From an uncultured Lachnospiraceae bacterium (GTDB lineage Bacteria; Bacillota; Clostridia; Lachnospirales; Lachnospiraceae), in NCBI GenBank assembly GCA_944384105.1, contig CALWSC010000047.1, positions 1-43,662 of the forward strand: a stretch of DNA of 43,662 nt. The letters run 5' to 3'. How positions within the stretch are numbered: the first letter of the stretch is position 1; every line of letters starts with the position of its first letter. The position numbers and the translations under genes were made by a program. The notes below the pieces were generated by a model. The model made no database searches. It was not told the DNA's origin and saw nothing but the letters and a program-made list of their open reading frames with translations. Shown piece by piece: positions 1-43,662 of this stretch.

Positions 1-1575
1 GTCTCCACGGCAAAGGATGACAAGGTGCAGTCCGTTTATGAGATGTACTATAACTTCGAAGAGCCGCTCTCAAAGCTTGCAGGCCACCGGGTGCTTGCCT
101 TAAACCGGGGAGAAAAAGAGAAGTTTCTCACCGTCCGTCTTGAGATAGATGAGGAAAGCATTCTGCGCTACCTGGAGAAGCAGGTAATCACGCGGGAGAA
201 TCCTGCGACGCAGTCCGTATTAAAGGCAGCGGCGGAAGACAGCTATAAGCGCCTGATTGCCCCCGCGATTGAGCGCGAGATCCGAAACGATCTCACGGAA
301 AAAGCGGAAGAGGGCGCGATGAAAGTGTTCGGCAAGAACCTGGAACAGCTTTTGATGCAGCCTCCTATCGCAGGGCAGACGGTGCTTGGCTGGGATCCCG
401 CATTCCGTACAGGCTGCAAGCTCGCCGTGGTGGATGCCACGGGCAAAGTTCTGGATACCGCAGTCGTCTATCCGACGGCACCCACGACCCCGGCGAAGAT
501 TGCGGCGGCAAAGCAGAAGGTGAAAGAACTTATCGGGAAATACCATGTGACGCTGATTTCCGTCGGAAATGGAACTGCAAGCCGCGAATCGGAGCAGATT
601 ATCGTAGAGCTGCTTCACGAGATTCATGAACCGGTGAAATATATTATCACGAATGAGGCGGGCGCATCCGTATATTCTGCGAGCAAGCTGGCGACGGAGG
701 AGTTCCCTGCGTTCGACGTCGGACAGAGAAGCGCCGCATCCATTGCAAGGCGCGTCCAGGACCCGCTCGCGGAGCTCGTAAAGATTGACCCCAAGGCCAT
801 AGGCGTGGGGCAGTATCAGCATGATATGAACCAGAAGAAGCTCGGAGAGGTGCTCGGCGGCGTAGTAGAGGACTGCGTAAACAAAGTAGGTGTGGATTTG
901 AATACAGCCTCTGCTTCACTGCTGGAGTACATTTCCGGCATCACGAAGACGATCGCGAAGAACATCGTTGCCTACCGTGAGGAGAACGGCAGCTTCAGAA
1001 GCAGAAAGGAGCTCCTGAAAGTGGCGAAGCTCGGACCCAAAGCGTATGAGCAGTGCGCTGGCTTCCTGCGCATCCGCGGGGGAGAGGAGCCGCTCGATAA
1101 TACGGGCGTACATCCGGAGAGCTATGGTGCGGCGAAGGAGCTGCTGCGCGAACTGAAGATCTCAGAGGAGCAGCTTACGGGCAAAGCGCCTGCCGTCTAT
1201 GTAAAGGACTATAAGGAGATGGCAAAGCGCCTCGGTATCGGCGAGCCCACACTGCGCGACATTGTAAAAGAGATTGCCAGTCCCGGCAGAGACCCGCGGG
1301 CCGACATGCCGCTTCCTATTCTGCGGTCTGACGTGCTGGACATGAAGGACTTAAAAGAGGGAATGATCTTAAAGGGAACCGTGCGCAATGTCATTGACTT
1401 CGGTGCGTTTGTAGACATCGGAGTTCACCAGGACGGACTGGTTCATATTTCCCAGATTTCGGACAAATTCATCAAGCATCCGCTCGAGGCGGTCAGTGTC
1501 GGGGATATCGTGGAGGTCAAGGTATTGGGCGTGGATCTGCAGAAAAAAAGAATATCATTGACAATGCGGCTGTGA
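1..1575 (+). CDS. tex: Tex-family RNA-binding transcription accessory protein, 5' end outside the window
   Basis: The frame is open from base 1, so the gene is cut by the window edge; the visible part is about 525 codons of a family usually about 710-720 residues long. The order of parts is that of Tex: a YqgF/RNase H-like domain (around GWDPAFRTGCKLAVVDATGK), a helix-hairpin-helix region (VGVDLNTASASLLEYISGI, then SFRSRKELLKVAKLG), and a C-terminal S1 RNA-binding domain (from LKEGMILKGTVRNV to KRISLTMRL). Tex proteins bind nucleic acid and are linked to transcription; the exact role here is not evident. The gene ends 36 bases before the FMN riboswitch, which has its own terminator, so tex and ribU are probably separate units. 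Family call is firm. Confidence 0.95.
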   Translation, partial: VSTAKDDKVQSVYEMYYNFEEPLSKLAGHRVLALNRGEKEKFLTVRLEIDEESILRYLEKQVITRENPATQSVLKAAAEDSYKRLIAPAIEREIRNDLTEKAEEGAMKVFGKNLEQLLMQPPIAGQTVLGWDPAFRTGCKLAVVDATGKVLDTAVVYPTAPTTPAKIAAAKQKVKELIGKYHVTLISVGNGTASRESEQIIVELLHEIHEPVKYIITNEAGASVYSASKLATEEFPAFDVGQRSAASIARRVQDPLAELVKIDPKAIGVGQYQHDMNQKKLGEVLGGVVEDCVNKVGVDLNTASASLLEYISGITKTIAKNIVAYREENGSFRSRKELLKVAKLGPKAYEQCAGFLRIRGGEEPLDNTGVHPESYGAAKELLRELKISEEQLTGKAPAVYVKDYKEMAKRLGIGEPTLRDIVKEIASPGRDPRADMPLPILRSDVLDMKDLKEGMILKGTVRNVIDFGAFVDIGVHQDGLVHISQISDKFIKHPLEAVSVGDIVEVKVLGVDLQKKRISLTMRL

Positions 1576-1610
1576 TGGGAGTATTATAGGGACGTAATAA
1601 AATTAAACAA

Positions 1611-1745
1611 GGAATCTTCGGGGCGGGGTGCAATTCCCCACTGGCGGTACAGTCCGCGACCTGCGGCAGAAGGATCTGCTGCGGCTGAATCGGTGCAATT
1701 CCGATACCAACAGTTACAGTCTGGATGAGAGAAGAGATATGCAGT
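1611..1745 (+). promoter_or_regulatory. FMN riboswitch (RFN element)
   Basis: The conserved RFN blocks appear in order: ATCTTCGGGGCGGGGTGCAA, ATTCCCCACTGGCGGTA, CAGTCCGCGA, a variable hairpin, GGTGCAATTCCGATACC, CAGTCTGGATGAGAGAAGA. The 5' and 3' ends (ATCTTC and GAAGAgAT) can close the P1 stem. It sits 95 bases before a riboflavin transporter gene and is followed by an intrinsic terminator, which fits transcription attenuation: FMN binding favours termination and lowers ribU expression. The regulatory direction is from known RFN elements, not measured. Confidence 0.96.
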
Positions 1746-1761
1746 GACGCTTTAAATTTCA

Positions 1762-1797
1762 GGCTCCGGGATTAATATATTTCCCGGGGCCTTTTTT
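1762..1797 (+). terminator. Intrinsic terminator of the FMN riboswitch
   Basis: GGCTCCGGGA and TCCCGGGGCC form a 10-bp stem (one G-U pair) around an AT-rich loop, followed directly by TTTTTT. It lies between the aptamer and the ribU start, as expected for the expression platform. Confidence 0.85.
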
Positions 1798-1840
1798 GCT
1801 GCAGAGTTCTTGAAGATTTCCTGGAAATGGAGGAATTCTT

Positions 1841-2479
1841 ATGAACACGACACACACAGACACAGCAGGACGTAAGCCTGCAGAGACCAGATCGAAGATA
1901 CGGTATCTTGCTGAGGTTGGAATGCTCTCCGCCGCAGCGACAGTTATCATGGCGTTTGAAATACCGCTGCCGTTTCTTGCGCCTCCGTTCTACCAGCTCG
2001 ATTTCAGCGAGGTGCCGGCTTTGATCGGGGGATTTGCGCTGGGACCTGTGGCGGGCATTCTGATTGAGTTTGTGAAGATCCTGCTGCATATGATGATCAA
2101 GGGGAGTGCCACTGCCGGAGTGGGAGATCTGGCAAACTTCCTGATTGGATGCTCATTTCTGGTACCTGCGGCACTCATATACAGAATGCACAAGACGCGC
2201 CGCGTTGCCATTGCCGGCATGGCGGCGGGAACCGTGTGTATGACTGTGATTGGCTGTATACTCAATGCCTTTGTGCTGCTTCCGGCGTACACGGTTATCA
2301 TGCCGATGGATACGATTCTGGAGATGGGAAAAGCTGTTAATGCGAATATTGACGGTGTATTTACCTTTGTGCTCATTGCCGTTGCGCCATTTAATCTCGT
2401 AAAAGGGGTTGTGGTTTCCCTGGTGACTCTGGTATTATATAAATACATCAGCAGGCTTTTGAAAGGCGGTCTGATGTAA
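1841..2479 (+). CDS. ribU: Riboflavin ECF transporter S component RibU
   Basis: A 212-residue, strongly hydrophobic protein with about five to six predicted membrane segments. It has the RibU-type stretch FLAPPFYQLDFSEVPALIGG followed by GPVAGILIEFVKILLH and the DLANFLIG element. RibU captures riboflavin in the membrane and works with a shared EcfA-EcfA'-EcfT module; such a module is encoded at 39.3-41.8 kb in this window, and no ATPase genes lie beside ribU. The start has an SD (GGAGG at 1829-1833). The FMN riboswitch directly upstream is strong independent support for the substrate. Confidence 0.95.
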   Translation: MNTTHTDTAGRKPAETRSKIRYLAEVGMLSAAATVIMAFEIPLPFLAPPFYQLDFSEVPALIGGFALGPVAGILIEFVKILLHMMIKGSATAGVGDLANFLIGCSFLVPAALIYRMHKTRRVAIAGMAAGTVCMTVIGCILNAFVLLPAYTVIMPMDTILEMGKAVNANIDGVFTFVLIAVAPFNLVKGVVVSLVTLVLYKYISRLLKGGLM

Positions 2480-2502
2480 TTACATGAAAGCAGGCGAGAA
2501 TC

Positions 2503-3111
2503 ATGGGAAAGATAAAAAGTGTGCGTCCCTTAACGGAGAACCCGCACGTCAACCTCTACTTTGTGGAGGCGGAGAATAAGAACGGGCGTCCATTCAAGTA
2601 TTACGTTGCGTCCCGGGCAAAGACCGTGGATCAGATGAAGCTCAAGACCGGAAAGAATACGCCGGACGGCGTGATTATCTACAGTCTTTGCGGGGAGAAG
2701 AAGGATAAGGTGGTTCTGGTGCGCCAGTACCGCTGTACGATTAATGATTATATCTACGAATTTCCCGCAGGTCTGGTGGACCCGGGCGAGACGTACCGCG
2801 AGGCGGCAGTCCGGGAGCTGCGGGAGGAGACCGGACTGACGCTTCACCCACTGGATGTTCCGGAGTATATGGAGGCGCCGCGGTTTACGACGATCGGCAT
2901 GACGGATGAGTCATGTGCGATGGTCTACGGTTACGCGGACGGCGAGATCCGTCAGGACCTCATGGAGGAGAATGAGGAGATCGAGCTTGTGACGGCGGAT
3001 CGGGCGGAGGCGCTGCGCATCCTAAAAGAAGAAAATGTGGCAGTCATGTGCGCCTATATGCTCATGCACTTCATACACGACGAGGAACCGTTCGGATTCC
3101 TGAACAATTAA
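2503..3111 (+). CDS. NUDIX hydrolase, ADP-ribose pyrophosphatase-like
   Basis: 202 residues with a complete Nudix box, GLVDPGETYREAAVRELREE followed by TGL, matching Gx5Ex7REUxEExGU, the loop that holds the catalytic Mg2+. Length and the flanking EFPAG motif fit the ADP-ribose/nucleoside-diphosphate-sugar pyrophosphatase group; the true substrate cannot be read from sequence. It starts 23 bases after ribU with no terminator between, so it may be co-transcribed under the FMN riboswitch, which would tie it loosely to flavin or dinucleotide turnover (inference). Its stop codon overlaps by 4 bases the stop of the convergent protease gene. Confidence 0.9.
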   Translation: MGKIKSVRPLTENPHVNLYFVEAENKNGRPFKYYVASRAKTVDQMKLKTGKNTPDGVIIYSLCGEKKDKVVLVRQYRCTINDYIYEFPAGLVDPGETYREAAVRELREETGLTLHPLDVPEYMEAPRFTTIGMTDESCAMVYGYADGEIRQDLMEENEEIELVTADRAEALRILKEENVAVMCAYMLMHFIHDEEPFGFLNN

Positions 3112-4865
3112 AAACTGTCGCTCAGACACAATACCCCATATCCCAGACGCGGATTGGGGTATTCTTTTTCTGCCGGAAGCTGCGCTGCCCCGCGGATGAG
3201 CTGCGCCTTTAACTTCTCTCCATACAGAAAAGGGTCATTGCCCCGCACAATGCCCCACTCCATCAGAAGCGCTGCCGCCCCGGAGACGAACGGAGTGGCA
3301 AAGGACGTTCCCGTGAACGCACCGTATCCCCCGCCCGCCTTTACAGTCTGGATATCTGTTCCGGGAGCGGCCAGATCCGGCTTAACGGCCCGAAGCACGC
3401 GTGTGAAACCACGACCCGAAAAATCGGCGTAGGAGAGAAGATTGGAGTCGTAGGCGCCAACGGAGATTGCGCGCGAAGCAGTGGAGGGAATCGTAAGCGT
3501 CGTGTCCGGCACAGGACGGTAGAAGCGTGTCGCCGCTCCCAGAACACCGCCGCCCGGAAGCCAGAGGTGCACCTCCCCCTCCGTGATCTTTTGGGGCAGA
3601 AGCCGCAGCGTCCACACACCGCTGTCGATGTAGGATGCCGAGGGCCCGGGCAGAAAATCGAGATAAATCTCCTGTGCCAGACTGTAGGGGCTGGGCATCC
3701 CGTAATACAGGAGAATTTCTGTCTGCCCCGCCTGAAACCGCACTGCTCCGAGCGAGGACGGAATTGGTCCAATCACCGTATTATTCGGGTGAATCAGAGA
3801 AAGCTGCATCTCATCGACATAATATTTCCAGAGCTGTACATTTACTGTGGGAGTATAAGAACCGACAGAAAGCTCCACGTCGAGCGGCGTGTAGGACGAC
3901 AGCGTGTTTGAATAATGACCGGCTGAATTCCCTTCATTGCCTGTGCCGATGCATATGGAGACCTGGCCGAGAGCTGCGGCAGAATTCAGATACGTTTCCA
4001 GAAGAGAGTCTCCGCTGTGGGAACCATAGCTGTTGCCAAAACTCAAATTGATGACAAGGGGCATCGAGAGGCGCAGGCTCTCCCTAACTGCGAAATCGAC
4101 TGCCTGCATAAGCTGCGTCGTGCGCGGAAAACTGCCGGAAACCGAAGAGCCGAGCTTAACCGCGAGAAGGCGGCTTTTCGGAGCCACACCGCGATACACG
4201 CCGCTGCTTTCGTTTCCGTTGCCTGCCGCAATCCCCATAACTGCCGTACCGTGCCCGCTTGCGTCGGTACTGGGCAATAATCGGCGGCGCTCTGCCGGAT
4301 CTTCGGTCATGAGCGCCTCGTTGATCTGTTCCTCAGTATACAGCGTCCCGATGTGATAGCCATCGGGCGGATTCCCCGGAATCGTCTGATCCCAGAGTGC
4401 GAGCAGCCTTGTCGTGCCGTCGTCATTTCTGAAATCCATATGCGCATAATCGATTCCGGAGTCAATGCACGCGAGGATCACACCCTCGCCGAAGAGCCCG
4501 CCGGAAGGCTGCTGTACTGCATTGATGCAGGAAGACTGCCGTCCGAGATTTGCAGCAAAGTACAGATTCTTCGGCTTCTCTATATAAATAATCTCCGACA
4601 TGGATGAGATGAGCAGGAGCTGCTCCTCCGTCAGCACGAGCACTGCGTAATTCGTCAGCAGATATGTGACCAGGATTCCGAGCTCCTCAAGTCTGTCCAG
4701 ATTCCCGCGGTACTGTACCACGACCTCCCACAGCCTTGTCTCGCTGTCATATCCCACATTTAAAGAGAGTGAACGCTGTCTCTCCTCCGGCGTGGCATCC
4801 AGCGCCAGATTCAGGAGATTTTCCCTTTTTTGATTTATCATCATAGAAGACCCCGAAAATTCCAT
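3108..4865 (-). CDS. Subtilisin-like S8 peptidase, Csp-type with inserted domain
   Basis: 585 residues. The catalytic triad is intact: Asp135 in ACIDSGIDYAHMDF, His205 in ASGHGTAVMGIAAG, Ser521 in GTSFATPFVSGAAALL. The first 100 or so residues resemble the propeptide-like region of Csp proteases, and a long insert between His and Ser (about residues 330-460) is where these proteins carry a beta jelly-roll domain. There is no signal peptide. Clostridial Csp proteases act in spore germination by processing a cortex hydrolase, but Lachnospiraceae carry several paralogues whose roles are unknown, and no germination gene lies nearby, so function is open. The start at 4865 has no clear SD; Met8 (4844) has GGGG six bases upstream and may be the real start. 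Confidence 0.88.
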   Translation of the reverse strand: MEFSGSSMMINQKRENLLNLALDATPEERQRSLSLNVGYDSETRLWEVVVQYRGNLDRLEELGILVTYLLTNYAVLVLTEEQLLLISSMSEIIYIEKPKNLYFAANLGRQSSCINAVQQPSGGLFGEGVILACIDSGIDYAHMDFRNDDGTTRLLALWDQTIPGNPPDGYHIGTLYTEEQINEALMTEDPAERRRLLPSTDASGHGTAVMGIAAGNGNESSGVYRGVAPKSRLLAVKLGSSVSGSFPRTTQLMQAVDFAVRESLRLSMPLVINLSFGNSYGSHSGDSLLETYLNSAAALGQVSICIGTGNEGNSAGHYSNTLSSYTPLDVELSVGSYTPTVNVQLWKYYVDEMQLSLIHPNNTVIGPIPSSLGAVRFQAGQTEILLYYGMPSPYSLAQEIYLDFLPGPSASYIDSGVWTLRLLPQKITEGEVHLWLPGGGVLGAATRFYRPVPDTTLTIPSTASRAISVGAYDSNLLSYADFSGRGFTRVLRAVKPDLAAPGTDIQTVKAGGGYGAFTGTSFATPFVSGAAALLMEWGIVRGNDPFLYGEKLKAQLIRGAAQLPAEKEYPNPRLGYGVLCLSDSF

Positions 4866-4878
4866 TCAAATAAAAGTA

Positions 4879-4907
4879 TTTAGAACATCGGAGGATTATG
4901 CTATAAT
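4879..4907 (+). promoter_or_regulatory. Sigma-A-type promoter of the ABC exporter
   Basis: TTTAGA, a 17-base spacer, then a perfect TATAAT at 4902-4907, 32 bases upstream of the likely start codon of the ABC transporter. Confidence 0.65.
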
Positions 4908-4938
4908 TAGGCGGAAAACAAAATAAATGGAGGAAGCT

Positions 4939-6678
4939 ATGGAACAGAAAGAACACAAGCTGAGAAAGCTGGCAGGCTACTACAAGCCGTACAAACTGCT
5001 GTTTTTCTCTGACATGTTCTGCGCGATCGTCGGAGCCGGCGTGACGCTGGCGATCCCGCTTATCGTGCGCTACATCACCCAGACCGTAACAGAGATGGAG
5101 CTGAGCGACGCGATGGATATGATCATCAAGCTGGGCGTTCTGATGCTGGGACTTGTAGTAATTGAATTTCTCTGTAATTACTACATCACCTACTTCGGAC
5201 ATCTGATGGGCGCGCATATCGAGCATGACATGAGAAATGAAATCTTTGACCACTACCAGAAGCTGTCCTTCGCCTTCTTTGATAACCAGAAGGTGGGACA
5301 CCTGCTCTCGCGCATCACGGCCGATTTATTCGACATCAGTGAGCTTCTGCATCACGGCCCAGAGGATCTCGTGATCTCTGCGATCAAGCTCCTGGGCGCG
5401 TTTATCATCATGGGAGCCGTGAACTTGAAGCTCGCGCTCGTCGCGATTATATTCGTGCTGATCATGCTGATCTACGCGGTTGCGTACAACAGGAAAATGA
5501 AATCCGCGTTTAAGGAAAACCGTGCCCGCATCGCGGACATCAACAGTCAGATTGAGGACAGCCTCTCCGGTATTCGGGTTGTAAAATCCTTTGCAAACGA
5601 GGAACGGGAGATGAGAAAATTCCGCGAGGGCAACCGCCGTTTCGTGGAGGCAAAGCGCAGGACTTACCGCTACATGGCAGGCTTTAACTCCGGAATGAAT
5701 GCATTTTCCACCCTGACTATCGTGGTATCCCTTGCAGTAGGCGCAGCGCTTATGGCGGACGGCAGTCTCTCCGCTGCAGACCTCGTGACATTTTTGCTTT
5801 ACATCAATAACTTCACGGAGCCGGTCAAGAAGCTCGTAAGCTTCACTGAGCAGTTCCAGAACGGCTACAGCGGTTATGATCGCTTCCTGGAGATCATGAA
5901 GATTGCGCCGGATATCAAGGATGCGCCGGACGCAGTGGAAATTGAGAACGCCCAGGGGGATATCCGCTTTGAGAATGTCTCCTTCCACTACGAGGATCAC
6001 GACGAAAATGTACTCTCGCATGTAAATCTTGAGGTAAAAGCGGGAGAGTACGTTGCGCTTGTCGGAGGATCCGGCGCAGGAAAGACGACGCTCTGCAGCC
6101 TGATTCCGAGATTTTATGACGTAACTGACGGGAGAATTCTTCTCGACGGAAGAGATATCCGCGGCATCAAACTGAAATCTCTGCGCCGGCAGATTGGAAT
6201 CGTACAACAGGATGTCTACCTGTTCGCCGGTACCGTTATGGAGAACATCCGATACGGAAAGCCGGACGCCACGGACGAGGAGGTTATCCGTGCTGCACGT
6301 GCGGCAAATGCACATGACTTTATCATGGAATTAAGCGACGGCTACGACACCGACATCGGACAGCGCGGCGTGAAACTCTCCGGAGGACAGAAACAGCGCC
6401 TCTCCATTGCGAGAGTTTTTCTCAAGAATCCTCCGATTCTGATTTTTGACGAGGCGACTTCCGCGCTCGACAACGAGAGTGAGAAGGTGGTACAGGATTC
6501 CCTTGAGAGCCTGGCAAAGAACAGGACGACGTTTGTCATTGCACACCGGCTTTCAACCATACGAAATGCTCAGCGCATCCTGGTGCTTACCGAGGACGGC
6601 ATCGCTGAGGAGGGCACGCACGAGGAGCTGCTGAAAAGAGACGGGGCATATGCGCAGTTATATAAAGCTGGGCATTGA
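4939..6678 (+). CDS. ABC transporter, fused membrane and ATPase domains (exporter type)
   Basis: About 579 residues in the half-transporter arrangement of MsbA/LmrA/BmrA-like exporters: six membrane helices (residues about 15-305), then the ATPase domain with Walker A (GGSGAGKTT), Q-loop (IGIVQQDVYLFAG), signature LSGGQKQRLSIAR, Walker B (ILIFDEATSALD) and H-loop (VIAHRLSTI). It should work as a homodimer exporting lipid, peptide or drug; the substrate is unknown and no partner half-transporter is adjacent. The start at 4939 is chosen because GGAGGA lies 5-10 bases upstream; an in-frame ATG at 4927 overlaps that SD. Confidence 0.93.
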   Translation: MEQKEHKLRKLAGYYKPYKLLFFSDMFCAIVGAGVTLAIPLIVRYITQTVTEMELSDAMDMIIKLGVLMLGLVVIEFLCNYYITYFGHLMGAHIEHDMRNEIFDHYQKLSFAFFDNQKVGHLLSRITADLFDISELLHHGPEDLVISAIKLLGAFIIMGAVNLKLALVAIIFVLIMLIYAVAYNRKMKSAFKENRARIADINSQIEDSLSGIRVVKSFANEEREMRKFREGNRRFVEAKRRTYRYMAGFNSGMNAFSTLTIVVSLAVGAALMADGSLSAADLVTFLLYINNFTEPVKKLVSFTEQFQNGYSGYDRFLEIMKIAPDIKDAPDAVEIENAQGDIRFENVSFHYEDHDENVLSHVNLEVKAGEYVALVGGSGAGKTTLCSLIPRFYDVTDGRILLDGRDIRGIKLKSLRRQIGIVQQDVYLFAGTVMENIRYGKPDATDEEVIRAARAANAHDFIMELSDGYDTDIGQRGVKLSGGQKQRLSIARVFLKNPPILIFDEATSALDNESEKVVQDSLESLAKNRTTFVIAHRLSTIRNAQRILVLTEDGIAEEGTHEELLKRDGAYAQLYKAGH

Positions 6679-6703
6679 CCTTTTGGGAAAAGAAGTGTAT
6701 ACT
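6675..6703 (+). promoter_or_regulatory. Sigma-A-type promoter of the aminotransferase gene
   Basis: TTGACC, a 17-base spacer and TATACT. The -35 box overlaps the stop codon of the upstream ABC transporter gene, so the aminotransferase can be transcribed alone. Confidence 0.75.
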
Positions 6704-6738
6704 TTAGCGTGTTAATATGAGAAAGGGGAACAAGCATT

Positions 6739-7926
6739 ATGATAGCAGAACAGATGAAGGGCTTTGTGAAAAACAGTTCCGCCATCCGCGCGATGTTCGA
6801 GGAGGGCAAGAAACTGGCGGCTGTCTACGGGGCGGAGAACGTCTATGACTTCAGTCTCGGAAACCCAAATGTGCCGGCTCCGGAGAAGGTTCGAAAAGAG
6901 GCAGTGCGGATGCTTGCGGAGGATGACCCTGTAGTCCTGCACGGATACATGAACAACTCCGGATATGAAGAAGTGAGAGAAAAAATCTCAAACTTCCTAA
7001 ATAAGACTTACGGGACAAATTTCCGCAAAGAGAATATTCTGATGACGGTGGGAGCCGCAGGCGGGCTGAACGTGATCTTAAAGACTCTGTTAAACCCGGG
7101 CGACGAGGTAATTGTATTTGCCCCGTACTTCGGAGAATACAGAAGCTATGCGGCTAACTACGGCGGTGTACTTGTTGAGGTGCCGCCGAATACCACGGAT
7201 TTTCAGCCGGATCTCGTAAGCTTCGAGAAGCTCATCAGTCCAAAGACAAAGGCAGTCATCGTCAACACGCCGAACAATCCGACGGGAGTTATTTACTCCG
7301 AGAAGACGATCCGGGCGATGGCAGACATTATGCGCAGCAAACAGCAGGAGTATGGTACAGATATCTGCCTGATCTCCGACGAGCCGTACCGCGAGCTGGC
7401 ATACGATGGAGCGGAGGTGCCGTACCTGACGAAATATTATGAGAATACGGTAGTCGGCTACTCCTTCAGCAAGTCGCTCTCTCTTCCGGGCGAGCGCATC
7501 GGCTATCTGGTGATCCCCGATGAAATGAAGGACAGCGGGGATGTGATCGCCGCTGCCAACGTGGCAAACCGGATTCTGGGATTTGTCAATGCGCCGTCAC
7601 TGTTTCAGAAGGTTGTGGCGGAGTGCCTGGAGGAGAAAACGGATCTGGAATACTACAACCGCAACCGCAAGACACTCTATCACGGACTTACGGAGGTCGG
7701 ATACGAGTGCGTAAGACCGGAGGGAGCCTTCTACCTCTTTGTAAAGTCTCCGGTGGAAGACGAAAAGGTCTTCTGTGAGGCGGCAAAGAAGCACCGCATT
7801 CTGATCGTGCCGGGCAACTCCTTCGGATGCCCGGGCTATGTGCGCATCGCGTACTGCGTCTCTTACGAGACAATCGTAAATGCCCTGCCGGGTTTTCGGG
7901 AGGTTATCCGGGAGCTTAAGGACTGA
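6739..7926 (+). CDS. Class I/II PLP-dependent aminotransferase, aspartate aminotransferase-like
   Basis: 395 residues with the fold type I signatures: NTPNNPTG (about 176-183, substrate/PLP contacts), Asp214 and Tyr217 in ISDEPYREL, the Schiff-base Lys245 in YSFSKSLSLPGERIGY, and the late substrate-binding Arg in YVRIAYCVSYE. This places it among pyridoxal phosphate enzymes moving an amino group between an amino acid and a 2-oxo acid; the exact substrate pair is not resolved. It has its own promoter and an SD-like AAAGGGG before the ATG. It precedes a second, HisC-like aminotransferase by about 150 bases, but strong hairpins lie between them. Confidence 0.92.
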   Translation: MIAEQMKGFVKNSSAIRAMFEEGKKLAAVYGAENVYDFSLGNPNVPAPEKVRKEAVRMLAEDDPVVLHGYMNNSGYEEVREKISNFLNKTYGTNFRKENILMTVGAAGGLNVILKTLLNPGDEVIVFAPYFGEYRSYAANYGGVLVEVPPNTTDFQPDLVSFEKLISPKTKAVIVNTPNNPTGVIYSEKTIRAMADIMRSKQQEYGTDICLISDEPYRELAYDGAEVPYLTKYYENTVVGYSFSKSLSLPGERIGYLVIPDEMKDSGDVIAAANVANRILGFVNAPSLFQKVVAECLEEKTDLEYYNRNRKTLYHGLTEVGYECVRPEGAFYLFVKSPVEDEKVFCEAAKKHRILIVPGNSFGCPGYVRIAYCVSYETIVNALPGFREVIRELKD

Positions 7927-7932
7927 CGGAAG

Positions 7933-8060
7933 TATGCCGATGAGGAAATAACAGAGAAAGGATAGGGCAGAAGTCCTCTCGGCATATAAAATGAGCATAC
8001 ATTATAAATAGAAAGAATTTTTTCGGGCGGCAGGGGGATGCGTCTCCTATGCCGCCCGAA
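7933..8060 (+). promoter_or_regulatory. Two strong hairpins in the hisC leader
   Basis: Arms 7933-7946 (TATGCCGATGAGGA) and 7974-7986 (TCCTCTCGGCATA) pair over 13 bp with one bulge. A second hairpin has perfect 11-bp arms TTCGGGCGGCA (8021-8031) and TGCCGCCCGAA (8050-8060). Neither is followed by a T run, so they are not ordinary terminators. They may set mRNA stability or access to the hisC start. Confidence 0.45.
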
Positions 8061-8078
8061 ATGCCCTGGTATAAGATA

Positions 8079-9170
8079 ATGAGAGAATGGGAAAACAAGG
8101 TTCGCAAGGTAGTGCCCTACACCCCGGGCGAGCAGCCGAACGAACCGGATATGATCAAACTGAACACAAACGAAAATCCATACCCCCCGTCCCCGCGCGT
8201 AATGGAAGCACTGCTAAAAATCATGCCGGAGAGTTTAAAGCTATATCCGGATCCGACAGCAGGAACCCTTGTGCGCGCGCTGGCAAAATACCACGGTGTA
8301 GATGAGAGCCGCGTCTTCGTGGGGGTCGGTTCTGACGACGTCCTGGCGATGTGCTTCCTTACATTCTTCCAGAGCGGAAAGCCGATCCTGTTTCCGGATA
8401 TCACCTACTCGTTCTATGACGTGTGGGCAGAGCTGTTTCAGATACCGTACAGAAGAATGAGGCTAAACGACAACTTTGAAATAGAACTGAGAGATTATAT
8501 CTCACAAACAGAAGAGAGCGGCGGAATTATTTTTCCCAACCCGAACGCCCCCACGGGCATTGAACTGGAACAAAAAGAGATAGAAGAAATTGTGAGAAAA
8601 AACCACGACAAAATTGTGATTGTGGACGAGGCATATGTGGACTTCGGAGCCTTGTCGGCAGTCAGCCTGCTTGACCAGTATGATAACCTGATTGTAGTGC
8701 GTACTTTCTCCAAGTCCCGCGCGCTCGCCGGCATGCGCATCGGCTATGCCCTGGGAAGCCCCCAGGCGATTGGCTACTTAAACGATGCGAAATATTCCTT
8801 CAACTCCTATACCATGGATCAGACTGCGCTCGCCGCGGGGAAGGCGTCCGTGGAGGATGAGGAATATTTTCGGGAAATGCTTGCGCGTGTAATCAGTACC
8901 CGCGAGTGGACAAAGCAGGAACTGAAGAGACTGGGCTTTACATTCCCGGACTCCAAGGCGAACTTCATCTTCGCCTCCCACCCGTCCTGCCCGGCAAAAC
9001 AGCTCTATGAGGCTCTGCGCCAGGCGCATATCTATGTCCGATACTTCAATAAACCCCGGATTGACAATTACCTGCGCATCACCGTGGGAACCCGCAGCGA
9101 GATGGAAACCTTTATAAAGTTCCTTGAAAAATATCTGGCGGACGCAGGAATATATTCAGAAAAACCATAA
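8079..9170 (+). CDS. hisC: Histidinol-phosphate aminotransferase family protein
   Basis: About 363 residues; the N-terminus VRKVVPYTPGEQPNEPDMIK and LNTNENPYPPSP are typical of HisC-like enzymes. PLP residues are present: FPNPNAPTG (152-160), Asp183 and Tyr186 in VDEAYVDF, Lys212 in RTFSKSRALAGMRIGYALG. HisC transaminates imidazole-acetol phosphate to histidinol phosphate, but no other his gene is nearby, so a HisC-like enzyme acting on another amino acid is possible. The start at 8079 matches family N-termini; an in-frame ATG at 8049 lies inside the 11-bp hairpin. Neither has a clear SD, and a 13-codon reading frame (8038-8079) ends with its TAA overlapping the 8079 ATG. Confidence 0.85.
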   Translation: MREWENKVRKVVPYTPGEQPNEPDMIKLNTNENPYPPSPRVMEALLKIMPESLKLYPDPTAGTLVRALAKYHGVDESRVFVGVGSDDVLAMCFLTFFQSGKPILFPDITYSFYDVWAELFQIPYRRMRLNDNFEIELRDYISQTEESGGIIFPNPNAPTGIELEQKEIEEIVRKNHDKIVIVDEAYVDFGALSAVSLLDQYDNLIVVRTFSKSRALAGMRIGYALGSPQAIGYLNDAKYSFNSYTMDQTALAAGKASVEDEEYFREMLARVISTREWTKQELKRLGFTFPDSKANFIFASHPSCPAKQLYEALRQAHIYVRYFNKPRIDNYLRITVGTRSEMETFIKFLEKYLADAGIYSEKP

Positions 9171-9207
9171 TCTCTGCAATATGGCTTTTTTGACGGCAGA
9201 AAATGGT

Positions 9208-9243
9208 AAAACGCCGAAAAACCTGCGAAATATTGGGCGTTTT
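9208..9243 (+). terminator. Possible terminator downstream of hisC
   Basis: AAAACGCC and GGCGTTTT form a perfect 8-bp stem, with the T residues inside and just after the 3' arm, 38 bases after the hisC stop. A weaker A-rich/T-rich hairpin overlaps the stop itself (9160-9190). The 20-base loop makes the call moderate. Confidence 0.4.
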
Positions 9244-9280
9244 CCACAGTTTAAAAGCCCGGATTATTACAAATCGACGA

Positions 9281-9309
9281 TTTACAAATGCAGAATGTTT
9301 TGCTATAAT
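9281..9309 (+). promoter_or_regulatory. Strong promoter P1 in the gene-free stretch before gene A
   Basis: TTTACA, a 17-base spacer, TATAAT. The predicted start of transcription is about 9316, more than 300 bases before the gene A start codon, so it makes either a long leader or a separate RNA. Confidence 0.75.
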
Positions 9310-9315
9310 ACCCTC

Positions 9316-9455
9316 AAGCAGGATGTTTGTTGAATGTCTGCAAAATGGCGGTGTAAGAATCTTTATCCTGTAAGGGTCCTGCCAAGGTAGAAAGAACACC
9401 CCCGTCCTGCAGACAACGGTATTTCACTTATATAGGTACATAAAGCAGGCGCTTA
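9316..9455 (+). ncRNA. Candidate structured RNA from promoter P1
   Basis: No reading frame of note is present. From the predicted transcript start, AAGC can pair with GCTT at 9451-9454, TGTT...GTCTGC (about 9329-9341) with GCAGACAACG (about 9407-9416), and GGCGGTGT with ACACCCCC further in, giving one long, interrupted hairpin. I do not recognise a named family: the conserved SRP motif is absent, and a 6S-like rod is only a possibility. There is no clear terminator after it, so it could equally be the upper leader of gene A. Confidence 0.3.
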
Positions 9456-9479
9456 GAATGAAAAAATCTTAAAAAAGTA

Positions 9480-9508
9480 TTGATATTCTAAAATGTTTGT
9501 GGTATTGT
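9480..9508 (+). promoter_or_regulatory. Promoter P2 of gene A
   Basis: TTGATA, a 17-base spacer, TATTGT, placed about 150 bases upstream of the SD and ATG of gene A. It would give a leader of about 140 bases that is open in the gene A frame. Confidence 0.6.
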
Positions 9509-9655
9509 AGCAGTAAGCGTAATGCCAACGGTGGGTTGTTTATGGGCTTTTCCAAAATCAATAACTATTCAAGTACATATCTAGGAAAAGAACTTGAAGC
9601 TTGCCGGAAACAAACAAATTATAGAGATTTAGTCAAAATAAGGAGGTTAAAAGAA

Positions 9656-12600
9656 ATGGCGAAAATTTCAAAAAATGCTAAAAAGTTATTAGCGTTAACA
9701 CTCGCCGGTGTAATGACAGTTGGTACAGCCGTACCTGGTACTGCCATGAGCAGCGTCCAGGACGTTAAAGCTGAAGATATGACTGGTGATTTCGCTGCTC
9801 AGTACGCTGAAAGAACCAGTGCCGCTTGGATGAGCAAAGTAAAACAGGTCTTTGATACCCTCTATGTCGGAGCTGACCAGAATATCCTGACCCAGACACA
9901 GTGGGAGGCAAAACAGTATATCACAGGCGTCGTTCTTGGTGCAGAGATCGGCGATCCGCTTGCTGTTTATACCGCAATTCAGGAGAATTTCGATGCAATT
10001 CTCGGTGAGGGGCAGTGGGACCTGTTTATGTCAGACCACGTTCTGAAAGTTGAGGAGTCAACACCGGATCAGGTAGCTGAGCGTGTAGACAACCAGGCAT
10101 GGAACCTTACATTTACTATATATTACGATGAGACAAAAGACACCTCTTCCGCACAGGAAAAAACCCTGAAGAAAACTCTGGAGTTAAGCGCTAACGAAGC
10201 ATATGCCAGCGAGCACGCAAGCGCAGGCGCAGCTGCTATCTCCGGCGGAAACGGAATCAACGAGCAGGTGTCCAAAGCTCTGGATATCGTAACATCTGCA
10301 GATATCGCTGAGAACCTGCAGGCAGTTGAGGACGAGCTTCCGGGCATCGTTTCCATCTCTACTGCCGAGAACCTGGACGCAGCTCTGATTGCTGACCAGG
10401 TAATCCGCGCATACAACCGCGCGCTGAGCGAGGGAACAACTTACGGGCTGGATCCGAAGTTCGCTAACTACTTCACAGCATTTATTGATGTTAATAATAT
10501 GACAGCAGCTAACTGCTACATTGATGAGGAAGGCTACTGGCATGGAAATCTGGAGATCAGAAATACAAAGAACAGCGAGGATATCACAACCTTACAGCTG
10601 TCCTTTAAGCTGACTGTATCTTCCGATGTATATAAAGAAATGGCAAGTTACCTGGACGAGCACTTAAACGGCGAGACCTTATATGTACCGTTTGGCGCTG
10701 ACCTGCGTGACGGCTATGGCAATGGATATGTAGAGGGCAGCCTGATGCAGGCTGCTAAGGAGCTGTTCGAGAAACATCAGTTCATCGATACAAACGGCGC
10801 TCTGGCAGATGAGCTTCTGCACCTGAGAGGCGGAGCTACTGTCCTGACAAAAATTGACGACCACACAGCGAAGCTGGAGGCAACTCTGGTGATCGGCATG
10901 ACAGATTCCCAGGGAGGTATTGTAGGACCGAGCGAGGAAATCCCGGTAACTATGACCGTATCTGAGGACGTCATCGACAACATCTCCCTGCAGGATGCAA
11001 GCGGCAACGAAGTAACCAGCCAGGAGCTTGAAATCGCACAGGAAGACCTGTCCAATCTGAATATCGCAAACGCGGTAATCACAGGCGCTAAGCTTGGACG
11101 TTATGACAGTCTTCCGTATGAGCAGTTCCAGGATGAGACGAATGAGTTTTTCATGGTTGATAACGGCGGCTTCAACAAGAACAAACTGGGAAGTTACGAC
11201 TATACCGTAAGCTCCAACGATGACCGCAGCCCGGACAGCGCAGATAAGACTGTGACAGTAAAGGTTGTAAAGACCATCCAGGATCTTCTGGGATCTTATA
11301 CTTCTGTATCCTCCAGCGACACAGACGTTGCTGCTATCGCTGCTGACGGTACCATCACCGCTTACAAGGCAGGCGAGGCAACCATCACAGTAAAAGGCGC
11401 AGATTTCTCTGAGAAACAGTACAAGCTGACTGTAAAAGAGGACGGAACCTTTACCCTGAAGCAGGTAGTAAACAACGCAGACTCCTATGTCTCCAACAGC
11501 ACAGACGTACTGGGCTTTGTATACCATGACGGAGAGAGCGGATACAGCTTTAAGACAACACATAAAGTAGCTTCCGCAGCAGAAGAGTCTGACATCGTAG
11601 CAGACGTTACCTTCGACGCTGAGGCAAATGCATTCGTAATCAAACCGGTTGCAGAGGGAACTGCAGAAGTTACCATTAAGGGTGGAGACCGCGGACGCCT
11701 GAAAGCTACAATTGATATTAATGTAGACAAGTTCGGCGTTGTAACTACAAACGTATCCACAAACGTAACAGGCTTCAAGCTGGACAGCAGCGCAGAGGCA
11801 ACTGTAAACGCAAAGAACTTCTATGAGAATGATTACGTTACCCTCGATTCCATCGGATTCGGCGAAGACGACAAGCTGATCATCCTGTACGATGAGAATG
11901 GACAGACCAAACAGGATACTGTACCGGCTACAGACCTCAAGGGCGTATACCTGAACACCATCGACAATGCGCGCGATATGGCTATCAACTTCTTCTATGC
12001 AGGATATGTAGCAAACATGACCGTTCCGGTTATGGGACAGATGTCTATCGGTCTGACAGAGTTAGGATTAGTTCCGACAGAGATTGTAAACTTTGAAGGA
12101 AAGATCCTGGATCAGAAAGACGACAAGATCACCGGACAGTATGCAAGTGTAGAAATTGTTGACGGACGGGTTGTTATCAAACGTACCTCCAAAGATAAAG
12201 CTACAGATGCAAACATTGTAACGGTTGCAGACGAAAAAGGAAACGAGGCGTCCTTCACTATCACGGTAAGAGATGACGGAACCAATACCTATATGGTGGA
12301 GATCACAAACTATACGCCATATGACCTGACAAAGGCAGCTACTTCCTTCACAGCTCCGACAAAGACGAGCTACTATATCGGCGAGAAGCTGGATACCACA
12401 GGCGGTTCTATCAACATCAATAACGCTGCAAGCATCGACCTGGAGCCGAACATGGTAACAGGATTTGATTCCAGTGTTGCTACACAGAGCCAGTTAATCT
12501 CCGTTTCTTACGGAATGCTTTCCAGAAACAACTCTGATTATACTTACACAGTAAGAATCAAAGCACGCACAGAGACTGTAAGCCTGTCTGACCTCGGACT

Positions 12601-13465
12601 GAAAGCTTCTGAAGTTAAGACAGTAAGCAGCGCAGGCGATGACGGCATCACCGCAAAACTGGACGGCGATACCATCGAGATTGCAGCTACCAAGATCAAT
12701 GAGAGCGGAGCCGTTGTCATCGAGACAAAATCCGGAGATAAGCTTGCTGTACGCGTAGATGTTGATGAGAATGGACAGATTGCAACAGATGTTGTAAAGA
12801 CATTTGAGGAGTCTTCCAAGTCCCTGGATAATACAGAGGATGTATTCGGCATCATCGGAACAACCATCGAGTCCGAAAACCCGGATATCGCAACCGTTGA
12901 AATTAAGAACGGCTTTGTAACCATCACATCCCATGCACAGGGAAGCACCACGGTCAAAGTGGCAAACGGTGACGACGTAGCGACCATCGACGTAACTGTT
13001 GACGAGTTCGGAAACATCACCACAACCGTACATAAATACAATGAGGACGGCTGGAGAGACCTTGGCGATGGAAACTGGGGCTACATCAGAAATGGTGAGC
13101 GCGTAGTATCCGACTGGGTAGTTGTAGAGGAAGCTGACCCGTACAACAACAACGAAGTTGGAAAAGTATGGTACCACTTTGGGGCTGACGGACTGATGCA
13201 GCGCGGCTGGATCGTGGACGAGACAGGCTGGAAGATCTACCTGTTAGACTCCAACGGACGTATGATGCACTCTCAGTGGGTAAATGCACCGGCTCAGGAG
13301 TCCCTGAACAGACCGGCTGGTATGTACAAGTTAACAGATGACGGAGCCGTACAGATGAACGGCTGGGCGAAATCTGTAGATAACGAGAACATCGAGTGGT
13401 TCTGCAACGCCGGAAACGGATTATTCGAGGTTAATAATCCGGCTTCCTGGAGAGTTATCGGCTAA
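9656..13465 (+). CDS. Gene A: large secreted Ig-like surface protein with C-terminal cell-wall-binding module
   Basis: The start is set by AGGAGG at 9641-9646 and a clear signal peptide (MAKISKNAKKLLALTLAGVM then TVGTAVPGTA); an upstream in-frame extension to 9497 is not needed. The mature protein is about 1,230 residues, acidic, beta-rich, almost without cysteine. A BIG2 Ig-like domain is visible at about residues 540-592 (SSSDTDVAAIAADGTITAYK, AGEATITVKG), another Ig-like unit resembling Big_3 at about 888-968 (APTKTSYYIGEKLD), and a last Ig-like repeat at about 1070-1130. Residues about 1135-1270 have W/Y/G-rich repeats of the choline- or glucan-binding type (VWYHFGADGLMQRGWIVDET). No sortase motif or membrane anchor. 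Likely an abundant wall-attached protein; ligand unknown. It is the intact, expressed partner of gene B. Confidence 0.85.
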   Translation: MAKISKNAKKLLALTLAGVMTVGTAVPGTAMSSVQDVKAEDMTGDFAAQYAERTSAAWMSKVKQVFDTLYVGADQNILTQTQWEAKQYITGVVLGAEIGDPLAVYTAIQENFDAILGEGQWDLFMSDHVLKVEESTPDQVAERVDNQAWNLTFTIYYDETKDTSSAQEKTLKKTLELSANEAYASEHASAGAAAISGGNGINEQVSKALDIVTSADIAENLQAVEDELPGIVSISTAENLDAALIADQVIRAYNRALSEGTTYGLDPKFANYFTAFIDVNNMTAANCYIDEEGYWHGNLEIRNTKNSEDITTLQLSFKLTVSSDVYKEMASYLDEHLNGETLYVPFGADLRDGYGNGYVEGSLMQAAKELFEKHQFIDTNGALADELLHLRGGATVLTKIDDHTAKLEATLVIGMTDSQGGIVGPSEEIPVTMTVSEDVIDNISLQDASGNEVTSQELEIAQEDLSNLNIANAVITGAKLGRYDSLPYEQFQDETNEFFMVDNGGFNKNKLGSYDYTVSSNDDRSPDSADKTVTVKVVKTIQDLLGSYTSVSSSDTDVAAIAADGTITAYKAGEATITVKGADFSEKQYKLTVKEDGTFTLKQVVNNADSYVSNSTDVLGFVYHDGESGYSFKTTHKVASAAEESDIVADVTFDAEANAFVIKPVAEGTAEVTIKGGDRGRLKATIDINVDKFGVVTTNVSTNVTGFKLDSSAEATVNAKNFYENDYVTLDSIGFGEDDKLIILYDENGQTKQDTVPATDLKGVYLNTIDNARDMAINFFYAGYVANMTVPVMGQMSIGLTELGLVPTEIVNFEGKILDQKDDKITGQYASVEIVDGRVVIKRTSKDKATDANIVTVADEKGNEASFTITVRDDGTNTYMVEITNYTPYDLTKAATSFTAPTKTSYYIGEKLDTTGGSININNAASIDLEPNMVTGFDSSVATQSQLISVSYGMLSRNNSDYTYTVRIKARTETVSLSDLGLKASEVKTVSSAGDDGITAKLDGDTIEIAATKINESGAVVIETKSGDKLAVRVDVDENGQIATDVVKTFEESSKSLDNTEDVFGIIGTTIESENPDIATVEIKNGFVTITSHAQGSTTVKVANGDDVATIDVTVDEFGNITTTVHKYNEDGWRDLGDGNWGYIRNGERVVSDWVVVEEADPYNNNEVGKVWYHFGADGLMQRGWIVDETGWKIYLLDSNGRMMHSQWVNAPAQESLNRPAGMYKLTDDGAVQMNGWAKSVDNENIEWFCNAGNGLFEVNNPASWRVIG
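9715..9772 (+). repeat. Left copy of the A/B shared block (candidate inversion site)
   Basis: From GACAGT to AAAGCT at the end of the signal-peptide coding region. The inverted counterpart in gene B is at 21808-21865. About four fifths of positions match, with an identical 13-mer GTACCTGGTACTG at 9731-9743 that contains the palindrome GTACC-T-GGTAC. Upstream of GACAGT the two loci show no similarity. Its role as a crossover site is inference. Confidence 0.5.
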
Positions 13466-13521
13466 TCCAAGGCAAGACTGGCAAAAAAGACAATAAGTAC
13501 TTAATTCCGAGACATAATCCG

Positions 13522-13658
13522 CCTGCCCTCCTGTCCAGCAGGGGAGGCAGGTACCCCTCAAAGGAAAAGGGATCGGGATTCCTGTACGGAGAATAGGCGT
13601 ACAAGAATACTCAAACGGAAAGAATTTCTGCTGTTAGTGTATTCTTGTGCGCTGTTTT
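13522..13658 (+). terminator. Hairpins and likely terminator after gene A
   Basis: A first GC-rich hairpin (arms 13522-13533 and 13539-13551) has no T run. A second has arms GCGTACAAGAATAC (13597-13610) and GTATTCTTGTGCGC (13639-13652), 14 bp with one G-U pair, followed by TGTTTTTAAC; this is the better terminator, although its loop is 28 bases. The remainder of the 260-base gap before gene C holds only its weak SD (GGGGG at about 13711-13715). Confidence 0.5.
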
Positions 13659-13725
13659 TAACTTATGAATGGTAAAAAATGGAAACACAGGAAAAGTTTC
13701 TAAGATTTATGGGGGCATAAGAGCA

Positions 13726-16362
13726 ATGTATAAGAAGAAGTTAATGAAGATTTGCCTGGCAAGCGCACTGGCGGTATCCATGGTATCGACGAATGTGGCT
13801 CCGGTGGTGGCTGCGGATGTGGCTGTTGCATCAGTAGACGAATTTCTTGTTAAAGTAGAGTTTAAGTGCGGTGAGGATATTATCGAAGATAAAGAGTCTG
13901 AGGACGGTTATTATTACCTCAAGGCAACTCAAAATGGCACGGATAAGACTCTTACAATTACAGCATCAGAATTGGAAAAGCATATACCTGATCCCGAAAA
14001 GTACGAGTTAGTAAGTCAAGATTCGGTTATTATAGGGTATAACGAAACATTAACAGTGCAGCTGCAGAAAAAGACGCAAACGGTTAATGTAAATTACTGG
14101 TGCCAGGAAGAAAATAAGCAGGTTGGCACAGAAGTTGTTAGCGTCGATGCAGACGCAACACATGTAAATATCGATGAGTTGAAATCTATTCCGGAAGGAT
14201 ATGAACTGGTATCCGCTGGTGAGGTACAGATTAATGATGGGTGGATTTTCGTTGATGTTCGCAGAAGTGAAGAACAGGCGACCACAAAAGAGATTAATGT
14301 AAATTACTGGTGCCAGGAAGAAAATAAGCAGGTTGGCACAGAAGTTGTTAGTGTCGATGCAGACGCAACACATGTAAATATCGATGAGTTGAAATCTATT
14401 CCGGAAGGATATGAACTGGTATCCACTGGTGAGGTACAGATTAATGATGGGTGGATTTTCGTTGATGTTCGTAAAATTGAAAACAGCTCTGAAGAAACAG
14501 GTGATTTCTTCGTAGATGTCAGATTTATGTACAATGGATGTGAGTACCAGGTAGTAAATGACTGCATTGTAAATGGTAAAAAACATGTTTCTGACGATGC
14601 TACATATACCATGTTTAATTATTCTGAACTGGAAGAATATGTTCCAGAAGGATATATCATGACGATGTCCGGTGAGGTAACTGTATATGCAGGTCAGACG
14701 GTAGATGTGAATATTGTACCGGAAAATGCAAGTGTATCCGTTGGAGATTTCCGTGTAGATGTTAAATTTACATATGCCGGTGCAGAGGTTGATACTGTTA
14801 AAGATTGCATTGTAAACGGCACCCAGACAACCGCTGGAGAATTAACGTATACTATTTTTAACTATTCTGAACTTGAAGAGTATGTTCCAAAGGGATACGT
14901 TCTTACTCCGACTGGAGAAGTAACTGTTTATGACGGAGAAACACTGGAAGTCAACGTTGCACCGGAAGAAGCAAACGTATCTGTAGGCGATTTCTTCGTT
15001 AAAGTAAAGTTTGTTTCTGACGGCAAAGATATTACATCCGAGCAGGGCTACATTGTAAACGGTACTCAGATTACTAACAGCAACCACACATTTACGCTTT
15101 TTAACTACTCCGAACTGAGCGAATATGTTCCGGCAGGATATAAAATGACGGCATCTGGCGATGTTACTGTTACAGACGATGAAGTATTGGAAATAAACGT
15201 AGAGGCTGTAGAGCCAAAAGTATCCGTAGGCGACTTCTTCATAAAAGCAAAATTCGTTTGCGATGGCGAGGAGCTTACTCCGGAAGTAGACTGCATTGTA
15301 AATGGTACACAGACGGATAACGGTCAGTGCGTTTATACCATGTTCAATTATTCTGAGCTGGAAGACTACGTTCCGGAGGGATACGTTATGACTGCCAGCG
15401 GAGATGTTACTGTATATGACGGTGAAGTCCTTGAGGTAAACGTTGCTCCTAAGGATGCATCCGTATCTGTCGGCGACTTCTTCGTAAATGTAAAATTTGT
15501 TTCTGACGGTAAAGAGGTTGTTCCTGCAAAAGATTACATTGTAAACGGTACACAGGTAGATAATGGTAAATATGTCTACACCATGTTCAACTACTCCGAG
15601 CTGAAAGAGTACGTTCCGGAAGGATACGCAATGACAGCAGCTGGCGATGTTACAGTTTATGATGGAGAGACTTTAGAGGTTAACCTTGATAAAATTCAAA
15701 AAGAATCCATTATCAATGTACGCTTTGTATACCACAAGAAAGTGCTTGCCGGCGGTGACTATTTTGTAGATCCGGATGGCGACGGAATCTTCAACTGGTC
15801 TGAGCTCAGCAAATATGTACCAGATGGCTACAAGATGCTCAGATGGGGCAATGAATCTGTAAAAGCAGGTCCATTCGTAGTACAGCTTGCAAAGGAGACG
15901 AACACAGTACCGGGAACACCGGGAATCGATGGCAAGAAGAACGGCTGGTACAAAGTCGGGGATTCTGATTGGAGCTACTACATCGACAACGAGAAAGTAG
16001 TTTCCGACTGGGTAGCGGTAGAAGAAGCTGATCCATACAACGGCAACAAAGTCGGAAAAGTATGGTATCACATGAACTCAGAGGGTCTTATGGACAGAGG
16101 ATGGATTATCGATGAGACCGGCTGGAAGGTATATCTTCTGGATTCCAACGGACGTATGATGCATTCCCAGTGGGTAAATGCACCGGCATCTGAGGAGCTT
16201 GGAAGACCTGCAGGCCTTTACAAACTGACCGATGACGGAGCCGTACAGATGAACGGCTGGGCAGAGTCCGTAACACCGGGAATTTACTGGTTCTGCAACG
16301 CAGGCACCGGACTTTTCGAGGTAGACAATCCGGCATCCTGGGGTTCAGAAAAGCTTTTCTAA
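13726..16362 (+). CDS. Gene C: secreted repeat protein with the same C-terminal cell-wall-binding module
   Basis: About 878 residues from the ATG at 13726, which gives a good signal peptide (MYKKKLMKICLASALAVSMV, ending near APVVAAD); an in-frame ATG at 13669 would bury it. After a divergent first unit come two nearly identical units resembling MucBP (INVNYWCQEENKQVGTEVVS, IPEGYELVS), then five repeats of exactly 81 residues (GDFFVxVKF, CIVNGTQ, FNYSELEEYVPEGY, VTVYDGETLEVNV) and a shortened sixth. The last about 140 residues are the W/Y/G-rich wall-binding module shared with A and B (MMHSQWVNAPA, LTDDGAVQMNGWAES). Probably an adhesin- or mucin-binding-like wall protein; the ligand is not known. 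It lies inside the segment that would invert, but has its own leader and terminator. Confidence 0.83.
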   Translation: MYKKKLMKICLASALAVSMVSTNVAPVVAADVAVASVDEFLVKVEFKCGEDIIEDKESEDGYYYLKATQNGTDKTLTITASELEKHIPDPEKYELVSQDSVIIGYNETLTVQLQKKTQTVNVNYWCQEENKQVGTEVVSVDADATHVNIDELKSIPEGYELVSAGEVQINDGWIFVDVRRSEEQATTKEINVNYWCQEENKQVGTEVVSVDADATHVNIDELKSIPEGYELVSTGEVQINDGWIFVDVRKIENSSEETGDFFVDVRFMYNGCEYQVVNDCIVNGKKHVSDDATYTMFNYSELEEYVPEGYIMTMSGEVTVYAGQTVDVNIVPENASVSVGDFRVDVKFTYAGAEVDTVKDCIVNGTQTTAGELTYTIFNYSELEEYVPKGYVLTPTGEVTVYDGETLEVNVAPEEANVSVGDFFVKVKFVSDGKDITSEQGYIVNGTQITNSNHTFTLFNYSELSEYVPAGYKMTASGDVTVTDDEVLEINVEAVEPKVSVGDFFIKAKFVCDGEELTPEVDCIVNGTQTDNGQCVYTMFNYSELEDYVPEGYVMTASGDVTVYDGEVLEVNVAPKDASVSVGDFFVNVKFVSDGKEVVPAKDYIVNGTQVDNGKYVYTMFNYSELKEYVPEGYAMTAAGDVTVYDGETLEVNLDKIQKESIINVRFVYHKKVLAGGDYFVDPDGDGIFNWSELSKYVPDGYKMLRWGNESVKAGPFVVQLAKETNTVPGTPGIDGKKNGWYKVGDSDWSYYIDNEKVVSDWVAVEEADPYNGNKVGKVWYHMNSEGLMDRGWIIDETGWKVYLLDSNGRMMHSQWVNAPASEELGRPAGLYKLTDDGAVQMNGWAESVTPGIYWFCNAGTGLFEVDNPASWGSEKLF
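14084..14471 (+). repeat. 178-bp direct tandem duplication inside gene C
   Basis: Bases 14084-14261 and 14294-14471 are identical except at two positions, with a 210-base period (70 residues). Such near identity points to a recent duplication or ongoing conversion. Confidence 0.95.
14500..15714 (+). repeat. Five in-frame 243-bp repeats inside gene C
   Basis: Units begin at 14500, 14743, 14986, 15229 and 15472, each exactly 243 bp (81 codons) and each starting at the GDF motif. They diverge in sequence but keep length perfectly; a degenerate sixth unit follows from about 15715. Confidence 0.92.
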
Positions 16363-16403
16363 TACAATAAAAGTGCATAATAGTTGGCTAAATCTTGAGA
16401 TGG

Positions 16404-16429
16404 AAAAGGATTCTTCGGAATCCTTTTTC
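16404..16429 (+). terminator. Terminator of gene C
   Basis: AAAAGGATTC, loop TTCG, GAATCCTTTTT: a 10-bp stem with a stable UUCG tetraloop merging into a T run, 41 bases after the gene C stop. Confidence 0.9.
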
Positions 16430-16454
16430 AAGTTAAAGCTGACCTAAAAGAAGT

Positions 16455-17092
16455 CGGGATTAATTTGGGGGGATTCTGTTCTTAACGAACAGATATGTGA
16501 GGGAACCATGACAGTTCGGTTTTTGCCGAGAATGTAAAAGTAGTCGAAATCTCTCTCCCACAGTGCTATGACTTTGTGAGCAGCACAGATACGTCCATTA
16601 CAATGATGCTGAGATCTAGGCTGAAGTAAAAAAATCAGACGTAACTGTAAGAATCAACTACCGGGACATTGAGAACAACACGCAGATAACAGAGGGTAAT
16701 ATTACTGTCTCCGGATACGACACAGCACTCAATACCGGTAATCTGCAAATTCCGGAAGGATATATCAGAGCATTGCTAAACAGGATCTTGCCGTTAAATA
16801 TGGCGAGACTATGGATACTCTGCAAATAGCTCTTGAGAAATGCAAAGACGCTGTCCTGAAGAACAAGCTGACAGATGAATTCGGAGAACTCATAGATGAG
16901 ATCACGCTGGTCAAAACCGGAAAAGAAAATGAGGCCATAACTTTTATTTACGTAGAAGACTGGACAATCCCGGAAGGCTACACATTTGTAAGCTTTCATG
17001 ACGAACAGATTGCAAAACAGGATGTAGTAGTTAAATACGGTGAGACACTGGATAGCTTTACTGCTGCGATTGTCCCGGAGACAGCAAAATAA
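16455..17092 (+). pseudogene. Degraded repeat-protein remnant related to gene C
   Basis: Pieces in different frames resemble gene C units: PQCYDFVSSTDTSI around 16556-16598, then VRINYRDIENNTQITEGN and LQIPEGYI (about 16645-16765), then after a frameshift QDLAVKYGETMDTLQIALEK and IPEGYTFVSFHDEQIAKQD to the stop at 17092. Stops and at least one frameshift break the reading frame, and no signal peptide or SD remains. The last 93 codons from 16811 are open but lack a plausible start. It ends before a good terminator, which suggests it was once a complete gene, probably a duplicate of C. Confidence 0.7.
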
Positions 17093-17116
17093 AACTGTCA
17101 AAATATGCAAAATTAT

Positions 17117-17149
17117 AACAGGCAGGTGAAGCAGCCTGCCTGTCATTTT
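17117..17149 (+). terminator. Terminator after the repeat-protein remnant
   Basis: ACAGGCAGG (17117-17125) and CCTGCCTGT (17134-17142) form a perfect 9-bp stem with an 8-base loop, followed by CATTTTTAC. Confidence 0.85.
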
Positions 17150-18174
17150 TACATATTTTCAAAAATCTGTAAATTGCATCAGCCTGGCGCATCTATCCAC
17201 ATATGATTTTGAAAATTTTTCTCGAAAATCGTAATAAAAAAACACGCTTCGGTAAAACCTAGTTCATAAGAAACCCCCTAACAATCACAAGGATGAAAAG
17301 CGCCATGTGCAATTCCCATCCTCGGTGTTTATCATAGAAAATCGGGTGCCTTCTATCAGGAAAAGGTTTTCCGAAAATCCATCTTGCCCGCTTACAAAGC
17401 CGCAAGCAGAAAGACAACTACAAGGAACACATATCCCTTCGGCAAAGGATATATCCTGCTGATTCAGCCGTCTTCTCAGCTCTCGTAATGGAATTTAATG
17501 GATTTGCTGTGCAACCTAGTTCTGCAAATATGCATGGTTTCTGATCCCACGCCCCTCTTAAACCGTACTAAGGCAAAGAAGATAACCAAAAAACAGTACA
17601 ACTGCAGATATATCCCCGCTATCCGCTAGATACCTGTATGTTTCCAACGCATACAACTCATGCCGCCAGTCCTTCAGGAAACATCGGTCAGTTACAGTAT
17701 CCGTCCTGAGTAAATAAAAATATGCAAAATTTCCTGAGAGACTTTACGGAAGAATCAAAGTTTGGAAACAGAAAAATAGAAAAATTTCCTTGTGAAACAG
17801 GAAGGACATTTACGTAAAGAATGAAAAATTTTTTCGGCGATAGGAAGCAAATATCTCAACGCAAAAAGAAGTAGTATGAACCGATCCCCTCTAGAAAAGA
17901 TCGTGTAATAAAATCTGTGTAAGTTCCGCTAACCTGCTCCTCAAATCATATCAGATCCCAGAAATGTCAGTCAAGGCTCGAACCCATACTTTGACTGCAT
18001 TTCCAGGCTTTAAGGCAACGTAATCAGGCAGGCAATGACTGAATTATCAGATAATTTACTTACACACTTTTTTGGACAACTCCTAGAAATGAATAAGTAA
18101 ATTATCGGATATCTCTCCAGAGCGCAACAACCAACAAAGATTGATTCACACGCTTCTCTTGCCCCCTATTTTTG
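17150..18174. other. Gene-free stretch, about 1 kb, inside the island
   Basis: No reading frame with recognisable similarity, SD or signal peptide was found on either strand; the longest open stretch (about 60 codons after 17333, +) resembles nothing I know. A short motif CCTAGTTC occurs twice (about 17259 and 17513). The stretch is probably decayed DNA. One perfect 13-bp inverted repeat near its right end is listed separately. Confidence 0.6.
18050..18106. repeat. Perfect 13-bp inverted repeat
   Basis: GATAATTTACTTA at 18050-18062 and TAAGTAAATTATC at 18094-18106, separated by 31 bases. It is AT-rich and is not followed by a T run on either strand, so it is not a standard terminator. It could be a protein-binding or recombination site, or a remnant of a mobile-element end. 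Confidence 0.6.
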
Positions 18175-18219
18175 TTTAAATTTTAAAGGAGGTAGTCGTT
18201 CATATGAGCGACTGCCTCC
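18175..18219 (-). terminator. Probable terminator of gene B
   Basis: An 11-bp stem (18188-18198 with 18209-18219, one G-U pair) and 10-base loop lie 76 bases beyond the gene B stop. On the minus strand the stem is followed by TTTAAAATTT, a weak T tract. Confidence 0.5.
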
Positions 18220-18294
18220 CCTCTTGAGGACTATCGAAATTTTCCGAATATCCTTCATTTCTGTATCGCTTATTTCTTTGAGAATTCTAACTTA

Positions 18295-21200
18295 TTAGCT
18301 CACAACTCTCCAAGACGCTGGGTTATTCACTTCAAATAATCCGTTTCCGGCATTGCAGAACCATTCGACATTCTCGTTATCAACAGATTTTGCCCAGCCG
18401 TTCATCTGAACTGCACCGTCATCTGTCAGTTTGTACATACCAGCCGGTCTGTTCAGGGACTCCTGCTCCGGAGCATTTACCCACTGAGAATGCATCATAC
18501 GACCATTGGAGTCTAACAGGTAAATCTTCCAGCCTGTTTCATCCACGATCCATCCGCGCTGCATCTTTCCATCAGCACCAAAGTGATACCAAACTTCACC
18601 AACTTCGTTATTATTATAAGGATCAGCTTCTACAACACTTCTCCAGTCAGATACTACCATCTTACCATCTTCATAATAATACCAGTCTGTACCATCCTGT
18701 ACCCAGTGCTCTTCTTCTGGCTCTACGTACGGATGAACAGTTGTGGAAATGGAACCGTCAGCATTTACAGTCACATCAATTGTAGCCTCATTTCCATCTT
18801 TGTCGGTTACAGTTACAGTTGCTGTTCCGGGTGCAATAGAAGTAAGTGTAACTCCGTTTTCTTTTGCATCGGCAGTAACAATAGAATTGTCAGTTGATGC
18901 TGCGCCAGCAGGAGCAAGTCCTAATTCGTCTGCACTGATAACTTTCTGAGATTTATTAAATACGATAACTCTTTCAGCTGTAAAGTTTCCATCCTTGTCT
19001 ACAGTAAGGTTTGCCACATACGTGTTTCCTTTATCTGTCTTAACGGTCAGAACAGCTTTCTGATTTACTGCATTTGCATATGTTTTTACATATGTATCTC
19101 TCACAACATCAATTTTAATTTCTGACTCTCCGTCGACAAAAGTAGCACTCTTAATCTTTTCATCACTTGCCATACCAAGATCAGAAGCATTTACTGTAAG
19201 TTCGGCAGCCTCTACGCTAATCTTAAAGGTTTTTTCAACCCCGCCATACTGGAATGTTACGGTTTGATTCTGAGCAACTTTGGATGAATCAAATCCGTCA
19301 AACATATTTTCTGTTAATGAAACAGTTATGGTTGGATCATTGGTTTTGGGAACATAGCTGAATGCTGCTCCAGTTAAATCCAGTTTTTCACCAATAGTAT
19401 AAGTGTCCTTTGTCGGAGCTGTCCAATTGATAGTTGCTTTAGTTAAATCTAAGCCATTTACATCAAATTTAGTAAATGCGTAATTAGCCGTAGCTGCATT
19501 TACTGTAGCCTGTGCACCATTGGCATCATAAAAAGTGATAGTTGTATCAGAAGCTGATGCCTCAGGATTTACAGCCTTAACTGTTATTTTTCCGTTGTCC
19601 AGAGAAACGGTCACTTTATCATTTGATACCGTATAACGTGTTGCAACTAATCCCAGGGCTTCTCCGTTTAAGGTGGCAGTTGAGTTATTGTCACATGCAA
19701 ATTTCTCTTTTAAGGTGACAATAACAGCTTCCCCGTTTGTACGCAGCCACTGTCCGCCGAATCCAGCATCTAAGTAAGCGGCTTTAGCTCCCCAAGCGCT
19801 GCCATCAGCGAACTCAAAGTCTACTTTACTAAGAGGTAATGTGTCAGATACAGTTTTTCCATTGGCCAAAACAGCATTAATGGTTAACTTATTTGCATCT
19901 ATATCGATTGCTTCTGCTACACATTCTTTAACTTTATCAGAGTTCTTTAAGTTACCAGCTTCTAAATAATAGTCTCCATTGGTAAGAGTACCTCTAACAG
20001 CACTCGAAACAGAAACATCAGAAACAGTAATTGCGCCAGTTACATTGCCAATTGTAACAGCACCCGTAGCACTAACTTCAACAGGGACGATGTATACGAG
20101 TTTGCCTGAATCTCCAAAGTGAATTTCGACTTCAGTTTCTCCTACCGCTTTTGGTGTAATGCGCAGGCGATCATTGCCCTTGCTATCCTTCTCGTAAGAT
20201 GCATCTACAACATCTTCTTCCTGAACGACTATAGAAACATCCTGCCCTATAGCTAAAGATGCGCTCATATCTTTAAATGTCTTTGTTGTGCCAGTGCCAT
20301 TAAAGTCTGTTTCTACTTCGATATTTCCTTTATTATCAATTACGAAATTAACAGTAATGGTATTACCCTTATCATCTGTTAATTCAGCTTCTACAGTGCC
20401 TGCTTTTAATACTCTGACATTAAAATCATTTCCATTAGGAGCATCAGCTTTTAAGATCGTTTCATCCTTGGATTTTAAAGCTGTAATTTTTGTCAAATTA
20501 ACGTCTTTTGCAGCAATGGTTTTCTCTTCGTATACAGTAACAGGAAGTTCTACTTTTTTAGTATTATCGTTTGTCAAACGAATATATACCATAGTAGAGC
20601 CGATGTTATTCTTTTCATATGCACCGGTATCAATAACAATTTTTCCTTCTGATACAGCCTGTTTCAACGCAGCGCCACCAGTAATCTGCTCGGTTGTTCC
20701 ATCTTTTTTTGTAAGACGAATAGACACACCATCATAATTTAAGTTTGTATATTCTACAGAGTTTAATTTTACATTTTTTGCATCATCACTCCGGCGATCA
20801 TATACCAATGTGATATCTGTATATGCAGCACTGGCGTCAGCAATTAAAGGAACATTTACTTTTCCGGTTGCTGCAGCACCATTTGTTAATGTGATTTTTA
20901 CAACACCTTCCCAAGATTTATTATCTTCGTCATCGGCTATAATATCACCATAATTTACGTCGGCAATTTCAACTGAAGCAATACGTCTGTCAGCATCTTT
21001 AATAGCAGGAGCAATATAGTCTGTGAAAAACTCAGCACCTGCTGTTCCTACATTGATATAACTAGAATCTACAGAAACAGGATCTACATCCAGTGATTCC
21101 AGAACCTGTTTAGCCTCTTCGGAATCCTTTTCCTCTACCTCTATAGAGATATTAAAGTTACGAGGCGTATCACCTGTATTCAAGGTATTTGTGATTGTAA

Positions 21201-21882
21201 CTGTACCATTCCAAGTAGTGTTGGCAGTTGAAGAACCAGTTACATCAATATCGAAGTTGCTCTTCACTACTTCTGGTAATCCAGAAACTTTAGTATTAAC
21301 AAGCTCTTCTGCATATTTTAAAGCCTCTGTAGCTTTAGCACCATCTGTAGTGCCATAAGGAACAGATACTTTCAAATTTTCAAAAGTATCATCTGCCTTT
21401 AAGCGATTCTCCACCTGTCCGCTCCAATAAAAAGCAACAGATACTGTGTAAGGCATTGCAACACTAATATTTCCACCATCAAGAAGAAGGTATAAATCAC
21501 CGGAAACATCTACAGTCCCACCAACATTCTGCTGGTCCCCTAAAGCACTATACAATGTAGTACTCGGATTACTAGCTAAAAATTCTCCATAACTAGCTGT
21601 AGTATTACCCAGAACATTTAAAGTTGCTACAGCTGTATTGAATGCATTAGCTACCGTTTCATTAGTGTCAGCTGTTCCTGACATATAGGAATAATATGCT
21701 GGCATTTCGGCCTTGATCGCAGAAAGGTTATCCTGGAGGACTTTCATAGCCTCATCCACTTGCGCTTTCTGGTCGGCAGTCAAATCGTTATACGCTTTAT
21801 TTTCAGCAGCTTTGACTTCCTGAACTGTGCTCATAACAGTACCAGGTACAACCGTACCTACTGTCTCGACCTCCAAATCCAC
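18295..21882 (-). CDS. Gene B: intact homologue of gene A lacking signal peptide and RBS (probable silent body)
   Basis: An open frame of about 1,195 codons. The first codons (VGTVVPGTVMSTVQEVKA) align with the end of the gene A signal peptide (VGTAVPGTAMSSVQDVKA), but the upstream hydrophobic part is missing; an in-frame TGA lies eight codons before the only possible GTG start at 21882, with no SD. The body has Ig-like units, including a Big_3-like one (APTKDTYTIGEKLDLTGA), and ends in the W/Y/G-rich wall-binding module (IVDETGWKIYLLDSNGRMMH; FCNAGNGLFEVNNPASWRVV), nearly the same as A. Such a long uninterrupted frame argues against simple decay; I infer a silent body that could be expressed after joining to the signal peptide of A. 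A recently truncated gene is the alternative. Confidence 0.8.
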   Translation of the reverse strand: MDLEVETVGTVVPGTVMSTVQEVKAAENKAYNDLTADQKAQVDEAMKVLQDNLSAIKAEMPAYYSYMSGTADTNETVANAFNTAVATLNVLGNTTASYGEFLASNPSTTLYSALGDQQNVGGTVDVSGDLYLLLDGGNISVAMPYTVSVAFYWSGQVENRLKADDTFENLKVSVPYGTTDGAKATEALKYAEELVNTKVSGLPEVVKSNFDIDVTGSSTANTTWNGTVTITNTLNTGDTPRNFNISIEVEEKDSEEAKQVLESLDVDPVSVDSSYINVGTAGAEFFTDYIAPAIKDADRRIASVEIADVNYGDIIADDEDNKSWEGVVKITLTNGAAATGKVNVPLIADASAAYTDITLVYDRRSDDAKNVKLNSVEYTNLNYDGVSIRLTKKDGTTEQITGGAALKQAVSEGKIVIDTGAYEKNNIGSTMVYIRLTNDNTKKVELPVTVYEEKTIAAKDVNLTKITALKSKDETILKADAPNGNDFNVRVLKAGTVEAELTDDKGNTITVNFVIDNKGNIEVETDFNGTGTTKTFKDMSASLAIGQDVSIVVQEEDVVDASYEKDSKGNDRLRITPKAVGETEVEIHFGDSGKLVYIVPVEVSATGAVTIGNVTGAITVSDVSVSSAVRGTLTNGDYYLEAGNLKNSDKVKECVAEAIDIDANKLTINAVLANGKTVSDTLPLSKVDFEFADGSAWGAKAAYLDAGFGGQWLRTNGEAVIVTLKEKFACDNNSTATLNGEALGLVATRYTVSNDKVTVSLDNGKITVKAVNPEASASDTTITFYDANGAQATVNAATANYAFTKFDVNGLDLTKATINWTAPTKDTYTIGEKLDLTGAAFSYVPKTNDPTITVSLTENMFDGFDSSKVAQNQTVTFQYGGVEKTFKISVEAAELTVNASDLGMASDEKIKSATFVDGESEIKIDVVRDTYVKTYANAVNQKAVLTVKTDKGNTYVANLTVDKDGNFTAERVIVFNKSQKVISADELGLAPAGAASTDNSIVTADAKENGVTLTSIAPGTATVTVTDKDGNEATIDVTVNADGSISTTVHPYVEPEEEHWVQDGTDWYYYEDGKMVVSDWRSVVEADPYNNNEVGEVWYHFGADGKMQRGWIVDETGWKIYLLDSNGRMMHSQWVNAPEQESLNRPAGMYKLTDDGAVQMNGWAKSVDNENVEWFCNAGNGLFEVNNPASWRVVS
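21808..21865 (-). repeat. Right copy of the A/B shared block (candidate inversion site)
   Basis: On the minus strand it runs GACAGT to AAAGCT, the counterpart of 9715-9772, in the same reading frame. The identical 13-mer is at 21837-21849 (plus strand CAGTACCAGGTAC). Similarity to the A locus ends just upstream of GACAGT. Confidence 0.5.
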
Positions 21883-22002
21883 CCAAAATCCAAGGCATTT
21901 TCCTCACAATCAAATCCATAAAAAATGAAAAAACAGCAAAATTTTCTCGTCCTTTTATTTCAAATTTAATTTAGCAAACAGTAAAAAATAAAAATGCATA
22001 GA

Positions 22003-22128
22003 TCATATTATGTTTCTGCATGACATTGTTATAAAGCACAATTGATTGTCGGAATAAGCTATGCTATTAAAAAATAAACAGACAAAAACATATATAATAA
22101 TCAATAACAACAAATCAAATAAAATCAT
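22003..22128 (-). CDS. Possible 41-residue hydrophobic small protein
   Basis: On the minus strand AAGGAG sits six bases before an ATG at 22128, opening a frame that codes MILFDLLLLIIIYVFVCLFF and then a short polar tail, ending in TGA at 22003-22005. One membrane helix plus small size recalls hydrophobic small peptides such as type I toxins, but I see no antisense RNA or family match. The DNA is very AT-rich, where hydrophobic codons arise by chance, so the good SD is the main support. Confidence 0.35.
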   Translation of the reverse strand: MILFDLLLLIIIYVFVCLFFNSIAYSDNQLCFITMSCRNII

Positions 22129-22476
22129 CACACACTCCTTAAAATCCCTCCCCTGCATCATAAGAAAGTAAATACTTGCCTTAATACCTCCGACGCTCTA
22201 TTTCTGCTTAATTTAGCGCTCCATTTTTTTGGCAATAATTACCAAATTCGATCTGAATTCGACGGATTTTCTTTTATTTCGACCTCGAATCATTTAACAT
22301 ATACATAAGGGCGCATGAAACTTTCATTCCGGCAGCGAAAGCGGGGATATACGCAGTTATTTCGCTTCCAAGATGCCTGAAGAAATAAATTCTGCCCTTG
22401 ATGGAAAACATAAGTAACATATGAATCACACCAAAAATAAGCAGTAAGAGTAAAGCGGAGGAGGGAATTTGAAAGC
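22129..22476. other. Gene-free AT-rich stretch upstream of the recombinase
   Basis: No gene is supported. A cluster of TTCGA/TCGAA words lies at about 22248-22291 (AATTCGA repeated, then TTTCGACCTCGAATC), which could be a binding or attachment site for the neighbouring recombinase. The SD of the recombinase (GGAGGAGGG) lies near the right end. Confidence 0.4.
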
Positions 22477-24015
22477 ATGAATGTAGCGGCGTATTGTCGG
22501 GTTTCGACGGATAAGGAAGACCAGCTGAACAGCTTGGAGGCTCAGAAGGAGTTTTTTGAGGAGTATACGAGAAAGCAGGGGTATCATCTGGTGCAGATTT
22601 ATGCAGATGAGGGACTTTCGGGGACGAAGATCAAGAACCGGACGGGGTTTTTGCGGATGATGCGGGATGCACATGAGGGGATTTTTGATATGGTGCTGGT
22701 GAAGGATATTTCCAGGCTGGCGAGGAATACGGTAGACCTGCTGAACAGCACCAGGGAGCTGAAAGCGCTGAATATTGACATGCTGTTTCTGACTTCAAAT
22801 ATGACGGTAATGGATAATTCGGAGTTTATGCTTACGATTTTCGGGGCGCTGGCACAGGAGGAGAGCTCAAATACATCTAAGAGAGTGAAGTTTGGAAAGC
22901 GCCAGAATGCCAAGAAAGGTAAGGTTCCAAATCGGGTGTTTGGGTATGACAAGACGATAGGGGATCTGTTTCATCTGGCAATTAATGAGGAGGAGGCGGG
23001 AATTGTCCGCAGGATTTTTGATCTGTATCTGCATGAGGGGTACGGGACGCTGAAGATTTCCAACATTCTGAACAGGGAGCATTTAAAGACAAAGAACGGC
23101 TGTGATTTTTCCAAAAATGCGGTCGTTCGGATTTTGTCAAATCCTCTCTATACGGGGAAGGTGATTAACGGGAAGCAGGAGGTGGCGGATTTTCTGACGG
23201 GGAAGCGGCGGGATATTGCGCCGGAGGAGTGGCTGATTGTCGAGCGGCCGGAGCTGCGGATCGTGGAACCGGAGGATTTTGAGGAGGCACAGAGAATTCT
23301 AAGGGAAAGGCAGGAAGCCGCACATGCCAGGAAGGGATCGTCGGAGGGCGGAATGCCGTTTGGCACGCTGATTCGCTGCAGGGAGTGCGGATGTCCGTTC
23401 AGGCGAATGGAGCCGACTGCCGCACATCCCGAGGCACGATGGGTGTGCAGTACGCGGTATGCAAAGGGGGAGGTTCCCTGCGGGAATAGGGCAGCAGCGG
23501 ATGAGGGATTGCTGCTGGGAAAGATCAGGGAGTATTTTTCTTTCCTTGTGGGGAATAAGGAGAGGGTAAGGGGGGAGATCAGGGAAGCGTTTAAGAGAAA
23601 GTATGGCAGCGGTGAAGAAAACGAGCGGCAGGAGAGGGAAGTTGGCGACCGACTGGAGAAGCTGAGGGCAAACCGCAGAAGGTATGTAGATCTGTTTGAC
23701 GAGGAGCTTATTACCAAGGAGGAGCTCAAGCTGGAGCTGAACAGTACAAAGCGGGAGATGGACGGGATGGAGAGGGAGCTCATGAAGGTGCAGGAGAGGC
23801 TGGCTATGGGGAGAAGGATGGATGGCTTGATTGAAAAGATGTTTTTGGAACTGGAGCAGCTTTTAAGTGCTGCTGAAGTGACAAGTGAGCTTCTGGGGCG
23901 CAGCATTCAGAGGATTATCATCCAGGGGGATGGGAAATGTGAGGTGTTTTTGAAGCTGTTCGAGGAGCTTGGACATGTGAATCGGGGAAATCTGGTGGGA
24001 AAGTTTAAGCTTTGA
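22477..24015 (+). CDS. Large serine recombinase
   Basis: 512 residues. The resolvase-type catalytic domain (about 1-145) starts AAYCRVSTDKEDQ with nucleophile Ser10 and Arg8, and has VLVKDISRLARN with Arg80 and Arg83. Next come a recombinase DNA-binding domain (about 155-275), a zinc ribbon (Cys301, Cys304, Cys324, Cys335) and a charged coiled coil (about 375-460). This is the layout of the large serine recombinases that integrate and excise phages and transposons or carry out site-specific rearrangement. All key residues are present, so it appears active. No other phage or conjugation gene is nearby; the closest partners are the surface genes, and the candidate site in gene B lies 0.6 kb upstream. 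SD GGAGGAGGG lies a little far (about 10 bases) from the ATG. Confidence 0.93.
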   Translation: MNVAAYCRVSTDKEDQLNSLEAQKEFFEEYTRKQGYHLVQIYADEGLSGTKIKNRTGFLRMMRDAHEGIFDMVLVKDISRLARNTVDLLNSTRELKALNIDMLFLTSNMTVMDNSEFMLTIFGALAQEESSNTSKRVKFGKRQNAKKGKVPNRVFGYDKTIGDLFHLAINEEEAGIVRRIFDLYLHEGYGTLKISNILNREHLKTKNGCDFSKNAVVRILSNPLYTGKVINGKQEVADFLTGKRRDIAPEEWLIVERPELRIVEPEDFEEAQRILRERQEAAHARKGSSEGGMPFGTLIRCRECGCPFRRMEPTAAHPEARWVCSTRYAKGEVPCGNRAAADEGLLLGKIREYFSFLVGNKERVRGEIREAFKRKYGSGEENERQEREVGDRLEKLRANRRRYVDLFDEELITKEELKLELNSTKREMDGMERELMKVQERLAMGRRMDGLIEKMFLELEQLLSAAEVTSELLGRSIQRIIIQGDGKCEVFLKLFEELGHVNRGNLVGKFKL

Positions 24016-24033
24016 ATTTAAAAAGGTTTTTGT

Positions 24034-24061
24034 TTTACAGTGGAGGCTTCTAGTGTATAAT
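24034..24061 (+). promoter_or_regulatory. Promoter of dapF
   Basis: TTTACA, a 16-base spacer, TATAAT, just after the recombinase stop and 38 bases before the dapF start. Confidence 0.7.
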
Positions 24062-24098
24062 AACAGAGAAAATATACACGATGAGGAGAAAAGGGATT

Positions 24099-24935
24099 AT
24101 GAAATTTACGAAAATGCACGGAATAGGGAATGATTATGTCTATGTGAACTGTTTTGAGGAGGAGGTAGAAAATCCTTCCGAGACGGCAAAATTTGTAAGT
24201 GACCGCCATTTCGGCATTGGTTCTGACGGGCTGATTCTGATCAAGCCGTCGCAGATTGCGGACTGTGAGATGGATATGTACAATGCGGACGGTTCACAGG
24301 GAGCTATGTGCGGAAACGGTGTACGGTGTGTTGCGAAGTTTGTATATGATTCGGGAATTGCCAGAAAGGATCGGATCAGCGTTGCGACAAAGAGCGGCAT
24401 TAAGTATGTCGATGTATTTGCAAAGGACGGGAAAGCGGAATATGTCCGTGTCAACATGGGGGCGCCGATACTGCGCGCAAAGGATGTGCCCATGGTGTGC
24501 AGTGAAGAGGAGGCTGTGTCCTGCCCGCTCAGGGTGGATGGCACCATCTGGAAGGTGACGGCGGTATCTATGGGAAATCCGCACGCAGTTGTGTATATCG
24601 ATGATGTGGACGGGCTTGAAATTGAGAAGATTGGACCAAAATTTGAGAATCATCCGGCGTTTCCGGATAGAGTTAATACGGAGTTTGTCCGTGTGATTGA
24701 CCGCCATACGGTGCAGATGCGCGTGTGGGAGAGGGGATCCGGGGAGACGCTCGCGTGCGGGACAGGTGCGTGTGCGGTGGCTGTTTCTTCTATATTAAAT
24801 GACCTTGTGGATGAGGGAGAGGTAACGGTGAAGCTGCTGGGCGGTGATCTCAGAATCGAGTGGAACCGGGAGGAAAATACAGTCTATATGACAGGACCGG
24901 CAACGACGGTATTTGAAGGTGAAATTATCTTATGA
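24099..24935 (+). CDS. dapF: Diaminopimelate epimerase
   Basis: About 278 residues. DapF interconverts LL- and meso-diaminopimelate, supplying lysine and the peptidoglycan cross-linking residue in the cytoplasm. Both catalytic cysteines are present: Cys71 in AMCGNGVRCVAKF and Cys220 in ETLACGTGACAVA; the N-terminal FTKMHGIGNDYVYV and substrate-binding SMGNPHAV are also typical. The ATG at 24099 matches family N-termini and follows a purine-rich AGGAGAAAAGGG; an ATG at 24081 is in frame but overlaps that SD. It has its own promoter and marks the right border of the accessory island. Confidence 0.97.
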   Translation: MKFTKMHGIGNDYVYVNCFEEEVENPSETAKFVSDRHFGIGSDGLILIKPSQIADCEMDMYNADGSQGAMCGNGVRCVAKFVYDSGIARKDRISVATKSGIKYVDVFAKDGKAEYVRVNMGAPILRAKDVPMVCSEEEAVSCPLRVDGTIWKVTAVSMGNPHAVVYIDDVDGLEIEKIGPKFENHPAFPDRVNTEFVRVIDRHTVQMRVWERGSGETLACGTGACAVAVSSILNDLVDEGEVTVKLLGGDLRIEWNREENTVYMTGPATTVFEGEIIL

Positions 24936-24941
24936 ACATAA

Positions 24942-24983
24942 AAACAGCGCCGCGCGGAAAGATTTCCGCTTTCGGCGCTGTTT
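24942..24983. terminator. Bidirectional terminator between dapF and asnA
   Basis: Perfect 11-bp outer arms AAACAGCGCCG and CGGCGCTGTTT enclose a perfect 7-bp inner hairpin (GCGGAAA/TTTCCGC). Placed between two convergent genes, with A residues on the left and T residues on the right, it can stop transcription from both sides. Confidence 0.8.
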
Positions 24984-24991
24984 CGCTTTCA

Positions 24992-26002
24992 TTAAAGGAG
25001 TTGTACGCCATGCCGGGCAGCATATTCCATAACGTCATCCGGCCAAATGGAACACTGTACCTCGCCGATGTGCGCTTTTCGCAGGTAGAACATACAGATA
25101 CGTGACATTCCGATTCCGCCTCCGATGGTATACGGAAGCTCGCCGTCGAGAATCGCTTTCTGAAACGGAAGCTGGGCGCGCTCTTCACAGCCCGCTTTGC
25201 TGAGCTGACTCCTCAGGCTGTCTTCGTCGACGCGAATACCCATGGAGGAGAGCTCCAGCGCAATATCCAGCACCGGGTAATACACGAGAATGTCTCCGTT
25301 TAAGCTCCAGTCATCGTAATCCGGGGCTCTGCCGTCATGCTTTTCACCGGAGGCGAGCAGGTCTCCGATCTGCATGAGGAAGACAGCGCCCTTTTCTTTG
25401 ACAATCTTGTATTCGCGCTCCTTCGGGGACAGATCGGGATATAAGTCCTCAAGCTCCTGGGTGGTTATGAATGTAATGTTCTTTGGAAGAATCTCTTCAA
25501 TGTAATCATACTGAATCGCCATGTATTTCTCTGTATTCTTGAGCGCAGTATAAAGGGTGCGGACGACCTGCTTGAGTGTATCCATCGTTCGCTCCTCTTT
25601 GAAAATGATCTTCTCCCAGTCCCACTGATCGACATAGATGGAGTGAATGTTGTCCGTGTCTTCATCCCTGCGGATGGCGTTCATGTCTGTGTAGAGCCCC
25701 TCGCCATGCTGGAAACCGTAGCGCTTTAAGGCGTATCGTTTCCATTTCGCAAGGGAATGTACAATCTCCGCTTCGGCATCGCCCTGCTCTTTGATTCCAA
25801 ATGATACCGGGCGCTCTACGCCGTTTAAGTTGTCGTTCAGACCCGACTGCGGGAGAACGAACAGCGGCGCGGATACACGCAGCAGATTCAGGCGCTTTGC
25901 GAGTGTCTGCTGGAAGAAGTCCTTGACAGTCTTGATCGCAATCTGCGTGTCGTACAGATTCAGTTCAGAAGCGTAGTTTTCAGGTATCGAAATTTTTCCC
26001 AT
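24992..26002 (-). CDS. asnA: Aspartate-ammonia ligase
   Basis: 336 residues, the usual size of AsnA, which makes asparagine from aspartate, ammonia and ATP. The class II aminoacyl-tRNA synthetase-like fold is recognisable: [12 protein letters not shown] near the N-terminus, [21 protein letters not shown], and the motif 3-like stretch [20 protein letters not shown] near the end. The ATG at 26002 is chosen because TCCTCCTC on the plus strand (an SD, GAGGAGGA) lies just upstream and the N-terminus [10 protein letters not shown] fits the family. It is preceded by a near-consensus promoter and followed by a shared terminator, so it is a single-gene unit. Confidence 0.95.
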
Positions 26003-26065
26003 AATAATGTTCCTCCTCTGTTCATTAGGGACGCAAGCGCAGAAGACGGCGCTTACTTTCCGGCT

Positions 26066-26094
26066 ATTATACCATATGAAGCGGTATTTGACAA
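26066..26094 (-). promoter_or_regulatory. Promoter of asnA
   Basis: On the minus strand TTGTCA, a 17-base spacer and a perfect TATAAT, ending 63 bases before the start codon. Confidence 0.85.
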
Positions 26095-26240
26095 TTTCGC
26101 TTGCAACATTTTTGGAAACCATATAGAATGAAAGAAAGGCAGAGAAGCTAAATGCACCTGCCAGATTTTCCAGGGAAGCGGTGAATTATGCGGTCAGGTG
26201 CATGAAGGTTAAGTGCCAGTATACCAAAGGGGGTGGAGCG

Positions 26241-27332
26241 ATGGGCAGCGTAAAAATCAAATGCCAGATTTGCGAAGGAGAGATACGAAACGGAAGGTGC
26301 CGTGAGTGCGGGATGCCTTACCGAAATGACAGGAAGATGTATCGGCTCAATGAGACGCTTAGTGCGGAGCAGAAGGAAGCAGCCGCGCGCAGGATGGAAC
26401 AGGCGAGAACGGCTAAAATGCAGTCGGCACGAAACAGGACGGAGAGAATACAGAAGCAGCCGCGCCGGTATCAGCGCACTGCGGCTGTGAAGGGCAGTGC
26501 GAACAGAAGCGGATCCGATACGGTCAGGTCACGTGATAAGGAGAAGAAGCCGACAGGAATGAAGATTTTGCTGATCGTCATTATAATTGGTCTGATCCTT
26601 ATGGGGGTGATGGCTGTGTTTCAGGATCATGCATTCAGAAGTGCCAGAGAGACAGGAGACGAGGTAGAAGTGTACACGGTGAAGAATGAGGGTGACGTTA
26701 CTGTGGATCCCGAGACATACCCGGAGGATCTTCCTGCGCTTCCGGATACGAGCGAAGAGTTTACCGCAGAGCTGGAGGCGGGTACATATCGTGTGGGATG
26801 GCAGATTCCGGCAGGCGTGTATACTGTGAGTGCAGGCGGCAGGTACAGCGCGCAGCTCGGTGTGACGGACGAGGTACATCGGATCTGGCTTTATCAGAGC
26901 TTGACGCAGGATATGGAAGGGTACGGTGCGTTAAGCGTTTCCGATGTGAGGCTGTATCAGGGAGCAGAGGTTACGATTGAGGGTTCGGATCCCGTAATGT
27001 TTTATTCAGACTGTGCGGATACGGCGTCTCAGGCATCGGCAGCGGAGAATCCGTTGACGGAATCTTTTACATTAAAGCTCGGAGAGGAGAGTATGAGGGC
27101 TGATATTCCGTCGGGATATTATGACCTTTCTGCAAAGAAGGGCTGGGGTCCTGTTGCCGTGCGTATGGGAGAGGAGGAGGTAAAGTCCGTATTTATGGGC
27201 GCCTACAGCGGCAACTCGCGCAGTTATCGGAATTTCTTTATCCCGCAGGGCGCGACGGTATATCTGGAGGATGAGTATTCCGACGATACGCTGGAGGTCG
27301 AGATCACTCCGAGCGAATATGTCTATGAATAA
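26241..27332 (+). CDS. Zinc-ribbon membrane protein with two related extracellular domains, function unknown
   Basis: About 363 residues from the ATG at 26241 (SD GGGGGTGGAG). Residues about 8-27 form a small zinc ribbon (CQICEGEIRNGRCRECGMPY); a basic, low-complexity linker follows, then one membrane helix (MKILLIVIIIGLILMGVMAV, about 112-131). The part after it is probably outside the cell and holds two similar beta-type units, AGTYRVGWQIPAGVYTVSAG and MRADIPSGYYDLSAKKGWGP, each ending in a QGA-(E/T)V element. I do not recognise a characterised family. It is 23 bases upstream of the MATE gene and probably in one operon with it. Confidence 0.75.
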   Translation: MGSVKIKCQICEGEIRNGRCRECGMPYRNDRKMYRLNETLSAEQKEAAARRMEQARTAKMQSARNRTERIQKQPRRYQRTAAVKGSANRSGSDTVRSRDKEKKPTGMKILLIVIIIGLILMGVMAVFQDHAFRSARETGDEVEVYTVKNEGDVTVDPETYPEDLPALPDTSEEFTAELEAGTYRVGWQIPAGVYTVSAGGRYSAQLGVTDEVHRIWLYQSLTQDMEGYGALSVSDVRLYQGAEVTIEGSDPVMFYSDCADTASQASAAENPLTESFTLKLGEESMRADIPSGYYDLSAKKGWGPVAVRMGEEEVKSVFMGAYSGNSRSYRNFFIPQGATVYLEDEYSDDTLEVEITPSEYVYE

Positions 27333-27355
27333 CTACAGAAAAGGATTAAGCAGCA

Positions 27356-28708
27356 ATGAGTATTGACAACGAGAAGAAGATGTTCTACCGGAGCGTATTT
27401 GCGCTGGTAGTCCCGATGGCGCTTCAGAATCTGATTAATGTGGGCGTTACATCGGCGGATGTGATTATGCTGGGGAGGGTTGGAGAGACGGCGCTGTCCG
27501 CCTCCTCCCTGGGAGGTCAGGTATACTTTATCCTGAACCTGATTATTTTTGGGCTGACTTCGGGTGCAGCGGTGATTACTGCCCAGTACTGGGGCAAAGG
27601 CGATGTCCGCACGATTGAGAAGGTGCTGGGCATCGCCCTTCGTGTGGCGCTCGCGGTGAGTATTTTGTTTACCCTTGCGGTGTGGATTATCCCGGGACCG
27701 CTGATGCGGCTGTTTACGAATGAGAAGGAAGTCATCAAAGAAGGAATTTCTTACCTGAGGGTGGTCGGATTTTCCTACGTGCTGGCGTGCCTGACGATGA
27801 CGTATTTAAATATCATGCGCAGTGTGGAGCGTGTGCTGATCGCAACTGTGGTATATAGTGTCTCGCTCCTCGTAAATGTGATTTTAAACGCCGTATTTAT
27901 CTTCGGAATGTTCGGCATCCCGGCAATGGGCGTGGCAGGAGCAGCGCTTGGAACGGTGTGCGCGCGGGTTGCGGAATTTGTTATCGTCATTTATTATGCG
28001 AAGCGGAAGAATGATACGGTACATTTCTGCCTGAGAGATCTCCTGGTGAAAGATAAGCTGTTGAATGCGGACTTTAAGCGTTATGCGCTCCCGGTGCTTT
28101 TTAACGAGCTTGCGTGGGGGCTGGGAATGGCGACTATCACGGCAATCATCGGACATCTTGGAAGCGCTGCGGTGGCGGCAAACTCTGTGACTCAGGTCAG
28201 CCGTCAGCTTGCGATGGTAGTTTCGTTCGGCGTATCCGGAGCGACGGCGATCATGCTGGGCAAGGCGATCGGAGAGGGAAGAGAAGAGCAGGCGAAGACT
28301 TACGCAAGGCGTTTTGTACGGCTGTCTCTGATTCTGGGGCTGTGCGGAGCAGCGGTGATTCTGTGTGTATCTCCGATTGCGCGTCATTACCTTGTGCTCT
28401 CAGATCAGGCTTCGGAGTATCTGCGGTATATGATGTATGTGATGGCATATTTCTGTGTGGCTCAGAGTGTGAATACAACGCTTGTCGTGGGAGTATTCCG
28501 CGGAGGCGGCGATACACGCTTCGGGCTGGTGCTCGATACTTCTACCATGTGGGGCGGCGCGATCCTGATGGGCGCTCTGGCTGCGTTCGTATTTCGCCTT
28601 CCGGTGCCGTGGGTATATGTATTTCTTGTAAGCGATGAGATTTTAAAGCTTCCGTTTTCGTTTAAGCGCTACTTCTCCTACAAGTGGCTGAAGAACATCA
28701 CACGCTAG
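27356..28708 (+). CDS. MATE-family efflux transporter
   Basis: 450 residues with twelve predicted membrane segments in two similar halves, starting YRSVFALVVPMALQNLINVG and containing the MATE-type ADVIMLGRVGETALSASSLG and VGVFRGGGDTRFG. MATE proteins export drugs or metabolites using a Na+ or H+ gradient; the substrate is not predictable. An SD-like AAGGA precedes the ATG. The 23-base gap to the zinc-ribbon gene suggests co-transcription. Confidence 0.93.
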   Translation: MSIDNEKKMFYRSVFALVVPMALQNLINVGVTSADVIMLGRVGETALSASSLGGQVYFILNLIIFGLTSGAAVITAQYWGKGDVRTIEKVLGIALRVALAVSILFTLAVWIIPGPLMRLFTNEKEVIKEGISYLRVVGFSYVLACLTMTYLNIMRSVERVLIATVVYSVSLLVNVILNAVFIFGMFGIPAMGVAGAALGTVCARVAEFVIVIYYAKRKNDTVHFCLRDLLVKDKLLNADFKRYALPVLFNELAWGLGMATITAIIGHLGSAAVAANSVTQVSRQLAMVVSFGVSGATAIMLGKAIGEGREEQAKTYARRFVRLSLILGLCGAAVILCVSPIARHYLVLSDQASEYLRYMMYVMAYFCVAQSVNTTLVVGVFRGGGDTRFGLVLDTSTMWGGAILMGALAAFVFRLPVPWVYVFLVSDEILKLPFSFKRYFSYKWLKNITR

Positions 28709-28824
28709 ATTTCTTAAGAAAAATGTAATAATGATTTCCATATTTCTTCTTTTTTTCTTTTTCGGTTTTTCCGGAATTTCTGGGTACAATAAGAACAGGA
28801 AAAAGAAAAAGAGGTGTGGAAGTT

Positions 28825-29382
28825 ATGGTAGAACAGAAATCCGTGCATTATACATTCAGTTATCTGATTTTACTGTTTTTTATATTTTCTTTTATCGGCT
28901 GGGCGTGGGAAGTGGCTTTCCACATCGCGATAGACGGGGCGTTTATCAACCGAGGTGTATTTTATGGTCCGTGGCTTCCGATCTACGGCAGCGGCGGAAT
29001 TGTGATGATGCTGCTGGCGATGAAGCTGAAGTCACATCCGCTGCGGCTGTTCGGCGCGATTGTCGCTGTCAGTGCGGTTCTGGAGTATGTTACAAGTGTC
29101 GCATTAGAACGTGTAACCGGAAACCGCTGGTGGGATTACAGCGGATATCGGTTTAACTTCCAGGGAAGAGTCTGTCTGTACGGACTTCTGGTATTCGGAA
29201 TCGGCGGATGCCTGCTGGTATACCGCGTGATGCCGGGGCTGGAGAAGAAAATCCAGAAGATCCCGCTGCAGGTGCGCAGAGGAATCTGTACTGTGCTGGT
29301 GATCCTGTTTCTTGCGGACGCGATGATGGTCATCAAAAGCCCGAACCAGGGGATTGGTATCAGCATTGCGGCTATGAGATAG
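28825..29382 (+). CDS. Putative ABC-transporter type IV membrane protein (PF06541-like)
   Basis: About 185 residues with four to five predicted membrane helices. The motifs FSFIGWAWEVAFH, FINRGVFYGPWLPIYG and the NRWWDYSGYRFNFQGRVCLY stretch are typical of this small family, often labelled putative ABC-transporter permease although its activity is not established. No ATPase is adjacent. The start at 28825 is preferred over 28816 (GTG) because GAGGTGTGGAAG lies before it. It ends just before a strong terminator. Confidence 0.8.
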   Translation: MVEQKSVHYTFSYLILLFFIFSFIGWAWEVAFHIAIDGAFINRGVFYGPWLPIYGSGGIVMMLLAMKLKSHPLRLFGAIVAVSAVLEYVTSVALERVTGNRWWDYSGYRFNFQGRVCLYGLLVFGIGGCLLVYRVMPGLEKKIQKIPLQVRRGICTVLVILFLADAMMVIKSPNQGIGISIAAMR

Positions 29383-29396
29383 TCTGGAAATGGAAC

Positions 29397-29424
29397 CGGG
29401 GGTGTAAAAACCCCCGATTTTTTT
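29397..29424 (+). terminator. Terminator after the PF06541-like gene
   Basis: CGGGGGT, loop GTAAAA, ACCCCCG, then A and seven T. The tail overlaps the stop codon of the convergent lipoprotein gene. Confidence 0.92.
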
Positions 29425-30445
29425 ATCCCGGCTGATCCAGCCTGAGAGCCTTTTCGGCATAATCTGTCACGACGAGATCCGCATAGTCGAGCCGCTCATT
29501 CAGCTCTCCTGCGCTTTCGAGGATATCCTGCAGAAGCGTAAAGCTCTTCTTTTCAAAGATCAGGCTGTCTTTCCAGGTATCCTGCTCATGATAGCGCCGT
29601 ACAATTGTAGTAATTGTCTCCACGCTGCTGTCGGTAAACTGCGGAGCGATCGTCTCTGCGATTTCCTCCGGTGTATGGCTGTTTACGTAGTCCATGCCTT
29701 TTTGAAGCGCGTTCGTAAAGCGCTGGATGAGATCCGGATGCTCCTTTATAAAGCTTGATTTTGCACTGTAGGAGGTGTAGGGCACATATCCTGACTCAAT
29801 GCCGCACGAGGCGACCACAAAGCCTGCGCCTTCTTCTTCGAGCGCTGTCGCGGACGGTTCAAATTCTACAGTATAGTCGCCCTGCCCTCCTGAGAATGCC
29901 GCTGCGGTTGAGCCGAAATCGATGCTCTGGTCGATGGTGAGATCCTTCTGCGGGTCAATACCTTTCTGCTTGAGGATATATTCAAATACCATTTCGGGCA
30001 TGCCGCCCTTTCTTCCGCCGAGTACATATTTCCCCTTCAGGGTATTCCAGTCAAAATCTTCATCTGCAGTTCTGCCTACGATGAAATTTCCCGCGCGCTG
30101 TGTAAGCTGTGCAAAGTTAATCACAGGATCTGAGGCACCCTCCTGATACGCGTAGATGGAGGATTCCGCTCCCATAAATCCGATATCTGCTTCACCGGAA
30201 AGTACGGCTGTCATTGTCTTATCTGCGCCGAAGCCAGTGACGAGTGTCAAGTCGATGCCCTCTTCTTCGAAGTATCCGTTTTCGATTGCCGCGTACTGCG
30301 GCGCGTAAAAGACAGAGTGCGCAACTTCGTTCAGTGTGACAGGTTCAAGCGCGTCTTTTGTATTTTCCTTTTCCTTTCCGCAGCCGGCTGTGCACAGCGC
30401 GGCGAGTGCCAGAAAGGCGGCAAGTGCTATGGACTTTCTTTTCAT
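29423..30445 (-). CDS. ABC transporter substrate-binding lipoprotein, SsuA/THI5-like (NMT1 family)
   Basis: About 340 residues. The start at 30445 has an SD (GGGGGAGGC) and opens a lipoprotein signal peptide MKRKSIALAAFLALAALCTA with lipobox TAGC, so the protein should be anchored outside the membrane by its cysteine. The mature part (VFYAPQYAAIENGYFEEEGI, ADIGFMGAESSIYAY, GGRKGGMPEMVFEYILKQKG) is typical of the binding proteins for sulfonates, nitrate/taurine or thiamin-pyrimidine precursors. The true ligand is unresolved. No permease or ATPase gene is adjacent, so it is an orphan binding protein in this window. Confidence 0.9.
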   Translation of the reverse strand: MKRKSIALAAFLALAALCTAGCGKEKENTKDALEPVTLNEVAHSVFYAPQYAAIENGYFEEEGIDLTLVTGFGADKTMTAVLSGEADIGFMGAESSIYAYQEGASDPVINFAQLTQRAGNFIVGRTADEDFDWNTLKGKYVLGGRKGGMPEMVFEYILKQKGIDPQKDLTIDQSIDFGSTAAAFSGGQGDYTVEFEPSATALEEEGAGFVVASCGIESGYVPYTSYSAKSSFIKEHPDLIQRFTNALQKGMDYVNSHTPEEIAETIAPQFTDSSVETITTIVRRYHEQDTWKDSLIFEKKSFTLLQDILESAGELNERLDYADLVVTDYAEKALRLDQPG

Positions 30446-30638
30446 AACTGCCTCCCCCAAATTTCCGTACATCTATTTTAGTGTATGCGCCTCAGGCCGA
30501 TACGGTCATCACTTTCTCGTTTTGCAGGTTGCGCATCGGGCGCTGCGGGTGTATGATTTCTATGAGGATTTCGGGAGCACGTAAGTGCAGAGAAATCTGC
30601 AGCCTAATAGGGAATAATTTTTCAGGAGGTACATGAGA

Positions 30639-31433
30639 ATGAAGACAGGTTTTATCGGCTGTGGAAATATGGCGAGCGCTATTATGGGCGGCATTCTTAA
30701 GAAGAATGTGATGACAAAGGAAGAGGTTATGGCGTCCGATGTCTCTGAGGCGGCGAGAAAAAAAGCCGCAGATACGCTGGGCATTACAGTATATGAGGAT
30801 AACTGCGAGATGGCGGCAAAGGCTGACATCCTGGTGCTGGCTGTAAAGCCGTTCTACATGGAGGGGGTAATCGCCCAGATCCGTGATACGGTAAAGGAGG
30901 ATACGCTGATCATCTCCATTGCAGCGGGAAAGACGGTCGGCTGGATTGAGGAGCAGTTCCAAAAACCGATCAAGCTGGTGCGTACCATGCCGAACACTCC
31001 GGCACTTGTCGGAGAGGGCGCAGCGGGTATCTGCTGCAATGAGCGTGTCAGCGATGCCGAGAAGGAAACGGTTCTTAAGATCTTCAGAAGCTTTGGGAAA
31101 GCAGAGATCATGACAGAGGCGATGATCGATGTGGTCGGTGCGGTCAGCGGAAGCTCACCGGCGTATGTGTTCATGTTCATTGAGGCGATGGCTGACGCGG
31201 CAGTCGCTGAGGGAATGCCGCGCGCCATGGCTTATGAATTTGCTTCTCAGGCAGTGCTTGGAAGCGCCAAGATGGTGCTGGAGACAGGAAAGCATCCCGG
31301 TGAGTTAAAGGATATGGTGTGTTCCCCGGCCGGCACTACGATTGAGGGAGTTCAGGTCCTGGAAACAAAGGGAATGCGCAGCGCTGTAATGGAAGCAATC
31401 CGCGCCTGCGTAAGTAAGACCAGAATGCTTTAA
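30639..31433 (+). CDS. proC: Pyrroline-5-carboxylate reductase
   Basis: About 264 residues. ProC reduces 1-pyrroline-5-carboxylate to proline with NAD(P)H in the cytoplasm. The N-terminal Rossmann motif GFIGCGNMASAIMGG, the central LVRTMPNTPALVGEGAAGI and the C-terminal signature around LKDMVCSPAGTTIEG followed by VLETKGMRSAVMEAI are all present. AGGAGG lies 9 bases before the ATG at 30639 but only 3 bases before the ATG at 30633, so 30639 is preferred. It is divergent from the lipoprotein gene; no other proline gene is nearby. Confidence 0.96.
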   Translation: MKTGFIGCGNMASAIMGGILKKNVMTKEEVMASDVSEAARKKAADTLGITVYEDNCEMAAKADILVLAVKPFYMEGVIAQIRDTVKEDTLIISIAAGKTVGWIEEQFQKPIKLVRTMPNTPALVGEGAAGICCNERVSDAEKETVLKIFRSFGKAEIMTEAMIDVVGAVSGSSPAYVFMFIEAMADAAVAEGMPRAMAYEFASQAVLGSAKMVLETGKHPGELKDMVCSPAGTTIEGVQVLETKGMRSAVMEAIRACVSKTRML

Positions 31434-31442
31434 GCTTTGCTG

Positions 31443-31685
31443 TCAGAGATTGTTGCTGCGGAAGTCGAAGAGATCCTTTACCGGAACCTCCAGGGCTTCC
31501 GCAATATCAAACAGCTTGTTGAGAGAGATGGAAGTTCTGCTGTTCGGAGCTTCGATATTGCTCATGTGTGTACGGCTGATTTCCACAGCTTCAGCCAGTT
31601 CGCTCTGCGTCATGCCGCGTGCCTTCCGGTAATACGCGATGGTAAGACCGAGGAGACGCAGATCATTTAATCGTTTATAATCCAT
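31443..31685 (-). CDS. Small XRE-family (Cro/C1-type HTH) transcription regulator
   Basis: 80 residues made almost only of one helix-turn-helix domain: LGLTIAYYRKARGMTQSELA, EISRTHMSNIEAP, LNKLFDIAEALEVPVKDLFD. It likely binds DNA as a dimer; targets are unknown. The ATG at 31685 has AAGGAG seven bases upstream, better spaced than the ATG at 31691. It is downstream of, and in the same direction as, the CYTH gene (15-base gap), so they may share a transcript. Confidence 0.88.
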   Translation of the reverse strand: MDYKRLNDLRLLGLTIAYYRKARGMTQSELAEAVEISRTHMSNIEAPNSRTSISLNKLFDIAEALEVPVKDLFDFRSNNL

Positions 31686-31700
31686 GCCCATTCTCCTTTC

Positions 31701-32177
31701 TTATGATTTATCTTTATGTGAAAATCCGGTCAATGTCTCTCCCTTTGAGAGGGTGCTGTTGTGATATGCAGCCGAAAACGTTACGTCTTCCCCGAACCAT
31801 TCCGGGGGCACAAATGCATTCGCCGATGCCAGATCCGGGAATTCGACTTCTGCAAGATACAGACCTTCATACGGGGCAGCAAAGACATCCAGCTCAATGG
31901 TGAGGTCGCCCAGAGGCAGGTAATACCGTGTCTTCGCGATGAGAATACCGTCCGTTTTCGGGCGCAGATGCGCGTAGGCTTCTTCTGTGAGCGGCAGATT
32001 GTATTCCTCACGCGCCATCAGACCGCTCGATTTATAGGTGAGTACATAGTCGTCCCCCTCATGGCGGATCCGCACGACAGGGTCCGTACACAGGTAGCCC
32101 TGCTCCATGGTGCGGCTGGGATAGGAGGAGAGATTTTCGGGAAGCGAGTGAATCAGATATTTCCGTTCAATTTCCAT
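31701..32177 (-). CDS. CYTH-domain protein, likely inorganic triphosphatase or adenylate cyclase-like
   Basis: About 158 residues from the ATG at 32177. It starts MEIERKYLI, the ExExK signature of CYTH enzymes, and keeps alternating charged beta strands (VRIRHEGDDYVLTYKSSG, KTRYYLPLGDLTIELDVFA, LAEVEFPD) that form the triphosphate-binding tunnel. Bacterial members mostly hydrolyse inorganic triphosphate; the substrate here is not shown. SD AAAGGTG precedes the start. The divergent DJ-1 gene lies 105 bases away; TATAAT-like boxes are seen for both directions in that gap. Confidence 0.9.
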   Translation of the reverse strand: MEIERKYLIHSLPENLSSYPSRTMEQGYLCTDPVVRIRHEGDDYVLTYKSSGLMAREEYNLPLTEEAYAHLRPKTDGILIAKTRYYLPLGDLTIELDVFAAPYEGLYLAEVEFPDLASANAFVPPEWFGEDVTFSAAYHNSTLSKGETLTGFSHKDKS

Positions 32178-32282
32178 AAATAATTTAACACCTTTCTTGG
32201 ATATTTTTTCTGACATAATTATAACACAGAATCGCCATTGTGTGATATAATCGTGGAAAACGCGAAACGGAGGAAAAGGATA

Positions 32283-32837
32283 ATGGCAAGAGTTATAGTG
32301 TTTCTGGCGGATGGCTTTGAGGAGATTGAAGGTCTGACTGTTGTGGATCTGCTGCGCCGTGCAGGCAGCGAGGTTACAACCGTCTCTGTGATGGGCAGAA
32401 AGGAGATCCGGGGCTCTCATGAGATTTTGCTGCAGGCGGACGAGTTGTTTGAGGATATGGAATTTGCGCGCGGTGATGTGCTGGTGCTACCGGGCGGAAT
32501 GCCGGGCACGCTGAATCTGGGAAGTCATAAGGGGCTTGCAGAGCTCCTTGTAAAATGGAACGGGATGGAAGAGCGCATTGCGGCGATCTGTGCGGCTCCG
32601 AGCGTGCTGGGAGGACTCGGAATTCTGGAAGGGAAGGAAGCGGTCTGCTATCCGGGCTTTGAGGAGAAGCTTACCGGAGCGCGCACAAGCGAAAAGCCGG
32701 TCGTGACAGACGGAAATATCACGACGAGCCGCGGCCTTGGTACTGCTGTCGCCTTTGCCTCTGAGCTGATTTCTCTGCTCTGGGGGGAGGAAAAGGCGCT
32801 TGAGATCGAAAAATCTGTGATCTATACCCGCCCATAG
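32283..32837 (+). CDS. DJ-1/PfpI family protein
   Basis: 184 residues with the DJ-1 core: VIVFLADGFEEIEGLTVVDL near the start, LVLPGGMPGT, and the nucleophile-elbow cysteine Cys103 in IAAICAAPSVLGG. Family members act as protein/nucleotide deglycases, glyoxalases or stress chaperones; the annotated role in this subgroup (ThiJ-like) is uncertain. SD GGAGG precedes the ATG at 32283, and a TATAAT lies about 35 bases upstream. It stands alone before the trigger-factor gene. Confidence 0.92.
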   Translation: MARVIVFLADGFEEIEGLTVVDLLRRAGSEVTTVSVMGRKEIRGSHEILLQADELFEDMEFARGDVLVLPGGMPGTLNLGSHKGLAELLVKWNGMEERIAAICAAPSVLGGLGILEGKEAVCYPGFEEKLTGARTSEKPVVTDGNITTSRGLGTAVAFASELISLLWGEEKALEIEKSVIYTRP

Positions 32838-33014
32838 GCGGAAAAACCAGGAAATATTGAGGTTTCTTGCAAAAAATACTAGCCATACGGCGGGCTTTAT
32901 GCTATACTGCTATAATGATTATGAGTATGCAATGACAGTTCCGGATCCGTCCAAACTCTGAGGCAGCGGCGATTTCCGGAAGGTGTGCAGATAAACAAGG
33001 AGGAGTCTTTTAAA

Positions 33015-34310
33015 ATGAGCGTACAGGTTGAAAAACTGGAAAAAAACATGGCGAAACTCACGATTGAGGTTGCCGCAGAAGAATTTGAGAAGGCAATTCA
33101 GGGTGCATACCTGAAGCAGAAGAACAGAATCAGCATTCCGGGCTTCCGTAAGGGCAAAGTTCCGAGAGCTATGATCGAGAAGATGTATGGCGTTGCTATT
33201 TTCTATGAAGATGCAGCAAACGCTCTGATTCCGGAGGCTTATGCAAAGGCACTGGAAGAGGATGAGTGCAAAGCGCTCGAGATCGTTTCCCAGCCGAACA
33301 TTGACGTAGTACAGATCGAGAAGGGCAAGCCTTTTATCTTCACAGCAGAGGTTGCCACAAAGCCGGAGGTAACTCTGGGCGAGTACAAGGGAGTTGAGGT
33401 TCCGAAGGCAGACCTTGAGGTTACAGATGAGGACGTTGAGGCAGAGCTGAAGAAGGAGCAGGAGAAAAACTCCAGAAGAGTAACCGTAGAGGACCGTGCA
33501 GTTGAGAACGGCGATATCGTAACTCTGGACTTTGAGGGATTCGTTGACGGCGTTGCATTCGAGGGCGGAAAAGGTGAGAACTACCCGCTCACGATCGGTT
33601 CCAACGCGTTCATCCCGGGCTTTGAGGAGCAGTTAATCGGAGCAAAGACCGGCGAGGCTGTGGAAGTAAACGTTACATTCCCGGAGGAGTATCAGGCAAA
33701 GGATCTTGCAGGAAAAGCAGCAGTATTTAAATGCCAGATCCACAAGATCGAGGCAAAGGAGCTTCCGGCTCTGGACGATGAGTTCGCTAAGGACGTATCT
33801 GAGTTCGATACTATGGATGCATACAGAGCAGACATTAAGAAGAACCTGGAGACCAGAAAAGCAGACGCTGCAAAGCGTGCAAAAGAGGACGCTGCGGTAG
33901 AGAAGGCAGTAGAGAATGCGCAGATGGAGATTCCGGAAGCGATGATTGAGACTCAGGTAAGACAGCAGGTCAATGACTTCGCTGCAAGAATGCAGGCGCA
34001 GGGTCTGTCCATGCAGGATTACATGAAGTATACAGGCTCTACGATCGAGATGATGCAGGATCAGATGCGTCCGCAGGCTGAGAAGCGCATCCGTACAAGA
34101 CTTGTTCTTGAGAAGATTGCTGAGGCTGAGAACATTGAAGTTTCTGACGACAGACTGAACGAGGAGATCGCGAAGATGGCGGAAGCTTACAAGACAGATG
34201 TTGATAAATTAAAAGAAGCAATGGGAGACTACGAGAAGGAGCAGATGAAGAAAGACATCGCTGTTCAGGACGCAGTTACCTTAATTTCAGATGCGGCGAA
34301 AGAGGTTTAA
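33015..34310 (+). CDS. tig: Trigger factor (ribosome-associated chaperone)
   Basis: 431 residues with the three trigger-factor parts: an N-terminal ribosome-binding domain with GFRKGKVPRAMIEKMYG, a central FKBP-type peptidyl-prolyl isomerase domain (about 160-245, VTLDFEGFVDGVAFEGG), and a long helical C-terminal chaperone domain. It receives nascent chains at the ribosome exit. The start is set by AAGGAGGAG 9-16 bases upstream. It opens the tig-clpP-clpX-lon-engB cluster, a common Firmicutes order linking folding with proteolysis. Confidence 0.97.
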   Translation: MSVQVEKLEKNMAKLTIEVAAEEFEKAIQGAYLKQKNRISIPGFRKGKVPRAMIEKMYGVAIFYEDAANALIPEAYAKALEEDECKALEIVSQPNIDVVQIEKGKPFIFTAEVATKPEVTLGEYKGVEVPKADLEVTDEDVEAELKKEQEKNSRRVTVEDRAVENGDIVTLDFEGFVDGVAFEGGKGENYPLTIGSNAFIPGFEEQLIGAKTGEAVEVNVTFPEEYQAKDLAGKAAVFKCQIHKIEAKELPALDDEFAKDVSEFDTMDAYRADIKKNLETRKADAAKRAKEDAAVEKAVENAQMEIPEAMIETQVRQQVNDFAARMQAQGLSMQDYMKYTGSTIEMMQDQMRPQAEKRIRTRLVLEKIAEAENIEVSDDRLNEEIAKMAEAYKTDVDKLKEAMGDYEKEQMKKDIAVQDAVTLISDAAKEV

Positions 34311-34343
34311 TACCGCTGCTCGCCGGGAATGGGAGGCATTTAC

Positions 34344-34925
34344 ATGAGTTTAGTACCGTATGTCGTTGAACAGACCAGCAGGGGGGAGAGGAACTATGAT
34401 ATTTATTCCAGACTGCTGAAGGACCGTATCATCTTCCTTGGTGAAGAGGTCAATGATGTGACAGCCAGCCTGGTTGTCGCACAGCTTCTGTTTCTGGAAT
34501 CCGAGGATCCTGGAAAGGATATTCATTTATACATCAACAGCCCGGGAGGATCGGTGACTGCAGGTCTTGCGATTTATGATACCATGCAGTATATCAAGTG
34601 TGACGTTTCTACGATCTGTATCGGAATGGCGGCGAGCATGGGAGCATTCCTTCTGTCCGGAGGGACAAAGGGAAAGAGACTGGCTCTTCCGAATGCCGAG
34701 ATCATGATTCACCAGCCGTCAGGCGGCGCGCAGGGTCAGGCTACTGAGATTAAGATTGTGGCAGAGCATATTTTAAAAACAAAGAAGAAATTAAACAGTA
34801 TCTTGGCGGCAAACACTGGTCAGCCGATTGAGGTTATTGAGGCGGATACAGAGCGCGACAACTATATGACTGCAGAGGAAGCGCAGGCGTATGGTCTGAT
34901 TGACAGAGTGATTACCAGCAGATAA
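34344..34925 (+). CDS. clpP: ATP-dependent Clp protease proteolytic subunit
   Basis: 193 residues, standard length. The catalytic triad is intact: Ser98 in [14 protein letters not shown], His123 in MIHQPSGG, Asp172 in [12 protein letters not shown]. ClpP forms a double heptamer barrel that degrades proteins fed by ClpX or other ATPases. The start at 34344 has GGGAGGC upstream; the ATG at 34329 is less likely because the family begins [11 protein letters not shown]. Lies 33 bases after tig. Confidence 0.98.
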
Positions 34926-34936
34926 ACGTAAGGATG

Positions 34937-34965
34937 AAGACTCCTGTCGGTTTGACAGGAGTCTT
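34937..34965 (+). terminator. Strong hairpin between clpP and clpX, possible partial terminator
   Basis: AAGACTCCTGTC and GACAGGAGTCTT form a perfect 12-bp stem with a 5-base loop, 11 bases after the clpP stop. Only three T follow, so termination may be partial. A second GC-rich hairpin (about 34978-35016, CCCCG to CGGGG) follows before clpX. Confidence 0.55.
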
Positions 34966-35056
34966 TGGCGTAACATGCCCCGTGTGCCGGAAGGCTTTCG
35001 GCATACCGGGGGATAAGGGGCAAAAGCAAGTCAGAGAAAGGATTGGAAAAAAAGTT

Positions 35057-36358
35057 ATGGGTTTAAAGGGTAATGAACCTAAAATAAGGTGCTCTTTTTG
35101 CAGAAAACCGGAGGAGCAGGTGCGCAAACTGATTGCAGGCCCGGACGGAGCCTACATTTGCGACGAGTGCATTGAGATCTGTTCTGAGATTATTGCCGAA
35201 GAGTTAAACGGCGCAAATCAGAGATTTGAGGGCGACATCAATCTGATGAAGCCAAGAGAAATGAAGGCAATTTTGGATGAGTACGTCATTGGACAGGAAG
35301 AGGCGAAGAAGGTGCTCTCCGTGGCGGTTTACAATCACTATAAGCGTGTGATGGCAGGCGGAGGACAGGATGTGGAGCTTCAGAAGAGCAACATTCTGAT
35401 GCTTGGACCGACAGGTTCAGGAAAGACCTTCCTGGCGCAGACGCTGGCAAAGCTGCTTAACGTGCCGTTCGCGATCGCGGACGCGACGACGCTGACTGAG
35501 GCCGGCTATGTGGGCGAGGACGTGGAAAATATCCTGCTTCGCATTATCCAGGCAGCGGACTATGACATTGAGCGTGCGCAGTACGGAATTATTTATATTG
35601 ATGAGATCGACAAGATTACGAGAAAATCAGAGAATGCATCGATCACCCGCGACGTTTCCGGAGAGGGTGTGCAGCAGGCGCTTTTGAAGATTCTGGAGGG
35701 AACAGTTGCAAACGTGCCGCCGCAGGGCGGAAGAAAGCATCCGCAGCAGGAGTTCATTCAGATTGATACAACGAATATTTTATTCATCTGCGGAGGAGCC
35801 TTTGCCGGCATTGAGAAGATTATTGAGACACGTCAGGATACAAAAGCGATCGGATTTACAGGACAGCTTTCCAGAGTTCATGAAGACAGAAATGTGGGAG
35901 AGATCTTAAAAGAGGTTATGCCGCAGGACTTCATTAAGTTCGGACTGATCCCGGAGTTTATCGGGCGTGTGCCGGTCGTTGTATCTCTCGATTCTCTGGA
36001 CGAGGATGCTCTTGTGGAGATCTTAAGCAAGCCGAAGAATTCTCTTGTGAAGCAGTACCGCAGGCTGTTTGAGCTTGACAACGTGGATCTGCAGTTCGAT
36101 GAGGATGCGCTGCGTGCAATGGCGAAGAAAGCTCTGGAGAGAAAGACGGGAGCGAGAGGTCTGCGTGCAATCATGGAGCAGACAATGATGGATGTGATGT
36201 TTGACGCTCCGTCCGACGAGACGATTTGTTCCTGCCGTATCACCAAGGAAGCTGTGGAGGGTAAGGAGCAGCCGATTATCACAAGAGGAGAAGCGGCGCC
36301 TGCAGCTCCCAAGAAGAAGTCCGAACGGCGCAGGGCAGGAAGACCGGAGACAGCATAA
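35057..36358 (+). CDS. clpX: ATP-dependent Clp protease ATPase subunit ClpX
   Basis: 433 residues. The N-terminal zinc-binding domain has four cysteines ([10 protein letters not shown] and CDECIEIC). The AAA+ domain has Walker [13 protein letters not shown], the pore-loop region [15 protein letters not shown], Walker [11 protein letters not shown] and sensor-type stretches; the ClpP-contact IGF loop is visible (KAIGFTGQ). It unfolds substrates and threads them into ClpP, encoded upstream. The start at 35057 fits the family ([15 protein letters not shown]) with AAAGG upstream; a longer frame from 34934 runs through the intergenic hairpins and is rejected. Confidence 0.98.
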
Positions 36359-36386
36359 GACAAGCAACTGTTTGGAGGAATTTTGA

Positions 36387-38696
36387 ATGGACGAGACGAT
36401 AAAGAAACTTCCTGCGGTCGCCCTGAGAGGAACGACGATCCTGCCGGATATGATCGTTCACTTTGACGTCAGCAGGAGTAAATCCGCCAGGGCTGTGGAG
36501 GAGGCGATGCTGCTGGATCAGAAACTGTTTCTGGTCGGGCAGAAGGATCATGAATTGGAAGAACCGGTGCAGGATGACCTGTACACAATCGGAACGATCG
36601 CTTCGATTAAGCAGGTGGTGAAGCTTCCGAAGAATCTGCTGAGAGTTCTCGTGGAGGGCGAGCAGAGAGCCGAGCTTATCAGCCTCTCGGAGGAGGATGG
36701 ATTCTTAAACGCAGAGGTCGCAGAGCTTGCAGGCAGCACGGAGGAACTCTCCGAGACGCAGCAGGAGGGCATGAGCCGCGCGCTTTCCGCGCTGCTGCTC
36801 GATTTCTTCCGCAACGGACCTACGATCAGCAAGGAGCTGGCGATGCAGCTTTCCCAGATTCAGAATCTGGAGAAGATGGTGAATCAGTTCTGCGTGCAGC
36901 TTCCGTTTTCCAGTGAGCAGCGCCAGAAGCTGCTTGAGGCGGTCAGTCTGACGGAGCGGTATGAACTTCTGAGCGTCATGATGGCAAACGAGATCGAGGT
37001 TGTGAAGATTCAGAGCGACTTTGAGGCAAAGGTCAAGGCACGCATCGATCAGCATCAGAAAGAATACTTTTTGAGAGAACAGCTCAGAATGATTCACGAG
37101 GAACTCGGAGACAGCGAAGAGACGGATGTGGAGAAGTTCCTGCAGCGAACGGAAAAATTAAAAGCATCGAAGAAGGTCAAGGAGAAGATCCGCGAGGAGA
37201 TTCGCCGGTTCCGCACCGTGGGCTCCAGCTCTGCAGAGGCGGCTGTGATCCGTGGGTATATTGAGACGCTCTTGGATCTGCCGTGGGACAAGGTCACAAA
37301 GGACAATCAGAATCTGGATGAGGCAGAGGAGATTCTGGAGTGTGATCACTACGGGCTTGCCAAGGTTAAGGAGAGAATTCTGGAGTTCCTTGCCGTGCGC
37401 GCTCTGACGAAGAAGGGCGACAGCCCGATTCTCTGCCTCGTGGGACCGCCGGGAACCGGCAAGACTTCAATTGCGCGCTCCGTCGCGAGAGCGCTGAACA
37501 AGAAGTACGTTCGCATCAGCCTTGGAGGGGTGCGGGATGAGGCGGAAATCCGCGGACACCGCAGAACGTATGTGGGGGCGATGCCGGGCAGACTGGCGGC
37601 GGGCTTAAAGCAGGCGGGTGTCAAGAATCCGCTGATGCTGCTGGATGAGATCGATAAGGTCAGCAGCGATTACAAGGGCGATACCTCGGCGGCTCTCCTT
37701 GAGGTACTGGATTCCGAACAGAACAGCCATTTCGTGGATCATTACGTCGAGATTCCGATGGATCTCTCCGAAGTGCTGTTCATTGCAACTGCGAATGATA
37801 TTCAGACGATTCCGCGTCCTCTGCTTGACCGTATGGAGGTCATTGAGATCACGAGCTACACGGAGAATGAGAAGAAGCATATCGCCGTGGAACATTTAAT
37901 TCCGAAGCAGATTGAGGCGAACGGATTAAAAGAGGGTCAGCTTGTTATCGAGCCGGAGGCGCTGGATCGTGTCATCAGCGGCTACACGAAGGAGGCCGGC
38001 GTGCGAAATCTGGAGCGCAAGATCGGCGAGCTCTGCCGCAAGACGGCGCGCAGGCTGATGCAGGGAGAAACACAGGTCACTGTCACACAGGAGAATCTTC
38101 CGGAATTTCTCGGAAAAGAGCGCTACCATGTAAATATGGCGAATCTTCAGGATGAGATTGGTGTGGTGCGCGGACTCGCCTGGACGAGTGTAGGAGGCGA
38201 TACTCTGCAGATAGAAGTGAATCTGATGCCCGGCAAGGGAGAATTTCTTCTCACAGGACAGCTGGGAGATGTCATGAAGGAGTCTGCCCAGACCGGAATC
38301 AGTTATCTGCGCTCTGTCGCGCAGGAGTATGGCATCCCGAAGGAGTTTTTTAAGGAAAATGATATTCACATTCACATCCCGGAGGGAGCAGTGCCGAAGG
38401 ACGGACCGTCTGCGGGTATTACGATGGCTACGGCAATGCTCTCCGCAATAATTCGAAGACCGGTGCGCGCCGATGTGGCGATGACCGGAGAGATCACACT
38501 GCGGGGAAGAGTACTCCCGATCGGCGGTCTGAAGGAGAAGCTGCTGGCCGCCAAGAAAGCGGGAATCCGTACTGTGCTGGTGCCAAAGGAGAATCGTCCC
38601 GATGTGGAGGAGATGGAGGCGGAGATCACAGACGGACTGGAGATCTGCTTCGTGGAACATATGAGAGAAGTACTGGAGCGCGCCTTTGTTCGCTGA
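36387..38696 (+). CDS. lon: ATP-dependent protease Lon
   Basis: 769 residues: N-terminal substrate domain (LPAVALRGTTILPDMIVHFD), AAA+ domain with Walker A LVGPPGTGKTSIARS (about residue 350) and Walker B PLMLLDEIDKV, and the protease domain with Ser675 in PKDGPSAGITMATAM and the catalytic lysine in IGGLKEKLLAAKKAG. It degrades damaged and regulatory proteins as a hexamer in the cytoplasm. SD GGAGG precedes the ATG. It lies 28 bases after clpX, so probably in the same operon. Confidence 0.98.
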   Translation: MDETIKKLPAVALRGTTILPDMIVHFDVSRSKSARAVEEAMLLDQKLFLVGQKDHELEEPVQDDLYTIGTIASIKQVVKLPKNLLRVLVEGEQRAELISLSEEDGFLNAEVAELAGSTEELSETQQEGMSRALSALLLDFFRNGPTISKELAMQLSQIQNLEKMVNQFCVQLPFSSEQRQKLLEAVSLTERYELLSVMMANEIEVVKIQSDFEAKVKARIDQHQKEYFLREQLRMIHEELGDSEETDVEKFLQRTEKLKASKKVKEKIREEIRRFRTVGSSSAEAAVIRGYIETLLDLPWDKVTKDNQNLDEAEEILECDHYGLAKVKERILEFLAVRALTKKGDSPILCLVGPPGTGKTSIARSVARALNKKYVRISLGGVRDEAEIRGHRRTYVGAMPGRLAAGLKQAGVKNPLMLLDEIDKVSSDYKGDTSAALLEVLDSEQNSHFVDHYVEIPMDLSEVLFIATANDIQTIPRPLLDRMEVIEITSYTENEKKHIAVEHLIPKQIEANGLKEGQLVIEPEALDRVISGYTKEAGVRNLERKIGELCRKTARRLMQGETQVTVTQENLPEFLGKERYHVNMANLQDEIGVVRGLAWTSVGGDTLQIEVNLMPGKGEFLLTGQLGDVMKESAQTGISYLRSVAQEYGIPKEFFKENDIHIHIPEGAVPKDGPSAGITMATAMLSAIIRRPVRADVAMTGEITLRGRVLPIGGLKEKLLAAKKAGIRTVLVPKENRPDVEEMEAEITDGLEICFVEHMREVLERAFVR

Positions 38697-38742
38697 CAAA
38701 AGCGCGCCGATACCGCCGCGGACCGCGGCGCTGGAGGAATAT

Positions 38743-39336
38743 ATGGTTATAAAAGACGTATCGCTGGACATTGTATGCGGAATCACCAGCAAGCTGCCTG
38801 AGACCGGCATGCCGGAGATTGCTTTTGCGGGCAAGTCAAATGTGGGAAAATCATCCCTGTTAAACGGACTTGTTAACCGCAAGGCGCTGGCGAGGACGAG
38901 TGCGCAGCCGGGGAAAACACAGACAATAAATTTTTATAATGTCAACCGAGAGCTGTATCTGGTGGATCTTCCGGGCTACGGTTACGCCAGAGTGTCCATG
39001 GAGGTAAAGGAGAAGTGGGGAAAGATGATTGAGCGCTACCTGCACACGTCGAAGACGCTGCGGGCGGTCTTTCTTCTGATTGATATCCGCCACGATCCTT
39101 CCGCCAATGATAGAAATATGTATGAATGGATTCTGCACAACGGGTATGAACCCATCATTATCGCTACGAAACTGGATAAGATTAAGCGCAGCCAGGTACA
39201 GAAGCAGTTAAAAGCAATCCGTCAGGGGCTTGGCTGTGCGGCGGGTACACAGATTCTGCCGTTCTCTGCAGAGACGAAGCAGGGGCGGGACGAGATCTGG
39301 ACAGTAATTGAGGAGCTGTGCAATGGGGATCATTAA
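38743..39336 (+). CDS. engB: Ribosome biogenesis GTP-binding protein YsxC/EngB
   Basis: 197 residues with the EngB GTPase motifs: G1 FAGKSNVGKSS, the switch-I region around SAQPGKTQTINFY, G3 DLPGYGYA, G4 ATKLDK and G5 FSAETKQG. EngB is needed for assembly of the large ribosomal subunit in related bacteria. The ATG at 38743 has GGAGG 5 bases upstream; a frame starting inside the end of lon is less likely. A GC-rich palindrome (CCGCGGACCGCGG) lies just before the SD. This gene order after lon is common in Firmicutes. Confidence 0.96.
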   Translation: MVIKDVSLDIVCGITSKLPETGMPEIAFAGKSNVGKSSLLNGLVNRKALARTSAQPGKTQTINFYNVNRELYLVDLPGYGYARVSMEVKEKWGKMIERYLHTSKTLRAVFLLIDIRHDPSANDRNMYEWILHNGYEPIIIATKLDKIKRSQVQKQLKAIRQGLGCAAGTQILPFSAETKQGRDEIWTVIEELCNGDH

Positions 39337-40174
39337 AGCTGCTAAGCTGGTATTTGACTATCTGAAGTATACGGAGGAAGGGAAGGAGCCGGAGGTAAAC
39401 CGCGCGATCGACGGCGTGGATTTGGACATCGCAGAGGGACAGTTCATCGCGATTCTGGGGCACAACGGCTCCGGAAAATCCACGCTTGCCAAGCATATGA
39501 ATGCATTGCTGGTACCCACGGACGGGACGCTGTGGGTGGACAGCATGGACACGGCAGAGGACGACGATGTGTGGAAGATTCGCCAGAAGGCAGGAATGGT
39601 ATTCCAGAATCCTGATAATCAGATTATTGGAAGCGTGGTGGAGGAGGATGTGGGTTTCGGTCCGGAAAACATAGGCATCCCCACCGACGAGATCTGGAAG
39701 AGAGTAGACGATGCGCTGGCCAAGACAGGGATGATTTCTTATCGGAAACACTCTCCGAATAAGCTCTCCGGAGGACAGAAGCAGCGCGTGGCAATCGCCG
39801 GAGTGGTTGCGATGAAGCCAAAGTGCATCATTTTGGACGAGCCGACGGCGATGCTTGATCCGAACGGGCGAAAAGAGGTGCTTGCCGCAGTCCGGGAGCT
39901 GAATCAGAAGGAGGGCGTGACGGTCATTTTGATCACGCATTATATGGAGGAGGTTACCCTCGCGGACAAGGTCTATGTCATGGATAGCGGCAGAATTGTT
40001 ATGCAGGGAACGCCCAGAGAGATTTTCTCCCAGGTGGACACACTGAAGAAGTACCGCCTGGACGTGCCGCAGGTGACGCTGCTCGCGGATGAGCTTGCCA
40101 AGGCAGGCGTCGATATACCGAGCGGCATCCTTACTATAGAAGAGTTGGTGAATGCATTATGTCAATCAAATTAG
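39323..40174 (+). CDS. ecfA1: Energy-coupling factor transporter ATPase 1
   Basis: About 283 residues, an ABC ATPase with Walker A GHNGSGKSTLAKH, Q-loop VFQNPDNQI (typical of ECF ATPases), signature LSGGQKQRVAIAG and Walker B CIILDEPTAMLDP. It pairs with EcfA2 and EcfT to energise many vitamin S components, including, by inference, RibU at 1.8 kb. The start at 39323 has GAGGAG upstream and overlaps the engB end by 14 bases; the overlap with ecfA2 is 16 bases, a sign of translational coupling. Confidence 0.96.
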   Translation: MGIIKAAKLVFDYLKYTEEGKEPEVNRAIDGVDLDIAEGQFIAILGHNGSGKSTLAKHMNALLVPTDGTLWVDSMDTAEDDDVWKIRQKAGMVFQNPDNQIIGSVVEEDVGFGPENIGIPTDEIWKRVDDALAKTGMISYRKHSPNKLSGGQKQRVAIAGVVAMKPKCIILDEPTAMLDPNGRKEVLAAVRELNQKEGVTVILITHYMEEVTLADKVYVMDSGRIVMQGTPREIFSQVDTLKKYRLDVPQVTLLADELAKAGVDIPSGILTIEELVNALCQSN

Positions 40175-41025
40175 AACATGTAACGTATACGTACAGTCCG
40201 GGCACCGCGTACGAGATGCATGCGTTAAAGGATGTCAGCCTTGAGATCCCGGACGGGCAGTTTCTCGGCATCATCGGGCATACGGGAAGCGGAAAGTCCA
40301 CGCTGATTCAGCATTTAAACGGACTGATCCGTCCCACACAGGGGCGTGTGCTTTTCGACGGGCAGGACGTCTGGGCGGAGGGCTATGATCTCAAAAGCCT
40401 GCGCAGCAATGTAGGATTGGTGTTCCAGTATCCGGAGCACCAGCTCTTTGAGACGGATGTACTCACCGACGTATGCTTTGGACCCAAGAATCAGGGGTGC
40501 ACGCCTGAGCAGTGCGAGGAGCGCGCAAGGGAAGCATTGCGCCACGTGGGATTTCCTGAGGAACTGTATCACAAATCTCCGTTTGAACTCTCCGGAGGTC
40601 AGAAGCGCCGTGTGGCGATTGCGGGCGTACTGGCTATGAACCCGAGGGTGCTGGTACTCGACGAACCTACAGCGGGTCTCGACCCTAAGGGACGCGATGA
40701 GATCCTTGATCAGTTAAAGGAGCTGCACGGTACAAGAGGAATTACGGTTGTCCTGGTATCGCACAGTATGGAGGATATCGCAAAGTATGTGGAGCGCATT
40801 ATTGTGATGAACGGCGGCCAGAAGGCTTTTGACGCTGCACCCAAGGAGGTATTTTCTCATTATAAAGAGCTTGAGGCAATGGGACTTGCAGCTCCTCAGA
40901 TTACGTACATTATGCACGCCTTAAAAGAGCACGGCATGGATGTGGATACGAGCGCGACGACGGTCGAGGAAGCAAAGCAGTCGATTCTGGCGGCGCTGGC
41001 AGAACGGAGGGAAAAGCAATGCTGA
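40159..41025 (+). CDS. ecfA2: Energy-coupling factor transporter ATPase 2
   Basis: 288 residues, paralogue of EcfA1: Walker A GHTGSGKSTLIQH, Q-loop VFQYPEHQLFE, signature ELSGGQKRRVAIAG, Walker B VLVLDEPTAGLDP and a long C-terminal extension. It forms the heterodimeric ATPase of the ECF transporter. It overlaps ecfA1 by 16 bases and ecfT by 7, so the three are translated as a unit. Confidence 0.96.
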   Translation: MSIKLEHVTYTYSPGTAYEMHALKDVSLEIPDGQFLGIIGHTGSGKSTLIQHLNGLIRPTQGRVLFDGQDVWAEGYDLKSLRSNVGLVFQYPEHQLFETDVLTDVCFGPKNQGCTPEQCEERAREALRHVGFPEELYHKSPFELSGGQKRRVAIAGVLAMNPRVLVLDEPTAGLDPKGRDEILDQLKELHGTRGITVVLVSHSMEDIAKYVERIIVMNGGQKAFDAAPKEVFSHYKELEAMGLAAPQITYIMHALKEHGMDVDTSATTVEEAKQSILAALAERREKQC

Positions 41026-41822
41026 GAGATATCACGATTGGACAATATTATCCCGCGAAATCCGTGATGCACCGCCTTGATCCCAGAGTGAAGTTTGTCG
41101 GGACGCTGGCGTACATCGTTTCGCTGTTCATCTTCAACAGCTGGATCGGCTATGTGATTTCTGCCCTGTTTCTCGCTGTGATGGTGAAGCTCTCCAAGGT
41201 TCCGTTGAAGTTCATTGTCAAGGGACTCAAGGCAATCGTGGTGCTGCTTTTGATCTCGATGTTCTTCAATGCAATTTTCACGCCGGGTCACGTGGTTTTC
41301 AAGGTTTGGATCATTCAGGTTACAGAAGAAGGGCTGATTCTGGCAGCAAAGATCGGAATCCGTCTGATTCTTCTGATTATCGGAGCATCTCTGATGACGC
41401 TGACCACGACGCCGAATCAGCTTACTGACGGACTGGAGCGCCTGATGAAGCCGCTGAATAAGATTCATGTACCGGTACATGAGATTGCGATGCTGATGTC
41501 GATTGCCCTTCGTTTTATCCCGATTCTGATGGAGGAGACGGATAAGATTATGAAGGCGCAGATTGCCAGAGGAGCAGATTTCGAGAGCGGGAACCTGATT
41601 CATAAGGTCAAAAGCATGATTCCGCTGCTGGTTCCGCTGTTCATCTCCGCATTCCGCCGGGCCAATGACCTGGCAATGGCTATGGAGGCGCGCTGTTATC
41701 ACGGAGGCGACGGAAGGACGCAGATGAAGCCGCTGGTCTATAAGAAAAGAGACATGGCCGCATACGCGGTGCTTGTTGTGTACCTCGCAGCCGCGGTGGC
41801 GATGCGCATGATCGGTATATAA
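41019..41822 (+). CDS. ecfT: Energy-coupling factor transporter transmembrane protein EcfT
   Basis: 267 residues with about five membrane helices and two coupling-helix motifs of the Ala-Arg-Gly type; ARGADFESG and MEARCYHGGDGRT are visible. EcfT transfers the conformational change from the ATPases to the substrate-binding S component. It overlaps ecfA2 by 7 bases and is followed 12 bases later by truA. Together with ecfA1 and ecfA2 it forms the only energising module seen here, and S components such as RibU are expected to share it. Confidence 0.95.
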   Translation: MLRDITIGQYYPAKSVMHRLDPRVKFVGTLAYIVSLFIFNSWIGYVISALFLAVMVKLSKVPLKFIVKGLKAIVVLLLISMFFNAIFTPGHVVFKVWIIQVTEEGLILAAKIGIRLILLIIGASLMTLTTTPNQLTDGLERLMKPLNKIHVPVHEIAMLMSIALRFIPILMEETDKIMKAQIARGADFESGNLIHKVKSMIPLLVPLFISAFRRANDLAMAMEARCYHGGDGRTQMKPLVYKKRDMAAYAVLVVYLAAAVAMRMIGI

Positions 41823-41834
41823 GAGGAGAGCGCC

Positions 41835-42617
41835 ATGAAACGAGTAAAACTGACTGTGGCATATGACGGCACAAATTACTGCGGCTGGCAGGTGCAGCCG
41901 AATGGGCTCTCCGTCCAGGAGGTATTGAACCGCCATCTGACGGAGCTGCTGCGGGAGGAGATTCATACGATCGGAGCAAGCCGGACTGACGCGGGAGTAC
42001 ACGCTCTCGGAAATGTAGCGGTCTTTGACACGGACAACAGAATGCCTGCGGAGAGAATTTCTCTGGCGCTTAACACGCGGCTGCCCGAGGATATCCGGAT
42101 TCAGGATTCCCGTGAGGTTCCCATGGAGTTTCATCCCCGTTTCTGTGAAACGCGAAAGACGTATGAGTACCGGATTTTAAACAGGAAGTTTCCGGATCCC
42201 ACGAAGCGGCTGTATACGTATTTCTATTATTACCCGCTGGATGTGGAGCGGATGCGGCAGGCGGCGGAATATCTCGTCGGGGAACACGATTTCAAGAGCT
42301 TCTGCACTGCAAAACCGGAGACAGAGAACACGGTGCGCCGTATCGAATCGCTCACGGTTAAGCGCGAGGAGGATGTGATTACGATTCGTGTTCGGGGGAA
42401 TGGCTTCCTATATAATATGGTGCGCATTATTGCAGGAACGCTGATCCGTGTGGGCGGAGGCTTTATCGAACCTCAGCGCGTCAGAGAAATTCTCAAGGCC
42501 AGGGAGCGCACGCTGGCAGGAGAGACTGCGCGCCCGGAGGGACTGACGCTTGTAAAGATCGAATATCCCGAGTGGGAGGCGTGCGGCTGGAGTGCGAAAA
42601 AACCCGAAGAATCTTGA
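41835..42617 (+). CDS. truA: tRNA pseudouridine(38-40) synthase TruA
   Basis: 260 residues. TruA makes pseudouridine at positions 38-40 in the anticodon arm. The catalytic Asp52 is in GASRTDAGVHALGN; the N-terminal VAYDGTNYCGWQVQPNGLSV and the C-terminal FLYNMVRIIAGTLIRVG are also typical. SD GAGGAGAG lies before the ATG. The ecfA1-A2-T-truA-rplM-rpsI order is common in Firmicutes; here a strong promoter after truA separates the ribosomal protein genes. Confidence 0.97.
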   Translation: MKRVKLTVAYDGTNYCGWQVQPNGLSVQEVLNRHLTELLREEIHTIGASRTDAGVHALGNVAVFDTDNRMPAERISLALNTRLPEDIRIQDSREVPMEFHPRFCETRKTYEYRILNRKFPDPTKRLYTYFYYYPLDVERMRQAAEYLVGEHDFKSFCTAKPETENTVRRIESLTVKREEDVITIRVRGNGFLYNMVRIIAGTLIRVGGGFIEPQRVREILKARERTLAGETARPEGLTLVKIEYPEWEACGWSAKKPEES

Positions 42618-42626
42618 AAAAAAGAG

Positions 42627-42655
42627 TTGACAGCAGAAAATCCATGTTCTATAAT
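42627..42655 (+). promoter_or_regulatory. Consensus promoter of rplM-rpsI
   Basis: TTGACA, a 17-base spacer and TATAAT: a perfect sigma-A consensus, fitting a highly expressed ribosomal protein operon. Confidence 0.95.
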
Positions 42656-42675
42656 GGATAAGCATGACAAAGAGA

Positions 42676-42709
42676 AAAATACCTAGCCAAAGCCCCGGAA
42701 GGGTATTTT
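42676..42709 (+). promoter_or_regulatory. Possible L13 leader RNA hairpin
   Basis: AAAATACC and GGTATTTT form a perfect 8-bp stem around a GC-rich loop in the about 95-base leader of rplM. Autogenous leader RNAs for L13 are known in Firmicutes; the match to that motif was judged by position and shape only. Confidence 0.5.
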
Positions 42710-42757
42710 ATATAATTATAACAGTTAAGTAAAATATGATTACAGGAGGTAAGATCC

Positions 42758-43186
42758 ATGAACAGCTTTATGGCTAATCCGGATAAGATTGAGAGAAAAT
42801 GGTATGTAGTGGACGCTGAGGGATGCACCTTAGGACGTCTCACATCTGAGATCGCAAAAGTTTTAAGAGGTAAGAATAAACCGGTTTACACACCGCACAT
42901 CGATACAGGCGATTACGTAATCGTAATCAACGCAGCTAAGGTAAAAGTTACCGGCAAGAAGTTAGACCAGAAGGTATATTACAGCCACTCTGAATATGTA
43001 GGCGGTATGAAAGAGACTACATTAAGAGAGATGATGGACAAGAAGCCGGAGAGAGTAATTGAGCTTGCAGTTAAGGGTATGCTTCCAAAAGGACCTCTTG
43101 GAAGAAGCATGATTAAAAAACTTCACGTATACGCTGGCGCAGAGCACAATCATGAGGCTCAGAAGCCGGAAGTATTAAAATTCTAA
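42758..43186 (+). CDS. rplM: 50S ribosomal protein L13
   Basis: 142 residues, standard length, with the L13 signatures [39 protein letters not shown] and [20 protein letters not shown]13 binds 23S rRNA early in large-subunit assembly. SD AGGAGG precedes the ATG. First gene of a two-gene operon with rpsI, 17 bases apart. Confidence 0.98.
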
Positions 43187-43203
43187 GAGGGAGGTAAAGG
43201 ACA

Positions 43204-43596
43204 TTGGCTAACGCAAAATTCTACGGAACAGGAAGAAGAAAAAAATCTATCGCGAGAGTATACTTAGTACCGGGAACCGGTAAGATCACTATCAATAAGA
43301 GAGATATCGATGATTATTTTGGATTAGAGACCTTAAAGGTTGTTGTTCGTCAGCCTCTGACAGCTACTGAGACTATTGACAAGTTCGATGTTTTAGTAAA
43401 CGTTCGCGGCGGCGGATTCACCGGTCAGGCAGGCGCTATCCGTCACGGTATTGCAAGAGCACTCCTTCAGGCAGACGCTGATTACAGACCGACCCTGAAG
43501 AAAGCAGGCTTCTTAACACGTGACCCGAGAATGAAAGAGAGAAAGAAATACGGCCTCAAGGCTGCCCGTCGCGCTCCGCAGTTCAGCAAGCGCTAA
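43204..43596 (+). CDS. rpsI: 30S ribosomal protein S9
   Basis: 130 residues with [18 protein letters not shown] near the start, [20 protein letters not shown], and the C-terminal tail [10 protein letters not shown] that reaches the ribosomal P-site. The start codon is TTG, supported by the SD GGGAGG and by the family N-terminus. It follows rplM and is closed by a strong terminator. Confidence 0.98.
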
Positions 43597-43614
43597 ACTT
43601 TATCAAAAGTGGTC

Positions 43615-43655
43615 AAAAACCCCGGAACTACGCGGTTTCCGGGGTTTTTCCTTTT
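43615..43655 (+). terminator. Terminator of rplM-rpsI
   Basis: AAAAACCCCGGAA (43615-43627) and TTCCGGGGTTTTT (43637-43649) form a perfect 13-bp stem with a T run inside and after the 3' arm. Confidence 0.95.
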
Positions 43656-43662
43656 CAAATGG

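Follow-up and report, generated by a model that had tools for sequence, protein, structure and literature searches.

The window analyzed here, a 43,662-nucleotide stretch of DNA from an uncultured Lachnospiraceae bacterium, probably carries a multi-site switch of surface-protein cassettes with one expression site, in which crossover would fall within signal-peptide codons and a large serine recombinase (LSR) is the most likely enzyme. Comparison between species establishes, at the level of sequence, that bodies have been exchanged; we infer that the exchange proceeds by inversion, that this LSR catalyzes it and that it takes place in present-day populations. In the proposed mechanism, the expression site would provide the promoter and ribosome-binding site together with the signal peptide up to and including its hydrophobic stretch, ending in a short recombination core. 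Large leaderless bodies elsewhere would open at this core in matching frame, each with its own cleavage-site region. Recombination between the leader core and the core of an oppositely oriented headless body would invert the intervening DNA, leaving one body expressed and secreted and the other parked silent; the LSR adjoining a headless body is the best candidate for the enzyme. More tentatively, the LSR may have been co-opted to shuffle entire surface-protein bodies reversibly among multiple sites, its own site hidden in signal-peptide codons, with in-frame swaps in which each body brings its own cleavage site.

Table 1. Features of the proposed switch locus (positions in the window)
Feature	Position	Strand	Basis
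Promoter-like matches ahead of A	9281-9309 and 9480-9508	+	consensus scan
Shine-Dalgarno AAGGAGG of A	9640-9646	+	sequence; ATG 9656 lies 9 nt further on
Gene A, 1269-aa surface protein occupying the expression site	9656-13465	+	ORF and sequence
Leader part of A (N-terminal and hydrophobic part of signal peptide)	9656-9721	+	
Putative recombination core at the expression site, inside the 59-nt block 9715-9773	9722-9742	+	repeat, pattern and shuffle tests
3' arm of A (C-terminal domain common with B), 85% inverted repeat	13092-13466	+	repeat search
Gene 2, repeat protein with own start and the C-terminal domain of A/B, inside the segment	13669-16362	+	ORF, alignment
Remnant resembling the 3' end of an additional G002 gene	16769-17076	+	68% over 311 nt
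3' arm of B, inverted-repeat partner of 13092-13466	18294-18668	-	repeat search
Headless body B, its frame open as far as codon 21882; likeness to the 5' end of A starts at 21865	18295-21882	-	ORF, repeat, alignment, selection
Putative recombination core at headless body B	21838-21858	-	repeat, pattern and shuffle tests
LSR, candidate switching enzyme (Resolvase, Recombinase and zinc-ribbon domains)	22477-24015	+	profile and structure matches

The initial annotation had credited gene A with a promoter, a Shine-Dalgarno sequence and a signal peptide. As shown in Table 1, the Shine-Dalgarno sequence is present; the signal peptide was recognized by eye, and the two promoter-like matches (11/12 for the distal and 9/12 for the proximal site) belong to a count, three on both strands, close to that of shuffled sequence (mean 1.7, sd 1.3). 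The A product has Big-like and choline-binding Pfam matches slightly below their cut-offs. The inverted pair 9715-9773/21807-21865 is 59 nt long and 81% complementary, with 12,033 nt between its members, and the reading frame is identical on the A and B sides; the earlier statement that the blocks are inverted and in the same frame is thus borne out, but the match is not perfect, identity between the two blocks never running beyond 13 nt. The locus holds a complete gene and an oppositely oriented, headless, related cassette with a common in-frame 5' site. At their 3' ends, A and B carry a 375-nt inverted repeat (85%). A third headless body in the same genome, located by body homology on a separate contig (C101), retains 16 in-frame nt of the core. 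The original two-gene picture, an inversion switch between A and B, was too small, and it had missed the LSR, gene 2, the 3' inverted repeat and the third headless body.

The block contains a 21-bp core, GGTACRGYYGTACCTGGTACT. Allowing up to 3 mismatches, the window has two copies and 100 dinucleotide shuffles have none, which rules out a chance repeat. The short form of the core, GGTACRGYYGTACCTG, usually followed by GTACT, sits within the signal-peptide codons. Across the three genomes compared (G000, that of the window, G001 and G002; one genome per species), a 16-nt core pattern was found seven times, always at one of these expression-site or headless-body junctions, with three sites in the genome of the window and three in G002, and the backward-read control gave none. 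One stretch in a viral contig (L140) also matches the core, but it belongs to a different type of protein and was taken as chance. Dyad symmetry peaks in the core, with a mean of 7.6 of 12 matches over the seven sites compared with 5.1 for the next best of the 45 centers scanned. The dinucleotide at the dyad center is GC in the A core of the window, GT in its B and third cores, and GC in all three G002 sites and in G001.

The LSR gene is intact and lies ∼600 bp from the open end of B. Its domains stand in the order of the class (PF00239, 1.3e-36; PF07508, 5.2e-23; PF13408, 4.9e-6; Pfam), and it matches the CcrB, CcrC and XisF models, all below their cut-offs, and also structures of TnpX and the TP901-1 integrase. 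Over its first half, it shares 96% identity with its G002 counterpart. In the LSR tree, the sequences from the window and G002 group together as a separate clade (100/100), next to a cluster of 13 sequences from the same family (support 83/89, below the star level). Counting against the proposed switch, the genome of the window has a second LSR (C6:36963-38027) that is 38% identical over residues 2-346, and no LSR match was obtained in G001 at E 1e-40, although the G001 contigs are broken here. Neighborhoods were surveyed for a minority of the 34 genomes with LSR matches, by eye and on up to three ORFs of at least 140 aa per side, several contigs being short. No headless surface bodies were seen in that survey beside LSR relatives at 17 loci (15 in non-genus genomes at E 1e-130, plus G057 and G026), nor among the neighbors at eight further loci. 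LSR homologues as a general marker of such switches are not borne out by these neighborhoods, and, because the relatives in other genera showed no such bodies among the neighbors inspected, the link between LSR and switch rests on two genomes.

The A118 integrase, TnpX, Ccr and XisF, which have the same order of Resolvase, Recombinase and zinc-ribbon domains, serve chiefly in integration or excision, and one-way action between unlike sites is usual for the class. The A118 integrase is described as acting mainly in integration and excision, as unidirectional between unlike sites and as requiring the central dinucleotides of both sites to match (PMC3556126). If crossover takes place at the dyad center, GC in A versus GT in B would hinder the proposed A/B flip, and in this respect, as in the number of genes, the flip as originally stated has lost ground. 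Unlike these LSRs, the enzyme proposed here is set among surface-gene cassettes with look-alike sites. The candidate sites themselves look alike, whereas the A118 integrase acts on unlike ones.

RecA-type homologous recombination or gene conversion could also have reassorted the bodies, in which case the core would be the 5' edge of the common sequence and the LSR a bystander mobile-element gene. The 3' repeat of A and B would suit such a process, as would a patch of 6 differences in the 21 nt directly after the core between otherwise near-identical A alleles, which looks like conversion, and the surveyed loci at which LSR relatives were not seen next to surface proteins. However, the long identical 5' regions that are the hallmark of a RecA-dependent switch of the sap type are lacking between A and B, the 13-nt run being short for RecA, and the exchange points coincide with the dyad-symmetric core. 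Further, five fourfold-degenerate core codons are unchanged in six of the seven sites, compared with an agreement at such codons of 0.39-0.46 in five other body pairs tested (A against A, 0.81; two further core codons vary, as ACA/ACG and GCC/GCT/GTT), a test to be read in the knowledge that the core was picked after its conservation had been seen. Overall, we consider reassortment by RecA unlikely and favor a cassette switch acting at the core.

Such a switch is consistent with the comparison between species. The leader flank of the congener G001 is identical to that of the window over the last 100 nt before the core, and beyond the block it leads into another body (ungapped nucleotide identity 0.20-0.45 from +60); a search of the other two genomes with this body at E 1e-5 matched the leader alone. 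Different bodies are thus found behind the same leader in G001 versus G000 and G002, a difference between species. G002 has A at its expression site plus two headless bodies that open with the core, the headless bodies lying on both sides of the LSR. At the position corresponding to site 3, G001 lacks a body. Window B is 69% identical in amino acids to the site-3 body of G002 versus 23-27% to its site-2 body, whereas the flank just outside B resembles that of G002 site 2 as far as the core (70% over 91 nt, E 1e-5), a score reached by none of 1000 exact dinucleotide shuffles per length at 40, 60, 100 or 200 nt. As a counterpoint, the B flank also bears some likeness to the G002 site-3 flank: the gapped score was reached by 0 of 1000 such shuffles at 100 nt, 3 at 200, 65 at 40 and 85 at 60, and ungapped identity over 100 nt was 0.56 to the site-3 flank versus 0.55 to the site-2 flank. 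The flank of the third site bears no clear likeness to the G002 site-3 flank (out of 1000 shuffles, 189 at 40 nt, 127 at 60 nt, 41 at 100 nt and 69 at 200 nt reached the score). As judged from these alignments, body and flank are combined differently in the window and in G002, the change of partner falling at the core. The central idea of the initial annotation gains strong support from a different body behind the same leader in a relative, from the re-pairing of body and flank at the core, from selection on B and from the adjacent LSR.

The exchange could also be real but evolutionary only, a matter of horizontal transfer between species with no reversible switch within a cell line. The dS values between G000 and G002 (the dS set comprised four W-G2 comparisons, AT2 and DAP left out, and all four W-G1 comparisons) lend this some weight, because the A body, at 0.33, lies below three upstream genes (0.75, 0.81 and 0.81) and the LSR (1.08), and B with its G002 counterpart, at ∼2, lies above them; the central dinucleotide mismatch in the assembly of the window points the same way. 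However, headless bodies are intact and under purifying selection, as measured for one pair (B versus the G002 site-3 body: 1187 codons, pN/pS 0.295, bootstrap 0.267-0.331, no stops), which would need repeated expression, and the core sites and the LSR have been retained in both genomes in which the locus is assembled. We therefore regard transfer without switching as quite improbable.

With respect to B itself, the initial annotation had described a full-length homologue of A with no start signals of its own. Outside the block, the two align over approximately A 499-1268/B 415-1194 with 36% identity, and the N-terminal thirds gave no alignment, so the former description does not hold. The latter holds in part: inspection by eye revealed no Shine-Dalgarno sequence and no signal-peptide-like or hydrophobic stretch before the block, but in-frame starts exist, the frame being closed by a TGA and the first start, GTG 21882, following seven codons on, with a TTG two codons further. 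B might accordingly be expressed as a non-secreted protein from this GTG or the TTG after it, and a 9/12 promoter-like match lies on the B strand at 22035-22007 (two sites found versus a shuffled mean of 2.2); this is very improbable considering that no Shine-Dalgarno-like stretch precedes the GTG, that no hydrophobic segment was seen and that in G002 a stop closes each of the two headless frames shortly ahead of the core, at a distance of four and six codons. That B is a truncated, unexpressed relic that has lost its 5' end would agree with the missing ribosome-binding site and signal peptide but is scarcely credible in view of its 1195 open codons, its pN/pS relative to a headless homologue in another species and the recurrence of its 5' edge in three other headless bodies, two of them in G002 and the third on C101. 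Codon comparison thus indicates that B is under purifying selection, and the pN/pS value rules out a dead copy.

The bodies may be S-layer-like coat proteins. A Foldseek search with the model of B gave SbsB (two chains), EA1 and Sap as the first four matches (E 2e-7 to 4e-6), with TM-scores of only 0.06-0.11 and with unrelated proteins at similar E in ranks 5 and 6; the model is weak (pLDDT 64, pTM 0.28) and was used as a hint only.

Several known systems resemble the proposed arrangement in part. The sap system of Campylobacter fetus has silent copies and a conserved 5' region, and its inversion is RecA-dependent, over long 5' identity. There, one promoter and DNA inversion are described as the source of S-layer protein diversity (Dworkin and Blaser 1996, via PMC4902306). 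The present locus is similar in its presumed single promoter and proposed inversion, but in sap the invertible segment bears the promoter, whereas here a core of ∼21 bp and an adjacent LSR gene are found. The slp system of Lactobacillus acidophilus has two genes. Its active and silent S-layer genes, slpA and slpB, are reported to be swapped by inversion of a chromosomal segment (Boot 1996, via PMC4902306), SlpB being expressed after the inversion (PMC5893755). The likeness drawn is one of arrangement, and here there are at least three bodies with an LSR alongside. In the CwpV switch of Clostridioides difficile, a tyrosine recombinase inverts a short segment ahead of the gene. CwpV is described as a phase-variable surface protein of this gut clostridium (PMC2784873); in the locus studied here, whole protein bodies would be exchanged instead of a short segment before the gene. 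A limited search of titles and abstract openings in the literature on LSRs, inversion and phase variation found no LSR-linked surface-body switch, and one may already be in print.

Surface-protein inversion switches are already known; the apparent novelty, if the proposal is true, would be an LSR, from a class best known as one-way integrases, as a reversible shuffler of bodies. This would be a natural serine recombinase working on short look-alike sites, and its route to reversibility would become directly testable. An uncultured Lachnospiraceae lineage would then alter its outer coat by exchanging, behind a single leader, proteins of ∼1,150-1,270 residues, with consequences for the ways in which bacteria of this type modulate their interactions with host, phage and neighbors.

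Gene A (surface protein, at the expression site) is preceded by a good ribosome-binding site and opens with a signal-peptide-like segment, as the initial annotation had described, and in gene B neither was seen by eye, again in line with it; the first possible start in the B frame is a GTG, with a stop codon seven codons ahead of it. The description of B as a full-length homologue of A holds in part: the N-terminal thirds past the block gave no alignment, whereas the remainder is 36% identical. The shared inverted blocks were recovered (59 nt, complementary at 81%, 12 kb between copies), and A and B are in the same reading frame through them. Within both copies lies the pattern GGTACRGYYGTACCTGGTACT, the core, a short recombination-site candidate within the signal-peptide codons. 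Allowing ≤3 mismatches, these were its only two matches in the window, and none occurred across 100 shuffles. A second inverted repeat (375 nt, 85%) lies at the 3' ends of the two genes, and homologous inversion of the intervening 4.8 kb could occur through it, leaving the expressed body unchanged.

Features of the window, with counterparts on the G002 contig where noted
Feature	Window	Strand	G002 contig	Remarks
Gene A	9656-13465	+		expression site
Inverted block, A copy	9715-9773			
Core, A	9722-9742	+		
Patch past core	9743-9763		25351-25371	6 differences/21 nt
3' repeat, A	13092-13466			
Gene 2	13669-16362		29334-31400	between A and B; repeat protein, own start, C-terminal domain same as A/B
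3' repeat, B	18294-18668			
Gene B	18295-21882	-		headless body
Inverted block, B copy	21807-21865			
Core, B	21838-21858	-		
T-rich stretch	21918-21947			~60-90 nt outside core
LSR	22477-24015			divergent from B; intact, 512 residues; resolvase, recombinase and zinc-ribbon domains

The genome (G000; 2.93 Mb, 123 contigs, 78% complete), of which the window is one contig, was compared with two other species of the same genus, G001 and G002. The G002 contig (CALWBA010000085.1, from an uncultured Lachnospiraceae MAG) aligns to the window from 1 to 13818, and its A protein is 95% identical. Beyond A, gene 2 is followed by one more gene and then by two headless minus-strand bodies, at site 2 and site 3, with the large serine recombinase (LSR; 84% to that of the window) and DAP epimerase between them in that order; the core stands in frame at the opening of both bodies. 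Gene 2 keeps its C-terminal domain in the two genomes, and its repeats and N-terminal part are strongly divergent (47% identity over the aligned part). The A alleles are nearly identical except in the 21-nt patch just past the core, which reads as if copied from another site.

The B body is 69% identical to the body at site 3 and 23-27% identical to that at site 2. The flank adjoining B on its outer side, as far as the core, matches instead the site-2 flank (70% over 91 nt, E 1e-5); its last 20 nt are 80% identical to site 2 versus 50% to site 3. In gapped comparison over 40, 60, 100 and 200 nt, the score against site 2 was reached by 0/1000 dinucleotide shuffles at every length, and that against site 3 by 65, 85, 0 and 3 of 1000, respectively; ungapped identity over 100 nt was 0.55 (site 2) and 0.56 (site 3), and farther out a T-rich 30-nt stretch is 83% identical to site 3. 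The B flank is thus somewhat site-3-like farther out, but beside the core site 2 alone matches. Therefore, the same body type stands behind different flanks in the two species, with the switch-over at the core. The B flank, both G002 headless sites and a further site on contig C101 of G000 (weak likeness, E 0.002) have a 25-30-nt T-rich stretch in common, which could be low-complexity sequence or else an accessory element.

The alignment of G001 to the window spans 1-9779. In the 100 nt immediately preceding the core, the G001 leader flank is identical to the window's, which stands out because four upstream genes differ between G000 and G001 at dS 1.1-1.6. Past the block lies a different body: ungapped nucleotide identity is 0.20-0.45 from +60, and the protein is 25-26% identical to A, confined to a later stretch of ~350-370 residues. 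As a query in G000 and G002 (E 1e-5), this body matched the leader and nothing else. No LSR was found in G001 at E 1e-40, where contigs are broken at both sides of the locus, one (C16) terminating in the body and the other (C143) starting just inside DAP epimerase. Such breaks could result from a sampled population of mixed orientation; other causes are as likely.

Further bodies were found in G000. A search with B recovered on C101 a headless body of 1129 residues, lacking the C-terminal domain of the other bodies; at its 5' edge the core is present in frame over its first 16 nt. Lying 1.6 kb upstream is a 4Fe-4S-motif gene (by eye), the neighbour of site 3 in G002; the flank beside the core has no clear likeness to the site-3 flank, and the corresponding position in G001 is without a body. 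Contig C123 holds a partial body, its 5' part missing, 41% identical to the site-2 body. The 16-nt pattern occurs three times in G000, once in G001 and three times in G002, always at these junctions, and 0 times backwards; as the seven places were known before the search, what it establishes is that no others exist, not the seven themselves.

The core is the most dyad-symmetric of 45 centres scanned across the seven sites (mean 7.6/12 pairs; runner-up 5.1). Five fourfold-degenerate core codons are the same in 6/7 sites, three of them in 7/7, and two other core codons vary; agreement at such codons elsewhere is 0.39-0.46 in five body pairs and 0.81 between the two A genes. Because the core was defined after its conservation was seen, this is supporting, not independent, evidence. 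B and the site-3 body align over 1187 codons (69% identical, no stops) with pN/pS 0.295 (bootstrap 0.267-0.331); dN/dS, 0.12, is rough because synonymous change is nearly saturated. Such constraint would presumably not last in a never-expressed sequence.

The LSR, which the initial annotation had not mentioned, is the sole recombinase among 30 window proteins scanned with Pfam, the others being mostly ordinary chromosomal proteins (Tex, ABC transporters, aminotransferases, DAP epimerase, AsnA, trigger factor, ClpP, ClpX, Lon and others). At least one further LSR exists in G000 (contig C6:36963-38027, L096; 38% identical), a possible alternative enzyme. Relatives of the window LSR occur in 17/397 genomes at E 1e-130, the two genus members included, and no such bodies lay alongside them at the loci inspected in other Lachnospiraceae. 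By eye, homologues in other genera have nearby a GuaA-like gene (L127, L129, L135, L088), an rnf-like operon or RnfC-like gene (L090, L091, L137), or MreB- and FlgF/G-like genes (L046, L047, L092, L136), which suggests repeated insertion places or vertical keeping.

The dinucleotide at the dyad centre is GC in A, at all three G002 sites and at the G001 site, and GT in B and C101. Work on the A118 integrase (PMC3556126) shows that recombining sites need the same central dinucleotide and that both orientations are allowed when it is symmetric. Should crossover take place at the dyad centre, an A/B flip in this exact assembly may therefore be blocked or rare; alternatively, crossover may fall in the invariant part rightward of the dyad centre.

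In a weak structure model of B, the first four matches were S-layer proteins (SbsB, EA1, Sap), at low TM-scores and followed closely by unrelated proteins, and the bodies are therefore named S-layer-like tentatively. Unlike the Campylobacter fetus and Lactobacillus acidophilus S-layer switches, this locus has a very short core inside the signal peptide and an LSR alongside, and the number of bodies differs from that in L. acidophilus. In its proposed working, with one leader and alternative surface bodies swapped at the core, it would resemble both switches.
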